From positions 186,001 through 250,000 of the forward strand of contig NZ_FNCA01000001.1 of NCBI RefSeq assembly GCF_900100715.1: a stretch of DNA of 64,000 nucleotides, written 5' to 3'. This DNA comes from Methanolobus vulcani (GTDB lineage Archaea; Halobacteriota; Methanosarcinia; Methanosarcinales; Methanosarcinaceae). The notes beneath the pieces were generated by a model, which was not told the origin of the DNA, searched no databases, and saw only the letters and a program-made list of their open reading frames with translations. Positions within the stretch are counted from its first letter, which is position 1, and the number at the start of each line of letters is the position of its first letter. The position numbers and the translations under genes are program-made. Positions 1 through 64,000 of this stretch are shown here, one piece after another.

Positions 1-827
1 ATAGGAGTCTGGAACAGGACCCTTACTATAACATAAGCAGATACCGCTATGCTCAGGGAGATCTCACCGGTCCCGAGTCTTGATTCATACTCAGGGAGGA
101 AGGCAAATATTATCATGATACCTGCCATCATCATGAACATTGCAATGGAAAGAATAGTGAACTGGAAACCTTTTGCAGGCTCCTTTGATGAAGACGAGGA
201 TGAGTTTCCGTTCTGTGTTTCGGATACAAAGAATGATATCAGTATAAAACTTGCAAGCCCAAGAAGTGCACATACGTAAAATGCTGTGACATAACCAAAA
301 TAACTGGCTATTACACCACCTGCAATTGACCCCGTACCAAACCCAAAACCACGAACTGTAGAATAGATACCTATCGCAGTTCCTCTTGTGCTTTTTGACG
401 AAAGATGAGTAACCATAGCAACAATGGCAGGAACAGTGGCACCCACCGTTATACCCTGGACTATCCTCAGTAATATCATATGATCAAAATTGCTGGTATT
501 TGCATAGATAAAAGATATCAGAGTAAAGCCTGCCATTCCCATTACAACAAAAGGTTTTCTTCTGTTCAGGCTATCGGACAAACGACCCATAAAAGGTTGA
601 GACAGAGCATTGGATAAGCCAAAAACTGTTGCTATGAGTCCGGCTCTGAATACTATGGGAGTTCCTGAAAAGATATTACTGTCCATTCCAACTATATAAA
701 GCGGAAGCAAAAAAGCCAGCATCCCGGTTCCAAGATCCTTGAATAATTTGGACAATGAAAGCACATATAGCGCAGGATCCAGTTTATCATGGGCATGTGA
801 AGAACTTTGGGATGCAACGTCTTTCAT
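1..827 (-). CDS. MFS transporter, partial (C-terminus beyond the window)
   Basis: Reading leftwards from an ATG at 825-827, the frame stays open to base 1, so the C-terminal end is missing. The roughly 275 visible residues are mostly hydrophobic helices. After the second helix comes a loop of the type GRLSDSLNRRKP, the classic cytoplasmic loop 2-3 motif of the major facilitator superfamily. A further motif, IVQGITVGATVPAIVAMVT, fits the helix 4-5 region. A Ser-rich, charged stretch around residue 210 fits the central loop between the two six-helix halves. The protein should be a cytoplasmic-membrane secondary transporter, probably of the drug-efflux type, but the substrate cannot be read from sequence. 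It is transcribed in the same direction as the next genes, with 45 bases separating it from the PAP2 gene. Confidence 0.85.
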   Translation of the reverse strand, partial: MKDVASQSSSHAHDKLDPALYVLSLSKLFKDLGTGMLAFLLPLYIVGMDSNIFSGTPIVFRAGLIATVFGLSNALSQPFMGRLSDSLNRRKPFVVMGMAGFTLISFIYANTSNFDHMILLRIVQGITVGATVPAIVAMVTHLSSKSTRGTAIGIYSTVRGFGFGTGSIAGGVIASYFGYVTAFYVCALLGLASFILISFFVSETQNGNSSSSSSKEPAKGFQFTILSIAMFMMMAGIMIIFAFLPEYESRLGTGEISLSIAVSAYVIVRVLFQTP

Positions 828-872
828 ATAACACCTGATTGTAGTTTAAAGTATAAAATACCGAATAAGCAA

Positions 873-1730
873 TTACTGTTTATCCGGCCAAACTACATGG
901 TGGAATTTCTTGGCTATTGGTGAATGATACTTTGTGGCAAGATAATAGCTTAAAAGTGCCAATATGATGCCTCCTATAAAATCAGTAATCCAGTGAATAC
1001 CAAGATAGAATATGGTAAACTGAATAGCCAGTGTCATAAGAACGCCAACTACTTTTAGAGCATTATTATCAGTCCTGAAAAGAATGAAAAACATTGCAAG
1101 AATAGAAAGAGCTGCATGAAGACTTGGGAAACAATTGTCAAAAGATGGATCCACAGTTCTCAAACCACTAGCTATCAAAGGACTGAGATTATAAAGCAAT
1201 GGTGTCATACCCGGAAGAGTATAACCTGTGACTTTCACAGGTGTGAATATGTAGAATGGGAAAGCCACCATGTATATAAAAGACAATGCAACGGTATATT
1301 CTTTTAAAGTTTCCAACTGGTCTGTCATCAGGAAAAAGATGAATGTGAACGTCAGCAGAAATGAAAAGCCAAATATGTAGATGAAAGAACTTACATATGT
1401 AAGTACAGGACTTGTAAATGCCTGGAAGATGCTGACTTTGCTGCCTTCAAGGAGAAATATATCTCTTGCAAGGCCGTAGTCAAGCGAAATACCCATCACG
1501 TTTACCAGTTCCCTTATAAGTATTTCCTGTGATTTGATCAGAAGATATACGAAAGAAACGAGTCCTACATATGGCAATAATTCTATGACAAAAGACCGTT
1601 TATCCAAACCTTTTGCATTGGAGGAGCTTTTTTCTTTTCTGTAACCGGGAGGAACGATAACATAGTATGCCACTGTATTCATAAACAATACAACAGTAAA
1701 AAGTGTCAATGTTATGCGGATATCTGTCAT
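873..1730 (-). CDS. PAP2-superfamily membrane phosphatase / AUR1-like protein
   Basis: A 285-residue membrane protein with about six hydrophobic segments. Two PAP2 signature blocks are visible: FPSLHAALS near residue 204 (the SxxH block with the proton-donor His) and HWITDFIGG near residue 248 (the H-x-x-x-D block with the nucleophilic His). This arrangement is typical of the integral-membrane PAP2 group that includes phosphatidic acid phosphatases, undecaprenyl-PP phosphatases and inositol-phosphorylceramide synthase-like proteins. It probably removes phosphate from, or transfers it between, lipid headgroups at the outer face of the membrane; the actual lipid is unknown. The first PAP2 motif (KxxxxxxRP) is not obvious. 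A GGG sequence lies upstream of the ATG but rather far away, so the start is only moderately certain. Confidence 0.8.
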   Translation of the reverse strand: MTDIRITLTLFTVVLFMNTVAYYVIVPPGYRKEKSSSNAKGLDKRSFVIELLPYVGLVSFVYLLIKSQEILIRELVNVMGISLDYGLARDIFLLEGSKVSIFQAFTSPVLTYVSSFIYIFGFSFLLTFTFIFFLMTDQLETLKEYTVALSFIYMVAFPFYIFTPVKVTGYTLPGMTPLLYNLSPLIASGLRTVDPSFDNCFPSLHAALSILAMFFILFRTDNNALKVVGVLMTLAIQFTIFYLGIHWITDFIGGIILALLSYYLATKYHSPIAKKFHHVVWPDKQ

Positions 1731-1930
1731 TTTAACATTCTACCCTTTTTTATGCTTATTAATTATATAGATAATAAATAAAACTATTTTATAATGATAG
1801 ATAAATGTTATGCCTCGTTTAGAGAAAATGAGATATGAGTATTATCAAATAAAAACAGATATTATGACATATTTATTCCTGAATATCTGGAATTACATGC
1901 CATAAAGAAAATGGTCAGGAATTACTATTA

Positions 1931-2323
1931 TCATTCTACAACTATGAAACCTACATTTGTCCACGGATGAGTTACAAGTTCATATCTGTATGTGCCTTTG
2001 TCTTCAAAAGTATATGTGAAAATGTCATCTTTTCTGAGAGTCGGAGACTGGAAGATCCCACCGCCAACAAGAGTACCTTTTATGATAAATGCCACAGAGT
2101 CATTGTTAACCCACATGACAGTATCACCTGGTGAGATGGTCACATGATCTGGGTGGAAAGCATAGTTTTCGATATACACAATGGTTTCGGCATTTACTGT
2201 TTCCTGATTAGAGACATTTTCTGCTGGAACATTATTCGTTGAATTATTATCAACACAACCTGAAAATGCCATACTGACAAGTGATATAAATAAAATTAGG
2301 AACGCAAGACTTCTAATTCTCAT
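1931..2323 (-). CDS. Exported cupredoxin-fold lipoprotein lacking most copper ligands
   Basis: 130 residues. The N-terminus is a lipoprotein signal peptide ending in the lipobox AFSGC, then a Ser/Thr/Asn-rich linker. From about residue 50 the sequence follows the plastocyanin/amicyanin pattern: an ENYAFHPDHVTISPGDTV block, a WVNNDS block and a closing Y-x-x-x-x-HPW block. The usual blue-copper ligands are His after the NNDS block, then Cys, His and Met near the end. Here the first His position is Phe (NNDSVAF), the Cys position is Leu and the Met position is Thr; only the His of HPW remains. I infer a cupredoxin fold that does not bind type-1 copper, anchored outside the cell. It may be a structural or partner-binding protein. 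It stands alone, with about 200 bases upstream before the PAP2 gene's start. Confidence 0.75.
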   Translation of the reverse strand: MRIRSLAFLILFISLVSMAFSGCVDNNSTNNVPAENVSNQETVNAETIVYIENYAFHPDHVTISPGDTVMWVNNDSVAFIIKGTLVGGGIFQSPTLRKDDIFTYTFEDKGTYRYELVTHPWTNVGFIVVE

Positions 2324-2395
2324 ATTTGAGAAGAATTGCTATTACCTAATAACACTTTTGATGAAATAAAAAAAGAAAATGTAGTGAATTGGAAT

Positions 2396-4087
2396 TCAAT
2401 TCCTTTCACGCTGGACAAGATACATTTCTTCAAGACGGCCTATTGTTTCCACATCTTCTATGGATTTGTCAGACCTCACATTGACAAGTCTTGGGAAACG
2501 AAGTGCATAACCTGAATCGTAATTGACGCTTTTCTGTATCTCCTCAAATGCAACCTCAAATATTATCTCAGGTTTTATCTCAACCTCAGTGCCAATTTCA
2601 GTGACAATAAGATCGGAAAACAGCTCAGTAAGCTCTGCAAGCTGTTCATCGGAAAAACCGGTTGCTACACGCCCTACAGGCAGAAATCGACCTGTATCAG
2701 GGTCATGGCATGCAAGTGCATAAGAACCAAGATAACTGGTACGTCTTCCGTATCCCCACTCTGCTCCGATTACCACAAGATCCAGTGTCTCCATTACCGG
2801 CTTTTTCTTGAGCCAGTTCTTACCCCTCTTTCCAGGAGAATAAGGAGACTGGGGATTCTTGATCATGACACCTTCATGACCTGCCTTCAGGGCTTCATTG
2901 TATACTTCCATTATCCTGTCAAGGTCATCTGTAATATACTGGGTATCAACCCTTATTTTATCCCCTGACCTAACACAGCCCTCAAGTTTTTCTCTTCTCT
3001 GAACAAGGGGAAGATCAAGTAATTCCTCGCCATTCAGATACATTATATCAAAAAGATTTAATATCAGAGGAATTTCACGAGCAGTTGACTGTACATCATA
3101 CTTTCTTCTGAAACGTTTCAGTATATCCTGAAAAGCTCTTGGCCTGCCATTCTCATCAATTGCAACTGCCTCACCGTCAAGTATGGCTGACTGCGCATCG
3201 ATGTTTTCCCTTACAGCTTCCACAATATCAGGCAGGGACCCAGTTATGTTCTCAAGCCTGCGGGAGAATAACGTGATATTGTCGCCTTCTTTATGTATCT
3301 GTACCCTGGCACCATCGAATTTCCATTCAACCGCAGCGGTTCCCAGATCAGAAAGTGCAACTTCAAAATCAGGAGTAACCTGAGCAAGCATCATGCGGAT
3401 TGGACGATTAAGTTCAAGTCCTAGAGACTGAACAGCATCCCTGCCGCCTTCTTTTGCAGTTACAGCTACTAGCCCTAGATCATTTGTAAGCATGAAAGCC
3501 CTTTCAATTTCTTCAGAAGGCACATCAAAAGCTTTTGAGATCGCATCGCGAACAATTCCTTCACCGACACCGATCCTCAGCTCTTCAACAGCAATACGTG
3601 CTATGTAGCCTACTTCCTCTGATGAGGCGGAATTGAAAAGATACTGGAGATTCTTCATCTTAGAGGTCTGAGAACCTTTTCCAGATGTCTTTGACATAGC
3701 CTGGAATCTCGCAAAAACCTCAAGAATAGACAGATCAGAGTTTTCTTCCATAAAAGAAGAAAAAGTAGCCTGGCCGCTTGATACTTTTTTCAATGCTTTG
3801 ACCGCTGTTTTACCGATGTCACCGGTTTCCCTAACCAGCTCCTTGATATCAGTAACTGAAAGTCCTGCTGACTTTGCAAGAGCACTATAGAGAATACCTG
3901 CGCCTACACCAATTTCCTCGCTGCTCCATGCAGGGAAAATCTCACCCATCACAAAATGGGTTACTACAGGAAGTTCATCAGGAGTTACCTTTTCAAGTAA
4001 CTCCGCAACCAGAACAGTCATATCAAGGGAACCTGGGGTTCCTTCAATAACTTTACATGCCCTGGCAAACTCTTTGAAACTTGTCAT
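2396..4087 (-). CDS. lig: ATP-dependent DNA ligase
   Basis: 563 residues, the normal size for an archaeal replicative DNA ligase. The protein seals 3'-OH/5'-phosphate nicks, joining Okazaki fragments and finishing repair. Residues 1 to about 200 form the DNA-binding domain. The adenylation site is [13 protein letters not shown] near residue 255, in which the Lys of KxDG becomes AMP-linked. Further nucleotidyltransferase motifs are visible as LDGEAVAID, the [11 protein letters not shown] block, EGVMIKNP and the GKNWLKKKP block, followed by the OB-fold region. The start is supported by AAGGG seven bases or so upstream of the ATG. The gene lies just downstream of homoserine dehydrogenase (32 bases apart) and may share its transcript, though the functions are unrelated. 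Confidence 0.97.
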
Positions 4088-4118
4088 ACTACACCCTTAA
4101 AATATGGATGCTTGGACC

Positions 4119-5114
4119 TTAGTCCCTGTAAATGGATATCATATCACTAAGAATGGCGCTTGCAGTCTCTATTGAACCTGCACCACGTCCTGTAACAGTG
4201 ATAGGACCTGAAAGGTCGGTCTGGACAGAAGCCACGTTCAGAGAACCACCAACAGCAAGCGGGTGATCTATTGGCACAAGTTTTGGTGCAACATTGATCC
4301 TGCTGTCGTTGACCTCTCCTATAAGTTTGATCACATAGCCCTCGTTCTGGGCCAGAAGAAGTGCTTCAGGTGTGATCTTGGTAATTCCCGTAATGGTTAC
4401 ATCCTCATGTGTTGCGTTCATGCCAAACACACAGTTTGCGAGGATGACAAGTTTACATGCAGTGTCAATTCCTTCAACATCATAGGTCGGATCTGTTTCT
4501 GCAAACCCAAGTTCCTGAGCCTCTGCAAGCATCTGCTCATAAGAAGCATGTTCCTCCATCATACGGGTGAGGATATAATTACATGTTCCGTTAAAAATTC
4601 CTTCAACATTTGTGATGATATTTCCTGCAAGCACATCATTTGCAAGGTTAAGGACTGGCATTGCTCCGCCAACTGTTGCTTCGAACCTGAAACGTGAGCC
4701 GCCAGCTTTTGAAGCTTCAATAAGTTCACCATATTTCATTGCAAGTGGACCTTTGTTTGAGGTGACAACGTCCCTTCCGTTCTTAAAGGCCATAAGCATG
4801 TTCTGAAGACCAACGCCACCTGTTATTATATTAGTAGGTGTGGTCTCAACTACAAGATCATGGTCGATTGTTTCAATGATTTCAAGACCGGTAAGCTTTT
4901 CAGAACCTACGACACCTTCGCTTTGTTTTCTGGCAAGCACTGCACTGAGATCAACACCATTCTCATCAATGGTAGATGTTCTTGAATCTGCAACGGCAAC
5001 TACCCTGAAATCAAGCCCTATGTTTTCAAGATACTCCTTTTTATCGATAAGTACCCGGGCAACACCCTGACCTACTGCACCAAAACCAATTACTGATACA
5101 CGAATCGTCCTCAT
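4119..5114 (-). CDS. hom: Homoserine dehydrogenase
   Basis: 331 residues. It reduces aspartate semialdehyde to homoserine with NAD(P)H, the branch point to threonine and methionine. The N-terminal Rossmann motif is VIGFGAVGQGVARVL. The catalytic domain contains the conserved TSNKGPLA stretch and the block GGAMPVLNLAND, followed by GIFNGTCNYILTRM and the EAQELGFAETDPTYDVEG signature. The ACT regulatory domain present at the C-terminus of many bacterial homoserine dehydrogenases is absent. Instead, the upstream gene encodes a stand-alone ACT-type protein; its TGA stop and this ATG overlap by one base (TGATG), so the two should be translationally coupled. The likely reading is that the upstream protein senses an amino acid and controls this enzyme, but this is inferred from the arrangement. 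Confidence 0.96.
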   Translation of the reverse strand: MRTIRVSVIGFGAVGQGVARVLIDKKEYLENIGLDFRVVAVADSRTSTIDENGVDLSAVLARKQSEGVVGSEKLTGLEIIETIDHDLVVETTPTNIITGGVGLQNMLMAFKNGRDVVTSNKGPLAMKYGELIEASKAGGSRFRFEATVGGAMPVLNLANDVLAGNIITNVEGIFNGTCNYILTRMMEEHASYEQMLAEAQELGFAETDPTYDVEGIDTACKLVILANCVFGMNATHEDVTITGITKITPEALLLAQNEGYVIKLIGEVNDSRINVAPKLVPIDHPLAVGGSLNVASVQTDLSGPITVTGRGAGSIETASAILSDMISIYRD

Positions 5115-5623
5115 CAGGCCACCCCTATGCTTTTTATTGGTTCAATTACCAGCAGATCCTTCTTTTTTGCTATTTCCTTTAACAGAGCAATAGCTGATTC
5201 CATATGCTCCTTGCTAACAGCATCTATCTTTAACGAAGCAGAAGATGCCATATTTATCTTTGGCATTGAAAGATTAAGGTCAACAACTTCTGCGTAGCCT
5301 GTCTTGTCAATGGTATCAATGGTGTCCTGTATATCTGTGTGGACTATGTGTCCTATAAGCAGCACTGCCCCATGCTCAAAAAATCTCTTCTCGTCAATCC
5401 GTACGATACCAATGCCACTTTCTTCGAGGCTTGAAACAATATCATTAAGCTTATCCGGTTTTATCTCAAAGACCAATTGAACCGGAATAGTTCCACGGGG
5501 AGTTCTTTTTTCATGGTGGTGAACCACCGAAATTAAATTACCTTTAAGCTCGGAAACCGGTCTCAAAGCCTGAAGCAACTGCCCGGGAATATCTTTTAAC
5601 TCAATATCCATGGAAACTCGCAT
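5114..5623 (-). CDS. ACT-domain amino-acid-sensing protein upstream of hom
   Basis: About 169 residues. It starts MRVSMDIELKDIPGQLLQALRP, which fits the beta-alpha start of an ACT domain, with the sequence GNLISVVHHHEK following. A second half with beta-alpha-beta pattern extends to the C-terminus. I chose the ATG at 5621-5623 because GAGGG lies six bases upstream of it; an in-frame ATG 12 bases earlier would bury that Shine-Dalgarno sequence inside the gene. In methanogens proteins of this kind commonly precede homoserine dehydrogenase. The probable role is binding threonine or another aspartate-family amino acid and acting as a regulatory partner. No catalytic motif is visible. Confidence 0.8.
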   Translation of the reverse strand: MRVSMDIELKDIPGQLLQALRPVSELKGNLISVVHHHEKRTPRGTIPVQLVFEIKPDKLNDIVSSLEESGIGIVRIDEKRFFEHGAVLLIGHIVHTDIQDTIDTIDKTGYAEVVDLNLSMPKINMASSASLKIDAVSKEHMESAIALLKEIAKKKDLLVIEPIKSIGVA

Positions 5624-5723
5624 GTATACCCTCATAATATCATAAATACATAAATAGAACTATTTCTGAATGCTTACATCCATACTCGTTAAATACAGTT
5701 ATACGTTTTGGTTTGGCTTTTGA

Positions 5724-6584
5724 TCATGTGTTATTATCATGATCGTTATTTGATGGATCGGTCACTTCTTCCCCGGAATTAGTATCATCTGCTTGACCCG
5801 GCTCTTCAAGAATAATAATGTTTCCTCGCCCTTTTTTGAATTTGCGCACAATTCCTCTGCTTTCAAGGTCCGAGATCATTAAACTCACCTTGGCTTCCGA
5901 GTGTTTTACTTTGGTACGAAGATCTTTCTGTGTAATTCTGCCATCGTTCTTTACAATAATGGAAACCACTTCGCGCAGATCATCTGGCAGATCGTCCAGA
6001 CCATCTATTGACTTTTCAGGCACATATTCATCTGACAGATAATCAGATGAAGGATTTTCTGATATGGAAACATCTTTCTTTTGTTTTAGTAGAATAGTTC
6101 CTGCAATAATAAGGATTAGAAGAACAACAATAATCACCACTGAACTGCCTGACAGAGAAGATGAGGAACCTCCTTTATCAGATTCTGAAAAGTTGGCTAT
6201 ATCGCTAAGTTCTGCAAAATCGCTTTCATTAAGCAATGGATCATTGTAATAGATAGGATACAGGATAAGATCCAGCACATAGTCGCCATCATCGGTAATT
6301 GTGACCTTTTCTTCAGTATATGCTGCCAGTTCATTTCCACTGTAATAACTGGCAGATATAAGGTAAGTTCCGGGGTCAAGATTAAAGGAATAAATGCCGT
6401 AATTTGCAAGCATTGACTGGGAAGGTGTTGAATTTACCTCCACAATGACATGTTCAAGAGGATCAAATGAATCCCACTCATATACAGCACCATGTATTGT
6501 TGCTTCCTGGGCTGATGCCGTAAGACAAAGAGATGCAAATAAAATAACACTCAAGCTAAGCAGGATTATCTTTTTGTTCAACAC
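5724..6584 (-). CDS. Membrane-tethered winged-helix protein with external beta-sandwich domain
   Basis: About 286 residues. The protein opens with a signal peptide (N-terminal KK, a hydrophobic core and an ASAQ cleavage region), followed by a carboxypeptidase-regulatory-like beta-sandwich (IHGAVYEWDSFDPLEHVIVEV through YLISASYY). A low-complexity Ser/Gly linker and one membrane helix (VVIIVVLLILIIAGTILL) come next. The C-terminal region faces the cytoplasm and has a winged helix: DGRITQKDLRTKV, then SEAKVSLMISDLESRGIVRK. The layout suggests an outside sensing module linked to an inside DNA-binding module, or a protein that regulates from the membrane. I place the start at the GTG at 6582-6584 because it gives a clean signal peptide and a TATA-like box lies about 25 bases upstream, as expected for a leaderless transcript. 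A TTG at 6635 is the alternative. Confidence 0.72.
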   Translation of the reverse strand: MLNKKIILLSLSVILFASLCLTASAQEATIHGAVYEWDSFDPLEHVIVEVNSTPSQSMLANYGIYSFNLDPGTYLISASYYSGNELAAYTEEKVTITDDGDYVLDLILYPIYYNDPLLNESDFAELSDIANFSESDKGGSSSSLSGSSVVIIVVLLILIIAGTILLKQKKDVSISENPSSDYLSDEYVPEKSIDGLDDLPDDLREVVSIIVKNDGRITQKDLRTKVKHSEAKVSLMISDLESRGIVRKFKKGRGNIIILEEPGQADDTNSGEEVTDPSNNDHDNNT

Positions 6585-6607
6585 AGGATGTATATTTACA
6601 TAGTACA

Positions 6608-6622
6608 CCCATATAATAGTTA
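6608..6622 (-). promoter_or_regulatory. Candidate TATA box for the membrane winged-helix gene
   Basis: On the minus strand the sequence reads CTATTATATGGG. Its centre is about 25-30 bases upstream of the proposed GTG start at 6584, and no Shine-Dalgarno sequence precedes that start. This is the spacing expected of an archaeal leaderless promoter. No experimental support is available. Confidence 0.4.
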
Positions 6623-6730
6623 CTTCTAATGCCAATCTGAAGTATCGTAAAGTTTAATCAAGTAAAATAAACTGTTTTAAGCCTTTATTCACCATTGAAG
6701 CATTCATAAAGTTTCCGTGAAGTAAAGTAT

Positions 6731-6740
6731 GCTTATATCC
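6731..6740 (+). promoter_or_regulatory. Candidate TATA box upstream of structured leader
   Basis: GCTTATATCC lies about 25 bases before the first base of the long inverted repeat at 6759. If transcription starts at the usual archaeal distance, the RNA would begin almost exactly with the 5' arm of that repeat. Confidence 0.45.
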
Positions 6741-6758
6741 CACTCAGCCAATGGGGGA

Positions 6759-6853
6759 ATTGCAAGTGCAGGTTGAAAACAACTATACTACCAAGATAGG
6801 ACAATGTCAACCGCAAAATACCACCATGACAATGTCAGGCTTGCACTTGCAAT
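6759..6853 (+). promoter_or_regulatory. Structured 5' leader with long-range stem and alternative inner helices
   Basis: Two 12-base arms, ATTGCAAGTGCA at 6759-6770 and TGCACTTGCAAT at 6842-6853, are perfect reverse complements and close a loop of about 70 bases. Inside, GGTTGA (6771-6776) can pair with TCAACC (6807-6812). A GACAATGTCA 10-mer occurs twice (6800-6809 and 6828-6837); the copies are near-palindromes, so they can pair with each other with one central mismatch. These two inner pairings share bases 6807-6809 and exclude each other. The element sits about 40 bases upstream of the next start codon and just after a TATA-like box. It could be a regulatory leader or a small RNA; no known riboswitch consensus was recognised. 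Confidence 0.55.
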
Positions 6854-6895
6854 GGTCAAAATAAAAGAAATAAATTAGAAACAGAGGGAGAGTAA

Positions 6896-7204
6896 ATGAA
6901 CACTAGAAAACTTTCACTGATTGCTGCAGCACTTATGCTGTTCAGCTTGTTTGCAGTATCTGCTATGGCAGCATATGGAGATCATGGACAGAATGGAAAT
7001 GGGGACGGAACCTGTCTATATGATGGAGATTGTCCAAATGATGGCATCTGCGATAACTTTGTAGATGAAGACGGAGATGGAGTCTGTGACAACTGTCCAA
7101 ACGGCGGAATCTGTGATGGAACAGGCCCTCATGGGGTAGGAAATAGTCAGGGAGAAGGTAAGGGAGATATGGATCGCTCTAGAGATGGTTCATGCAATGA
7201 CTAA
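6896..7204 (+). CDS. Small secreted Cys- and Asp-rich protein
   Basis: 102 residues with a clear signal peptide (KLSLIAAALMLFSLFAVSAMA). The mature part has seven Cys and several Asp-Gly-Asp-Gly stretches, for example DEDGDGVCDNC near residue 60. This is the pattern of calcium-binding loops such as thrombospondin type 3 repeats. The repeating C-x4-D-C-P-N-D-G-I-C spacing suggests disulphides or a metal-binding surface peptide. The start is supported by GAGGGAGA seven or so bases upstream. A strong structured leader precedes it and a terminator-like hairpin follows, so it appears to be a single-gene unit. I do not recognise a specific family or function. Confidence 0.72.
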   Translation: MNTRKLSLIAAALMLFSLFAVSAMAAYGDHGQNGNGDGTCLYDGDCPNDGICDNFVDEDGDGVCDNCPNGGICDGTGPHGVGNSQGEGKGDMDRSRDGSCND

Positions 7205-7256
7205 AGCGTGATATAAATAAAAAACGAAAGTAAAACGAAAGTAGAAAGGGAGAAAT

Positions 7257-7292
7257 AAATGGGATAATCCTTCACCGGGATCTATCCCATTT
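7257..7292 (+). terminator. Hairpin downstream of the secreted Cys-rich gene
   Basis: AAATGGGATA (7257-7266) pairs perfectly with TATCCCATTT (7283-7292). The stem can be extended inwards through ATCC and GGAT with one bulge. The following sequence is T-rich but has no long T run, so it may be a terminator or an RNA-stabilising hairpin. Confidence 0.5.
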
Positions 7293-7391
7293 ATACATTA
7301 CATTTTACAGACCTTTATATACCAAAAAACTAAATTCATATTCACAAGATGTCATAAAATTTATTAAAGAGAACTGGAGGGAACTCTTATA

Positions 7392-8915
7392 ATGAGCAAA
7401 ACAAAAAATGGAATGCGAATAATTACGATCTTTGCAGTACTTATGATGCTGATAAGTGTTATGCCAATTAGTGCAATGGCAGTATCTGATAACGCTGCAT
7501 CCAATAATGCCAATGGACAATCAAATAAAATGTACTCAGTAAATGGTGCCAGTGCTAAAGCCACTGACGATGACAGTAATGATGACTCTGCTGATACTTC
7601 CAAACTTTATGACAGGGAACGCATCAGAGATCAGGAAATGATCAATGCAACTGAGAACGCAACCAGAACAAGAGCAGAGATCGCAAAAATGAACTCAGGT
7701 AATGCTGCAGGTAATTATCAGGCAGCAAAGAGTAATTTTGCCAATATAAAGTCTCAGAATCCTAACCTTAATACTGAAGAGGCCATCAACGCCACAAAAG
7801 AGTACCTCATCAGTTCTATTGACTATATGCTTACTTTCCTCGATGAGGAAGAAGATGCAGACTATATAGCCAAGCTTGAAGAAGAAAGACAAAAAGTAGA
7901 GGATGCAAGCACCAGACAGGAACTTGCAGATTCTGCAAAGAACATCAGGACTATCTGGAATGATGTACGCAAGGACCGTGTAGTATCAAATGGAAAGGTC
8001 ATTGATAACAAAGTAGGAGCAGTCATTCAGACATCTAAGAACATGGCAAATCGTCTTGAAAATGAGATTGTCAGAATGGAGCAGAATGGCCAGGACGTGA
8101 CAGGTCTTCAAAATATGCTTGGAGAATATAATCAACTTATAGCTTCAGCTGAAAAGAATAGGGAACATGCAAGGAACTCTTATATGTACGGTGAAGGCAC
8201 CGATGCAGAGAATATCAGAGAAGCAAACCAGTATTTCACAGAAGCAGGTAAAGACATAACAGAAGCAAATGCACTCCTGCGTAATATGTTCGGTGTGATC
8301 AAGCAGCAGAGGGAAGGTCTGATCACACTGAGCGGAACAGGAAATCTTACCGCTAATGGAAACGGAACCGTTGTACTTTCAGGCAACATTACGATCGATG
8401 CCACTGCAGAAGATGTCAATATCATCATCAAAGATCTTGCAGATGATGCTACGATCAACACAGATGGTGCAACATATAATGAGTCCAATATCGATGCAGG
8501 TAACAGCACTGACAACAACCGGGCATTTGTATTCATCGGACTTTCCGGTAATGTACACATTGAAGGAAGCCGCCTTACAGTCATGATAAAAGGAACAGGA
8601 ATTAACCTTGAGGCTGAAGGTACAGGTTCAGTAGTACTGGCAGGCGAGGGAACATACATCGCAGATGGAACCAACGGTCAGTGGGCAAACAGAATCTCAG
8701 ATGATAACGATGTTGAAGATAATTCCGAAAATCCTGACGACAATATCGAAGCAGAAACTGAGAACGGACAGGAAGATGGAGTTAATGACTCAATTGCTGA
8801 TAATGAAGATTCTGGCAATGGTGTAGAAGATAATGATTCAGCTGAAACCGAACCTGCAGAAAATGAACAGGACAGCGAAAATAACAGCACCGATGAAAAT
8901 GGGGCAGAAAACTGA
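7392..8915 (+). CDS. Secreted protein: signal peptide, helical domain, beta-rich domain, acidic tail
   Basis: 507 residues. A signal peptide ending around residue 34 (ISAMA) is followed by a low-complexity Asn/Ser/Asp stretch. Residues of about 70-300 are charged and heptad-like, with ARTRAEIAKMNSGN, ENREHARN-type and EAGKDITEANALLRNM segments, consistent with helical bundles or a coiled coil. From about 310 to 435 the sequence turns to glycine-rich beta repeats (LSGTGNLTANGNGTVVLSGN, then VVLAGEGTY), resembling a small beta-solenoid. The last 70 residues are a Glu/Asp/Asn-rich tail without an anchor. The GGAGGG Shine-Dalgarno lies between AAGAG and CTCTT, which can pair. It is probably a surface or extracellular structural protein. 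I know of no assigned function. Confidence 0.7.
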   Translation: MSKTKNGMRIITIFAVLMMLISVMPISAMAVSDNAASNNANGQSNKMYSVNGASAKATDDDSNDDSADTSKLYDRERIRDQEMINATENATRTRAEIAKMNSGNAAGNYQAAKSNFANIKSQNPNLNTEEAINATKEYLISSIDYMLTFLDEEEDADYIAKLEEERQKVEDASTRQELADSAKNIRTIWNDVRKDRVVSNGKVIDNKVGAVIQTSKNMANRLENEIVRMEQNGQDVTGLQNMLGEYNQLIASAEKNREHARNSYMYGEGTDAENIREANQYFTEAGKDITEANALLRNMFGVIKQQREGLITLSGTGNLTANGNGTVVLSGNITIDATAEDVNIIIKDLADDATINTDGATYNESNIDAGNSTDNNRAFVFIGLSGNVHIEGSRLTVMIKGTGINLEAEGTGSVVLAGEGTYIADGTNGQWANRISDDNDVEDNSENPDDNIEAETENGQEDGVNDSIADNEDSGNGVEDNDSAETEPAENEQDSENNSTDENGAEN

Positions 8916-8948
8916 ATGATACGGAGTTTAGAAGATAGGTGGTTATAA

Positions 8949-9221
8949 ATGGTAAAAGCTGGAAACGTTATTATCATTGCTGTGGTGCTCTTCAGTCTTA
9001 TCATCTCAGGATGCGCCGATAAAGAAAGTACTACTCAGGAACAAAGTAATCCAAGTGACAGTATTTCTCAAAATGTCAGTGTTGCCGATGAGTTGCTCAG
9101 TTCGGAAATGGTAGGTATAACTGATACAGAAATGCAGGATCTGGAAGCAGACCTTGCCGAACTTGAAGCAATGCTCAATGAGACGAAACTTGAAGAAGAT
9201 ATTGTTATTGAAGATATATGA
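8949..9221 (+). CDS. Small acidic lipoprotein
   Basis: 90 residues. The N-terminus is a lipoprotein signal peptide with lipobox LIISGC near residue 22, so the mature protein should be lipid-anchored outside the membrane. The rest is acidic and largely helical (MQDLEADLAELEAMLNETKLEED). The AGGTGG Shine-Dalgarno precedes the ATG by seven or so bases. It lies 33 bases after the preceding secreted-protein gene and before a strong terminator, so the two are probably co-transcribed and may act together at the cell surface. No family recognised. Confidence 0.68.
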   Translation: MVKAGNVIIIAVVLFSLIISGCADKESTTQEQSNPSDSISQNVSVADELLSSEMVGITDTEMQDLEADLAELEAMLNETKLEEDIVIEDI

Positions 9222-9222
9222 G

Positions 9223-9256
9223 ATGGAACATCGAAATGTTCCACCATTCTTTTTTA
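9223..9256 (+). terminator. Intrinsic terminator after the lipoprotein gene
   Basis: TGGAACAT (9224-9231) and ATGTTCCA (9236-9243) form a perfect 8-bp stem with a CGAA loop. It begins three bases after the stop codon and is followed by a TTCTTTTTT tract. It should end the 7392-9221 transcript. Confidence 0.8.
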
Positions 9257-9641
9257 ATTCATATAGATCAAAGTTTTTGTATAGATACGTGTTTTTTCTT
9301 TTTTGTTACAATAAGAATGGATTTTCTTATTTGTTCATTACATTGAAATGTTGAATTTCTCCTGAAAAGATCCTATTCAAAAAAAGATTGTTGCGCATAT
9401 GTGGGATATATTACTGACAGCAAACAACTGTTATGACTTTGACCAACTGTCTTTTTCTGATGCCTAAAATATTCAAATGTACATATTTAACCATGAAATC
9501 TTTTTATAATAAAACTAATATACACATATTAGCATAAATTAAACACAGGAACTGTTATAAAACCTATCTGTTCAAAATATGCAGAATTAACAACAATTCC
9601 TAGAATTCTATAGAATTTACCACTAACAAGGTGACAATATT
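9257..9641. other. Intergenic region before the chemoreceptor gene
   Basis: No gene is visible. The region is very AT-rich and holds the probable chemoreceptor promoter (TATA-like TTTTTATAAT at 9501-9510) and the inverted repeat at 9515-9532. The rest shows no stable structure. Confidence 0.6.
9501..9532 (+). promoter_or_regulatory. Promoter and perfect inverted repeat upstream of the chemoreceptor gene
   Basis: The TATA-like sequence TTTTTATAAT (9501-9510) is followed directly by CTAATAT-ACAC-ATATTAG (9515-9532), a perfect 7-bp dyad with a four-base spacer. The dyad occupies the space between the TATA box and the predicted transcription start (about 9533), a typical operator position. The palindrome is AT-only apart from its outer bases, so chance is possible. 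Confidence 0.35.
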
Positions 9642-12482
9642 ATGTTTGGTACAAATAAAGTGATTAAAGACATTCCTGATGTACTATCTTCTATAAAAAA
9701 AGGAAACAATGAAGCTAGAATATCTTTGCAAGGAAGTGATGCGGATAGAGCTGCTGCAGAGGAACTTAATGCATTCCTTGACGAAGCTATCCAGTGGAAA
9801 ATTGCGGCAAATGAACAAGAACAAATTAGAAGAGAAATGCAAGAGGTCCTGGCTAAAGCACTTGAAGGAGAGCTTGGTGCACGCATAGGAACTGCAAAAT
9901 CCTGTACTGATGCACAGGATATTACAGGATGTTTTAACAGTCTGATGGATGCTGTTATAGAACCCCTCCTTGCCGCATCCAAATATGTAAAAAGAATATC
10001 AATGGGTGACATTCCACCTCGCATTGAAAGGGAGTATAAAGGCACCTTCAATGAATTCAAGAACAATCTGAATCTCTGCGTGGATGCCATCAATGCTCTG
10101 ATAGAGGATTCTGAGAAACTTGCCCAGGCAGGCATTGAAGGCATTATGGACCTGCGTGCAGATGCCTCCAGACATGAAGGAGACTTCAAAAGAATCATAG
10201 AATCACAGAACACACTTCTGGATTCAATAGAAGAACCTCTTAATGAAGGAACAGATGTACTTCTTAAACTTGCAGTTAATGACTTTGAAACTGAAGCCAT
10301 AGGACAATACAACGGAGTGTTTAAAGATAATATATATGCCGTAAATGAAGTACACAGCAGACTTCTCAACATCCAGCGTACTTTTGAATATATGGTTGCA
10401 GGAGACTTCAGCGACCTTGTAAAATACAGATCTGTTGGTAAACGCTCAGAGAATGACAAGCTTCTCCCTTACACCATTGCAATGATGGAAAATGTAAAGG
10501 GAATGACAGATGAGTTCATTGAGCTTGGGCATGCTGCTGAAAATGGAAATCTTAAATATAGAGCAAATGCCGATAATTTCAGAGGATTGTTCAATGAAGC
10601 CATTACTACTGTTAACCACGCATTTGATTCTGTAATTGATCCGCTGAACATGACAGCAGACTATGTTGAACAGATATCAAAGGGTGAAATACCTGAAAGG
10701 ATCACTGAAGAATACCTGGGTGATTTCAATCACATCAAGGATAACATCAACGAATGTATCGATGGTCTTGGAGGACTTGTAGAGAGCAATGAGATCCTGC
10801 AGTTGATGGTTGATAATGACCACACACGAAAAGTAGAAGGTGATTATCAGGGAATCTATGCTGAAGTTGCTGCCGCCACCAATGGTGTCAGAGAACGCAT
10901 ATTAACTGTAATGGGTGTTAACAAGAAGATAGCTCTTGGAGATCTCAGTGACCTTGAAGGACTCAAACAAGTCGGCAAGCGTTCCGAAAATGATGATCTC
11001 ATTCCGTGTTACATTGCAATGATGAGCAATATTGAAAACCTGGGTCTTGAGTTTGTCAAACTTGGAAATGCAGCAAAGAATGGTGACCTTGAATACCGGT
11101 CTGATTCATCACAGTTCAACGGTGCATATAAAGATGCGATAGATTCTGTGAATGATGCAATAGATGCTCTTGTCACACCAATGAACGAAGCCATACGTTT
11201 AGTTAATGAATACAGCAAAGGTCTTCTTGGTGCAAGGTTTGAGCTGGAGGCAAATGGCGACTTCGAGGATTTTGCCAATGCTCTTAATATATTTGGTGAT
11301 AAGCTTCAGGGACTTATAGAAGAGTCAAGTGAGGTGCTTGCTGCAATTTCAAATAATGATCTATCAAAACCACTGAGTCTTGTTGGTGATGGCGATGTTA
11401 AGAAACTGACAGACGGTATTGAAAACGCCAGAAGATCATTGAACGAAGTTGTATCCCTTGTACACAATAGTTCCATAAATGTAGCTTCTACTGCCGAGGA
11501 GATGTCAGCATCTGTAGAGGAAATAACATCCTCAGCATATCAGATAGAAGATACTGTTTCTGAAATCGCAAAGGGTGCCCAGAGTCAGGCTTCAAAAACA
11601 GAAGAAGTCTCAAGGGCTATGATCGATATGACAATGACAGTTCAGGAAGTGGCATCTAATTCAGGTAAGGCAGCAGAGAGTGCCAAAGGCTCAAACGAAC
11701 TGATGGAGAACCTCAGGACTACAACAAAGGACCTGCTGCACAAAATGGAGAATATAAAACACAGTTCAGGCGAGTCATCCGATGTGATTATGGAATTGGC
11801 AGGAAAATCCAAACAGATAGGAGAAATTGTCAACCTTATTACTAACATTGCTGACCAGACCAACCTGCTTGCTTTGAATGCTGCAATTGAAGCAGCACGT
11901 GCAGGTGAGCATGGAAGAGGATTTGCCGTAGTAGCCGACGAGGTACGCAAACTTGCTGAAGACTCAGGAAACGCAGCAAAGCAGATTGCTACACTCATTA
12001 CTGAAATACAGGAAGGAACCAACAATGCTGTCATTTCAATACAGCAGGGTTCTGAAGAGGTAACAAACGGGGCAGAAGCACTGAACACTGTTGCAATTGA
12101 TATTGAACAGGTAGTTGAGTCCGGTGGAATAATCGCTAATATGGTACAGGATATTGCTGCTGCTGCACAGGAACAATCAGCTTCTATTGAAGAAATAACC
12201 TCATCTATAGAAGAGGTCAGTGCAATATCAGAGGAATCTGCAGCCAGCACACAGGAAGCTTCAGCATCTGTCCAGGAACAGAACTCTACTATGCAGGAAC
12301 TTGCAAGATCTGCAGATGAGCTTTCATGCCTCTCCCACGACATGAAATCAGTAGTTGACAAATTCATCCTTGATGTTAATTTGCGTGTCAGCGGTGCAAG
12401 TGCTGCAAGCATTGCCTGTGCAAGTGACAATAGAGATGATGATGCGATTGTAGACCGTGATGAGAAGCCAGCGCTGGTCTGA
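9642..12482 (+). CDS. Soluble poly-HAMP methyl-accepting chemotaxis protein
   Basis: 946 residues without any membrane helix, so a cytoplasmic receptor. The first 540 residues are a chain of HAMP-like and helical linker modules. A block with consensus LSDL[13 protein letters not shown] and IAMM occurs twice, near residues 249 and 423, each followed by an EF-x-x-LG-x-AA-x-NG-x-L-x-YR segment. HAMP-like pieces such as [16 protein letters not shown] and [16 protein letters not shown] alternate with them. From about residue 600 the MCP signalling domain appears; its hairpin tip around 725-775 contains the canonical [20 protein letters not shown] and [16 protein letters not shown] stretches. It should control a CheA kinase. 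No chemotaxis gene adjoins it. The start has GGTGA seven or so bases upstream. Confidence 0.9.
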
Positions 12483-12495
12483 AATTTCATGGATA

Positions 12496-12536
12496 TTTGC
12501 CGGAAACGGCAAATTTCAATTTCATTTTCTTTTTCT
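12496..12536 (+). terminator. Intrinsic terminator after the chemoreceptor gene
   Basis: ATTTGCCG (12496-12503) and CGGCAAAT (12508-12515) form a perfect 8-bp stem closed by a GAAA tetraloop. A pyrimidine tract rich in T follows to about 12536. Confidence 0.78.
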
Positions 12537-12699
12537 TAAAATCTGATCAAATCTAACAAAGAAGTCTTTTGATTCTGTTTTATTGCTTTTTACATGATTA
12601 ATTCATAGGAAAAAGACTCCGGATGTTGAGTTACTTTTTTATAGAAGAACAAACAACAATTTTGCACTTAGAAATGACATCATATCTAAGAGGAAGATT

Positions 12700-13557
12700 A
12701 TGGGAAATATGCTAAAAACCACTTTATTACTGGCATCTCTTACCGGTTTACTGGTTATTGTAGGTCAGTTGCTCGGTGGAACGTCAGGAATGATTATCGC
12801 ATTCATATTTGCAATCATTTTGAACTTTGGAAGCTACTGGTACAGTGATAAGATTGTCCTGAAAATGTATCGTGCTCAGGAAGTCACTTCAGTCGAAGCT
12901 CCACAATTATATGGAATTGTACAAAAACTTGCCATGCGTGCAAATCTGCCAATGCCAAAGGTCTATATTGTAAATACTGCAATGCCAAATGCATTCGCAA
13001 CAGGCAGAGACCCTCAGCATGCAGCAGTAGCTGCAACCACAGGAATACTTGACCTGTTAAACGCAGAGGAACTTGAAGGAGTTCTGGCACACGAACTTTC
13101 ACACGTAAAACACAGAGACACACTCATTAGTGCCATTGCAGCAACCATTGCCGGTGTCATTACAATGATAGCAACCTGGGTCAAGTGGGCGGCAATATTT
13201 GGCGGTTTTGGTGGTAGGGACAGCGAAGGCGGTGGAAATATAATTGGATTCCTTGCGCTTGCTATCGTAGCACCAATTGCAGCAACGATCATCCAGCTTG
13301 CAATCTCAAGATCAAGGGAATTCGCAGCCGATGAAGAAGGAGCACGTATTTCACAGAAACCATGGGCTCTTGCCAGTGCCCTTGAGAAACTGGAATATGG
13401 AAGCAACAACTACCGTCCAAGAAGAGGCGATGTGCAAGCATCTGAGACCACTGCACACATGTTCATCGTAAACCCTCTGAAAGGTCACTCTCTGATGAAC
13501 CTGTTCAGGACACATCCTGCTACAGAAGAACGTATCAGGCGTCTGCGTGCAATGTAA
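12700..13557 (+). CDS. htpX: HtpX-like M48 membrane zinc metalloprotease
   Basis: 285 residues. Two N-terminal membrane helices are followed by the zinc site [10 protein letters not shown] near residue 131, in which the two His bind zinc and the Glu is catalytic. A second pair of hydrophobic segments follows, then [13 protein letters not shown] near residue 205, whose Glu is the third zinc ligand. The C-terminal stretch [11 protein letters not shown] is typical of HtpX. The enzyme degrades damaged or misassembled membrane proteins at the cytoplasmic side of the membrane. The ATG has AGAGGAAG upstream. It is monocistronic and convergent with the DUF488 gene. Confidence 0.94.
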
Positions 13558-13582
13558 GATCAAAGTCAAAATAAGTCAAATA

Positions 13583-14017
13583 TCAGAAATTAAAGAGGCT
13601 TGTCTGCCCCTGTTCAACAAGGTGGATAACCTCTATACCTTTTTCTTCAAGTTTGTTTGAAAGATAATGTCTGTGACAACCTTTCGGACTTTTTTCAGCA
13701 CACATCAAAACTATCCTGCCGTTCTCAGAGTCCACCTTGCTGATAAGCGATATCAGTTTCTTCAGGCTACTCTGGAATGACTCCGTATCCATATACTCCA
13801 CATAAGTAGAATCACGCATTCCTCCGACACCTTCACAATGGTAATAAAGAATACTGTTCTTTGGAAGGATATCTTCCAGTGATTCCCTGTCATATTCCTT
13901 GAAAGTTGATTGCGGATACCTTCTTATATCAACCAGATGCGTGATCTTATTCTTTGCCAGCATGAAGATAAACTCATCAAGCTGCCGATTTCCGTATCCT
14001 ATGGTATAGCACTTCAT
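13583..14017 (-). CDS. DUF488 family protein
   Basis: About 144 residues. The start MKCYTIGYGNRQLDEF matches the typical DUF488 opening (TIGxxxxxxxxF). LVDIRRYPQS follows, and the C-terminal half carries VLMCAEKSPKGCHRHYLSN, the conserved C-x-E-x(5)-CHR block of the family. The function of DUF488 is not established; the conserved Cys and His/Arg suggest a ligand or metal site. I chose the ATG at 14015-14017 with GGTG upstream. In-frame TTG and ATG codons 12-15 bases upstream are alternatives. The gene converges on htpX. Confidence 0.85.
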   Translation of the reverse strand: MKCYTIGYGNRQLDEFIFMLAKNKITHLVDIRRYPQSTFKEYDRESLEDILPKNSILYYHCEGVGGMRDSTYVEYMDTESFQSSLKKLISLISKVDSENGRIVLMCAEKSPKGCHRHYLSNKLEEKGIEVIHLVEQGQTSLFNF

Positions 14018-14351
14018 TCTTCGCACCATCAAGTGTAATAGACAATCATATGTTGATATCTAAATGTTCATCCTGAGATTTTGCGGCATATGATAAAAAG
14101 AAAGCGGAAGAGATGACAATATTAAGAGGGGCTTTACTGACATAAAGAAAGTATTTAACAAAAAAGTGTCCACTTATTCATTCAGTGATATTACATCGAT
14201 AAGAATATCATTGAGAAAGGCATTTTGTCAAAAGTAACTAGAGATTGTTCATATTTGCATAAAGCTATTGAAATTAATTCATATCTGAATACAGGGAATG
14301 AGATTTTAAGATATTAACTATTACATTTTATAGAGGCCGAGAGAGGATAAA
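14018..14351. other. Divergent intergenic region between DUF488 and aroA
   Basis: About 330 bases without a supported gene. It must hold the divergent promoters of both neighbours. I see several AT-rich patches (for example TTTTAAGATATTA near 14303) but no unambiguous promoter, dyad or tRNA. Confidence 0.5.
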
Positions 14352-15629
14352 ATGAAAGTATCTGTCAGCACTTCAAAAGTAAATGGTGAGGTTTTCGCAC
14401 CACCATCAAAAAGCTATACTCATCGTGCAATCACAATTGCCGCACTGTCCGATGACTGTGTGATCCACCGCCCCCTCATGTCAGCCGATACACTTGCAAG
14501 TATTCGTGCAGCAGAAGCATTGGGAGCAAGTATTGAGAAATATGAAGATAGAATTCATGTTAAAGGAGTGAATGGTAAACCTCACGTACCAAACAACATA
14601 ATAGATGTTGCAAACTCCGGAACAACACTGCGTTTTATGACAGCGGTATCAGCACTTACAAATGGTGTGACCGTACTTACAGGAGACAGTTCCATCAGAA
14701 ACAGGCCAAACCAGCCTCTCCTTGATGTCCTGAATAAACTTGGTGTGGAAGCATATTCTACCAGAGGAAATGGCTGTGCACCTATTGTAGTTCGTGGAGG
14801 GCTGAAAGGTGCCATTACAACAATTGACGGATCCATCAGTTCACAGTTCATATCAGCACTTCTTATTGCATGCCCATTGACCACTCAGAGCACAACACTT
14901 TCCATTAAAGGTGAGATGAAGTCAAGACCTTATGTTGACGTTACAATGGAATTGATAGAACAGGCAGGTGCAGAGATCCTTGTAGAAGAAGGGAACACCA
15001 TCAAGTTCATCATCCCTGCAAATCAGAAGTACAACCTGAAAGAGTACACTGTCCCCGGAGACTTTTCTTCAGCTTCATACCTGCTTGCAGCTGCTGCCAT
15101 AACCGGATCAACTGTTACTGTGAAGAACCTGTTCCCATCAAAACAGGGAGATATAGAGATCATTGATGTCCTTGAACGTATGGGTGCAAAGATATCATGG
15201 GACAAAGAGAATGGAATAGCTCAGATCACAGGCAATGGCCTTAAGGCAACGATCTTCGATGCCGGTGCGACACCTGATCTTGTGCCAACTATTGCTGTTC
15301 TGGCGGCATGTGCCGAAGGAACTACTGTGATAGAGAATGCAGAGCACGTCCGTTACAAGGAAACTGACAGGCTTCATGCAATGGCACTCGAACTTACCAA
15401 GATGGGGATTGCTGTTAAAGAAGAGCCTGATCAGCTTATCATCACAGGTGGTAAACTGAGAGGGGCTGAGCTTCACGGATGGCACGACCACAGGATAATA
15501 ATGGCACTGACCATTGCAGGAATGGTTGCCGGAGACACTGTGATCGATACTGCTGAGGCCGTGGACATTTCATTCCCAAATTTCTTTGATACAATGAAAG
15601 AATTGGGTGCAGAAGTAGAACTTATCTAA
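14352..15629 (+). CDS. aroA: 3-phosphoshikimate 1-carboxyvinyltransferase (EPSP synthase)
   Basis: 425 residues, full length. The enzyme transfers enolpyruvate from PEP to shikimate-3-phosphate in the pathway to chorismate and aromatic amino acids. Visible signatures are the N-terminal PPSKSYTHRA block binding shikimate phosphate, the NSGTTLRFMTA motif near residue 90 and the GDSSIRNRPNQPL loop. Further on are ISSQFISALLIA near residue 160, the DATPD-like AGATPDLVP block near residue 305 and the KETDRLHAMA motif near residue 337. The GAGAGAGG Shine-Dalgarno sequence fits the ATG. It stands alone, flanked by a terminator, so the other shikimate genes are elsewhere. Confidence 0.97.
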   Translation: MKVSVSTSKVNGEVFAPPSKSYTHRAITIAALSDDCVIHRPLMSADTLASIRAAEALGASIEKYEDRIHVKGVNGKPHVPNNIIDVANSGTTLRFMTAVSALTNGVTVLTGDSSIRNRPNQPLLDVLNKLGVEAYSTRGNGCAPIVVRGGLKGAITTIDGSISSQFISALLIACPLTTQSTTLSIKGEMKSRPYVDVTMELIEQAGAEILVEEGNTIKFIIPANQKYNLKEYTVPGDFSSASYLLAAAAITGSTVTVKNLFPSKQGDIEIIDVLERMGAKISWDKENGIAQITGNGLKATIFDAGATPDLVPTIAVLAACAEGTTVIENAEHVRYKETDRLHAMALELTKMGIAVKEEPDQLIITGGKLRGAELHGWHDHRIIMALTIAGMVAGDTVIDTAEAVDISFPNFFDTMKELGAEVELI

Positions 15630-15657
15630 AGTATCAGATTTTATTTACAAAAACAGC

Positions 15658-15699
15658 ATCAACATGAGTTTTGTTTCATGTTGATCTGAACACTTTTTT
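15658..15699 (+). terminator. Intrinsic terminator after aroA
   Basis: ATCAACATGA (15658-15667) and TCATGTTGAT (15676-15685) form a perfect 10-bp stem with an eight-base loop. A TTTTTT tract follows at 15694-15699. Confidence 0.8.
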
Positions 15700-15761
15700 A
15701 ATTTATATTTTTGTAATCTGTTACTGAGCGCAAATTAGGTTTTAGGCTTTGGAATTTGTGC

Positions 15762-16352
15762 TTAAAAATGTGACATGGTATATTTTCCGTCATCAAGCAC
15801 CAGCTCAAAATCAAAAGTACATGATATTGGACCTTCGATCACAAGCCCTGTTGAAAGTTTATTTTCATCCGGCACCCATAGACCGGTGGAGTTATCCAGC
15901 CTACCTTTCTGGAAAACAATGGTTTCACCATCAAGGTGGTAAAGGTTCCTTGCACCGTTTTCATACTGACAGATAATGGTATTGTTCTCAACGATCCATA
16001 AACTATCACTGAGATTACCATTTGTATCTGAATCCGGGTCTACGCCAAATGCCAGAAATCTTACATCTGGCAATGATAGTTCAATACTACACATCGAACC
16101 CTCCGGCGAGGTCATATCCTGAATGTTCCTGGCGTATCCGTCCTGTATAGCCTCGAGCTCCAAAGCAGCAGAATTTATCTGCTTGCTGTCCTTAGCCCCA
16201 GAGTAAACTGGTGCCATATTGTTCCATGAGAAAGCCATAAGGAAAATAATAGCCCCTGTTATGGCAAGATAAAATACCAATTTTAAAGGAACAGTATCGA
16301 TACCTCTGGTATCCCTGAAAAAAGAACTGTTTTCAACCCCCACGTTTTTCAC
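15762..16352 (-). CDS. Membrane-anchored pilin-like / pseudopilin-type protein
   Basis: 196 residues. A short charged N-terminus ends in DTRGIDTV and leads into one hydrophobic segment (LVFYLAITGAIIFLMAF, residues about 24-42). The remaining 150 residues are extracellular in character, with beta-strand patterns and two or three Cys. The short basic leader, the RG just before the hydrophobic helix and the small globular C-terminal domain resemble archaeal type IV pilin-like proteins, but a Lys in the helix start makes this uncertain. No pilus assembly gene is nearby. It is convergent with aroA and precedes nothing obviously related. Confidence 0.6.
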   Translation of the reverse strand: MKNVGVENSSFFRDTRGIDTVPLKLVFYLAITGAIIFLMAFSWNNMAPVYSGAKDSKQINSAALELEAIQDGYARNIQDMTSPEGSMCSIELSLPDVRFLAFGVDPDSDTNGNLSDSLWIVENNTIICQYENGARNLYHLDGETIVFQKGRLDNSTGLWVPDENKLSTGLVIEGPISCTFDFELVLDDGKYTMSHF

Positions 16353-16399
16353 ATCCCTGTATCAAATCAATACAATGCCAATACAATATAATTCAAAAA

Positions 16400-16954
16400 T
16401 TAGCCTTGTGAATCCAGCCACTCTACAAACTTATCAACAGCGCGCCTGCGGTGTGAAACCTTGTTCTTGAATTCATCACCAAGCTCTCCAAAGGTCTTCC
16501 CATTGTAATCGAATATAGGGTCATATCCGAAACCACCGGTACCGAGTTCTTCAAAGGCAATCTTACCCTCAACAGTTCCTGTAAAGGTCAGCGGTTCGGC
16601 TCCTGGTTCACAGTATCCTATAACTGACTTGAACACTGCAGACCTTTCGGTTTCACCTTCCATTATCTTAAGAACCCTCGGATTACCAAGGTTCTTTTCC
16701 ACAAAAGCAGAATATGGCCCTGGAAAACCATTGAGCACATTAATGAAGAGTCCTGAGTCGTCCACCATTACAGGAAGTCCAAGTTTGTCAGATGCCCATT
16801 TAGCACCATAGGCTGCAATAGGTTCAAGGTCATCTTCCTGAAGTTCAGGATATCCATCTGTATTCTGTATAACCTCAAATCCCCTGGCAGCAAGTATATC
16901 CTTGACCTCTCTGAACTTTCCATTATTACCTGTTACAAAAACGATCTTACGCAT
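16400..16954 (-). CDS. rdgB: XTP/dITP diphosphatase (RdgB/HAM1 family)
   Basis: 184 residues. The family opening FVTGNNGKFREVKDIL is followed by VMVDDSGLFINVLNGFPGPYSA near residue 65, which carries the catalytic Asp residues, and the GYDPIF block near residue 140 (GGFGYDPIF). SHRRRAVDKF closes the protein. It hydrolyses non-canonical purine nucleoside triphosphates (ITP, XTP, dITP) to monophosphates, cleansing the nucleotide pool. Its start overlaps the end of bud32 by eight bases, so kae1, bud32 and rdgB form one tightly packed unit; this neighbourhood is common in archaea. Confidence 0.95.
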   Translation of the reverse strand: MRKIVFVTGNNGKFREVKDILAARGFEVIQNTDGYPELQEDDLEPIAAYGAKWASDKLGLPVMVDDSGLFINVLNGFPGPYSAFVEKNLGNPRVLKIMEGETERSAVFKSVIGYCEPGAEPLTFTGTVEGKIAFEELGTGGFGYDPIFDYNGKTFGELGDEFKNKVSHRRRAVDKFVEWLDSQG

Positions 16955-17519
16955 ATCTTCCCCTCTTCTCTATCTCTTTTACTCTTTCAAGCACTTCATC
17001 AGCCTGCGCGAATTCTTTCCTGTATCCACGGCAGAATGCAGCTATCAGTCTTTCATGGTCCCTGTGTGTACTTTCAAATGTCCTGAAAAGGACATGTACA
17101 TCTACACCGCGTGCTTCGACACTGCTCTCAAAAAATGATAGACCGAAGTCTATCATGTAAATTTTATCGTTGGAAAGTATGAGATTGGATGTTGTAAGGT
17201 CACCATGAATAATTCCGGCTGCATGTAATTCCGCAACAAGGATACCTATCTGCTCACTGAGATCATCATCAATGACATGTTTCAGTGCAATTCCATCGAT
17301 GTACTGCATCTTTATTGTAGAATTCTCAATATCATAAATTATAGGAGTTGGAACACCGGCTCTTCTTGCTTCGGATATAAGCCTTGCTTCGGCTTTTGTC
17401 CTTTCCTTCCTGATACGCTCATCAAGTTCTTTCAAGCGATAACTCTTCGGAACCCTTTCCTTGATAAGCACACCGTCCTCAACCCTGACGACAGCCTCGG
17501 CACCATTTGTAAGGTTCAT
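16947..17519 (-). CDS. bud32: Bud32-type protein kinase of the KEOPS complex (stand-alone)
   Basis: 190 residues. It has the small piD261/Bud32 kinase fold: a Lys in the beta-strand GVLIKERVPKSYR, an Arg/Lys-rich stretch LDERIRKERTKAEA, then the catalytic loop IIHGDLTTSNLIL near residue 105 and the metal-binding DFG (MIDFGLSFF). The ATPase/kinase stimulates Kae1 in the synthesis of tRNA t6A37. In several Methanosarcinales it is fused to the C-terminus of Kae1. Here the two are separate: the kae1 stop and this ATG overlap as ATGA. The N-terminal GAEAVVRVEDG stretch corresponds to the junction seen in fused proteins. Confidence 0.94.
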   Translation of the reverse strand: MNLTNGAEAVVRVEDGVLIKERVPKSYRLKELDERIRKERTKAEARLISEARRAGVPTPIIYDIENSTIKMQYIDGIALKHVIDDDLSEQIGILVAELHAAGIIHGDLTTSNLILSNDKIYMIDFGLSFFESSVEARGVDVHVLFRTFESTHRDHERLIAAFCRGYRKEFAQADEVLERVKEIEKRGRYA

Positions 17520-18535
17520 GACTGCCTCACTTCCTCAAAGTCTCTAGGAATCCATGTTACATCAACATCATCCGGCCTGAAATTCGGGTTCACATGCGAG
17601 TTCTCAACGTCGATCACATTGCCTGAATCATACATCAGGAGTCCAAGATAAGCTATCATGGCACCATTGTCACCCATGAATCTCTTTTCAGGAACATAGA
17701 AATTAGCACCGCGCTCGTTACACATGATATCAAGCATTTCCCGAAGTCTCATGTTAGCACCGACACCACCTGCAAGAAGCACTTCATTCTTTCCCGTATG
17801 AGCAAGTGCACGTTCGGTAACCTCAACCACCATTGCAAAAGCAGTCTCCTGAAATGAATAACACACATCTTCCATAGAATTATCTTTGAGTGCTGCTGTT
17901 GCTGCGGTTGAAAGCCCTGAGAACGAAAGGTCCATTCCCTTTACAACATAGGGAAGTGGAATGTAATTGGAAGCATTTCTGGCGAACTGCTCTATCTGCG
18001 GTCCTCCCGGATGTCCAAGACCTGCACTGCGTGCAAACTTATCAAAGGCATTTCCAAGTCCTATATCAAGTGTCTCGCCAAAAACCCTGTATCGTCCCAT
18101 TCTGTAAGCCAGCACCTGTGAATTTGCACCACTGACATACAGTGTGACCGGATCAGTTGCCGGAGTTTTCCAGCGGCCAACCTCAACATGGGCAAGGCAA
18201 TGATTTACACCAACAAGAGGAACATCAAGACTTATTGCAAGCATTCTGGCAGCAGTAGCCACTGTACGCAGACAGGCTCCAAGTCCCGGACCCTGCGAGA
18301 ATGAGATTGCATCGATATCAGATGCATCGACTCCTTTCTGCTTTGCTTCCTCAAGTACTCCTTTTACCACATAGGAAGCATACTTTGCGTGGTGCTGGGC
18401 AGCTTCCCTTGGGTGTATCCCGCCGGTTGGAGGCCTGTACATGTCGGAAACCTCCGCAATTACATCTTTCTCATTAACGATGGCAGCACTGAGATTCCAC
18501 GCAGTACCCTCAATGCCAAGCACTGTTCCTTTCAA
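17516..18535 (-). CDS. kae1: Kae1, tRNA N6-threonylcarbamoyladenosine synthesis catalytic subunit
   Basis: 339 residues, the size of a Kae1 without fused kinase. It transfers the threonylcarbamoyl group to A37 of ANN-decoding tRNAs as part of KEOPS. ASKHA-fold signatures are present: LGIEGTAWNLSAA at the start, GGIHPREAAQHHA with the metal-ligand His residues near 40-46, then VNHCLAHVE near residue 111 with the other metal His. VTLYVSGANSQV is the nucleotide-binding stretch, and the C-terminal part has LAGGVGANMRLREML and FMGDNGAMIAY. It ends in the ATGA overlap with bud32. Transcription would continue into bud32 and rdgB. Confidence 0.96.
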   Translation of the reverse strand: MKGTVLGIEGTAWNLSAAIVNEKDVIAEVSDMYRPPTGGIHPREAAQHHAKYASYVVKGVLEEAKQKGVDASDIDAISFSQGPGLGACLRTVATAARMLAISLDVPLVGVNHCLAHVEVGRWKTPATDPVTLYVSGANSQVLAYRMGRYRVFGETLDIGLGNAFDKFARSAGLGHPGGPQIEQFARNASNYIPLPYVVKGMDLSFSGLSTAATAALKDNSMEDVCYSFQETAFAMVVEVTERALAHTGKNEVLLAGGVGANMRLREMLDIMCNERGANFYVPEKRFMGDNGAMIAYLGLLMYDSGNVIDVENSHVNPNFRPDDVDVTWIPRDFEEVRQS

Positions 18536-18573
18536 CTTGATATCTCCGGCGCTAAATGGGATGGAGTTGAATA

Positions 18574-21500
18574 TTAATTTTGCTGTTTCCTTATGAATAC
18601 AGATACGACACTAAATATTATCAGTGTTACAATACCTGATATTGCAGGTGTACTTTTGTCTCCTGTATTATTTTCCGCATTAACAACTGTTTTTTCACTG
18701 CCACTGTCATTGGATGAACCTGCATTTATTTGCTCGTTTGTTACATCTTGTTTTGTACTGAGTATGATTGGAAGGTCTGCAGTTATGGCAAACGGCGAGA
18801 ATCCAGGAGTACTTGACTCAAAGTAATAATAATCCTTATCCTCCCCGGTCCGTTCAGTATCAAGCTTAGTCCATACGTCTTCACTATAGCGATTGAGGAC
18901 TATAGTGCCAATGTTGACGTTATTATCATCCACCCATTTTTTGCTTACCATAAAACCAATCACGGAATCCTTGATATTATGCTCTGTGGCATAACCTGTC
19001 TTTCCGACCCATATATTCATGTTCTTATATACCAAACCAGGAGCAGCTTTATCCACAAGTGCAGACGAATTTTTCAGCATTTCTATTGTCACACTTATCT
19101 TACCTGCATTCTTCAGTGAAGTATAGCGGACATAATCAATCACATTCTGGTCTTTGGTGAAATCAAAATCTACCTGATCATTCATTCCTGCATAGACAGA
19201 AAGTACGTCCTTGAATGCAATGTTATCCACATTCTCGCCGGTGGAACCACCTCCACCACCTCCTCCACCACCGGAAGGAGTGTTTGTAGGCGTTACAGCG
19301 CTCGTTAAAACTGATGTGTTATACCAGTCACCCGTATTTCCTGCGTAGTCAACCGCACGAAGACTGTAATTGTAAAGAGTGCTGGCACTAAGTCCCTTAT
19401 CTGTCATTGAGGAAACAGAATAGTTCCCAAGAAGTGAAGCATTCTTCCAGACTTCCACATGATCAGTATCAATTGATGAATTCCATACAAGGGTGACAGT
19501 TGAAAAAGTACTGGAATTTGTCACACCGCTAATAGCTGGTGATGTATTATCTTCCAGAGGAGCATAAATGCTTAGATGGGTTATATTTGCAGTAACGGTA
19601 TGTGCTGTACTGTTAACGGAACTCCTGTAAGGAACCCATGAACCTTCATCAGGATCATACCATGCAACTGCAAGTTTGGCTGTGTTATTTACACGATATG
19701 GATCATATCCAAGTGTTAGTGACACATTTCTGCCAAACTGATATGAATAATTCAGATCAGACTCATTGTAGACCTTTATATCAAGAACAGGGCCTGACAA
19801 TAAAGAACCATTTCCAGGTTCTGTTCCTCTTACAACTGAAGCAGAAATATTGCCCGGATTTGAAGATGTTCCACTAATATTGAAATTGAACATCGGATTG
19901 CTCACATTGGAATCTATTCCCGGAACATTTACAGTGATCATTTCACCTGAACTTGTATCCACAGTCTCCCCAAGACTTAGGTATATTGTAGTATTTGAAG
20001 CAAAGTAATCATTCTGAGAATTATTGTACATGGCACTTACATTTACTGTACTTGTTCCGTTTGAAAGAGGAACATTACTTATATTAAAGATCCCACCAGA
20101 CACAGGCTCTGAATAATTGGTCAGTACACCGTTAACATAAACTGAAACATTGGTTGCAACTCCTGCTGTTCCATTTAGAGTGAAACTGTTTTGCGGGAGG
20201 TAATAAATATTATCTGATGCGGGTGAATCAATATCTACCGGATCTGTAAACACAGTAAAGTTCAGAGTCGTTGAATTGATGAAACCTGTTACATCCTTGG
20301 CAAACAGCGTGATATTGTAATTGCCTTCACTGAGTTCTATGCTTGTATTGAAGGAATAACCTGAATCCAGCGTGGAATTCGCTCCGCCATCAATATTATA
20401 CCAGAAATTGCACAACTTGGTATTGCTGGAATTGATTACAATGATGTTGTCCTGTATCACTGAATTTTCCAGAGGACTCTGGACAGTGAGTATATTGTCC
20501 TCAACACTGACATAGAATTTCCATCCGTAATTCAGTACCTCATCAAGATCAGTAAGTGCACTCACAGATACATTATGGAAACCTTCGGAATATGGCTGAG
20601 CGGTCAGATTTTGAATACTATATCCTCCTGATATAGCTTCCAGAGAATATGATGCAGGCGAACCATCGATGAACATGCCTATGGAACTTGAGTTTATTCC
20701 ATCAGTATGTGTAAGATTCATGTAGACTTCAGTACTTGCATTAGTTGTATAGGAGTTATGCGCAGGGTACATAGAGATATTACTGAGTTCACCGTACGAA
20801 ACCACGAGTGAGAAATTCTGCGGACCCTGTGGGACATTTGTTCCATTAACTGTTATTGTGTAAGTACCTGCAACTGGCTCCAGCAGTTCAACGCCTTCTA
20901 CATTATTAACTGTATCAGGAGCACCGTTTCCATAATAGGTTCCATCCGGCGCATCCACAATAAGATCAAGATTGTTCACAAGTTGCGGATCAACATTAGC
21001 AGTTCCCGGATAATCTGTCCATACAAGTGTTATTCTTAGAGGTCTTGATGTATGGAGTATATCATAACTTACATTCCATGATTCACTGTAATTCAGAGGG
21101 ATGTAATCATAGTACCTCATGACAACAGGAGACTCAGGATATATAGAATTCTCAATGTCAACACGTCCCCATCCCTGTGAATAATCAGGTATTCCATCAA
21201 TTTCCTGGTCAACACCAATTCCATATTGGCCCGGAGTCATGTTGTATGCTCCATTTATTATTGTAGCTTTAAGCAATGAAGCACTTGGATTACTGACGTT
21301 TTCAACATCGGTATAATATTCCCTGACAAGTGCTGCGGCTCCTGCTGTAATTGGCGTGGACATGCTGGTGCCACCCATATAAACATAATTATCGTCAATT
21401 ATCCCCCATCCAGTCATGCTTCCTACAATGCTTGATCTTGTAGATGCAATGAAAGTACCTGGAGCAACAATATCCGGTTTTATCCTTCCATCGTTTGTTG

Positions 21501-22890
21501 GACCCCGGCTGCTGAAAGCAGCAATTCCGTTGCTGTTGTCTGCCATGTAATCTTCATATATCGGAGATACAGGATAATTATCAGACCATGCAAATCCCCA
21601 ATACAAATATTTGCCTATTCCAAAAGTATTTCCTCTTTCATTCTCTGACGCACCGACAGTAAGACAGTTCTTGGCAGTTCCTGGCGATCCAATCGAATCC
21701 AAATCTATTACTCCATCGTGATTGGAATCAACTCCTGAATTTCCGGCAGAGAAAAGTATAAGCATATCCTGATGTTCCCACATGAACTGGTCTATCTGCA
21801 TAGAGTAATCTGTATAAACTCCATTTTGAGAAGAACCCCAGCTATTTGTGTGAATTCTTGCTCCAAGGCCATATGCCGCCTGAAACAGGACATTAAGGTC
21901 ATCTGGAAGATACAAATACTCAGTATTGTCACCTACAGACTGGAATACCAGTTCAGCTTCAGGCGCCATTCCACTGTACTGGCCGCCGGAGAGTGAACCA
22001 TTTCCAAGTACCGAGCCTGCGACATGGGTTCCATGTCCCAGGTAATCAGCGGCATCTCCATCGTATGTATCAGTGATGTTCAGTATCCTCCCCCTCAGAT
22101 CTGCGTGCATTGAACCATCATTCACACCTGTATCTAACCCGGAATCACAGACAGCTACTATCTGTCCGCTACCATTCAGCCCATATGTTTGGTGGACCGT
22201 AGATACATTAATGATACCTACCGCAATATCGTTGTTTACTTTTGGCTGGATGTATTCCTCTATCCAGCTTATTCCTTCGATAGCTGATATGTTTTTGATC
22301 TGATCAGCTGATGCCTTGATCCTGATGATTTTTCCGGAACCGCTGAGAACTTCAATTCCCTGAGCTTTAAGAGAAGCTACGATTTTTGCATATTCGTCTT
22401 CAGAAAAGAGGGAGACATGATACATTGAAGTTTCTTCAGTTCCAAAGGATAAAATACCTACATCATTACTGCTATCACCTATTTCAGGATCATATTTATA
22501 AGAAGGCTCATATTCACCTACCCATTTAACAAAATCCAGCATTTGAACCTGGTTTTTGATATTTGCATTCATTTTCACAATAAAAGCATTATTAGGAACA
22601 TAACTGAAGATCTCCACACCTGTTAAGCTGATCTCCTGCTTCCACTCATCTCTAACAGGACCAACAAACTGAACAATATAATAGTATGCTGAATCATCCG
22701 AAATAGTTGAAGACATGGACAATACTCCATTTTGAACATCCATTGTATCAGTTGTGTTTACATGTCCTGCTTTTAAAAACAACATGTCATTATTTGTAAG
22801 GTCTGCATTGTTTATACTTGCAGATACCGTTATTGATGAAATGAAAAAGATCAGGATCAGATTGATCAGAATCCTATTTTTAGTGTGCAT
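18574..22890 (-). CDS. Giant surface subtilase (S8) with PGF-pre-PGF-like C-terminal region
   Basis: 1438 residues. It starts with a signal peptide and a prodomain of about 200 residues. The S8 triad is visible: Asp in VAVCDSGLDTG (near 248), His in GHGTHVAGSV (near 287) and Ser in GGTSMSTPITAG (near 508); the oxyanion Asn fits the ILFSAGNSG block. Behind the protease lie several beta-sandwich, Ig- or FN3-like domains rich in Asn-X-Ser/Thr sites. A polyglycine linker follows, then a region (about 1225-1370) ending in PGFSPFAI, the PGF-pre-PGF domain pattern of archaeal surface proteins. A C-terminal membrane segment (ISGIVTLIIFSVVSVFI) and RKQQN end the protein. It is a secreted, wall-anchored protease. 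The GAGGATG Shine-Dalgarno sequence supports the ATG. The next gene upstream is a paralogue. Confidence 0.93.
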   Translation of the reverse strand: MHTKNRILINLILIFFISSITVSASINNADLTNNDMLFLKAGHVNTTDTMDVQNGVLSMSSTISDDSAYYYIVQFVGPVRDEWKQEISLTGVEIFSYVPNNAFIVKMNANIKNQVQMLDFVKWVGEYEPSYKYDPEIGDSSNDVGILSFGTEETSMYHVSLFSEDEYAKIVASLKAQGIEVLSGSGKIIRIKASADQIKNISAIEGISWIEEYIQPKVNNDIAVGIINVSTVHQTYGLNGSGQIVAVCDSGLDTGVNDGSMHADLRGRILNITDTYDGDAADYLGHGTHVAGSVLGNGSLSGGQYSGMAPEAELVFQSVGDNTEYLYLPDDLNVLFQAAYGLGARIHTNSWGSSQNGVYTDYSMQIDQFMWEHQDMLILFSAGNSGVDSNHDGVIDLDSIGSPGTAKNCLTVGASENERGNTFGIGKYLYWGFAWSDNYPVSPIYEDYMADNSNGIAAFSSRGPTNDGRIKPDIVAPGTFIASTRSSIVGSMTGWGIIDDNYVYMGGTSMSTPITAGAAALVREYYTDVENVSNPSASLLKATIINGAYNMTPGQYGIGVDQEIDGIPDYSQGWGRVDIENSIYPESPVVMRYYDYIPLNYSESWNVSYDILHTSRPLRITLVWTDYPGTANVDPQLVNNLDLIVDAPDGTYYGNGAPDTVNNVEGVELLEPVAGTYTITVNGTNVPQGPQNFSLVVSYGELSNISMYPAHNSYTTNASTEVYMNLTHTDGINSSSIGMFIDGSPASYSLEAISGGYSIQNLTAQPYSEGFHNVSVSALTDLDEVLNYGWKFYVSVEDNILTVQSPLENSVIQDNIIVINSSNTKLCNFWYNIDGGANSTLDSGYSFNTSIELSEGNYNITLFAKDVTGFINSTTLNFTVFTDPVDIDSPASDNIYYLPQNSFTLNGTAGVATNVSVYVNGVLTNYSEPVSGGIFNISNVPLSNGTSTVNVSAMYNNSQNDYFASNTTIYLSLGETVDTSSGEMITVNVPGIDSNVSNPMFNFNISGTSSNPGNISASVVRGTEPGNGSLLSGPVLDIKVYNESDLNYSYQFGRNVSLTLGYDPYRVNNTAKLAVAWYDPDEGSWVPYRSSVNSTAHTVTANITHLSIYAPLEDNTSPAISGVTNSSTFSTVTLVWNSSIDTDHVEVWKNASLLGNYSVSSMTDKGLSASTLYNYSLRAVDYAGNTGDWYNTSVLTSAVTPTNTPSGGGGGGGGGSTGENVDNIAFKDVLSVYAGMNDQVDFDFTKDQNVIDYVRYTSLKNAGKISVTIEMLKNSSALVDKAAPGLVYKNMNIWVGKTGYATEHNIKDSVIGFMVSKKWVDDNNVNIGTIVLNRYSEDVWTKLDTERTGEDKDYYYFESSTPGFSPFAITADLPIILSTKQDVTNEQINAGSSNDSGSEKTVVNAENNTGDKSTPAISGIVTLIIFSVVSVFIRKQQN
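19249..19275 (-). repeat. Polyglycine codon run in subtilase 1
   Basis: A run of CCA/CCT triplets on the plus strand (GGN codons on the coding strand) encodes a glycine linker between the FN3-like and PGF-pre-PGF-like parts. It is a simple repeat, not a mobile element. Confidence 0.7.
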
Positions 22891-23009
22891 AAGCCATCCT
22901 CAATATTATTCAGAATAACTGAATATTATAATTAATACATTTATATGTATTGCACTATAAATTATATAGTTATATTGAGAGGATAGTTGAGAACATAGAA
23001 AAAGAAAAA

Positions 23010-26000
23010 TTACTGCTTCCTATGTAGGAAGCAGACAAAAGTAAGTATCAGGAACGATATCAGGCCTGAAACTGCATTCAAGGTATTTTCCGGTTTAGTT
23101 TGTTCTGCCGTAAGATTTGACACCGGTTCACTGTCATCCGGTGAGAATTGAGAATCTACCGAATTAAGACTACTCTCAATAACCTGTGTTTCACCTGTAA
23201 TAGCAAACGGTGAGAATCCCGGAGTTGTGGCCTCGAAGTACAGATAGTTGGCATCTGAATCGGTCTGTCTGGTTGAAAGTTTACTCCAGCCTCCGTTATA
23301 TCTGTTAAGGACTATGGAATCCGGATCAATATTATTATTCTCTATCCAGTTTCTGTCAACCCTGAAACCTATCACAGGATTTGCTATGTTCTCCTCAATA
23401 GCATAGCCGGTCTTTCCTACCCAGATATTGATGTTCCTGTAAACAATTCCAGACGGAAGAGAATCAACAAGCGCCGATTTATCCACCAGAACCTCGACTG
23501 TTACTGATATGCTCCCTGCGTTCTTCAGTGACCTATATTCAACATAGCGGATATCACTGGCTGCATTTCTGAACTCGAATACAACATCCATATCATTTCC
23601 AACAAACATGGAACTGACATCCTTGACTGCTATGTTCTCGAATTCCTCTGTGGTACCACCACCACCGCCTCCTCCTCCGCCGCCACCGGCAGCAGAGCTT
23701 GTAGTAACTGCACTTACTGTGGTATTGGTCACTGTGATTGAAACGTTGAGATTATCATAATAGTGGCTGTCAGTAACTGTGAAATTAGCATAATAATTTC
23801 CAGTCTGGTTCTGCATCGGAGTCCAGTTGAATAAAAGGTTTGTAGCATTGAACTCTGCACCTTCAGGTATACTGTCAGCTGAATAAGTCAGATTATCATT
23901 GTCAATATCAGTTGCATTCAAAGTGAACCGGAGGTCCTCATTTACCAGAACAGTTTGTGCTGATATAGTATTAAACTGCGGAGGAGCGTTTACATTAACT
24001 ACTCTTATGCTGACATTTTCATAATCAATTAGACCATTTGCAATGGCTGTAAAATTAATGTAGTAGTTTCCTGAATCATTATAACCAGTCACCCAATGGA
24101 AATTACCGGATTCAGAATCAAAAGTGGAATTACCTGGAAGAGCAGATACCGAATAGGTTACCTTATCTCCGTCAGGATCACTTCCGGTGACTATGAAATC
24201 AATAATTTCAGTTTCATTTACTATGACATCATCAACAGGATCAAGTTGCACAGGCCTGTCAACGTTAAGAACTGTGATTGTGATGGTTTCTGAATCTTGA
24301 AGACCATTAGCTGATGCTATGAACTCAACATTGTAGTTTCCTGATGTTCCATAACCGGATGTCCAGACAAACTCGCCGCTTGATGTATCGAAAATAGCAT
24401 CCTGAGGCAGGCCATTTGCTGAATATATTACTGAATCTCCGTCAAGATCTGTTGCAGATATATTAAAATTAAGAGTTTGGTTCTCACTAACCGATTTACT
24501 TCCAATTGAACCAAGTACCGGTGCTCTATCGACATTATTTACTGTGATGCTTACATTCTGAGAATCTGTAAGTCCATTTGAGATTGCAATGAATTCTACA
24601 TCATAGATACCTGACTGATTGTACAATGGAGTCCATGAAAATTCACCTGTATTTGAATCAAATGTTGCTCCTTCAGGCATATTATTTGCGGAATAGGTTA
24701 TTGTAGCCGGTCCATCGGGATCCGCAGCAGAAACAATAAAACTCAATAAATTGTTTTCATTAACTTCTTTGTTTCCTATAGCTGAAAGAACTGGACCTCT
24801 GTCCACATTCAAAACGGTTATTACTATTGTTTCAGAATCACTAAGCCCGTTAGCTGATGCAATAAACTCTACATTATAAGTTCCTGCTTCATCATATTGT
24901 GGATTCCAGCGGAATTCCCCGCTGCCCGTATCAAGGGTAGCATTATCAGGTAATCCATTTGCAGAATAACTTACTGTATCATTGTCAGCATCTGTTGCTG
25001 AAATAGTAAAGCTGAGAGTTGAATTCTCATTCACGGTCTTGCTGCCAATTGTTTCAAGTTCAGGTCTCCTATCAAGGTTTATTACATTTATTGTAATAAT
25101 TTCCGAATCAACATCCGTGTTGTCGGTTACATTGAATTCAATATCATAAGTTCCAGCATCACTATAACCTGGATTCCAGGTGAAAGTATCGCCACTAAGA
25201 ACACCAAAACTTGCATTTGTGCCAAAAGTAAGTGTGTCATTATCAGCATCTGTTGCCGATAGCTCAATTACCAGAGGATAGGATTCACTGACAGTCTTAT
25301 TTCCAATAGGTAAGAGGACAGGAGCAGTGTTAGATGTCTCCGCATCAACTGTGAAATTCCATGAATAGGAGAACTCCTGTCCGGTTTCTGTACTGGCTGT
25401 TACAGATACATTGTACTCACCTGTTTGATAGGAGGAGGCACTGTTGTATATAATACTGTACCCACCTGTTATTGGAGTGGAAGTAAATGATACAGGAGAA
25501 TTATTTATTTTCATGACGATAGAATCATAATCAACTCCCTGCGGATGGACAACATCGGTAGAAACTGCAATGTTCTTGCTGTCAGCCTGTGTGCCGGGAG
25601 CAGGGAATTCATTGTTGTCACAGGTGAACGAAGCTACAAGTGCGAATGGTTGTGTCCCACCCATGCTAACGCTGTGACCGTCAACAGTAAAAGTATAATC
25701 ATCATCCGACACACTACTCAGTTCTATTCCTTCAACATTGTTGATGCGATCCGGACCGGAACCATCATTGCCATAATAAGTATCTGAAGAATCTGCAATG
25801 GTGAAGTCAAGATCATTTACCAGTGACTTACTTGCGCTTGCAGAAGCAGGATAATCGGTCCATACAAGAGTTGCCCTTAAAGGTTTACCACTTTCAATAT
25901 AATCATAAGTATGAGTCCATGAATTACCGGTACTCAAAGATTCTCCATCATAATATGCTGTCACTTCTGGATAGTCTGCCATTATTGAATTCGCAACATC

Positions 26001-27713
26001 GACACGTCCCCAACCCTGGGAATTATCAGGTCTTCCTGTTATTTCTTGATCAGTACCTTCACCATACTGTCCCGGAGTCATATCGATTGCACCATTAATG
26101 AGAGTAGCTTTAATAAGGGCAGCACTCGGAGTTGCTACACTTTCCATTTCAGTGTAGTACTCTCTGACAAGAGCAGCAGAACCTGCAACCAGTGGTGCTG
26201 CCATACTTGTACCACCCATGTATGCATAATTATCATCGATCAGTCCCCATTCATACCAGCTAATATAACTGGACCTTGTAGAAGCTATGAATGTACCCGG
26301 AGCTACAAGGTCGGGTTTTATTCTTCCATCATCCGTAGGGCCTCTGCTGCTAAAAGCAGCTATACCATCAATATTGTCTGCTTTTGTATCCTCAGATATA
26401 GGAAGCGCAAAAGAATTACCGTAAGTGTAGTTAATAATCTCAGGCCTGTAATTCTCTGATGCACCTACTGCAATGCAGTTCTTTGAAGTTGCCGGAGGCG
26501 ATGTCGAATTAATATCAACCACACCATCTTTGTCAGAATCAGTTCCTAAATTTCCTGCTGAGAACAATATTAGCATGTCAGGATGTTGCCACATGAACTC
26601 ATCCACCATTCTTGAAATAGAAGTATAATCACCCAGATTTGAGGTATAGCCCCAGCTATTGGTATGTATCCTTGCACCTTGAGCATATGCATCCTGAAAA
26701 ATAGATTCAAGGTTTGTAGAACTGATTACCATAGTGCCATCTGTTTTTTGAACTGCTTCAAAAACTAACTCTGCCTCTGGCGCCATTCCCTTGTACTGAC
26801 CTTCAGACATTGACCCGTTTCCCAGTACGGAACCTGTAACATGAGTACCATGTCCACCATTGTTCCAAGCATCTGCGTTATCGGCTGCACCATCACCTGA
26901 AAAATCAATTATATCTATGATCCTGCCTGAAAAATCGGGGTGCATTGAACTATCATCTACACCAGTGTCAAGTCCGGTATCACACACAGCAATTATTTGC
27001 CCGCTCCCATTAAGCTCAATGTCATTGTGTACTGCATCTACATTCAATATTCCCGCTGCAACATCATTAAAAAGAACAACTTCTGAGTATTCCTCGATCC
27101 AGGAAATACCTTTTATTGATGCAAGAGATTGAAACTGGTTTTTTGGTAGAACAATAGTTAATATTCTGTCAGAACGACTGATGACATCACCGTTGATATC
27201 ATTAATAGCTTTGGCAATTTCCCCGGCGTTTTGGGATTCAAAAAGAAATACATTTAATATTATAGTTTCAATCTGAATTTCATTTATCGACATTTGATTC
27301 TCATCTGTTTCCAGACTGAGATCATACTTATATTCAGGTAAATATTCCCCAACCCAGCGTACAAATTCAAGAGACTCGACCTGGGACTTTACGGTTTCAT
27401 TCATCTTCAGCACAAAAGTATTATCAGGAACATAATCAAAAATCTCAGCACCGGTTGTTTCCACCGTATCTTTCCACTCAGGCTGCACGATACCATCAAA
27501 CTGAACAAGATAATATGTGTAAGAACTATCCGCAACTTCACTATTTATATTGACAGCCATCACATCAGGCTCAGTGACATTAGCACCCGTTTCCAGATCC
27601 GTATCTATGTGGCCCGCTTTCAGAAAGATTATGTTGTCATTGTTTGCCGAAACAAGAGGTATAAAAAACAATAAAATTATGAAGATGAATGCAATTTTTT
27701 TCCTATCCGTCAT
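23010..27713 (-). CDS. Giant surface subtilase (S8) with six cadherin/He_PIG-like repeats
   Basis: About 1567 residues. I use the ATG at 27711-27713 (MTDRKKIAF), which gives a clean signal peptide and has AGGA nine bases upstream; an upstream in-frame start would add 29 non-signal residues. The triad is Asp in AVCDTGLDTGV (near 243), His in GGHGTHVTGS (near 287) and Ser in GGTSMAAPLVAG (near 502). After a beta domain come six repeats of about 85-90 residues (roughly 805-1325), each opening with a proline and a G-x-K-x-V-x-E type strand and containing an FxWxPxYxxxGxYxVEF strand. These are Ig-like putative adhesion modules. A ten-glycine linker, a PGF-pre-PGF-like region ending in PGFSPFAI, and a membrane anchor finish it. 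It is paralogous to the downstream subtilase over the protease and the C-terminal region. Confidence 0.93.
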   Translation of the reverse strand: MTDRKKIAFIFIILLFFIPLVSANNDNIIFLKAGHIDTDLETGANVTEPDVMAVNINSEVADSSYTYYLVQFDGIVQPEWKDTVETTGAEIFDYVPDNTFVLKMNETVKSQVESLEFVRWVGEYLPEYKYDLSLETDENQMSINEIQIETIILNVFLFESQNAGEIAKAINDINGDVISRSDRILTIVLPKNQFQSLASIKGISWIEEYSEVVLFNDVAAGILNVDAVHNDIELNGSGQIIAVCDTGLDTGVDDSSMHPDFSGRIIDIIDFSGDGAADNADAWNNGGHGTHVTGSVLGNGSMSEGQYKGMAPEAELVFEAVQKTDGTMVISSTNLESIFQDAYAQGARIHTNSWGYTSNLGDYTSISRMVDEFMWQHPDMLILFSAGNLGTDSDKDGVVDINSTSPPATSKNCIAVGASENYRPEIINYTYGNSFALPISEDTKADNIDGIAAFSSRGPTDDGRIKPDLVAPGTFIASTRSSYISWYEWGLIDDNYAYMGGTSMAAPLVAGSAALVREYYTEMESVATPSAALIKATLINGAIDMTPGQYGEGTDQEITGRPDNSQGWGRVDVANSIMADYPEVTAYYDGESLSTGNSWTHTYDYIESGKPLRATLVWTDYPASASASKSLVNDLDFTIADSSDTYYGNDGSGPDRINNVEGIELSSVSDDDYTFTVDGHSVSMGGTQPFALVASFTCDNNEFPAPGTQADSKNIAVSTDVVHPQGVDYDSIVMKINNSPVSFTSTPITGGYSIIYNSASSYQTGEYNVSVTASTETGQEFSYSWNFTVDAETSNTAPVLLPIGNKTVSESYPLVIELSATDADNDTLTFGTNASFGVLSGDTFTWNPGYSDAGTYDIEFNVTDNTDVDSEIITINVINLDRRPELETIGSKTVNENSTLSFTISATDADNDTVSYSANGLPDNATLDTGSGEFRWNPQYDEAGTYNVEFIASANGLSDSETIVITVLNVDRGPVLSAIGNKEVNENNLLSFIVSAADPDGPATITYSANNMPEGATFDSNTGEFSWTPLYNQSGIYDVEFIAISNGLTDSQNVSITVNNVDRAPVLGSIGSKSVSENQTLNFNISATDLDGDSVIYSANGLPQDAIFDTSSGEFVWTSGYGTSGNYNVEFIASANGLQDSETITITVLNVDRPVQLDPVDDVIVNETEIIDFIVTGSDPDGDKVTYSVSALPGNSTFDSESGNFHWVTGYNDSGNYYINFTAIANGLIDYENVSIRVVNVNAPPQFNTISAQTVLVNEDLRFTLNATDIDNDNLTYSADSIPEGAEFNATNLLFNWTPMQNQTGNYYANFTVTDSHYYDNLNVSITVTNTTVSAVTTSSAAGGGGGGGGGGGTTEEFENIAVKDVSSMFVGNDMDVVFEFRNAASDIRYVEYRSLKNAGSISVTVEVLVDKSALVDSLPSGIVYRNINIWVGKTGYAIEENIANPVIGFRVDRNWIENNNIDPDSIVLNRYNGGWSKLSTRQTDSDANYLYFEATTPGFSPFAITGETQVIESSLNSVDSQFSPDDSEPVSNLTAEQTKPENTLNAVSGLISFLILTFVCFLHRKQ
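23657..23692 (-). repeat. Polyglycine codon run in subtilase 2
   Basis: Consecutive GGN codons (read on the minus strand) encode a glycine run before the PGF-pre-PGF-like region. It is equivalent to the run in the paralogous subtilase. Confidence 0.7.
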
Positions 27714-27881
27714 GTATTCATTTCCTGTTTTTGTGCTGGGTATAAAAACAATAGAAGAAATATTCACCATAGTATGTAATTGATAAATATATTCAAACAA
27801 ACTTGTATATAAAATACAATGAATATGTAAAAAGTAGTATATTTATATATAATATATAAACACCGTGCGACATTGCATAAG

Positions 27882-27918
27882 TGTAAAAATAAAATTTAGG
27901 CGCTTCTTAAAAAGCACC
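27882..27918 (-). terminator. Terminator after CobN-like gene A
   Basis: On the minus strand GGTGCTT (27918-27912) pairs with AAGCGCC (27905-27899), with one G-U pair and a six-base loop. A T-rich tract follows (to 27882). It begins nine bases after the stop codon. Its sequence resembles the hairpins after the other two CobN-like genes. Confidence 0.75.
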
Positions 27919-27926
27919 AGAAGTCT

Positions 27927-30900
27927 TCAGAATTTTCTTCTTTTCCAGAATCCTATGTACACAACCCCTACTGTACCTAGAACAAATACAGAAGCTATTA
28001 TATCCGAACTTGTAGCTGTAAATCCACTATCGGTGGATGTAGTTACAGTTGCCTCATTTGTCATCTCATAACCTTCAACATAGTTATCAGGAGTGGACTT
28101 TGTAGAATCCTGAACTGGTGTATCAGCATCAAGACCAGCTCCCCCAGAATCTGTCATCGTGCTCTGGTTCGATGATCTGGACCCTGATACCATAGCTCTT
28201 TGGACAGAGTTTAATGAATCATCTTTAACTTTTGCTGAACTTGTGTCAGGCTGTTGCTGAGTCTGGAATTCATTTCTTTGCGTTGCATCGAACATCTTCG
28301 ATTTGTATGCATCTATTACCTGTTGACTGACTCCCGCTGCTGCCATGTTACCCTGAACGAACTCATCCAGCAACGGATTACCACATGTATGGTGGCAGCA
28401 TGTTGCCCCATTATCCGCGACCGATTCCATATATTCATTCACAAGGTTGTTGACAATATCGTCTGAGAACTCAACATAGCCTTTACGATAAGCTTCCAGC
28501 ATCCTACCGGTCATTGACTGATAAGCACCAGGGTTGTTTGCATTGAAGAACTCCCTCATTTCATCGTTTATGTATGTGTTATACACGGTTTCCCACATAC
28601 TATCATCAACAAGATCCGGGTTAGATACTTCCCATCCCCATAGATTGTCCACAAATTCAGACATCATTCTTGCACCGGCATAATCAGATGCCATCATACC
28701 TTCTATCCATTTATCGTTGAGATATCTGGAACGCAGGTTCGTAGTCAGATACTTTTCCATGGTAACCATTCCACTATTAGCAGAATCCCTTGTATCTGAA
28801 ACATACATCTCCGGTGTCTTGCCGGATACATATCTGGTTGCAAGGTTGAGACCTCCGAAGTACTGGAAGAAATCATCATTGTCCAGTGTATCGTAGAGGT
28901 TGGATGAATCTGAATGCACTGAAGCATCAACATTCATAAGGTTCTGTCTGAGAAGATCCGAACACTGCTGACCCCAGAGTTCTGTTCCATAGGCAAATCC
29001 CATCTTACTAAGATAAAGTTCTCCTATCTGGGCCTCGTCATCCCATGTACCACTTGCTTCTATTGCATTGGAAATACCTATCTCATAAGTTCCATCCATT
29101 ACAGCAAAGCAACGCATTGTTGAAACTTGGTCAGCAGTCTCATTATCATAACCGGCTTCAATCAATGCCTGTCTGATTGAGAGTGTACTCTCGTTAACAT
29201 AGTTGCTATAGTTTCCAGCCGGAGCAGTGTTTGCAAGTCTTACAGCCTCATCTATCATCTTTATCTTGTCAGGGAATGCATCTCTCATTCCTGCGGTTGC
29301 ATAGACGACATCAATACGAGGTCTTCCTGGATATTCACCATAACTTGGTGCAAGCTCTGACTCGTTCATTAATGTAAGACCGATTACCTGTTTGGAAGTA
29401 TCGTCCCATACTGGTTTTACTCCAAGTAGGTATAACATCTCAGCTTCAAGGGTTCCGTGATCTCTTATGAATTCCACACCGAACCTTGAAAATGATACTT
29501 TCTGTGGATATTCTCCATATTTATCATAGTAATCCACCAGCAGATCCTCCGCAAGTCTGGAGCCAAGATCCCATGTTGTTGGTGATGGATAAAGTCTTGA
29601 ATCTACTCCATAGAAATTGCGACCTGTTGGTACAGAATCAGTATTCTGTATCGGGTCTCTTCCAGGTCCTGGTGGGATAAAGCCTGCACTTAAAGCATCA
29701 AGTACCCGATCAAGCTCAGTAGCTGATACAAGAAGGTTATCCCTATGTATGATCCCATTTTCAAGCAAAGAAGTAATTGATGAATCATTATATCCATATA
29801 TCATATCCTGTGCCTGTGAAGGAACAGTGTTGTTGGTAACAACTTCCCATACAAGCCAGTCGATCTTTGTATCGTTGAATGGTATTCCAAGAGGGTACTC
29901 ATTTGTATCTGAATAGAAAGTGCTGGATACCTGAGTTTCAAAGCTGCTTCCAAGCATTGACCTTACCATTACAGACATCTGGTCATCCACCGGACCACTT
30001 GCATTCATCGGTGGAACTTCTCCTAGTATATGGAAACCATATGGTATGTTCTCCTCAGAGATCTCTTCCAGATATTCGTGGAGTACATTCTTTACAAAAA
30101 CCTGGAACAGAGTATCGTTATTCCTGTAGGTCTCAACCATGCTTTCATTCACATCGAGATCATTATCCAAATTGAGTTCTATCATCTGATCAAGTATTGT
30201 TTCTCTGTAACCGTTCCTGACCTCATCTGTTATTGCAGGGTCATAGTAAACCTGGATATTTGCTGCAATATCAGCCATATCACCATGAAGACCTCCGCGT
30301 TCAAGAGTTGGTGTAAGGTGGTCTATGATCAAAGCGTTTCCACGGTATTCTGCTGTTAGTCCTTCGCCTACGTTGGCTACGATATATGGATAAATGTTTG
30401 GCAGATCCTGCAAAAGAAGTGGTGCCCAGTCTGCTGTCCTGTTCATACCATATGCAAGTCCAGGAAGCCATTCGTGTGTACCGTGGGTACCAAGATGGAT
30501 AATTGCATCAGGATCCCAGTCTTTGTTAAGCCAGAGATAGAATGCAATGTACTGGTGTGTAGGAGGAACAACGGAGCTGTGGTACAGCACGTTATCATTC
30601 TGAGTAGAACCACGTGCCGGCTGTGGCATGAGCCATACATTTCCACACTGGACCGCCGGGATTACAATATATTTGCCGGTTTCATTTTCCCACATCATAA
30701 GTTTTTTATCTTCCGGGAAATCATCTGCCCAGGGTTCTCCCCACTCATTTATTACATCATCCCTGAGGTTTTGTGGGAGCTCAGTTTCAAACCATTCTTT
30801 ATACTCATCCATTGGTATGAGTTGAATTCCCCACTCAGTTCGATTGTTCACCATTTCTTCAAGAACTCCTGGTGCCCAGGAACCTGCATTTATTCCCTGC

Positions 30901-32237
30901 TCCATGATCATTTCCTGAAGAACTGTTTTGTTCTCCGGAACATTACTCAGAATGTAATCACTTTCATTCATCCTGTTAAGCAGGTTCATCATACTGGACA
31001 TGGTATCCAGGTAACTTGCTCCTACATTGTCCTTACCTGATGGATAGTTGTAATAGATAATACCAACTTTTTTGTCTGCATTGTCCTTGCGCTTGAGTTC
31101 GGTCCATTTGATGGCACGGTTGGTCATCCAATCTATCTGTGCAGCATTTGGCTTATACTCATAGACACCATATTCTATCTGTTTACTTTGTCCAAGTACA
31201 ATATATTCAAAGATACCGTCAATGTTCGGACTGACTGTTTTCCTTACAGCTTCTTCATTAGAGATTCCCCTGTTAGCATCTGCAGGATCTCCTGAATCCG
31301 AATCTGCAACCATACCTTTCAGAACAGGAACATCTAGATCTGTCAGCTCAGTTAGGCCATATCCCTCATACATGCTTACATCCATTCCAAAGCTCTTGAG
31401 AGATATCATACACTGAACCAATGGTTCCCCGTTTTCATCACAATAGTAGCCACTTACATTTAGGAATGTGTCAAAACCAGCTATAACATTACAACCCTTG
31501 CTTTCAAGATCATATATCAGGGCGTTGACAACTTGTGTGTTACCGTCTTTGTAATCAGATTTATGGAACCATATTCCAACACTGGGTTTAGAAGGATCGT
31601 ATGTATAATGTTCGCCATTTGATTGGTTCTGGTACCAGTCCAGATATTCAGCTGTAGTATCAAACCAGTAAGCATCTGCATCCGGGTGATAAAGACCCTG
31701 GGGAAGTATTACTGGTGCTTCACATGCCCAGCTATCTGTAAGTGAAGGATGGTTACCATAATTTTTTGCAAGATATATTATGAAATTTTCAGCATTCGAT
31801 CTCAGAAACTCTTCCTTCATTCCCATATTGAAGAAGTATTTTTCATCGTCACTTCCGTAGGGTTCACCACCACTGAAGTCATAATCATAGATAGAGGTAT
31901 CAATATAACTTGCAATATTCACAAGAGTAGTCCCGCTGGCATTAGCCTTCTCCATTTCATCAGAGAACTCTGCATATTTAGAACCCCATAGCATGTAGGT
32001 GAATATTACATCCTGATTGCTAAGATCAATAGCACTCAGGTTATTCTTTGTTGTAAAATATTGAACATTTATACTTTCACTATACACATTTGCATTTTTA
32101 GCATAATCGATCACTTCTGCATCATCATAGGTGATGAGAGTGACATTCACATGATTTTCATCTGCCACTGCAATTGTTGTTAATGATAATAACAACAGTA
32201 TACTTGCCAATAATATGGATCTTATTTTTACTTTCAT
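27927..32237 (-). CDS. Exported, C-terminally anchored CobN-like protein A
   Basis: 1436 residues from the ATG at 32235-32237, chosen because GGGGGAT lies just upstream and a signal peptide (MKVKIRSILLASILLLLSL) follows directly; an earlier in-frame ATG at 32336 would bury the signal. The body is the CobN/magnesium-chelatase H fold: YYNYPSGKDNVGASYLD, AIIHLGTHGTHEWLPG near residue 580 and an NVGEGLTAEYRGNALIIDH block. In the last block the usual AKRR is changed to AEYR. GATCCHHTCGN is near residue 1279. The tail ends in a hydrophobic helix and GFWKRRKF. CobN normally inserts Co(II) into a corrin ring with ATP from CobST; an exported copy must work differently. It is the last of three tandem paralogues. 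Function unknown. Confidence 0.88.
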   Translation of the reverse strand: MKVKIRSILLASILLLLSLTTIAVADENHVNVTLITYDDAEVIDYAKNANVYSESINVQYFTTKNNLSAIDLSNQDVIFTYMLWGSKYAEFSDEMEKANASGTTLVNIASYIDTSIYDYDFSGGEPYGSDDEKYFFNMGMKEEFLRSNAENFIIYLAKNYGNHPSLTDSWACEAPVILPQGLYHPDADAYWFDTTAEYLDWYQNQSNGEHYTYDPSKPSVGIWFHKSDYKDGNTQVVNALIYDLESKGCNVIAGFDTFLNVSGYYCDENGEPLVQCMISLKSFGMDVSMYEGYGLTELTDLDVPVLKGMVADSDSGDPADANRGISNEEAVRKTVSPNIDGIFEYIVLGQSKQIEYGVYEYKPNAAQIDWMTNRAIKWTELKRKDNADKKVGIIYYNYPSGKDNVGASYLDTMSSMMNLLNRMNESDYILSNVPENKTVLQEMIMEQGINAGSWAPGVLEEMVNNRTEWGIQLIPMDEYKEWFETELPQNLRDDVINEWGEPWADDFPEDKKLMMWENETGKYIVIPAVQCGNVWLMPQPARGSTQNDNVLYHSSVVPPTHQYIAFYLWLNKDWDPDAIIHLGTHGTHEWLPGLAYGMNRTADWAPLLLQDLPNIYPYIVANVGEGLTAEYRGNALIIDHLTPTLERGGLHGDMADIAANIQVYYDPAITDEVRNGYRETILDQMIELNLDNDLDVNESMVETYRNNDTLFQVFVKNVLHEYLEEISEENIPYGFHILGEVPPMNASGPVDDQMSVMVRSMLGSSFETQVSSTFYSDTNEYPLGIPFNDTKIDWLVWEVVTNNTVPSQAQDMIYGYNDSSITSLLENGIIHRDNLLVSATELDRVLDALSAGFIPPGPGRDPIQNTDSVPTGRNFYGVDSRLYPSPTTWDLGSRLAEDLLVDYYDKYGEYPQKVSFSRFGVEFIRDHGTLEAEMLYLLGVKPVWDDTSKQVIGLTLMNESELAPSYGEYPGRPRIDVVYATAGMRDAFPDKIKMIDEAVRLANTAPAGNYSNYVNESTLSIRQALIEAGYDNETADQVSTMRCFAVMDGTYEIGISNAIEASGTWDDEAQIGELYLSKMGFAYGTELWGQQCSDLLRQNLMNVDASVHSDSSNLYDTLDNDDFFQYFGGLNLATRYVSGKTPEMYVSDTRDSANSGMVTMEKYLTTNLRSRYLNDKWIEGMMASDYAGARMMSEFVDNLWGWEVSNPDLVDDSMWETVYNTYINDEMREFFNANNPGAYQSMTGRMLEAYRKGYVEFSDDIVNNLVNEYMESVADNGATCCHHTCGNPLLDEFVQGNMAAAGVSQQVIDAYKSKMFDATQRNEFQTQQQPDTSSAKVKDDSLNSVQRAMVSGSRSSNQSTMTDSGGAGLDADTPVQDSTKSTPDNYVEGYEMTNEATVTTSTDSGFTATSSDIIASVFVLGTVGVVYIGFWKRRKF

Positions 32238-32452
32238 ATTATCCCCCGAAATATTCCTGAACAGGCGAAAACTCCATAATTTCATCATGTTCGGATCTAA
32301 ATCGAATTCACAAAATCTGTTGAAACATGATTTCATCTATTTATCAATAAAATCCTGTACCAACAGGTAAATCAGTGTATTATTTTTCCGAACCACCGTA
32401 TATTAAATCGTATTATATATTAACTCAAAGGTATTGATAGTAATATATAAAT
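32238..32452 (-). promoter_or_regulatory. Promoter and long leader of CobN-like gene A
   Basis: A good TATA box (AATTTATATATTAC on the minus strand, 32439-32452) predicts transcription start near 32415 and an untranslated leader of almost 180 bases. The leader ends in GGGGGATAATATG, the same Shine-Dalgarno context as the other CobN-like genes. A CCGAACA/TGTTCAGG pairing is possible upstream of it, but the loop motif of genes B and C was not found here. Confidence 0.5.
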
Positions 32453-32514
32453 TAATACTTATGAGTTTTAAAACTAACACATGGAACTCATATAAAAGTT
32501 TCGTTTTGAATTAG

Positions 32515-32552
32515 CAAAAAAAAAAGAATGGCACTTTTACAAGAAAAGTACC
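32515..32552 (-). terminator. Terminator after CobN-like gene B
   Basis: On the minus strand GGTACTTTT (32552-32544) pairs with AAAAGTGCC (32538-32530), with one G-U pair and a five-base loop. The hairpin is followed by a run of T residues (32525-32516). This is a strong intrinsic terminator 12 bases after the stop codon. Confidence 0.85.
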
Positions 32553-32564
32553 AAAACCAATACT

Positions 32565-35500
32565 TCAGAATTTCCTTCTCTTCCAGAATCCCAGATACAT
32601 AGCTCCAACAGCTCCTACAACAAATATTGATGCAAAAACATCCGAACTTGAGAATGAAGGACTGTTCGTACTATCGGTATTGGTTACCGTTTCCTGTGTC
32701 ATCTCGTAGCCTTCGATATAATTATCAGGAGTTGATTTTCCTGAATCCTGCACTGGTGTATCATAATCCGTTCCTGCTCCTCCTGTCTCGGATATCATAG
32801 TCTGGTTTGATGCACCGGCAGCCATAGCTCTTTGGACAGAGTTCAGAGAGTCGTCCCTTGCTGTTATTGAACTGGTATCAGGTTGCTGTTGTGTCACAAA
32901 CTCGTCCCTCAGGGTAGCCTCATACATCAATTTATTGTATGCTTGCTGCATTTCAGGAGTGAGTCCTGCTGCCTGCATTTGTCCGGCTACGAAGTCAGCG
33001 AGTTGTGCATTACCACATGTGTGGTGACAACAGGTAACACCATTTTCAACCACCGATCTGACATATTCATTGACAAGATTATTCAAGGTATCATCTGAAG
33101 TTGTCCAGCCACCTTTCCTGATAGTTTCGATCATTCTGGCAGTTACAGACTGATATTGATATGCGTTCTCTTTCAGGAAGTCATCAACACCTATATTCTG
33201 TGAATCCCGGATAAGTGTGTCATATATCTTGTTCCAGTCCGAATCGGAAACCAGATCAGGAGTTGTTGCTTCCCAGCCCCACATATACTCAACTGCTTTC
33301 ATCATCTCCCTGGCACCAGCATAATCATACTCCATCATACCGTTCAACCAGCTTGGATTAAGATATCTGGCAGTAAGCTCTTTACTGAAGGCTTCTTGAA
33401 GAGTAATGACTTCAGGATTATCCACGCTTGTAAAGTCTGCAACAAACAATGAAACGTCAGTTCCACCAAGTGACCTTATAGCCAGACCAAGTCCACCAAG
33501 ATACTGATAGAAATCATCATTGTCGATCAGACCATAGAGGTTTGATGAATCACTGTGTATAGCTGCATCCACATCGACAAGATTGAGCTTGAACACATCC
33601 TCATAATTGTCGCCCCACACATCCGATCCATAAATATTTGACATTCTGGAAATGAACAGATCAGCAATCTCGGATGAATTCTCCCATGTATCACTTGCTT
33701 CTACTGCAGATGTTACACCGGTACCGTATGTTCCTTGGGCTTCACTGAATATCCTTGCTCTTGAAATGTAGTGTGCAATGCTTTCATTGTAACCCAGTTC
33801 AAGCATAGCATCTTCAATTGCAAGTGAATTCATTCTCACGTAATTTGTCTGATTGGTCTCATTGAGATCAGCAACCGTACGAACCGCATTATCCATTAGT
33901 TCAAGCTGGAATGGGAATGTATCACGGTAGAGTCCGGAAGGCACAAGAAGAACATCAATTCTTGGATGGCCAAGTTCTTCAGTAGAAATTACTTCAAACT
34001 CCCCATTAAGCCTGCCTGAAGTTCTCTTTGGTTTTACACCCAGAAGTTCGTATATCTGAGCTTCCATGAGACCTTCGTGACGCATTGTTTCAACAGACCA
34101 CAGAACAAATGACACCTTGGTCGGATATTCGCCATTCTCTGTGTAATATGAATCAAGCCATGCTTTTATCACTTCACGTCCTTGTGCTTCTGTTTCCTCA
34201 TCAGGGATCATTCTCTGGTCAAAACTATAGAAGTTGTTTCCAGTTGGTAACGCACCTGGGTTGCGGATCGGATCGTTTCCTGGTGCCGGTTCAATGTATT
34301 GGGAATTAAGAGCACGCAAAGTCTGACTGATCTCACGGGTTGTCTGTTCCAGATTATCAGCATATTCTAATGCAAGTTCAAGATCTGCTGTGATGGTTGT
34401 GTAGTTATCACCAAACAACTCTATCTGTGCAGTAGAGACATTTACTTCATCAAGCAATGTTGCATTCAATAACAATGTGGCATCAATACTTGCCTCTTCT
34501 TCCCATTCTTCCTGGCTTCCACTAGTCTTTGGAAGAATATCATAGATATGATCTGTGAAATCATCACCAAGCATTGACTTGACCATTGATACAAGTTTGA
34601 AATCCTCAGGTGCAACACCAAAGATATGCAATCCATAAGGCATCAGCTCAGACTGTAATTCATGCAGATATTCATGGAGTACACTATCCAGGAACGTCTC
34701 AAACTCATCATCTGTCATGACAGATAATTCTTCAGTTGAAACCCCAAGATCTTCACCAAGACTTAGGTTATCATAGAGTTGTATGGTACTGTTCCTGTAA
34801 AGCTCCATCATAACGGTATCACTGTCGTCCTTTGCATCATGATAGTTATGGATCTTATCATGCAGTGTCGCAAGGTCACCATAAAGTCCGGCTTCAACTA
34901 TCGGAGGTGTCAGGTGGTCAATAATTACTGCATTACCACGACGCTTTGCCTGTGTACCTTCACCAACATTATCCATGATGTACGGATAGACAACAGGAGT
35001 TTCTGCAACCATGATGGATGGATAATCATATCTCCACAGTCCCACTTCATTACCAGGCAACCATTCCTGAGTACCATGTGTACCGAAATGAATGATGGCA
35101 TCTGCATCATAACCATTGTTGATCCAGAAGTATGTTGCAAGGTACTGGTGTGTTGGTGGAATGGAGTCATTGTGATAAATGAGTGACTCATCAGAAAGAC
35201 CTGCCCTTGTTGGCTGTGGAATGAAATTGATGTTACCAAGCTGGATCGTTGGTATGACAAAGTACTCACCGCTTTCATTTTCATAGGTCATGATATTTCC
35301 AGGAGCTTCACCCCATGTATCTTCAACCTCTTCACGTACACTCTCTGGAAGTTCATTGTACCATACAAGATAATCATCCACAGGAAGTAGTGTAACATGA
35401 CCGCTTTCAACAACTTTTTCCAGTTCTCCGGGTGCCCATGTTCCAACATTCCTGCTGGTTATGAACAGATCAATGAACTCGCTTCCATTTGGAATTGTAT

Positions 35501-37697
35501 CATTTCCAACATCATATCCGGCTGATCTCATACTCTCCAGAAGCAGTGTGAAACTTGAACCAATATCCATGTAGCTGGCACCAATGTTGTTCTTACCACC
35601 TTCGTGGTTGTAATAAATGATGCTTACCTTCTTGTCAGAATTTGACATCTCGCCAAGTTCTGCCCATGCAATGGCCCTGTCACAGATCCATTCGATCTGG
35701 TAATCCAGAGGTTCGTAGTAATACTGCTCCGTTTCTTCATCCTGTTCCCTTCCGGCAATCCAGATGTAATCAGTAAGACCATCAATTTCTGCTTGTGTTA
35801 CCTGCCATGGTATACAACTAACACTCAGTCCCTTGGTGCTGTTGATGTAATCATCTGTTGTCTGATAGTAGTCCTGCACAGCCTTCAAAACCGGAACGTT
35901 GTAAGTTTCCCGGAGATACTCTACACCTTCTTCCTGACTACCATAGTTTAGATAGAATCCTTTCACAGAAATGATGGAATCCACCAGTACATCTCCATCT
36001 TTGAGGAAGTAGTCAACATCATCAGTACACACTGTATATGTTGTGTAAATAACATTGCATCCTTTTGATTCAAGACACCTGATAAGTGCATTCTCGGAGT
36101 TGAACTCAATTTCGGTCTGACCAAATTTGCCCCCTATTATTCCGATAGTAGGTGCTGATTCATTGTAACCGTGATCTGCATACCATTCCAGATATTCCGT
36201 ACTGTCTGAGAATATTCTTGGGAATGCATCCGGATGATAGATGCCATCTGTTGGAATCTCTGGTTCTGCCGGGTCTGCAGATTCTATGTAAACATTACCA
36301 AACATAGCTCCGACCCTGCGGATCCAGTTCTCCATATTGTCGTAACCATCATTATATAGATAATCAGTAAGTATTGAATATTGCTCACTTGACATATCAA
36401 AAGTTGCGATACCGTAGATATCTGCGAGCATTCCGAAAGTACCGATCTGTGCTCCGTTGGCCTGTGCCTCAAGAAGATCATCTTTTATCAGTGGAAGCTC
36501 GTTTGCTCCAACCATGTAAAGAATAATTACATCTTCATTCGAAATATCAATAGTACTATTAATGGCCTCTTCACCATTCATGACATTAACATTGAATCGG
36601 TCTGTGATTATTTTCCTTTCATCCAGTATTCGATTCAGGTAATAAGCACTGGTATCACGATTTATGATATAGGTCACATTCATCTTTGGCTGGATTATCT
36701 CCGGTGTGAAGGTCTCTGTTGTCCATAATCCAGTGAATTTCTGCCCCATTTCCTTGAGCATATTTTCCATGTTGGTCTCGCTGCCCTGTATCCAGAACCT
36801 TTCGATGTCGGTATATTCATCTGAATACATATCCACATTTGTCAGAGTGATATTCTCAGAAAGATTATATCCAATAACATTTGCACCTGCACCACGTGCA
36901 GCATTGATGCTGATTCTCCAGGTGTCATTTACCAGATCCTCTTCCTGTGATTCAATGAAGATGACGCCATAGTTTGAGAAGTTGAAATCATCGGGAACTT
37001 CATCTGTAGAAAGGACAGTTGTATTGAGCTGTAGGTCGATATCTTCTGTTGAAGCGGCGGTAATGAGTGCATCTTTGTTGAAGTCCGTACCAAGGATGAA
37101 CAGGAATTCTTCATAGTTTCTGTTTGAAGTACCCCAACTGTCTGTAATCTCTGAATGATTACCATATTCCTTTGCAAGATAGATCAGTAGGTTCTCAGCG
37201 TTCTCAAGTCCCTTACCTGAAGTATCCAGGTTGTTGAAATAAACAGCTATCGTATCATTTGCATCAATATTATTTGAATCTTCATAATATACCCTGTAAT
37301 CAAAATAAGTAGGTACTGTTGGAATTTTTGTCTTGATGCTCAACAGTGAAGTTCCGGAGTCATGCGCAGACTTTAGCGAATCATTGATAAGTTTATAGGC
37401 ATCACCGGAAACCATACTACAGAATACAACGTCCTGTGTTTCAAAGAAACCATTTTGTGCAGCTTCTATCACATCATCATTTACACATGGGTCTTTAGAA
37501 GAATCATAGTAATTAATGTAAGTGTAATCTATGAGATCACTATATGGATTTGTCTGGCTTGCAATTTCAAGTGCGTCACTTGGCTTATATGCAATGTAAG
37601 TTATGTTTATTTTTTCGTCTTCCGCTGCAGCAACACCTGTTAGTGCTGCCATCAACAATATACTTAATACCAATATCGATTTTATTTTTATTTGCAT
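32565..37697 (-). CDS. Exported, C-terminally anchored CobN-like protein B
   Basis: 1710 residues, longer than usual CobN (about 1250-1350). A signal peptide (MQIKIKSILVLSILLMAAL) is followed by at least two related N-terminal alpha/beta modules: one starting NITYIAYKPSDALEI, another near residue 345 starting MNVTYIINRDTSAYYL. The chelatase core has YYNHEGGKNNIGASYMD near residue 700, IIHFGTHGTQEWLPGNE near 867 and GEGTQAKRRGNAVIIDHL, so the core motifs are the least altered of the three paralogues. GVTCCHHTCGN occurs near residue 1554. The tail has STPDNYIEGYEMT, one membrane helix and GFWKRRKF. The gene has its own leader hairpins and terminator. It probably binds a tetrapyrrole or metal at the cell surface; substrate and direction of reaction are unknown. 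Confidence 0.9.
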   Translation of the reverse strand: MQIKIKSILVLSILLMAALTGVAAAEDEKINITYIAYKPSDALEIASQTNPYSDLIDYTYINYYDSSKDPCVNDDVIEAAQNGFFETQDVVFCSMVSGDAYKLINDSLKSAHDSGTSLLSIKTKIPTVPTYFDYRVYYEDSNNIDANDTIAVYFNNLDTSGKGLENAENLLIYLAKEYGNHSEITDSWGTSNRNYEEFLFILGTDFNKDALITAASTEDIDLQLNTTVLSTDEVPDDFNFSNYGVIFIESQEEDLVNDTWRISINAARGAGANVIGYNLSENITLTNVDMYSDEYTDIERFWIQGSETNMENMLKEMGQKFTGLWTTETFTPEIIQPKMNVTYIINRDTSAYYLNRILDERKIITDRFNVNVMNGEEAINSTIDISNEDVIILYMVGANELPLIKDDLLEAQANGAQIGTFGMLADIYGIATFDMSSEQYSILTDYLYNDGYDNMENWIRRVGAMFGNVYIESADPAEPEIPTDGIYHPDAFPRIFSDSTEYLEWYADHGYNESAPTIGIIGGKFGQTEIEFNSENALIRCLESKGCNVIYTTYTVCTDDVDYFLKDGDVLVDSIISVKGFYLNYGSQEEGVEYLRETYNVPVLKAVQDYYQTTDDYINSTKGLSVSCIPWQVTQAEIDGLTDYIWIAGREQDEETEQYYYEPLDYQIEWICDRAIAWAELGEMSNSDKKVSIIYYNHEGGKNNIGASYMDIGSSFTLLLESMRSAGYDVGNDTIPNGSEFIDLFITSRNVGTWAPGELEKVVESGHVTLLPVDDYLVWYNELPESVREEVEDTWGEAPGNIMTYENESGEYFVIPTIQLGNINFIPQPTRAGLSDESLIYHNDSIPPTHQYLATYFWINNGYDADAIIHFGTHGTQEWLPGNEVGLWRYDYPSIMVAETPVVYPYIMDNVGEGTQAKRRGNAVIIDHLTPPIVEAGLYGDLATLHDKIHNYHDAKDDSDTVMMELYRNSTIQLYDNLSLGEDLGVSTEELSVMTDDEFETFLDSVLHEYLHELQSELMPYGLHIFGVAPEDFKLVSMVKSMLGDDFTDHIYDILPKTSGSQEEWEEEASIDATLLLNATLLDEVNVSTAQIELFGDNYTTITADLELALEYADNLEQTTREISQTLRALNSQYIEPAPGNDPIRNPGALPTGNNFYSFDQRMIPDEETEAQGREVIKAWLDSYYTENGEYPTKVSFVLWSVETMRHEGLMEAQIYELLGVKPKRTSGRLNGEFEVISTEELGHPRIDVLLVPSGLYRDTFPFQLELMDNAVRTVADLNETNQTNYVRMNSLAIEDAMLELGYNESIAHYISRARIFSEAQGTYGTGVTSAVEASDTWENSSEIADLFISRMSNIYGSDVWGDNYEDVFKLNLVDVDAAIHSDSSNLYGLIDNDDFYQYLGGLGLAIRSLGGTDVSLFVADFTSVDNPEVITLQEAFSKELTARYLNPSWLNGMMEYDYAGAREMMKAVEYMWGWEATTPDLVSDSDWNKIYDTLIRDSQNIGVDDFLKENAYQYQSVTARMIETIRKGGWTTSDDTLNNLVNEYVRSVVENGVTCCHHTCGNAQLADFVAGQMQAAGLTPEMQQAYNKLMYEATLRDEFVTQQQPDTSSITARDDSLNSVQRAMAAGASNQTMISETGGAGTDYDTPVQDSGKSTPDNYIEGYEMTQETVTNTDSTNSPSFSSSDVFASIFVVGAVGAMYLGFWKRRKF

Positions 37698-37760
37698 GTT
37701 ATCCCCCGATAACGTGTGATGACACTCCCAATTCTTGCTTGGCGGCTTTTTGGGAGTGTC
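37698..37760 (-). promoter_or_regulatory. Two-hairpin regulatory leader of CobN-like gene B
   Basis: In RNA order, a perfect 11-bp stem, GACACTCCCAA (37760-37750) with TTGGGAGTGTC (37731-37721), encloses the loop AAAGCCGCCAAGCAAGAA. Seven bases later GTTATC-GGGG-GATAAC (37713-37698) forms a second perfect hairpin that holds the Shine-Dalgarno GGGG in its loop and touches the ATG directly. The gene C leader has the same architecture with a different but still paired stem and a similar loop. No B12 box was found. Confidence 0.7.
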
Positions 37761-37803
37761 TTAATTTTATCTAGTCCTATACCCTGGTCATTATTTCACA
37801 ATT

Positions 37804-37828
37804 GTAAAAATAGGCGCAAAAGGCACCT
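37804..37828 (-). terminator. Terminator after CobN-like gene C
   Basis: On the minus strand AGGTGC (37828-37823) pairs with GCGCCT (37817-37812), including one G-U pair, with a CTTTT loop. An ATTTTTAC tract follows. It lies ten bases after the stop codon and resembles the hairpin behind gene A. Confidence 0.7.
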
Positions 37829-37837
37829 AAAACGTTT

Positions 37838-40800
37838 TCATATCTTCCTCCTCTTCCAGAATCCAATATAGATCGAACCAACTAATACAGCTACAAATCC
37901 CATTGCAAGAACATCAGAACCTGAGATCGGTGGACTGTTAGGTGAGGTGGCATCAGAAACACTCGACGGAGTCATTTCATAGCCTTCTACATAGTCATCC
38001 GGAGTGGACTTTGAGCCTTCCTCCAGAGGTTGCACTGTATTTATTCCAGCTCCTCCTGATTTGGATGTTGAACTCTGGTTGGCTGCTGCCTGAGAGGCCA
38101 TTGCTCTTTGGACAGAGTTGAGTGAATCAGAAGAAGTAGGAGTACTTACAGACGTGTCTTTTACCACAATACTGGAAGTAGTAGCTTCTTTCATAATTTC
38201 CAGATATCTGTCAAGTTCAGCCTGAGTAAGTTCTCCTGCATCCACAAGTGCCTGTGCAATTCCAGTTATAAATTCCTGATTCAAAATATTTCCACAAGTG
38301 TGGTGGCAGCATGTAGCACCATTCTCATTGACTGACTTTATCTGCCGGGATACCAGATCATTAAGAGTCTCATCTGAAGCATCCCAACTTTCTTTTCTTA
38401 TAGTTTCAGTCATCCTTGCAAGCATGGACTGATACGCGTAGGGGTTATTTTTCTGCATCCAGCTGCTGAGCTCTGCATTACTCATATAGGTATCATACAC
38501 ACTGTTCCAGACATCATCACCGATGAGATTAGGACTCAGTGCTTCCCATCCCCAGAGATTCTCAAGGAATTCTGACATTTCACGTGCACCTTCAAAACCA
38601 CTTAGCTGCATTCCTGCTATCCATGATGGATTCAGGTATCTTGCATATAATTCGTTAGCAAGATATGTCTGAAGTGTTTGTATCTCCGCATCATTAAGGT
38701 CCTGCAGGTTTACCACATATGTTTCAACCTCATTACCAGTGATGTATTTGATAGCATTGTACAATCCACCCATGTACTGGTAGAAGTCATCAGTATCAAG
38801 GCAACCATATGTACTGGAACTTCTGCTGTGGAATATTGCTGCAGTTCCGTTAAGGTTATTCTCAAAGACCACATAATTATCGATATCAACTGCACGACCT
38901 GTCTGCTGCTCTATGTAATCGGCTATAGTCTGTCCCCAGATCTTTTCTCCGTAGACATAGCTCATCTTGCTGACATAGAGTTCTGCAAGTACACTGGTAT
39001 CATTCCATGTGTCACTTGAATCAACGGCATTTGCCATACCAGTACCATAGGCACCATCAGCCGGACCGAATACCCTGAACTGTGCGACATCAAGTGAAAG
39101 GTTGCCATCCTGTATTGTTTCGTTGAGAAGCTCCTGAATTACATCGGTGTTCTGGGTCACATAGTTGTCATATACATCAGTTTCTCCCTGTTCATAGGCA
39201 AGCCTCACTGCCTTATCGATGAGCTTTACCTTCATCGGGAATGTATCCCTGTAAAGACCGGATATCTGTACAAGTACATCGATACGTGGTCTTCCAAGTT
39301 CTGATGAATTGATTACTTCTACATCTTCAACTTCGCTGTTGTCAGCATTCCATACCGGCTTGATTCCCATCATGTAGAGTAACTGGGATTCCATTACGCC
39401 CTGGTGACGTGTTGATTCTCCTGCCCAGAGGATGTATCCTACCTTAGTTGGATACTCACCGTTTTCAGCATAATATTCTGCAAGCCACTCGTCAACAAGT
39501 GCCGTACCCTGTTCCCATGCTTCTTCAGTAGGTATGAGCTGTTCATCGAATGCATAGAAATTGCTGCCTGATGGGAGTGTCTCGGAACGAAGTACCGGGT
39601 CACCACCAAGGTTTGCACGGATATATTCACCATCCATTGCATTCAGTACCTGTTGAACTTCGTTGTCAGCTTCGCCAAGTAACTCAGCATAATTAATGGA
39701 AATATTGAGCTGTGAATCCATATCCGCATCCACATCAGAAATTCCAAGTATCTGCATCTGGGCTTCGGTTGTAGACATATTATCCAACAACACCAGTGAA
39801 AGCAGGTCTGTTGGTGCATCATCAGAACTGTTGTAAACTGCAACAAGGTCTGTGAAATCATCTCCAAGCATGGAGTTGACCATTCCTACAAGAACCTCTC
39901 CTTCAGGTGCTTCACCAAGAACGTGAAGACCGTAAGGCATGGACTGGCTCTTCAGTTCAGTAAGTATATCATCCAGCTCTTCAAGGAATTCATCGATAGT
40001 ATCTTCATCCTCTGCAAGACTCATGTTGACCTGTTCATCAAGTCCGAGATCAAGTGTCAGGTTCACTATACTCTGCAGATATGACTGTTTCAATTCTTCA
40101 TTTTCAGTGCTCAGTGTCTGACAAGAAGTGATGTCACTACTAAGACTGCTGTAATTTCCGTAAAGACCGGCAGATACAACAGGTGGGATCAGATGATCAA
40201 TAATAATGGCATTGCCCCTGCGTTTTGCCTGCATACCTTCACCCATTCCGTCCATTACGTATGGGTAGATGACAGGTATGTCTCCAACCATAAGGGCAGG
40301 CCATTCGTCACTCAGGAGACAGAAGTCCTTTCCGGGAAGCCATTCCACGGTTCCGTGTCTTCCCATGTTCACCATGACATCGGCATCGAACTCATGTTGC
40401 AACCAGAGATAGAATGCGATGTACTGGTGATGTGGCGGAAGTTCTGTATCATGGTAGAGTATCTCATTATCCTGCAACCATCCTCTTGTTGGCTGTGGTG
40501 CAAGTATCACATTGTCACTTATATTGATCTTAGGAATTACGATAAACTTATCACCGTTTTCATCCGTGTAAACCATTATTTCCCCGGGAGCTTCACCCCA
40601 TGTGTCAATTACTTCCTCTCTTCTCTCTTCAGGAAGTTCATTGAACCATGAAAGATAGGTGCTTTCAGGAATAAGCTCAACTTCGCCAGTTTCAACAAGT
40701 GCTTCAAGTTCTCCCGGTGCCCATGTACCAACATTCCTTCCCTGGTATGTGATAAGGTCTACAAGCTCTGTCTTGTTGGGTATCAGACTGCTGTTGATAT

Positions 40801-42766
40801 CATAACCTTCGTCTGCCATACCTTCAAGCAGGTTCACAATACTTGGCATGACTTCAAGATAGGAAGCACCTATGTTGTCTTTTCCACCACCGTGATTGTA
40901 GTAAAGTATGACTACTTTCTTGTCAGACTCATCTTCAGTTCCAAGGTCTGCCTGTGCAATGGCACGGTCGATTAGCCATTCTATCTGTTCATCGTGACCG
41001 ATGTATTTCTCAACGGTGTTGTTGCCTTCTACAAAAGTCTCCAGCGCACCAATCATAATCGGATCTATGAGACCATCTGTTTCAGGACCATATATCCTGA
41101 GCATATTTGTCTCTGGCAAAGGTGTGCTGGATTCTATCCATTCGCTGGTGTTCATGTATCCATTGAGAACAGCGTTTATGACAGGAACACCAAGTTCCTC
41201 AAGGTCAAAATAGTTACCACGATAATTGAATGATACTACTGTGTCAACCTTTGTTTCAGTACTATGATTGAAGTAATCATCTATATTATTAGCAGAATTA
41301 GCATAGCATGCAATCACATTTGCTCCTTTGTCCTCAAACCCTTCTATGAGTTTGTCGATAGGATCCATGTCATCAGGATAGTATGAGCCATAAAAAGTAA
41401 TACCTACTGTCGGTGCAGTTATATCAAAAGCATGTCCTTCTGATCGATTAGTGTACCAGCTAAAGTATTCATCAGCATCGTTTGTAAAATATTCAACAAG
41501 GGTTCCATTCATTGATGGATGATAAATAGCCCTCAATAAACCAGTGGGATCTTCTACAGTTAAATCCGAACGACCATAATACTCCTGAGCCAAGTAAAAT
41601 ATTAAATTGTCTAAATTAGTGTTATCAAATGAAGTCCCTGACCAGTAATCAGACAGAAGTTCTTTAAAACTTGATTCGTCTTCATCTGCGGGAATTGTAT
41701 AATTACTTTCAGGCAAATATGTATTTGAACCAATCACCAATGCACCATTATCGATGGCTTCCTGAACGGCAGCTTCAAATTCTGATGCACTCTGAGTAAC
41801 CATCACAATATAGATGATATCCGTATCACTTAGACTTATATTATCTGGCAGGTTAGTGGTGATATACGAACTTACGGTTATGTTCAACTCTGAATTTGAA
41901 TTAATTCTCTCTGTAAAATTTGCAAGTTCTTCCTCATATGAAGAATAACCTGTGATTATAGATACATTCAAATGAGGAGCATTTGAGGGCTCTTCAGTTG
42001 ACTCTCTTTTTGTAAGGAGAACTGAACATATTTTAGAATATTCCTTACCCATTCCTGATGAATAATAATAAGTTCTTCCTGATATTGATGATATCTTTGA
42101 TTTTGAGGTTAAAAGAAACTCCACTTCATCATGGTCGACATCGCCACCACTGTCGAGTGATACATTAAAATTAAAAATATCAGTTTCATTTACGCTTATG
42201 TCAAGTTCCTTATTGTAGTAAATAATGCTTCCACTTTTGAGTGTTTCATTAATAGCCACTATTGTGTAATTTCCTTCAGGAATACCTTCAAGTGTGAAGT
42301 TACCGTTTGCATCAGTTGTTGTATTTGCAACTACATATTCATCAGCATAAAGCAATGCTATTGTACATATTTTAGAATATTCTTTACCCATTCCTGATGA
42401 ATAATAATAGGTTCTTCCTGATATTGATGAAGTCTTTAGTTCTGAAGCTAAAAGAGACTCCACTTCATCATGGTCGACATCGCCACCACTGTCGAGTGAT
42501 ACATTAAAATTAAAAATATCAGTTTCATTTACGCTTATGTCAAGTTCCTTATTGTAGTAAATAATGTTTCCACTTTTGAGTGTTTCATTAATAGCAATTA
42601 TTGTATAATTTCCTTGAGGAATATCCTCAAATACAAAATTACCATCCGCATCACTGGTCGTATTAGCAACCAGATAGTAGTCATTTTCTTCTGACAATGC
42701 TGTTGTTGTTAGCGATAGTAACAACAATACACTTATGAATAATGTTATTATTACTTCTTTTTGCAT
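37838..42766 (-). CDS. Exported, C-terminally anchored CobN-like protein C with duplicated beta-sandwich module
   Basis: 1642 residues. A signal peptide (IITLFISVLLLLSLTT) is joined directly to the second half of a carboxypeptidase-regulatory-like module (DADGNFVFEDIPQGNYTI). A complete 113-residue module and then the first half of a third (SGRTYYYSSGMGKEYS) follow. The chelatase core has YYNHGGGKDNIGASYLE, VNMGRHGTVEWLPGKDF near residue 798, where the first His of the family motif is Asn, and GEGMQAKRRGNAIIIDHL. GATCCHHTCGN lies near residue 1484. The tail STPDDYVEGYEMT, a membrane helix and GFWKRRKI match the paralogues. It is the first of the three after the DUF2149 gene but has its own TATA-like box and leader. 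Confidence 0.9.
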   Translation of the reverse strand: MQKEVIITLFISVLLLLSLTTTALSEENDYYLVANTTSDADGNFVFEDIPQGNYTIIAINETLKSGNIIYYNKELDISVNETDIFNFNVSLDSGGDVDHDEVESLLASELKTSSISGRTYYYSSGMGKEYSKICTIALLYADEYVVANTTTDANGNFTLEGIPEGNYTIVAINETLKSGSIIYYNKELDISVNETDIFNFNVSLDSGGDVDHDEVEFLLTSKSKISSISGRTYYYSSGMGKEYSKICSVLLTKRESTEEPSNAPHLNVSIITGYSSYEEELANFTERINSNSELNITVSSYITTNLPDNISLSDTDIIYIVMVTQSASEFEAAVQEAIDNGALVIGSNTYLPESNYTIPADEDESSFKELLSDYWSGTSFDNTNLDNLIFYLAQEYYGRSDLTVEDPTGLLRAIYHPSMNGTLVEYFTNDADEYFSWYTNRSEGHAFDITAPTVGITFYGSYYPDDMDPIDKLIEGFEDKGANVIACYANSANNIDDYFNHSTETKVDTVVSFNYRGNYFDLEELGVPVINAVLNGYMNTSEWIESSTPLPETNMLRIYGPETDGLIDPIMIGALETFVEGNNTVEKYIGHDEQIEWLIDRAIAQADLGTEDESDKKVVILYYNHGGGKDNIGASYLEVMPSIVNLLEGMADEGYDINSSLIPNKTELVDLITYQGRNVGTWAPGELEALVETGEVELIPESTYLSWFNELPEERREEVIDTWGEAPGEIMVYTDENGDKFIVIPKINISDNVILAPQPTRGWLQDNEILYHDTELPPHHQYIAFYLWLQHEFDADVMVNMGRHGTVEWLPGKDFCLLSDEWPALMVGDIPVIYPYVMDGMGEGMQAKRRGNAIIIDHLIPPVVSAGLYGNYSSLSSDITSCQTLSTENEELKQSYLQSIVNLTLDLGLDEQVNMSLAEDEDTIDEFLEELDDILTELKSQSMPYGLHVLGEAPEGEVLVGMVNSMLGDDFTDLVAVYNSSDDAPTDLLSLVLLDNMSTTEAQMQILGISDVDADMDSQLNISINYAELLGEADNEVQQVLNAMDGEYIRANLGGDPVLRSETLPSGSNFYAFDEQLIPTEEAWEQGTALVDEWLAEYYAENGEYPTKVGYILWAGESTRHQGVMESQLLYMMGIKPVWNADNSEVEDVEVINSSELGRPRIDVLVQISGLYRDTFPMKVKLIDKAVRLAYEQGETDVYDNYVTQNTDVIQELLNETIQDGNLSLDVAQFRVFGPADGAYGTGMANAVDSSDTWNDTSVLAELYVSKMSYVYGEKIWGQTIADYIEQQTGRAVDIDNYVVFENNLNGTAAIFHSRSSSTYGCLDTDDFYQYMGGLYNAIKYITGNEVETYVVNLQDLNDAEIQTLQTYLANELYARYLNPSWIAGMQLSGFEGAREMSEFLENLWGWEALSPNLIGDDVWNSVYDTYMSNAELSSWMQKNNPYAYQSMLARMTETIRKESWDASDETLNDLVSRQIKSVNENGATCCHHTCGNILNQEFITGIAQALVDAGELTQAELDRYLEIMKEATTSSIVVKDTSVSTPTSSDSLNSVQRAMASQAAANQSSTSKSGGAGINTVQPLEEGSKSTPDDYVEGYEMTPSSVSDATSPNSPPISGSDVLAMGFVAVLVGSIYIGFWKRRKI
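42026..42703 (-). repeat. 339-bp tandem duplication inside CobN-like gene C
   Basis: The unit starting at 42026 recurs at 42365, an offset of 339 bases (113 codons, in frame). About 108 consecutive bases (from about 42119 and about 42458) are identical, followed by one mismatch and a further identical stretch, so the copies are recent or kept alike by gene conversion. Confidence 0.85.
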
Positions 42767-42827
42767 GTTATCCCTCGATAACGTGCAGCATTTCGGCTAC
42801 TTTGCTTGCAGGCTGTGCCGAAATGCT
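42767..42827 (-). promoter_or_regulatory. Two-hairpin regulatory leader of CobN-like gene C
   Basis: In RNA order, AGCATTTCGGC (42827-42817) pairs perfectly with GCCGAAATGCT (42797-42787) around the loop ACAGCCTGCAAGCAAAGTA. Four bases later GTTATC-GAGG-GATAAC (42782-42767) forms a hairpin with the Shine-Dalgarno GAGG in its loop, abutting the ATG. A TATA box (TTTATATT, near 42862-42870) would start transcription about 10-15 bases before the first stem. Confidence 0.7.
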
Positions 42828-42917
42828 CCACCGTCTTTTCATGTTCCTATCCACCAACCCCAATATAAATCAAAATTGAGTTAAAACAAATCAACTTGTT
42901 TAATTGTTCGAAAAAAA

Positions 42918-43298
42918 TTAACCGGAAGTACTATTCTCGACCTTCTTCTCTTCATCTTCAGGTACGTAAACAACTCTTCCATCCGCAAGTTTGTAGGCAG
43001 TTCCCAATGCTTCACCCTGTCCACCGCCAATCTGTTCTGTCATGTTCAGTACCTCAAGGGGTTTGCCTTCTTCCTTAATGATAATCTGCATATCCTTCTG
43101 CCCTGGGTTTTTCACAAGAGTAATATCCTCTGTAGGATTTAGAAGCTCAGGCATCTGGTAGGACATAACAAGTGCTACGAGTAATGCAACTGAAAAAACC
43201 ATGGCAATATCAAAAAGGTTGGCAACCCCGGTTAAGGGGTTCTGTTCATCCTCATTATTTATGAGCCCTGTTCGCCTGTACCTTCTTCTCCCTTTCAC
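42918..43298 (-). CDS. DUF2149 protein, ExbD/MotB-like stator partner
   Basis: 126 residues. A basic N-terminus (KGRRRYRRTG) is followed by the motif NPLTGVANLFDIAMVFSVAL and a single membrane helix. Then comes a small domain (DITLVKNPGQKDMQIII, KLADGRVVYVPE) predicted to lie outside the membrane. This is the topology of ExbD, TolR and MotB, where an Asp at the start of the only helix carries protons; the Asp of NLFDIAM sits at the equivalent place. It overlaps the ExbB/MotA-like gene by four bases, so the two are almost certainly a complex. Its role with the CobN-like proteins is inferred from position. Confidence 0.82.
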   Translation of the reverse strand: MKGRRRYRRTGLINNEDEQNPLTGVANLFDIAMVFSVALLVALVMSYQMPELLNPTEDITLVKNPGQKDMQIIIKEEGKPLEVLNMTEQIGGGQGEALGTAYKLADGRVVYVPEDEEKKVENSTSG

Positions 43299-43918
43299 TC
43301 TTCAACCTCCAGTGTGTCAAGGATATAATCTATATCAGCCATGTCCTGCCAGTACCATCTTTTTCTTACCTGGGTAAGAACATAACCGATGGTTCCTGCG
43401 AAAAGTCCGATAACGGTTGTCGCAAAAGCTATCATAAGATTGTTTGCAAGCTGGACAATATCACCTTGTGAAAGACCAATAAGCGCTGGGCCCAGCGGAA
43501 TAAGTGTCCCCATAAGACCAAGCATTGGTGAGATCGTTGCAACGATCCTGGTCTGTTCCAGTCTTTTTGCCATTCTTATCTCATATTCCTGAGAAAGCCA
43601 TTCAATGGCAGGTAACATGTTCTTTTCCAGATGGCCAGCTGCAGATTCTGCAAAGCTCATGACCATATAGTTCTGTTTAATGTTGCGAAGGGATTTTGCT
43701 GCCTTATCGAATTGCCGAGAACCCACCTGTTCCCTGACATCATTGCAGCAAAGTTCAAGATTTTCGATATCTCTATGTCTTTTTGCATATTCCGAAAGGA
43801 ATTCCCCTATGAGCATCAGAGAAAATACCACAAGCAATATGAGAATGATAATTACCGGGTACAGCAATGATGCTGAAAATGTGTATAATATACCAAACAA
43901 CGAAGAAGTAGCATCCAT
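43295..43918 (-). CDS. MotA/TolQ/ExbB-type proton channel protein
   Basis: 207 residues. A first membrane helix (LLYPVIIILILLVVFSLML) is followed by a cytoplasmic helical region of about 90 residues. Two more helices carry the family signature: RTRIVATISPMLGLMGTLIPLG-type sequence near residue 120 and ANNLMIAFATTVIGLFAG near residue 160. These match the conserved MotA/TolQ/ExbB core with the helix-breaking Gly-Pro and the Thr/Ala residues lining the ion path. Such proteins form pentamers around two ExbD-type subunits and turn proton flow into mechanical work. It is coupled to the DUF2149 gene by a four-base overlap and lies two bases downstream of the DUF2162 gene. Confidence 0.92.
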   Translation of the reverse strand: MDATSSLFGILYTFSASLLYPVIIILILLVVFSLMLIGEFLSEYAKRHRDIENLELCCNDVREQVGSRQFDKAAKSLRNIKQNYMVMSFAESAAGHLEKNMLPAIEWLSQEYEIRMAKRLEQTRIVATISPMLGLMGTLIPLGPALIGLSQGDIVQLANNLMIAFATTVIGLFAGTIGYVLTQVRKRWYWQDMADIDYILDTLEVEE

Positions 43919-43920
43919 TT

Positions 43921-44595
43921 TTATTGACCTCTTATGCTATTGAGCGCATAGCCTCCAATTATGAATATTGATAATATCAACAGAGGAACTATCTCGAAAT
44001 CTCCGCCTGTACTGAATTCCATGCTGAGTTTCTTTGCTTTGATGTAAGCGGGAACTATCATTGCTCCGAGTAGATAGAAAAGCCCGAGGAACATCATTGC
44101 GGTTCCAAGATCCTCAGGTGTGCGTTTCATTTTCCTGAAGATGAATGTTGATGATATTACTGAAATGAAGAAAACAAGTCCTACTATGATCCCAACCTTC
44201 CAGCCACTCATTTCCAGGGTTGAGGCCAGTATCATGCATGATACAAAAAGAGCTGTGAGACATACAGGACAGGGAACTGATATCACAAGGAAGGTCTTTT
44301 TAGAGACATCATGCCCACAGTTCCATTTTTTCTGCGTGTAGACGCCTGCAGTGATAAGAAGCAGTGCAATGAAAACGTGTAATGTCATTCCAAGATTTGC
44401 TATCTTTTCAAGATAGGACTGGTCTACCATTTCCACAAGGCTTCCAAGTATGATGGAGATAAGAAAATAACCACTTGCAAGTATCAATACATCTTTTTTC
44501 TTTACAGTTGAAAAGCCACATCCAACCCCGGTCTTTAGCCCGAAGATAAAGATGCCTATCAGTATGCCGATTACGGCAGCATATACGTAACTCAT
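43921..44595 (-). CDS. DUF2162 putative membrane transporter
   Basis: 224 residues with about six or seven membrane helices. Cysteines are placed as GVGCGFS near residue 25, CGH near residue 93 and a CPVC pair near residue 108 inside a helix. This pattern suggests metal or thiol chemistry, as in DsbD- or nickel/cobalt-type transporters, but the family function is not established. The start shares the GGGGGAT Shine-Dalgarno context with the CobN-like genes. It is the first gene of the DUF2162-ExbB-DUF2149 unit, and a TATA box within an inverted repeat lies 110-140 bases upstream. Confidence 0.82.
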   Translation of the reverse strand: MSYVYAAVIGILIGIFIFGLKTGVGCGFSTVKKKDVLILASGYFLISIILGSLVEMVDQSYLEKIANLGMTLHVFIALLLITAGVYTQKKWNCGHDVSKKTFLVISVPCPVCLTALFVSCMILASTLEMSGWKVGIIVGLVFFISVISSTFIFRKMKRTPEDLGTAMMFLGLFYLLGAMIVPAYIKAKKLSMEFSTGGDFEIVPLLILSIFIIGGYALNSIRGQ

Positions 44596-44971
44596 AATAT
44601 CCCCCTATAAACTGATTGTATGTATCAACTAATAACTAATTACCATATTTTATTCAATAAATTATGTACACTACACGATTATGCAACTTAACTTTGAGAT
44701 AATTATTGTTTGTTCAAAGACTAATATATGCAAACAATGTACCTCTTATTAAACCTTTCGGATTACTCCTATGAAAAAAGAATAGCAGGAGATACAAAAA
44801 TTCCTGATGTGTTTGAGAATAACGTATAATATCAATAAAACAAATTAATGCAGACCAATTAAAGAAGTAGTTATAAAAATTGCTTTACCTACTATTCAAG
44901 ATATTATACATCAAAATTATGAATAACAATTACAACAACAAGCTTACAGCTATGAAAAAAGCATCATAAAA
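44596..44971. other. Intergenic region upstream of the CobN/ExbB locus
   Basis: No gene is visible between the DUF2162 start and the terminator of the ribosomal-protein unit. It contains the promoter and inverted repeat listed separately. The rest is AT-rich without clear structure. Confidence 0.6.
44705..44738 (-). promoter_or_regulatory. TATA box enclosed by a perfect inverted repeat
   Basis: ATTGTTTG (44705-44712) and CAAACAAT (44731-44738) are perfect reverse complements separated by 18 bases. On the minus strand the spacer contains CATATATTAG, a TATA-like box for the DUF2162-ExbB-DUF2149 unit. A dimeric repressor binding both arms would block TBP. The start would be near 44695, giving a leader of about 100 bases. 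Confidence 0.5.
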
Positions 44972-45003
44972 CTAAAAACAAAAAAGGCAACCCATTGGGT
45001 TGC
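44972..45003 (-). terminator. Terminator of the ribosomal/RNA polymerase gene unit
   Basis: On the minus strand GCAACCC-AAT-GGGTTGC (45003-44987) forms a tight hairpin followed by CTTTTTTGTTTTT. It lies about ten bases after the S27ae stop codon. Confidence 0.85.
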
Positions 45004-45013
45004 AGAGAAAAGA

Positions 45014-45163
45014 TTATTTCTTGAACTCGGTGTATCCGCACTTGCCGCATGCACGTCTGTCCTTGTGCTCTGCGAGGAAAACTCCCTCACCACAGCGTGG
45101 GCAGGACTGGTGTGTGCGCTCGATGGAATCGCCGTTTACTTTATAGAAGTCTTTTGCTGCCAT
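45014..45163 (-). CDS. rps27ae: 30S ribosomal protein S27ae
   Basis: Translation from the ATG at 45161-45163 gives 49 residues beginning [19 protein letters not shown]. Four Cys in the arrangement CPRCG and CGKCGY form the zinc ribbon typical of archaeal S27ae. The protein is part of the small ribosomal subunit head. It follows the S24e gene within two bases and ends the unit that starts with aIF2-gamma. Confidence 0.95.
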
Positions 45164-45165
45164 GA

Positions 45166-45477
45166 TTATTCCTCTGCGGTCTCTTCAGCTGCTTCTGGCT
45201 CAGGGAGTTTGTTCCTTTCAAGAACATATGCTTCCTCGACCTGCTTCATGCGAGCTGCATCTTCATATATCTTTACATATGACTCAACTTCCTGCTTACC
45301 GAACTCATTGTTCATCTTCTGTACAATGACAAGTTCCAATGGTGCATTGAGCATAGCTGCGATTTTAGCTCTAACATCGTTCCTTGATGGTGTTGCGCCA
45401 TCGAATGTAACCGCAAGGTTTAATTCACGCCTGTTAAGGAGTGCATTATTTTTCTCTTTAATGATTTTGATATCCAT
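45166..45477 (-). CDS. rps24e: 30S ribosomal protein S24e
   Basis: 103 residues opening [19 protein letters not shown], with the family stretch [19 protein letters not shown] near residue 30 and a basic central part ending [17 protein letters not shown]. It is the archaeal/eukaryotic small-subunit protein S24e. The C-terminus is an acidic Glu/Ala tail. Its start lies inside the last codons of the dephospho-CoA kinase gene (20-base overlap), a compact arrangement that suggests coupled translation. Confidence 0.95.
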
Positions 45478-46051
45478 TCAGTTTCCTCCGAATAGTTTCT
45501 ATATCCTGATTGTTGAAGGTCTGTCCGCCAAGTATTGCCGACAACAGATCTTCCATTTGTTCCTTCTTATCTGATGTTATCTTGACAAGTACGACACCTT
45601 CATCCGGCTGTCCGTAAAGAACAGCTGAACCTTCCGGTGCCATAAGAATTGCAGGTACAGCCGCAAGGTCCTCCTCGCCGCGCACAAATATCCTGACATT
45701 TTCATCTGATTTTAGCGCATTTCCTACCGCATCTATCAAATCTTCGGTTATGACCCCTGCTGGATTGTCAACGGATATTTCGGTGAACCCTTTATGCTTG
45801 GTACCCACCACGACCCGATCAGATGCCGGACCGCGTTTTGTTCGGTCATCCACTACAAGGATGTCCGGAATTATTCCATGATTGAGCAAGTGGAAGGTAG
45901 TAACATCACCCACGGATATAAGTTTTGTGGGACTACCAAGATCCACGGAAAGTTTTTCAATTGTATCAGCGCCCTTACCTCTGTAAAGACGTCCGAATAT
46001 TTCCCGAAAACGAGGACGTAGTGTATCGGGCAAAGTTAGCTGAAGGCCCAA
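45458..46051 (-). CDS. GTP-dependent dephospho-CoA kinase (DUF359 family)
   Basis: 197 residues. The opening [18 protein letters not shown] and the blocks [12 protein letters not shown] and [12 protein letters not shown] with its central Asp pair match the archaeal DUF359 family. Members of this family phosphorylate dephospho-CoA with GTP, the last step of coenzyme A synthesis. It starts at a TTG directly after the Spt4 stop, with GGTG six bases upstream. Its place among Spt4, Rpo7 and S24e is a conserved archaeal arrangement. Confidence 0.92.
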
Positions 46052-46237
46052 TTAGCGCACCTTCAATGCATATTTGTCCGGCACCCTCACATCTATTTTC
46101 TTTGCAATTTCCGAGCGTTCCGGATCGATGATAATTACCATACCGCTCCAGTCAGCACTGAGATTGCTTGAACCGCAAATGGGACATGTCTGACCATTAA
46201 TGATCCTGTGACATTCCCTACAAACCTGTTCACTCAT
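46052..46237 (-). CDS. spt4: Transcription elongation factor Spt4 (RNA polymerase subunit E'')
   Basis: 61 residues. A zinc ribbon of two Cys pairs (CRECHRI and CPICGSS) is followed by the short beta domain WSGMVIIIDPERSEIA. This is the full length for archaeal Spt4. It binds the NGN domain of Spt5 and keeps RNA polymerase processive. The gene follows rpo7 after 20 bases. Confidence 0.96.
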   Translation of the reverse strand: MSEQVCRECHRIINGQTCPICGSSNLSADWSGMVIIIDPERSEIAKKIDVRVPDKYALKVR

Positions 46238-46257
46238 CTAAAGCACTCCGGTTTTGT

Positions 46258-46824
46258 TCACTCTTCTTTATCAGCGGAAGGCCTTCTGGCATCTTCCAAC
46301 CATTCGAACTTACCCAAGGAATGCTGACGCATTGTCAGTCCTATCTTACTTTCCCTTGGTTCTCTCTCATTGATGCTCACAGCAACGATACGTGCCCTGA
46401 CCTTGTCACCTTCTGAAAGTGCCCTGCCACCATTCTTGCTGACAAGTCTGCCGTTCTTTCCATCATATGACATGAAATCATCAGTAACCTGACTTACGTG
46501 CAGGAGTCCATCCATAGCCCCGATACTTACAAAAGCACCAAAGTCAACTGTCTCGACAACTTCTCCCTCAATGACTTCCTGGATAGTTGGCACAAAGACG
46601 ATCGCATCAAAATTTACATCGTAATATACCGCACCGTCACCTACAAGGATATGACCTTCACCAATCTCATTGATCTGTGTGATGGCAACGATAGCACCAA
46701 TTTCCTTGTCTATTCTGCCCTCCAGTTTGTGCTTCAGAGCATTCTTGACATTCTCGTTAACATCCTTGCCTAAAAGATCGGGCGCAACACGAATAGTATC
46801 GGCAAGCTTCATCTTTTTATACAT
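46258..46824 (-). CDS. rpo7: DNA-directed RNA polymerase subunit Rpo7 (E')
   Basis: 188 residues. The N-terminal RNP-like part begins MYKKMKLADTIRVAPDLLG and the C-terminal part is an S1 OB fold (VVETVDFGAFVSIGAMDGLLHVSQ). Together with Rpo4 it forms the polymerase stalk that binds emerging RNA and helps open promoters. GGAG stands eight bases before the ATG. It precedes spt4 as in most archaea. Confidence 0.96.
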   Translation of the reverse strand: MYKKMKLADTIRVAPDLLGKDVNENVKNALKHKLEGRIDKEIGAIVAITQINEIGEGHILVGDGAVYYDVNFDAIVFVPTIQEVIEGEVVETVDFGAFVSIGAMDGLLHVSQVTDDFMSYDGKNGRLVSKNGGRALSEGDKVRARIVAVSINEREPRESKIGLTMRQHSLGKFEWLEDARRPSADKEE

Positions 46825-46883
46825 ATGAAAAACTCCAATAATCCTGTATAATTATATAACAACTTATATGATTTTAAACTGAT

Positions 46884-47252
46884 CTATGATACGATCTCAA
46901 GCCTGTTCTTCTGACGCAGACAGATCACCGGGATATTCTTTTCTTCAAGTCTTCTTCTGAGTCCTGTATCATTGGTCAGTACAGCTGCTTCAAGGTCCAT
47001 GGCAAGTTCCAGAATAATATCGTCAGCATGCCCCTCGGCACGGACGGTCTCACACCTCTCTGCCATTGATCTTGCAACCTTCGCTGCAATCCTGTCCTGT
47101 CCTTTGAGATTTTTGATCAGGTTGTCCAGTTCAGTAATGACAGCTGTGGGAACGAGATGAATATCAAATCCAAGTCGTTTCAGCTCTTCAAATATATCGA
47201 CTTTGAACTGGACAGGTATCATTAATGCGTTGGTATCAATAATTACCTTCAA
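46884..47252 (-). CDS. PIN-domain protein (Fcf1-like, putative RNase)
   Basis: 122 residues. PIN-type acidic residues are visible: [10 protein letters not shown] at the start, VITELDNLI near residue 40, then [10 protein letters not shown] and [11 protein letters not shown] with the later Asp residues. The family contains metal-dependent ribonucleases; this stand-alone form next to aIF2-gamma resembles the archaeal Fcf1-like group linked to rRNA maturation. No antitoxin gene is adjacent, which speaks against a VapC toxin. It begins at a TTG that overlaps the aIF2-gamma stop (TTGA). Confidence 0.85.
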
Positions 47253-48475
47253 TCCTTGATAACTCCTACACCGATAAGTCTCCAGCGTGATCCCACACGT
47301 CTGCTTATAGCAACCATGGAATCGTTTTCTGCACAGACTGGTCTTTTCAACTTGACTTCTGCAATGTCCTTACGTGCACTGGTGACAACACCAACGGTAG
47401 TTGCTGTACCTACATTCAGCATCAGTGGTTCACTGGTCTTTATAGGTCCGATAACTTCCTCATCGGAAACACCTACAACTCTCTCAAGCAGGTGTAACTC
47501 GAGTTTGAGGTCATCGCGTGTTGGCGGCAAAGTTCCGGGAAGACCTGCTACCTGTCCTGTAAGTGAATCACTCTTCGTGAGTGTCGGATCAAGAGTAGTA
47601 CCGACTGCAAGCAGTCCTCCAGGTGTTGCCTCTTCAACATTTTCCTTTCCGGCAACGATCATGGAGACCTTGGTGACAATTGGTTCCCACCTGGTCATAC
47701 CATCACTCTCAACTTTTCTTCCTGGCTTGACTTCAAGTTCATCACCGGGGCGAAGTACTCCTTCTGTAAGTGTGCCGCCGATAACACCACCTGTGATCTT
47801 CTTGATCGGTGTTCCTGGCTTGTTAATATCAAATGATCTTGCAATAAGCATGTGAGGTGGTTTGTCTATCTTGTGGACTGGTGTTGGGATCACCTCTTCC
47901 ATTGTCATGATCAGAGCATCGACATTTATGTTCTGCTGTGCGGATATTGGCACGATAGGTGCATCCTCAGCAACAGTTCCCTTCACGAATTCCTTGATCT
48001 GATGGTAGTGTTCAATGACCTTTTCCTTTGGTACAAGATCGATCTTGTTCTGGACGATCACAATGTTCTTGATCCCAATAATGTTCAGTGCCATCAGATG
48101 TTCCTTTGTCTGTGGCTGTGGGCATGTTTCATTTGCCGCAATAACAAGAATAGCACCGTCCATGATAGCTGCACCGGACAGCATGGTAGCCATCAGTGTT
48201 TCGTGACCCGGAGCATCTACAAAGGATACGGTCCTGAGCTCTTCGGATGCTTCTCCACATCCTGGGCAGGTCTTCTCTACAGTATAACACTGAGGTTCCG
48301 GACAATTTGGACACTTTCTGAAAGTAGTGTCTGCATAGCCCAGTCTGATAGATATTCCACGCTTCATCTCTTCGCTATGTGTATCTGTCCATACTCCTGA
48401 CAGCGCGCTGACAAGTGTGGTTTTTCCATGGTCGACATGTCCTACCATGCCGATATTAACACAAGGTTGACTCAA
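47249..48475 (-). CDS. eif2g: Translation initiation factor aIF2 subunit gamma
   Basis: About 408 residues. I choose the TTG at 48473-48475, giving [20 protein letters not shown], because GGGAGGG lies 10-11 bases upstream; the longer frame from 48502 would include that sequence. GTPase motifs are GHVDHGKTT, the DAPGH block (G3), NKID (G4) and the SAQ block (G5). An inserted zinc knuckle with CPNCPEPQC and CPGCG lies between G1 and G3. The protein carries Met-tRNAi to the small ribosomal subunit. It heads the unit continuing through PIN, Rpo7, Spt4, CoA kinase, S24e and S27ae. Confidence 0.97.
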
Positions 48476-48572
48476 TTTTTGATTTCCCTCCCGGTTGGGC
48501 AATATTCTAAAAGTGTAATGATTTCAGTATAAGTTTTAACGGATTACCTGTTTAGATTTGTGGTCTATCATT

Positions 48573-48592
48573 CGATTAATCATATTTAAATG
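48573..48592 (-). promoter_or_regulatory. Candidate TATA box for the aIF2-gamma unit
   Basis: The minus strand reads CATTTAAATATGATT in the 211-base gap upstream of aIF2-gamma. Transcription would begin near 48558. No other strong candidate is apparent in the gap. Confidence 0.35.
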
Positions 48593-48714
48593 ATTTCGAA
48601 CAGACCAGAAAATGCAAATACCTGTTGGTATGGCAAACCATGCCTTATTCTTTTAATAATGTATATAATTTACTACTATAACCAGTAATGAAAAGAAGAA
48701 TACTGACCAAGGCA

Positions 48715-49470
48715 TCATATTATTGATCTCATGGCATCGTTAATTATCTCATCCCTCTGGAAGATCTTCTCGATCTTAATACCCTGATTACTTATTTTGT
48801 AATTAAGAGGCTCCAGCGTAAGATAAGTACATCTCATTTTGGGAATATACATTTGCCTCATTCCCCTGCCTGTCACGCTATCCCTGATAACACTCAGTTC
48901 AATGTTACCAAAAGAAGTGTGCTGCGCGATGGCAAGTTTCTGTCCGCTTTCTTCCTGGCCGATCAAAAAAAGAGTTGTACATTTCTTATCAAAAAGGATA
49001 TCATTTATAGTAAAGAACTTATCCGCAAATTCTTCCATATCATGATAAAGAGAAAGCATGTCCAGATTATCAATAACCACAATTTCTGTGTCATCAGGAA
49101 TATCCTGAACACTCTGCACACAGTCCTTTTCCAGAAATCCTATTCCGCTGCCATGTCTTGCAGCATTGTAGATCTTATTAGTTCTGGTCTCAAAGGATTT
49201 GTTTATTTGCAGAGTTCCTTTTTCTATACATGAACTGAAATCTATTCCAATGCTCTGGGCTTGCTCAAGAAAACTTTCCACGTTGACCTGGGTAAGCATA
49301 AGTACGCATTTTTTTCCATCCTGACATGACCTATAAAGGAAATGGGTTGCAAGAATACTTTTTCCGGAGCCCGGAGGACCACTTACCAGAATACCCTGTT
49401 GTGAAGGATAGCCTCCTTCAAGTATTTCGTCCAGTTCTTGTATCCCCGTAGGAACTCTGTTAATCTGCAT
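48715..49470 (-). CDS. KaiC/RAD55-like RecA-fold ATPase
   Basis: About 251 residues from the ATG at 49468-49470. The sequence starts INRVPTGIQELDEILEGGYP, then Walker A GPPGSGKS near residue 35 and Walker B IVVIDNLDML near residue 130. This is a single-domain member of the KaiC/RadB/RAD55-like family found in many copies in methanogens. Such proteins often take part in signalling, but no specific partner is visible here. A TATA-like box 25 bases upstream and no Shine-Dalgarno sequence suggest a leaderless message. It stands alone. Confidence 0.82.
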   Translation of the reverse strand: MQINRVPTGIQELDEILEGGYPSQQGILVSGPPGSGKSILATHFLYRSCQDGKKCVLMLTQVNVESFLEQAQSIGIDFSSCIEKGTLQINKSFETRTNKIYNAARHGSGIGFLEKDCVQSVQDIPDDTEIVVIDNLDMLSLYHDMEEFADKFFTINDILFDKKCTTLFLIGQEESGQKLAIAQHTSFGNIELSVIRDSVTGRGMRQMYIPKMRCTYLTLEPLNYKISNQGIKIEKIFQRDEIINDAMRSII

Positions 49471-49490
49471 GTAATTAGTATTATACAAGT

Positions 49491-49500
49491 AATTATATAA
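49491..49500 (-). promoter_or_regulatory. TATA box of a probable leaderless promoter
   Basis: TTATATAATT on the minus strand is centred 25 bases upstream of the ATG at 49470, so transcription is expected to start at the start codon. Confidence 0.5.
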
Positions 49501-49544
49501 AAGAACTTTTATTACTTTTTGTACATTATTATTTACAAGAACAA

Positions 49545-49577
49545 TAAATAGAAATAAGTCCGGCCATTGAAGCCGGA
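49545..49577 (-). terminator. Terminator after purP
   Basis: On the minus strand TCCGGC-TTCAATG-GCCGGA (49577-49559) forms a GC-rich hairpin followed by the T-rich stretch CTTATTTCTATTTATTG. Confidence 0.65.
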
Positions 49578-49616
49578 AACCCTCAAAGGAAAACCTGAAG
49601 GATTTAGAAGATGATT

Positions 49617-50774
49617 TTATGTGATTATCTTGTCAAGCTGGTCGGTCTCAATTGCTCTTCTGATCTCAAAAGCAACACGGCGACCTGTGCTCATTGGCTT
49701 TCTCCATGTGGTGTTACCATATGGGTGACCAACTGACATGTGAACATTTGTTCCACCGCCAACACGTGGTGCTACATCATATATGTAGAAGTTAAGATCT
49801 TTGTCAACACAAGTCTGCAGACAGAACGGACCGATTACTCCTGGATCATAGTGCTTCTTTGCAGCATCGATGTATTTCTGGGAAAGCTCAAAGACCTTCT
49901 CAAGAAGTGATTCCCTGAGGGTCGCTGAGTTATGACCACATACTGTATACTCCGGTGTAAGCTGGTGTTCTGCAAGTGTCATCTGCTGTGGTGCTGGAAG
50001 ACGTACGTGTCCGTCAAGACTTGTCTCAAAACGCCAGTCGATACCAAGTATCTCAAGTTTGCTCATTTCTGTCTCAACGGGTGAATAGAACATATCAAAG
50101 TTGAATACCGGACCAATCACGTAGCGCTCTATCCTTGCGTTGTCCAGTGCATCCTGTGTGATGACACCCTGTTTAAGAAGTGACTGAGCTTTCTGCTGGT
50201 ATTCCTCGTAGGTTCCTGCTGTGAAGAAACCTCTTTCAAGTTTCTTGACTGCATGAGGAAGTTTTACCATTACAAGTTCCTCAATGTCCTGAGGGTCATT
50301 GATCCTTTCCGGGAATGGCAATCCTGCCTTTTCAAGGAGCCAGTAGTAGTCACGATCCATACCTCTTTCTTCACTGCGAAGCATATTCCTGCTTCCTACA
50401 AGAGGGACTTTGAAGTCGTCCTCTACTTCATCGATACCACAGTATGACGTGAATGAACGGTTAGGAATGAAAAGTACATTCTCTTCTACGAGCTTCTTCT
50501 GGACATCTGCACTTGTGGTCTCACTGAATTTGTTCAGTAAAATGTGCTCGTCCACAATGCCACGGACAATTTTACCGTTGCTGTTCCTTTGGGACTTGAA
50601 GTAGTCAGTGTAGGTTTTCTCACGGCCCTGCTGGCAAACAGCAAAGGTCCTGAAATCCTCTTCAATTGCACCGTCAAAGACATCAAGTGCTGAATGTGAA
50701 GCCACAGCACCGATCTTGACCTTATCTAAATCATAATCTTCAATGATCTCTGCGATCTCTTTTCTGTCTATCAT
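49617..50774 (-). CDS. purP: PurP, formate-dependent AICAR formyl ligase (FAICAR synthetase)
   Basis: 385 residues with the ATP-grasp organisation of the archaeal PurP family. Visible stretches include KIGAVASHSALDVFDGA at the start, FIPNRSFTSYCGIDEVE, the MVKLPHAV strand and YVIGPVFNFDMFYSP. The C-terminal metal-binding part contains VIGPFCLQTCV and VAPRVGGGTNVHMSVGHPYG. It makes FAICAR from AICAR, formate and ATP, replacing the folate-dependent PurH step. The Shine-Dalgarno sequence GAGGGT precedes the ATG by eight bases. It is a single gene with its own terminator. Confidence 0.94.
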   Translation of the reverse strand: MIDRKEIAEIIEDYDLDKVKIGAVASHSALDVFDGAIEEDFRTFAVCQQGREKTYTDYFKSQRNSNGKIVRGIVDEHILLNKFSETTSADVQKKLVEENVLFIPNRSFTSYCGIDEVEDDFKVPLVGSRNMLRSEERGMDRDYYWLLEKAGLPFPERINDPQDIEELVMVKLPHAVKKLERGFFTAGTYEEYQQKAQSLLKQGVITQDALDNARIERYVIGPVFNFDMFYSPVETEMSKLEILGIDWRFETSLDGHVRLPAPQQMTLAEHQLTPEYTVCGHNSATLRESLLEKVFELSQKYIDAAKKHYDPGVIGPFCLQTCVDKDLNFYIYDVAPRVGGGTNVHMSVGHPYGNTTWRKPMSTGRRVAFEIRRAIETDQLDKIIT

Positions 50775-50874
50775 TATTTACCCTCGGTTTTGCCCAGACA
50801 TTGTATTTACTATTAATAAACCTGTTTACGTCAGTATTACATATAAAATGATAAATTAAAGAAGAAATTTAAAC

Positions 50875-51480
50875 TCAAACCCCGCTTACCAGGTAGATAA
50901 CTACGGGTGTTACGAAAGTCTCTATCACTGCTGCAAGGAATATAAGCGGTAATAACCAATGAATATAGAATTTTATTCCCCTGATAATTTCAGCTTTAAG
51001 GTCAACAGGTTCTGAGCGAAGAGCCTGCAATGCAACATATCCTATTTTCATTCCCACCGCAGAAGAGATTATCAGCATTGGGATCTCAATGATCCCATGA
51101 GGAGTAAGACCTGCTATCACAAAAAGTGCACCGTTTTCAACAGTCTGATAATGTGCAAAGATACCGAGCACAAAGCCGTTCAGTAAAATGAATCCCAGAG
51201 GCACTAGGCCAAGAGCAAAGCCCAAAAGTACCGATAAGAACATTTTCACGGCATTGTTCACAAATATCAGCAGCATTATTTCAATAGCAGAAAGACCCTG
51301 TATCATTTTTGCAAGTTCTTCCAGCCCACCAAGGGAATTCAGCGCATAGGAAGGATTGGCAGCATAATACACATAGCCTGCGATAGATGATATAATAAAT
51401 GCCACAAGGCTGAGAAGAACAAATGGTTTTAACTCATTGATATACGTCCTGAATATCCCTCTTACATTTTCATCGTGCAT
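50875..51480 (-). CDS. SpoIIM/DUF95-type membrane protein
   Basis: 201 residues with four or five membrane helices. The stretch IFVNNAVKMFLSVLLGFALGLVPLGFILLNGFVLGIFA and LTPHGIIEIPMLIISSAVGMKIGY match the stage II sporulation protein M / DUF95 family, in which the HGIIEIP motif is the best conserved. In archaea, which do not sporulate, the role is unknown; it may shape membranes or aid transport. It follows the DUF63 gene within four bases, and the two are commonly neighbours. Confidence 0.87.
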   Translation of the reverse strand: MHDENVRGIFRTYINELKPFVLLSLVAFIISSIAGYVYYAANPSYALNSLGGLEELAKMIQGLSAIEIMLLIFVNNAVKMFLSVLLGFALGLVPLGFILLNGFVLGIFAHYQTVENGALFVIAGLTPHGIIEIPMLIISSAVGMKIGYVALQALRSEPVDLKAEIIRGIKFYIHWLLPLIFLAAVIETFVTPVVIYLVSGV

Positions 51481-51483
51481 TGA

Positions 51484-52332
51484 TCAGACTCCAAATGCCA
51501 TTCTGATTGTGTTCCTGCATGCAGGAGATAATCCAAGGACTATGATCACCAGTTTCAGGAATGTCTTTAATGTCTCAGACTCCTCGTCCTCATCAAAATG
51601 ATTATCCAGTACATATAATACCGGAATGAATATAGATAGTTTTAACGGATACATCACAAAAGCGGTCCCTGTAAGACCGATCAGATATGAAGGAACCACG
51701 TGCTTTTCGTAATATCCCAGAAAATCAATTCCTGCAATAGTGGAAGATGCATCCATAAGGTGGACCCAGAGAATAGCCATATTGATCTTGCTTTTGAGAA
51801 GATCGAAACCTATGCGGTCAAATACTACCTTTAGTGAGATAACTATGAGACTGGCTGCGCCCAGCACAAAGACAGGGACCCATGGACGAGTCAGATCTTC
51901 CAGATAGAAAAGAATGGAAAGATTAAGTGCGAACCAGGCAAGCCCGAATCCTGCAAACAGATTCCTGTAGTCGCCTGTTCCTTTTAATTTTATTATCCAT
52001 TTAGAAAGTACCAGGAAGAACACTGTTATGGCAAATACCACAAAATAGATGTTCGGAGTTATGAGAAGGTAACTGAAAGGATGAGTAAGGAATCCCGTAT
52101 CCTCAAAAACCCTCATGGACGAGCCTGCAAGGATAAAAGGGACCACAGATATTGTAAATCTGTCGTCGATCTCTATATCCAGTTTTTTTAGCAACTTCAC
52201 AACGCCGAAAATACAAATTCCCAGCACTATTGCCCATGTGACAGTATTAACGATATTGTAGCCACTATCATGCAGTATCGGATCGATGTAATATTCGTTA
52301 ATGAATTGGGTAACTTTATCTATGAATGGCAT
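51484..52332 (-). CDS. DUF63 family membrane protein
   Basis: About 282 residues from the ATG at 52330-52332 (MPFIDKVTQFINEYYIDPI). An upstream frame of 39 codons has no supported start of its own and lacks similarity to the family opening. Seven or eight hydrophobic helices are visible, and the HLMDASSTIAGID block with IGLTGTAFVMYPLKLSIFIP is typical of DUF63. Function unknown. It is probably co-transcribed with the SpoIIM-like gene. Confidence 0.85.
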   Translation of the reverse strand: MPFIDKVTQFINEYYIDPILHDSGYNIVNTVTWAIVLGICIFGVVKLLKKLDIEIDDRFTISVVPFILAGSSMRVFEDTGFLTHPFSYLLITPNIYFVVFAITVFFLVLSKWIIKLKGTGDYRNLFAGFGLAWFALNLSILFYLEDLTRPWVPVFVLGAASLIVISLKVVFDRIGFDLLKSKINMAILWVHLMDASSTIAGIDFLGYYEKHVVPSYLIGLTGTAFVMYPLKLSIFIPVLYVLDNHFDEDEESETLKTFLKLVIIVLGLSPACRNTIRMAFGV

Positions 52333-52539
52333 TATAATCACAGCAGTAACATAATATAGGAATATCCTAATACAACTAACATTTAATAGTTTATGGGAAA
52401 TGCAGAGTATATCAAAAGAATTTTCCTGCTTAAAGGGCAGGTCATCCAAAGACCTGTACTCATTTGATATTATTTATTATCTCTGCAATGAAATTCCACA
52501 TAACAAAAAAAACTATCCAGTTTCTGGCAGGTATATCAA

Positions 52540-53604
52540 GTGATTCCCACACAAGGCAAAAAAAAATGGATGCAGTTACCAAGAGATGTCGTTGTTGGTC
52601 CTGATGTGATCTATGACCTGAAGGACGTATGTAATGACCTCAAGCTCAAAGAAGGTGCTTTCATTGTAACGGGACACCATACCAAAAAGATAGCTGGGGA
52701 TGTTGTACATGACATTCTTAATGAATGTGGATACAATCCAGTTATAGCTTCCTCAAAAGAGGCATCCATGACAGAGGTCAATAAAATTGTAGAGCTGGCA
52801 AATGAAGCAAATTCCAGATATTTGATCGGAGTTGGAAGTGGTAAATCCATTGACGTGGCAAAACTTGCAGCAACACAACTTGACCTGCCTTTTATAAGTG
52901 TACCAACTGCTGCGTCACATGATGGAATCGTATCTTCCAGGGCATCCATACATGATAAAGGTAAAAAAGCCTCTATAGAGGTCAATGCTCCCATGGCGGT
53001 GGTAGCTGATACAAGTATAATAGCAAAGGCACCTTACCGTTTGCTTGCTGCCGGGTGTGGAGACATTATCTCAAATTACACAGCAGTCCTTGACTGGGAA
53101 CTTGCCCACAGGCTTAGAAATGAACCTTTCAGTGAATATGCAGCAACTCTTTCCAGAATGACAGCACAGATACTGATGGACTGCCCGGAGGACATCAAAC
53201 CGGAACTGGAAAGTTCTGTGAGAATAGTTGTTAAAGCGCTTGTATCCAGCGGAGTTGCCATGAGTATTGCAGGTTCTTCCAGACCTGCATCAGGTTCGGA
53301 GCATATGTTCAGCCATGCACTCGATATGGTCGCACCAAATTCTGCTCTTCACGGGGAACAATGTGGTGTAGGAACAATTATGATGATGTACCTGCACGGC
53401 GGTGACTGGAAGAAGATCAAAGAATGTCTGGAAATAATCGGAGCTCCTACAACCGCCAGTGAGCTGGGAATAAAAGATAGCTATATATTAGAGGCGCTTC
53501 TTGTTGCACACAAGATACGTCCGGAAAGATATACTATACTCGGTGCAGGTCTGACTCCTGAGGCTGCCGAGAAGGTCGCACGCTTAACAAAAGTTATTTC
53601 ATAA
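52540..53604 (+). CDS. egsA: sn-Glycerol-1-phosphate dehydrogenase
   Basis: 354 residues starting at a GTG with AGG about nine bases upstream. The enzyme reduces dihydroxyacetone phosphate to G1P, setting the stereochemistry of archaeal lipids. The stretch [17 protein letters not shown] binds the nucleotide, and [20 protein letters not shown] follows. The zinc ligands expected for the family fit Asp in [14 protein letters not shown] (near 172), His in [11 protein letters not shown] (near 252) and His in LHGEQCGVG (near 269). It is divergent from DUF63. Confidence 0.96.
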
Positions 53605-53645
53605 TTACTGTAAAATATCCTATTCAGTAAAATCAAGGTGATTAT

Positions 53646-54092
53646 ATGACAAATGATACTACCATTACGCTTATTGGCTCAAAGCTTGCAAAAGAAGGCG
53701 AAGACTTCGTGTTTATGGGAGAATCGCGCGAATGCAAGAAATGCAAGCTCAGGAGGACATGTATGAATCTTGAGCCAGGTAGAAAATATCGTGTTTCAAA
53801 ACTCAGGGGCGACACTGTCCATGAATGTTTCATTCATGATGGTGGTGTGCTTACTGTTGAGGTTGAAACATCTCCAATCCTTGCGGCTATCGAATCACGT
53901 AAAGCTGTTGTGGGTTCAAAGGTAAGCTATGAACTTCCAAAATGCAAGGAGTTCGACGACAGCGTATACGATATCCTTTATCCTGAAGGCCTTAAGGAAG
54001 GAGACAAATGTACCGTCATAAAGGTACTCGGGCCGATGGAAGATGGAATGGTATCCGGATGCTCTCTTAAGAAGGTGGAACTGAAACTATAG
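53646..54092 (+). CDS. UPF0179 family protein
   Basis: 148 residues. Four Cys occur in the motif ECKKCKLRRTCMNL plus a later HEC and a GC near the end. The stretch YDILYPEGLKEGDKCTVIKV is typical of UPF0179, a small family restricted to archaea. The Cys cluster suggests a zinc or iron-sulphur site. The function is not established. AAGGTGA lies a few bases upstream of the ATG. It follows egsA by 42 bases. Confidence 0.9.
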   Translation: MTNDTTITLIGSKLAKEGEDFVFMGESRECKKCKLRRTCMNLEPGRKYRVSKLRGDTVHECFIHDGGVLTVEVETSPILAAIESRKAVVGSKVSYELPKCKEFDDSVYDILYPEGLKEGDKCTVIKVLGPMEDGMVSGCSLKKVELKL

Positions 54093-54209
54093 TTCCGTTG
54101 CGAACATCTTTTATATAAAAAGGAAATCGTAAGTGTAAGTAAAATTTCGAATAATAACTATAATTAACTATAATAATAACGACTATTAATGTCACATAGA
54201 GGTAATCGA

Positions 54210-54833
54210 ATGTCAGGGACGGAAGGTGATGTATTCCATCAGGACTTTTATACAGCAGAACGCTGGAACAACTGGGTCAACCAGGTAAAGGAATGTGATT
54301 TCAAATTTGATGAATCCGATGAGCCACAGGGAAAAGAAGGTGCTATCTTCGTAAATATGGAAGATGACATCATCCTTGCATGCCTTAAGATCATCGCAAA
54401 GTGTGAGAACGGGCAGATCTCACCGGAAACTGCAATGCTCTCCATCGCAGACATCAGGGACATCGCACTTGCAGAAATTGATCCCATCTCAGAAGATGCA
54501 GACATGATGATCGAATCACTCCAGACATCCCTCATGGGTAGCTTTGCAGCATGTGAAGCATACCTGAGTGGAGATTATGATGAGAACGCAGAGATAGCCG
54601 ATCTTGTTAAAGTTGCACTTGAAGCTGAATCTTCTGATGACATTGAGATCGCAATCGGTACAATTGCAGAGATAGGTGCCCTTGTTCTTAGTGGAAAGGA
54701 GCTTACAGAGAAGGTCATGGAAGAAGTTCCATACGGACTCGTTGCGGAATGGCTTGACGGAATCGACTCCATCGCAGCTGCAATGGTAGGCTCTGACAGC
54801 TATAAGAATGATGAAGAAGACGATGAGATGTAA
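54210..54833 (+). CDS. DUF2150 family protein
   Basis: About 207 residues from the ATG at 54210 (MSGTEGDVFHQDFYTAERW); the sequence AGAGGT is eight bases before it, so the ATG 21 bases upstream is less likely. The protein is acidic and almost wholly helical, with an opening motif YTAERWNNWVNQV and blocks LACLKIIAKCENGQIS and AMLSIADIRDIAL. These match DUF2150, found in methanogens. No membrane segment or catalytic motif is seen. It directly precedes cfbE (91 bases). Confidence 0.82.
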   Translation: MSGTEGDVFHQDFYTAERWNNWVNQVKECDFKFDESDEPQGKEGAIFVNMEDDIILACLKIIAKCENGQISPETAMLSIADIRDIALAEIDPISEDADMMIESLQTSLMGSFAACEAYLSGDYDENAEIADLVKVALEAESSDDIEIAIGTIAEIGALVLSGKELTEKVMEEVPYGLVAEWLDGIDSIAAAMVGSDSYKNDEEDDEM

Positions 54834-54924
54834 GGGAGCTTTTCCCACTCTCATATTTCTGACTTTACATTCCTGATCAAATCCAAAAACAACCATTTTC
54901 TTTTATTCTTTCTTTAAAATTACT

Positions 54925-56361
54925 ATGCTTTCAATTGACAATTTGGATATTTCCAAAATGAGATTTCAAGACGCTTCCAGAGTTATCGTTCTTGACCTTA
55001 CACACGCCGGAATGATAATTGCCACTAAACTTGCAGAGATGAAATATTCTGTAATTGCTGTTGATGTTTACAGGACCGTAGATGGAAAAACGCTTATTGA
55101 ACTGGAAGAAAAGTATGGAATCAAGACATCAAAGGAACCGATGCCAGTTAATGGTACTGACATTGTAGTAAGTCCTGCTCATCTTGATCCTGAATATCCA
55201 GTACTTGTTGAAGCCAGGAAAAAAGGCATAAAGATACTTACTCATCATCAGGCAGTTGGCAGCATATTATCCATGAAAGAATGGCCGGAAAAAGGAACTG
55301 TTATCGAAATTACCGGTTCAAAAGCCAAAACCAGTTCTGCATCCCTGCTTGCTGAAATGCTTTCACAGAAAATGAAAGTGATACTTCACACATCCAGAGG
55401 TCTGGAACTGTGGGAAAATAGTCAATGCAAAATATTGAATTTAGGACTTAGCATTGCACCGGGAAGCATACTGCTTGCAATTGACAAACTGGAAGAACTT
55501 GAGGCTTCAGCAGATTGCTACATTTTTGAGGTTTCCATCGGCCTGACAGGTTTTGCAGATATAGGGATAATCACAACGCTTGAACCGGATTATTCAATTG
55601 CTGCATCAACTTCAAACTCCAGCGATGCGAAAATGAGCGTACTTTCCTATGCAAAAGAGAATGAGATCTTTTTCCTTAATATAAAAGACAGGAAAGCCCA
55701 GGATATGGCATATGAATTTGGAAGAACATTTTTTACATTTGGAGATTCGGAATATTCAGGGCATGATTACAAGAATGCTGATGTTGTAGCCGACATAGTG
55801 TATGATAGTGCTAATTCCAGTGTAATGTTCAAGCATCAAGAAGGAACTTTCTCATCCGGATTGTCTGAAAAGTATAACTCAAAGTCATATGCAACAGCTT
55901 TTGCAGTAGCAGTAGCAGTTGCTTTAAAGGTGGGAATTCCTAAAAAGAATATCATTAAAGTCATTGGTTCTTTTGAAGGACTACAGGGAAGAATGCAGGA
56001 AAAGAAGCTTGCTGGCAGATTACTCATTGATAATTCTAATTCAGGAATGGATATTAGATCAGCAGAGCGTTCGCTTGACTATGCTTTAAGCAGACTTGAA
56101 GATGAGAATTCAGGAATAATCATGGTGCTTGGCGAAGAAGCTGCACAGGTTTGTGAAGGACTTCCACCGGAACATGTCTCTGAGTTTGTGAAACGGTGCA
56201 TTGATGACCTTTCTACCCTGATACTTGTCGGGGAAAGAATGCAAAATGTCGAAAATGGCAAGTTCATTTGTGCCAACGGACTTGAAGAAGGACTGGAGAT
56301 AGCTAGAGGAATTGCCTCAGAGAAGGACATTATTCTATCATGTGTGAAATGCTTCAGATAA
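54925..56361 (+). CDS. cfbE: Coenzyme F430 synthetase (Mur-ligase family)
   Basis: 478 residues. A Rossmann-like start (VIVLDLTHAGMIIATKLAE) is followed by a Mur-ligase domain. The P-loop reads ITGSKAKTSSASLLAEML, a variant of the usual GTNGKTT form with Ala before the Lys, and a C-terminal domain ends with MVLGEEAAQVCEGLPP. CfbE closes the cyclohexanone ring of F430 in the last step of the pathway, using ATP. Position directly before cfbD-cfbC-cfbB supports the assignment. No clear Shine-Dalgarno sequence precedes the first ATG; an ATG at 54958 preceded by GGAT is an alternative. Confidence 0.9.
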   Translation: MLSIDNLDISKMRFQDASRVIVLDLTHAGMIIATKLAEMKYSVIAVDVYRTVDGKTLIELEEKYGIKTSKEPMPVNGTDIVVSPAHLDPEYPVLVEARKKGIKILTHHQAVGSILSMKEWPEKGTVIEITGSKAKTSSASLLAEMLSQKMKVILHTSRGLELWENSQCKILNLGLSIAPGSILLAIDKLEELEASADCYIFEVSIGLTGFADIGIITTLEPDYSIAASTSNSSDAKMSVLSYAKENEIFFLNIKDRKAQDMAYEFGRTFFTFGDSEYSGHDYKNADVVADIVYDSANSSVMFKHQEGTFSSGLSEKYNSKSYATAFAVAVAVALKVGIPKKNIIKVIGSFEGLQGRMQEKKLAGRLLIDNSNSGMDIRSAERSLDYALSRLEDENSGIIMVLGEEAAQVCEGLPPEHVSEFVKRCIDDLSTLILVGERMQNVENGKFICANGLEEGLEIARGIASEKDIILSCVKCFR

Positions 56362-56518
56362 GATTCTCCATTCTTAGTTTATTGACTATGATTAGTCCTT
56401 TTATACAATAAAGATATAGATAGTGCAGAAAAACTGACTTGTAATAAGTATACTATTTATTACGAAATTACAAAATTATAATAATCTACTAGAATCAACC
56501 AAGTTTATCGGGATAAAT

Positions 56519-57649
56519 ATGGCTGAAAACGATATTTCTATAATACACCCGCGGCCCAGTTCTATTGTGGCTGCTTTATACACACTGCGTGATCTGAATG
56601 TAGATGTTGCAATACTCCATGGTCCACCTGGATGCTCATTCAAACATGCAAGGCTGCTTGAAGAAGATGGCATACATGTCGTAACAACAGCACTTGATGA
56701 GAATGGATTTGTTTTTGGAGGGCGTGAAGAGCTTTCAACATTGCTCTGCAAGGTCAATGAGATGTTCAATCCAAAGCTTATCGGAGTTGTTGGAACCTGT
56801 GCCAGTATGATCATTGGTGAGGAACTCAGTGAGCCTGTGCAGGATGCAAATCTTGATGTACCTGTGATCGGTGTGGAAGTGCACGCAGGATACCCTAATA
56901 ACACTAAGGGTGTACTTCTTGCCCTTGAATCCGCATGCGAGGCTGGTGTCATTGATGAAAAGGAACTTGAAAGGCAGAAGATCCTGCTTGAAGAAGCCAC
57001 CAATGTTGAGAAGCGTCATGGCGCAGCAAGTAAGGAATACCTTGTTCCATCCCGTGGTGACCTGAAATACAAGGTTGCTGAAAAAGTTATCAATTACCTG
57101 AAGGAAGGCAAAAAATGTCTGACCATCATGAACGCAAAGAAAGAAACCGGATACATGTTCGCTGACATTACCGTTGCGATCAATGAAGTAGCTGCCCAGC
57201 TTGGTGTTGCAGACAATGTCATAAATATGGCAAATGTAGATGATACTCTCGGCCTTCCACGTGTCCGCCACCATGCAACCAGTATCATGAACGATTTCAG
57301 GGAAAAAGGAATTGAAATTCACGAAATTATCGGTGGCATGGACGAATATCCGATTGCCGGTGAAAGGGTCAGCGATCTCATAGCTGAAAAATACAGTGAC
57401 TTTGATTTTGCTGTGATTACCGGTGTGCCACATGCCATTCCAATGGACAACCTGCAGAACATGGATGTTATTTCCGTAACCAATGGTCCAAGGCAGGTTT
57501 TCCCGCTTAAAGATATGGGTCACTCAAATGTTATTGTGGAAATTGACCTGCACCCCAAGACACTTGGTGTGAGCAACATTGTGGAATCCGAGTTCGGTGC
57601 AACAATGCGAGAGGTTGCAAAAGACATGCAAAACAAGGAGGAAATCTGA
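56519..57649 (+). CDS. cfbD: CfbD, catalytic subunit of Ni-sirohydrochlorin a,c-diamide reductive cyclase
   Basis: 376 residues related to NifD/BchN but shorter. Two Cys in [13 protein letters not shown] (near 38) and VVGTCASMI (near 98) are placed as ligands of the [4Fe-4S] cluster. The pair CfbC/CfbD reduces the nickel sirohydrochlorin diamide by six electrons and closes the lactam ring on the way to F430. GGGAT lies upstream of the start at 56519. The gene overlaps the start of cfbC by one base. Confidence 0.95.
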
Positions 57650-58446
57650 TGGAACAGAAAAGGATAGCCATTTACGGAAAAGGCGGAATTGGAAAATCCA
57701 GTACAGCTTCCAATGTTGCAGCAGCCTGTGCCGATGAGGGTTACAAAGTCATGATCATCGGATGTGATCCGAAGAGTGATTCATCCATCACACTTCTTGG
57801 CGGTAAGAGAGTACAAACCATCCTTGACCTTCTCAGGCAGAAGATAGATGTCAAGGAAGAAGACATCGTCCACGAAGGCTACAAAGGTGTAAAATGCGTG
57901 GAAGTCGGTGGACCGGAGCCTGGAATCGGTTGTGCAGGACGCGGTATCATCGTTGCTATTCAGAAGCTCAGGCAGATGTGCAAGTCCATTGATGATATGG
58001 ATCTAATCATTTACGATGTCCCCGGAGATATCGTATGTGGCGGTTTTGTAGCACCCATACGCAAGGGACTTGTAAACGAGGCTTACATTCTTACATCAGG
58101 CGAATACATGCCACTCTATGCTGCAAACAATATCTGCAAGGGACTTGCCAAGATTGACACACCCCTTTCCGGCATAATCTGTAATTCCAGAAGCGTTACA
58201 AGGGAAGAAGAAATTGTGAGGAAGTTCTCAGAGGAGATTGGCAGCAAGCTTATGGCTTTCATTCCAAAGGAGCAGATCGTCCAGGACTGTGAAAGAGATG
58301 GATTTTCTGTGCTTGAAAAAGCTCCTGGTTCATCTGTAGCAGGTGTTTATCGAGATCTGGCACATGCTATTATGTCCAACGACAGTTCCGTACTGCCTTC
58401 ATCACTTGAAGACGAGAGACTGCGTGAACTTACACGTAAGGTTTGA
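57649..58446 (+). CDS. cfbC: CfbC, NifH-like reductase subunit
   Basis: 265 residues. Walker A is [14 protein letters not shown] at the N-terminus. The Cys ligands of the bridging [4Fe-4S] cluster lie in [10 protein letters not shown] (near 95) and [10 protein letters not shown] (near 130), as in NifH and BchL. It passes electrons to CfbD with ATP hydrolysis. The close fit with cfbD and cfbB, and the absence of nifD/K, identify it as the F430 reductase rather than nitrogenase. GGAGG precedes the ATG. Its TGA overlaps the next ATG. Confidence 0.96.
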
Positions 58447-59924
58447 TGAAAATGTCTGACATCCCTCATATCCCGGAAAATAAGGAGAAAAAAGAGATTC
58501 CAAGAATACTCCTGTCCGCTGGCAGTTCATCTTCTGGTAAGACAACTATAACCATCGGTCTTCTTGCGGCTCTTACGGAAGCCGGATACAAGGTCCAGCC
58601 TTACAAGGTTGGACTGGATTATATCGATCCAAGTTATTACACTGAGATCACCGGCCGCAGGGCTCGTAATATAGATGGTTTCCTTATGGACGAAGAGGGT
58701 GTAAGGGACGTTTTCATTCACGGTGCGGAAGTTGACAAGGACGCGGATATTGCTATTATCGAAGGTGTCCGTGGTCTCTATGAAGGATTTGACAGCTTTA
58801 CCGATACTGGCAGCACTGCACAGATTGCCAAGATTCTGAAATGTTCTGTAATTCTGATTATTAATGCAAGGAGCATTACCCGCTCGGCTGCAGCTCTTGT
58901 TAATGGTTTTAAGGACTTTGACAAGGATGTGAATATTGTAGGTGTTATTCTCAACAATATTGGTGGTCCAAGGCACACAAAGAAAGCCACTGAAGCTATC
59001 GAGCATTACACAGGCATTCCTGTAATCGGTGTAATACACCGCAATAATTCCATGAAGATCTCCATGAGGCATCTTGGCCTTGTTCCTGCAATAGAGGAAC
59101 GCCGTCGTGCCGATAATTACGATGAGAGGATCGAATTTATCAAGAACAAAATAAAAGACGGTATCCAGATTGACCGTCTGCTTGAAATGGCACATGCTGC
59201 ACCGGCACTAGAACGTCCTTCAAAGACAGTGTTCACTCCACGTGAGATCGAAGGTGAGCGCCCGGTTATTGGTGTGGCTCTTGATGAGGCTTTTAATTTC
59301 TATTACCATGATAATCTTGAGCTTCTGCAACTTGCAGGAGCTGATATCAAATACTTCAGTCCGATACACGACAGTAAACTGCCCTGTGTCGATGGACTCT
59401 ATCTTGGTGGGGGCTATCCAGAACTTTTTGCTGCAGAACTTGAGGAAAATGTCTCCATGCGCGAGGATGTTCTCGATGCTTCACAATCCGGCATGCCAAT
59501 ATATGCAGAATGTGGCGGCCTGATGTACCTGACCGAAAAGCTCAGTACGGGTGTGAAAGGCAAAGGTGCTCATCATATGGCAGAGATGCCTGAGTCCACT
59601 CATGATATGGTTGGTGCACTTCCCGGACATACTCTCATGGGGCATAAGCGCGTTGTAAGTTACAACATTGGTGAACTTGCAGTGGATTCTATCATTGGTA
59701 AAACAGGAAATTCTTTCCGTGGTCATGAGTTCCATCATTCTGAGGTGACAGAGATTCCAACTGATGCAAAATTCGCAATCAAACTTTCCCGTGGAACCGG
59801 TATAATCGATGGCTGGGACGGACTTACTGTTGATAATACACTTGGTTGCTATGCGCATCTGGTTGCAAGTTCTTACAGGGAGTTTGCAGGGAGTTTTGTA
59901 GATTTTGTGATGGAGAACAGATAA
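58446..59924 (+). CDS. cfbB: CfbB, Ni-sirohydrochlorin a,c-diamide synthase
   Basis: About 492 residues. The N-terminal dethiobiotin-synthetase-like ATPase has AGSSSSGKTTITIG, and the stretch YKVGLDYIDPSYYT is typical of the CobB/CbiA group. The C-terminal glutamine amidotransferase has GGGYPELFA and AECGGLMYL, whose Cys is the nucleophile. It amidates the a and c carboxylates of nickel-sirohydrochlorin. Its ATG shares one base with the cfbC stop (TGATG). The nickel chelatase gene cfbA is not in the window. Confidence 0.95.
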   Translation: MKMSDIPHIPENKEKKEIPRILLSAGSSSSGKTTITIGLLAALTEAGYKVQPYKVGLDYIDPSYYTEITGRRARNIDGFLMDEEGVRDVFIHGAEVDKDADIAIIEGVRGLYEGFDSFTDTGSTAQIAKILKCSVILIINARSITRSAAALVNGFKDFDKDVNIVGVILNNIGGPRHTKKATEAIEHYTGIPVIGVIHRNNSMKISMRHLGLVPAIEERRRADNYDERIEFIKNKIKDGIQIDRLLEMAHAAPALERPSKTVFTPREIEGERPVIGVALDEAFNFYYHDNLELLQLAGADIKYFSPIHDSKLPCVDGLYLGGGYPELFAAELEENVSMREDVLDASQSGMPIYAECGGLMYLTEKLSTGVKGKGAHHMAEMPESTHDMVGALPGHTLMGHKRVVSYNIGELAVDSIIGKTGNSFRGHEFHHSEVTEIPTDAKFAIKLSRGTGIIDGWDGLTVDNTLGCYAHLVASSYREFAGSFVDFVMENR

Positions 59925-60002
59925 TTTCTGTTTTATTGTACCCAATCATTTAACAACAATTCCCGACAAAATACTACTACCATCATTTGAGGGAGTAGTA
60001 CA

Positions 60003-60806
60003 ATGCAATACATCGTTTTCACAGATCTTGACGGGACACTGGTAGATCATGACACATATTCATATGAAGCAGCTTTGCCTGCAATCAATTTATTAAAAGA
60101 GAAAGGAATACCGCTTGTATTCTGTACTAGCAAGACCAGAGCGGAGATAGAAGTTTATGTAGATGAACTAAATACAGGGCATCCGTTCATATCTGAGAAT
60201 GGTGGAGCTATTTTTATCCCACATGCATATTTTGATGTGGATTACGTATCTTCCAGGTCAACTGAAAAGTATGATATAATTGAGCTTGGTACGGATTATA
60301 ACCTGCTGAGAAATGTCCTGCTGAACATTGCAGCATCTGAAGACCTTTCAATAACCGGTTTTGGAGACATGACAAACGAAGGTGTAAGCCAGGATACTGG
60401 CCTTGATCTTGAATCTGCCTGCCTCGCAAAACAAAGGGAATACGATGAGGCTTTCAAAATGGATGGTGATGAGAAAGATGCTGAAACACTCATCAATAAG
60501 ATCCAGGCAAACGGCTTGAACTACACCCGCGGTGGCAGATACTGGCACATCATCGGAGAGAACGACAAGGGAAAAGCCGTGAACATCCTCACACAAATAT
60601 ATCGCAAGCAATACGGCAATGTAAGAACAATAGGTCTTGGAGACAGCCAGAATGACTATCCAATGCTGAAAGTAGTTGACATAGCATTTTTGGTTCAGAA
60701 ACATAACGGCAAGCATGATCCAAAAATAACTGATACAAAAATCACCAAAGTTGAAGGCATTGGTCCGGTTGGCTGGAACATGGCAATTTCAGAATTATTG
60801 AAATAA
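60003..60806 (+). CDS. gpgP: Glucosyl-3-phosphoglycerate (or mannosyl-) phosphatase, HAD family
   Basis: 267 residues. HAD motif I is FTDLDGTLVDHDTYS, motif II CTSKTRAE, motif III lies around GRYWHIIGENDKGKAV and motif IV is LGDSQNDYPML near residue 215. These are the marks of the MPGP/GpgP type II HAD phosphatases, which remove the phosphate from glucosyl- or mannosyl-3-phosphoglycerate. The nearby synthase resembles GpgS, so I prefer the glucosyl substrate. The product is glucosylglycerate, a compatible solute. Five bases of GGGAG sit before the ATG. Confidence 0.85.
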   Translation: MQYIVFTDLDGTLVDHDTYSYEAALPAINLLKEKGIPLVFCTSKTRAEIEVYVDELNTGHPFISENGGAIFIPHAYFDVDYVSSRSTEKYDIIELGTDYNLLRNVLLNIAASEDLSITGFGDMTNEGVSQDTGLDLESACLAKQREYDEAFKMDGDEKDAETLINKIQANGLNYTRGGRYWHIIGENDKGKAVNILTQIYRKQYGNVRTIGLGDSQNDYPMLKVVDIAFLVQKHNGKHDPKITDTKITKVEGIGPVGWNMAISELLK

Positions 60807-60817
60807 AAAACCCAATA

Positions 60818-60832
60818 ATTCCTTTTTTTGTA
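60818..60832 (+). terminator. T-rich stop signal after gpgP
   Basis: A TTCCTTTTTTTG tract follows the stop codon by about 15 bases, with no strong hairpin. Poly-T termination without a stem is common in archaea. Confidence 0.45.
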
Positions 60833-60900
60833 ATTCCAGACAATATTTTTAATTTTTTATAACCATGTTATCTTCAAATTATTTATACTCATAATACAAA

Positions 60901-60911
60901 CTATATAATTG
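60901..60911 (+). promoter_or_regulatory. Candidate TATA box upstream of the unknown gene at 61071
   Basis: CTATATAATTG lies in the 60807-61070 gap. Transcription would start near 60935. Confidence 0.4.
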
Positions 60912-61070
60912 GGAAACGCGGGAACATATAATCTTACAAGAATTGATAGCAATAAAACTGCATATTTTGTATTTCATGTCATCGCGTAAAATGAATCAAT
61001 AAGTGTGGGATGAGGGATGATACGATTAAAGAATATACTTCCAAAAGCATTTTTAATAGGGATAGTTGAA

Positions 61071-61547
61071 ATGGTGGATATCTCAGGGGTTGAGAAAACT
61101 TATGAGTGGATCAATACCCTTGGTATTAAACTGGCTGAAATAGAAGGTCCGGGATTCGAAGGAGCATGGGAGGACAATATAAATTATCTTCCAATCTATC
61201 CTTTTGGCAACGAATTAATAGAATTCATTCATATTTATGGTGGGGAGACACCACACCAGTTCACAGAACTTATCAACTACGTGAACAAACTAAAAGAAGA
61301 TTCAGATGATCCATGGGACTATCCTGCCCTTGTAAGCGTTCTTGATATTTTCCAGAGTAGTTATGTCAAACGTAGAGCTGAACTTGCAGGAGCTCAAATC
61401 TATAATGTAGGCAGTAAATCGGTAATTAAAAACATCAAGGTTTACAATGAAGAAGCAATAGAAAAGGCCAGGATGACAAAGGACCAGGTCAACAAAATAC
61501 TGGACCGTGCTTTTTGTGTGAATAAAGTAGAATACCTTGATAGGTAG
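61071..61547 (+). CDS. Conserved-looking hypothetical soluble protein in the glucosylglycerate region
   Basis: About 158 residues from the ATG at 61071, chosen because GGGAT stands nine bases upstream; an in-frame ATG at 61017 has the sequence GAGGG directly touching it and is a weaker start. The protein has no signal peptide or membrane segment, and mixed alpha/beta character (VEKTYEWINTLGIKLAEI, YGGETPHQFTELINYV, DYPALVSVLDIFQ). I do not recognise the family. It precedes the GH15-like gene by 21 bases, so both are probably expressed together. Confidence 0.65.
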   Translation: MVDISGVEKTYEWINTLGIKLAEIEGPGFEGAWEDNINYLPIYPFGNELIEFIHIYGGETPHQFTELINYVNKLKEDSDDPWDYPALVSVLDIFQSSYVKRRAELAGAQIYNVGSKSVIKNIKVYNEEAIEKARMTKDQVNKILDRAFCVNKVEYLDR

Positions 61548-61568
61548 AACCTAAAAAGGAGTGATTTT

Positions 61569-62810
61569 TTGAATTTCTCAGAAGCTGCTAAAATATACGA
61601 GAATAGTGTCAGGATCTTAAAAGAAAATCAGCATGAGAACGGGGGGTTCTATGCAAGTCCGCCAGGTACTCGTTACCCATTCATATACCCAAGAGATCAT
61701 TCAGTGGATGTCCTCGGTGCCGTTGCCGCTGGATTGCTGGATGAAGCTAAGAAAGGACTTGAATTTGTCCTTAATGCCCAGAAACCACTGGGCGAATTCT
61801 CCCAGAGATACGATGTAGACGGCAACGACGCAAGTTACAAGGATCTTCAGATAGACGGCAATGGTCTTGTCCTATTTGCCATGGGTAAATACTTTGAAGC
61901 CACAGGTGCCTCATTCTTCGATGAGATGGCTGATCGTGAGTTTGTTGAAAAGTATTGGGAGCAGGTATCAAAGGCCGTGGAATTCATACTTATGAACAAG
62001 AATGAAGAAGTAGAACTCATTCATACCATTAATAGTATTCATGAATATCCTGCATATGAACACGGCTTTGAGATATATGCAAATTGTGCCTGCTGTGCCG
62101 GGATGTTTGCAGCCGTGAGAATGGGAGAAGCTATTAGCAAGGATGTTTCAGAATGGAAAATGGAAGCTCAAAAAATAAAAGACTCCATTCTGACGCGTCT
62201 TTATAGTCCCCGAAGGAGGTCATTCATAAAATGCATAAGGGTGAAAGACCGAAATAGCAAACCAATTGGTTACGATGCATTTGCTTCCACCGTAATAGAT
62301 GTGGATGCCGTGGAGTATTCACCTGCATACTTCGGACTTTTGAGTGATCATGATATAAAAATCAGATCCACTGTAAAAAGAATACATGAAAAACTCTGGG
62401 ATCCTGAAATTGGGGGACTTAACAGGTATCCTGAGCACTGGGGACGAAATAACGGTGGATATGGTCCATGGTGTCATTTCACATGTCAGCTGGCCAATCA
62501 TTATATTGAGACCGATAATATGGACATGGCCGAAATGTATCTTGGCTGGGTGGTTGATATGGCTCACAACTGTATGTTGCCCGAGCATATTTCTACTATA
62601 GACAGATTTGAACTCTGGCTTGAGGATTATACCAATGCCAAGATACTCAGGGACAGTAAAAAGACCATGATTGAAAATGTACGTTCCCATCCTAAATGGG
62701 AAGACGGTCTTGCGTATGTTACAATACCCCTGATCTGGCCGCATGCGGAATACATCAGGGCTTACAGGAATTTTACCAGCAAAATTGACAATGAATATTC
62801 TTTCAAATAA
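61569..62810 (+). CDS. GH15-like (alpha/alpha)6 glycosidase
   Basis: 413 residues starting at a TTG with AAGGAGTGA upstream. The sequence has the repeated helix-loop pattern of an (alpha/alpha)6 barrel and glucoamylase-like stretches: TRYPFIYPRDHSVDVLGA near residue 40, YKDLQIDGNGLVLFAM near 90, and GGYGPWCHFTCQLANHY near residue 300. No signal peptide is present, so it is cytoplasmic. A role in breaking down glucosylglycerate, glycogen-like polymers or another alpha-glucoside is plausible from its place between gpgP and gpgS. The substrate cannot be told. Confidence 0.72.
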   Translation: MNFSEAAKIYENSVRILKENQHENGGFYASPPGTRYPFIYPRDHSVDVLGAVAAGLLDEAKKGLEFVLNAQKPLGEFSQRYDVDGNDASYKDLQIDGNGLVLFAMGKYFEATGASFFDEMADREFVEKYWEQVSKAVEFILMNKNEEVELIHTINSIHEYPAYEHGFEIYANCACCAGMFAAVRMGEAISKDVSEWKMEAQKIKDSILTRLYSPRRRSFIKCIRVKDRNSKPIGYDAFASTVIDVDAVEYSPAYFGLLSDHDIKIRSTVKRIHEKLWDPEIGGLNRYPEHWGRNNGGYGPWCHFTCQLANHYIETDNMDMAEMYLGWVVDMAHNCMLPEHISTIDRFELWLEDYTNAKILRDSKKTMIENVRSHPKWEDGLAYVTIPLIWPHAEYIRAYRNFTSKIDNEYSFK

Positions 62811-62891
62811 TTAATATTCATCAGAAAATATGATTTGTAATATCCTTGTAATCTAATAATTATCCAAGGGGAGTAAAGGGAGTGTTTACTA

Positions 62892-64000
62892 ATGGATTTT
62901 TACCAGGAAAAGATAACTACAATACATGATTTTTCAACAGATGACGGGGCAGTTGTAAGTCATTTAATAGAACTTTCTAAAACAAGGCCGGCAGCATTGA
63001 TAATTCCAATGCTGTATAAGGAAATAAAGAGTCCGTGCCTTGCAAAGATACGTGAAGAACTGAATAAATGTGAGTTCATTAACGAGGTTGTCATTTCACT
63101 TGCTGCCGACAGCAGAGAAGAATACGAACATGTTGTACGTTTCTTTCGGGAACTTAAATTAGACCACATAGTTGTATGGTGCAATGGTCCTAATGTAACC
63201 AGAATTGTAGAGGAAATGAAAGAAAAGGATCTTGATATCACACAGTTCAAAGGTAAAGGAAAGGATGTGTGGATCGCTATAGGTGTTGCAAGTCTGAATT
63301 CATACGCAATTGCCCTTCATGATGCGGATATAATAACATATTCCAGAGATTTTCCTGCAAAATTGTTGTATCCGATTCTCAATCCTAAACTCAATTTTCT
63401 GTTCAATAAGGGATTCTATGCCCGTATTAACAAAGAGAAGAAAACTATGCATGGAAGAGTATTCCGCCTTTTTGTCCGTCCTTTCATGGCAGCTTTACAG
63501 AGGGATGTGAAATACGAATCCTATGTACTTGATTATATCAGCGCTTTCAGATACACTCTGGCAGGTGAATTTGCCCTTACATCCGATATTGCACTACACC
63601 TGAGGTTCCCTTCAGACTGGGGACTTGAAATAGGTCTTCTCGCAGAAGTGTACAGAAATAGTTCCCTGAAGCGTACATGCCAGACAGACCTTGGTTTCTA
63701 TGATCATAAACACAAGGATACGGGAGAGAATATCACCGAAGGTCTTTGTAAGATGGTAAATGATATTGTATTGACTTTTCTCCGCATAGCCAATGAGACC
63801 ACCAGTGTCCATATTTCACAATCTTTCATTCAGGGACTATATGTAAAATATATACGGTTTGCCCAGGACTTGATCAGGCAACATCATGCTGATGCCATAT
63901 GTAATAATCTGAAATACGACAGGCATGTTGAGGAGAGATATGTTGAAGTATTTTCCAAGATTCTCCTGAAAACCGGCAATTCTTACCTTGAGACTCCTTT
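62892..64000 (+). CDS. gpgS: Glucosyl-3-phosphoglycerate synthase, partial (runs past the window)
   Basis: About 370 residues are visible and the frame is open at the window end. The N-terminus MDFYQEKITTIHDF leads to a GT-A type fold with the stretch SRPALIIPMLYKE-like and later VWIAIGVASLNSYAIALHDADI, where the Asp-Ala-Asp near residue 144 is the expected metal-binding motif. LTSDIALHLRFPSDWGLEIGLL follows near residue 235. This matches GT81 glucosyl-3-phosphoglycerate synthases, known in Methanococcoides. The enzyme joins NDP-glucose to 3-phosphoglycerate; gpgP then gives glucosylglycerate. AAGGGAG lies upstream of the ATG. Confidence 0.85.
   Translation, partial: MDFYQEKITTIHDFSTDDGAVVSHLIELSKTRPAALIIPMLYKEIKSPCLAKIREELNKCEFINEVVISLAADSREEYEHVVRFFRELKLDHIVVWCNGPNVTRIVEEMKEKDLDITQFKGKGKDVWIAIGVASLNSYAIALHDADIITYSRDFPAKLLYPILNPKLNFLFNKGFYARINKEKKTMHGRVFRLFVRPFMAALQRDVKYESYVLDYISAFRYTLAGEFALTSDIALHLRFPSDWGLEIGLLAEVYRNSSLKRTCQTDLGFYDHKHKDTGENITEGLCKMVNDIVLTFLRIANETTSVHISQSFIQGLYVKYIRFAQDLIRQHHADAICNNLKYDRHVEERYVEVFSKILLKTGNSYLETP

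Follow-up and report, generated by a model that had tools for sequence, protein, structure and literature searches.

A Methanolobus vulcani operon encoding predicted surface-anchored CobN-family proteins and an ExbB-like/DUF2149 pair: a probable archaeal form of the BtuS/HmuS-U-V module

The window analyzed here is a stretch of 64,000 nucleotides from the 2.95-Mb genome of Methanolobus vulcani (G000:C8:186001-250000). Six genes were confirmed, all on the minus strand and arranged in reading direction as T-U-V-S3-S2-S1. T (43921-44595) encodes a DUF2162 membrane protein (Pfam, 1e-68) with about seven predicted transmembrane (TM) helices, U (43295-43918) an ExbB/TolQ/MotA-like stator protein (Pfam MotA_ExbB, 3e-11), and V (42918-43298) a DUF2149 protein (Pfam, 2e-35) that is ExbD-like in position and layout. 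The other three, S3 (37838-42766; 1642 residues), S2 (32565-37697; 1710 residues), and S1 (27927-32336; 1469 residues as listed), encode CobN-family proteins with a full CobN-Mg_chel domain (1061, 1102, and 973 bits, respectively); S3 also matches NF004645 with 2386 bits at a cutoff of 1619. T and U are separated by 2 nt and U and V overlap by 4 nt, while the gaps V-S3, S3-S2, and S2-S1 measure 151, 140, and 228 nt. Sequence-based prediction gives each S protein a hydrophobic segment at the N terminus and a TM helix at the C terminus, the latter followed by KRRK; the true start of S1 is probably the internal Met34 (~32237), which would give a normal signal peptide. The sequence-only reading of this DNA, which had described an exported, C-terminally anchored CobN-like trio beside ExbB-like, DUF2149, and DUF2162 genes, thus proved correct for all six genes and their positions, with the localization being a prediction.

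S1 to S3 are the only CobN-family genes of the genome. Between its signal peptide and the CobN domain, S3 contains two near-identical carboxypeptidase-regulatory-like repeats (residues 25 to 255). Downstream of S1, the same strand encodes two large subtilisin-like proteases, both exported and containing long repeat domains (18574-22890 and 23010-27800). MurE/F-like and NifD-like genes resembling the F430 biosynthesis genes cfbE and cfbD are located at 54925-59924, about 10 kb from the operon with housekeeping genes in between. A riboswitch was sought within the window and none was found, and no corrinoid, heme, or metal transport gene stands beside the window's own operon; most archaeal copies of the module likewise stand alone, without such neighbors.

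U was aligned with ExbB by hhalign at E = 3e-41, and its TM threonines are conserved (T138 in 130 of 130 and T168 in 124 of 130 homologues). According to sequence and structure model, V features a basic N terminus, one TM helix, and a small external β-domain; the model was of low confidence and was left out of the fold search. The TM residue Asp30 of V, part of the motif N-L-F-D, is Asp in 130 of 131 homologues and Glu in the remaining one. The profile comparison of V with ExbD was not significant, though layout and TM Asp agree, and V as a proven ExbD homologue was rejected for this reason. No TonB C-terminal domain (TonB_C) was detected in the genome, which has only two ExbB-like genes, both adjoining DUF2149. 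The second U-V pair (locus L039, G000:C8:160000-179999, 10739-11721) immediately follows an S-layer-like gene whose product has a PGF-type tail; neither T nor S nor a protein with the tail box described below adjoins it. The T protein, modeled with a pLDDT of 85, gave no match better than E 0.29 in a structure search against the PDB. It carries a P-C-P-x-C motif, present in 66 of 69 homologues, which would be compatible with the handling of soft metals or with thiol chemistry.

Conservation of the gene order T-U-V-S extends across the archaea and to many phyla of bacteria. Among 393 genomes sampled from the phylum, DUF2149 is present in 116 and CobN in 233, and for the window's family a comparison of the two lists gave CobN in 56 of 57 DUF2149-positive and 0 of 5 DUF2149-negative genomes. 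T-U-V-S or S-T-U-V was observed in most of 40 archaeal neighborhoods, across archaeal families, and T-U-V-S also in Desulfo-, Nitrospiro-, and Verrucomicrobia relatives. Almost all of 80 named, mostly bacterial loci retrieved with the U profile have U-V-S or T-U-V-S, where T in Bacteroidota loci is counted by position only, and 109 of the 126 loci containing both U and V also have S. The linkage of CobN-, ExbB-, DUF2149-, and DUF2162-encoding genes, for which a check in relatives had been proposed, is therefore a conserved one.

Class I chelatases work with AAA+ partners, and the distribution of such partners separates two kinds of CobN protein. A C-terminal TM helix is found in 96 of 103 full-length CobN proteins of U-V loci, the seven unanchored ones being mainly cytosolic CobN genes nearby, versus 0 of 17 CobN proteins away from U-V. 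Conversely, a ChlI/D-like ATPase lies near CobN in 2 of 109 S-U-V loci versus 11 of 16 loci without U-V (Fisher, 1.7e-10). In the S tree, in which two rows labeled cytosolic are merely cut off by locus ends, cytosolic CobN forms a single clade, and the three window paralogues belong to three separate archaeal subfamilies common to other genera. One cytosolic CobN (G343; 1258 residues) comes with its own extra ATPase genes. The M. vulcani genome does have one ChlI/ChlD pair, on another contig, but this pair occurs throughout the genus, including members without any CobN (G242, G373, and G398), and is for that reason no evidence of a partner; a partner ATPase elsewhere in the genome was rejected on the same ground. 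The anchor and ATPase counts, the tree, and the ChlI/D distribution together indicate that exported CobN proteins swap the ATPase for U-V. The earlier claim that the trio lacks an ATPase partner thus stands insofar as ChlI/D is not coupled to the S genes, and requires amendment in that the genome does hold one pair. Database names (NF004645 "CobN") and the existence of this pair might suggest that S is an ordinary cobaltochelatase CobN working with ChlI/ChlD; in view of the predicted export of S, the occurrence of the pair without CobN, and the separate clade of cytosolic CobN with its own ATPase, we regard this as extremely improbable.

The linker preceding the C-terminal TM helix of the S proteins is of low complexity and unconserved except for a short box with the consensus V-E-G-Y-E-M. 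The three window copies, all on the minus strand, read V-E-G-Y-E-M in S3 (37973-37990) and S1 (28062-28079) and I-E-G-Y-E-M in S2 (32700-32717). In general, the box has the form V-x-G-(Y/F)-x-M and is located about 22 residues ahead of the anchor, starting 16 to 29 residues before the TM helix. A loose form, [VIL]xGxx[MLVI], was found in 90 of 98 anchored S proteins versus 8.9 expected from shuffled linkers (maximum of 17 in 500), and the strict aromatic form in 69 of 98 versus 0.3 in shuffles. Positions left free in the loose pattern are conserved as well (Y or F in 67 of 90, E in 50 of 90). The box is absent from cytosolic CobN, bar one chance-like match in 19, and HmuS, the bacterial relative discussed below, has at most a degenerate version. 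When 26 genomes of the genus were searched with an 18-base codon pattern for the box, 38 matches were obtained versus 2 for the reversed control; by coordinates, 37 of the 38 follow closely on the region of an S gene that encodes the CobN domain, and the remaining one falls in a small protein gene that comes immediately after S. In locus L054 (15676-16035), the gene immediately following S encodes a secreted protein of 119 residues that is TM-anchored, matches no Pfam family, and carries the box VKGYDM.

In U-V units without S, the adjoining surface protein has a similar box and a TM helix: a BtuF-like binding protein in L082 and L083, a 1966-residue protein in L079, and a 648-residue β-helix protein in L087. 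Twenty further archaeal loci fetched as a test yielded giant proteins with VSGFPFG, VFGYPFG, or TGHPFG tails. The first pattern, ending in [MLVI], missed these P-F variants; once they had been seen, the last position was relaxed, and the new pattern was then checked against shuffles and nonadjacent anchored proteins. G[YFH]x[MF] was found in 14 of 32 U-V-adjacent anchored non-CobN proteins versus 0.5 expected from shuffling and 2 among 41 nonadjacent ones (Fisher, 1e-4), with many of these loci coming from related genomes so that the counts are not fully independent; one of the two nonadjacent matches is the small protein beside S. By these sequence comparisons, the box appears to go with U-V and not with CobN, and as far as the literature consulted shows, a U-V-linked tail box is new. 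Giant archaeal surface proteins of ~1600 to 2700 residues with box tails stand beside U-V in L225, L229, L231, L237, and relatives; one of them contains CARDB, PQQ, and α-α toroid domains and is encoded next to cobS, cbiB, and an FecCD importer. These giant proteins are candidate surface corrinoid receptors.

The tail could also be read differently, the box being a trafficking or processing signal, or docking back onto S, while U-V energizes T or another protein. A C-terminal tail with a TM helix and a basic end does resemble sorting tails, and the contact of box and V is a prediction. However, the box starts 16 residues or more from the TM helix, whereas PGF-CTERM signals abut it, it is common to archaea and bacteria, and it occurs on non-CobN proteins beside U-V and in units without T. 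We consider such a role rather unlikely and favor the box as a docking site for the U-V pair.

The closest solved relative (PDB) of S2 and S3 is HmuS (S2 versus 9d26, 2.6e-136), the heme de-chelatase of gut Bacteroides (PDB 9d26/9p4s), which acts outside the cytoplasm (PMC12583661). In Bacteroidota the gene order is hmuY-R-S-T-U-V, encoding a hemophore, a TonB receptor, a CobN-like protein, a membrane protein, an ExbB-like protein, and a DUF2149 protein (PMC10434189). Profiles of U and V built without Bacteroidota matched HmuU and HmuV at 1e-44 to 1e-58; the corresponding T profile gave no significant match to HmuT in a three-sequence test (E 0.008 to 0.3). U and V are consequently homologous to HmuU and HmuV, and T is equivalent to HmuT by position only. 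HmuT as a DUF2162 protein was rejected, as the profile without HmuT finds no significant match. DUF2162 is common to the window operon and bacterial loci with a B12 riboswitch, not to HmuT loci, and in the S tree HmuS is not sister to archaeal S. BtuS, a name credited to Rodionov 2003 in PMC6460266, was put forward there as a third class of CobN proteins, and a role in metalloporphyrin salvage has been proposed for the family. Hmu-like operons with a B12 riboswitch have been noted in Bacteroidetes (PMC10100974). For archaea, two such proteins of Methanosarcina barkeri were called BtuS in a proteome study, which found them to respond to the iron/sulfur source, with a rise under an altered iron source, and stated the operon to be missing (PMC10846266), and the archaeal use of HmuS/CobN homologues was considered unclear because complete hmu operons are missing there (PMC12583661). 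Based on the sequence relationships, the operon appears to be the archaeal form of the bacterial BtuS/HmuS-U-V module. The statement of the sequence-only reading that no assigned function was known is not supported, since HmuS is a characterized heme de-chelatase and BtuS a named family.

HmuU and HmuV have been assigned to the TonB receptor (PMC12583661). In Trichlorobacter, a separate exbB-exbD-tonB set is located beside U-V-S, which makes U-V an unlikely TonB energizer in that organism; together with the absence of TonB in M. vulcani, this argues against the published assignment to the outer-membrane receptor. The inner half of the operon is intact in single-membrane archaea without TonB, which speaks for the chelatase itself as the target of U-V.

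Which substrate the S proteins handle was judged from the neighborhoods of relatives and from active-site residues. Of 19 bacterial T-containing loci scanned, 15 have a cobalamin riboswitch on the same strand, and two of the four lacking one are truncated close to T. T-U-V-S is inserted between CbiM and CbiQ of a CbiM..CbiQO cobalt transporter set in L094, and the module continues a cbi operon in L096. Among archaeal loci, T-U-V-S directly precedes tetrapyrrole methylases and a CbiG domain (L161), FecCD and an ABC ATPase lie just before T (L088), and CobS, CbiB, FecCD, and a PGF-CTERM binding protein accompany V-U and a giant box-bearing protein that weakly resembles transcobalamin (L225). Nickel contexts occur also, with hyp genes in Runella and nikR in Azospirillum. 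His538 of HmuS, in the motif HFG(T/A)HG, is kept in all three S proteins (GTHG, GTHG, and GRHG in S1, S2, and S3). His1209 and Glu1212 (LSLDHxxEFMGG) are replaced by Asp and Gln in S1 to S3, and the head-neck heme ligands Met79 and His254 are not conserved in the S alignment, in which the head region aligns weakly. Two anchored S proteins (L075, 3488-8251; L077, 10235-14965) have the GTHG motif deleted and, on account of this loss, would not be chelatases by the His538 route. A Methanothrix-type locus (L179, 3-476, and L072) combines, within ~30 kb, T-U-V, ChlI, cytosolic CobN, BtuF-like proteins, and a CbiK/CbiX-like protein that appears to be exported.

Given the B12 riboswitches and corrinoid genes by relatives and the missing heme-ligand residues, a corrinoid or cobalt is the more likely substrate compared with heme iron, although neither riboswitch nor corrinoid gene occurs beside the window's own operon. 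The alternative that S1 to S3 are archaeal HmuS proteins stripping iron from heme outside the cell, with Fe(II) entering by FeoB, would agree with HmuS as the nearest solved sequence, with the clear homology of U and V to HmuU and HmuV, and with the retained catalytic His538; the response of M. barkeri BtuS to an altered iron source (PMC10846266) is a real counter-hint in favor of iron. It is difficult to reconcile with the replacement of the second axial ligand His1209 and of Glu1212, the loss of Met79 and His254, the association of T with B12-riboswitch loci instead of HmuT, and the position of HmuS in the tree, and we judge it improbable. S might also be an uptake receptor without metal chemistry that, powered by U-V, hands an intact corrinoid or tetrapyrrole ring to a BtuCDF-type importer. 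The box-bearing non-CobN surface proteins by U-V and next to FecCD/Peripla_BP_2, CobS, and CbiB are in line with this idea, as is the BtuF-like binding protein that carries the box itself; the chelatase site at His538 kept in all three S proteins and the position of the L094 module inside a cobalt-ion transporter set, which points to free metal, speak against it and leave it doubtful.

The explanation we consider best, and to which we assign roughly even chances, is that a U-V motor remodels a BtuS/HmuS-type chelatase at the surface, with a corrinoid as the likely substrate. In this model, the class I chelatase-type proteins S1 to S3 would lie on the external side of the membrane and have a metal-tetrapyrrole as ligand, with a corrinoid the most likely one, while U and V would form an ExbB/ExbD-like stator driven by protons or sodium ions. 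The external domain of V would grip the V-x-G-Y-x-M box in the flexible S tail, and movement of the motor would open, close, or pull S, thereby supplying, without TonB, the remodeling that AAA+ subunits (ChlI/D, CobS/T) give to the cytosolic relatives for ATP. The outcome may be release of the metal, for which HmuS provides the analogy, or else transfer of the ring, and T may carry the product across the membrane. Ion-gradient-driven remodeling of a metal-tetrapyrrole surface protein, as put forward in the sequence-only reading, remains the best model and is strengthened by the box common to U-V neighbors; what we infer on our part is the coupling, the substrate, and the direction of metal transfer. 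Against the coupling, the box may have a role in some other step that these proteins share, and HmuS turns over heme in vitro with NADH and without U-V (PMC12583661), so that in that system the chemistry has no strict requirement for U-V. More generally, and somewhat more tentatively, the ExbB-like U and DUF2149 may constitute a TonB-free motor for anchored surface proteins that engages a C-terminal docking box, V-x-G-aromatic-x-M/F, replaces the AAA+ ATPase in the BtuS/HmuS branch, and drives giant corrinoid salvage surface proteins in other archaea. At stake is whether a motor run by ions takes the place of an ATPase in a chelatase family. Of the whole analysis, the U-V-linked tail box has the greatest value, since a peptide or a point mutation can put the motor-coupling idea to the test. 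The operon further points to a surface route by which methanogens may salvage corrinoids or metals, and it marks many "cobaltochelatase subunit CobN" annotations as misleading.

Among known systems, HmuS-T-U-V shares with the window operon an anchored, exported CobN-family S protein with the chelatase residue His538 and adjoining homologous U and V genes. The window operon differs in having no HmuY, HmuR, TonB, or outer membrane, in a T protein of the DUF2162 type that is not significantly related to HmuT, and in S proteins that lack the heme-ligand residues, occur as three paralogues, and possess an intact tail box. The BtuS family is likewise CobN-like, exported, and membrane anchored, with B12-riboswitch versions known (PMC10100974), whereas an archaeal operon with T-U-V was previously undescribed. 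With ExbB-ExbD-TonB, the operon has in common an ExbB homologue, U, and in V a matching layout and TM Asp; it contains no TonB, V is not significantly similar to ExbD, and the partner S, whose own anchor lies in the same membrane, has a box of a different kind. The class I chelatases CobN-CobST and ChlH-ChlI/D belong to the same catalytic protein family as S, but they are cytosolic, driven by an ATPase, and devoid of U-V, tail anchor, and box, whereas the S proteins are predicted to be exported.
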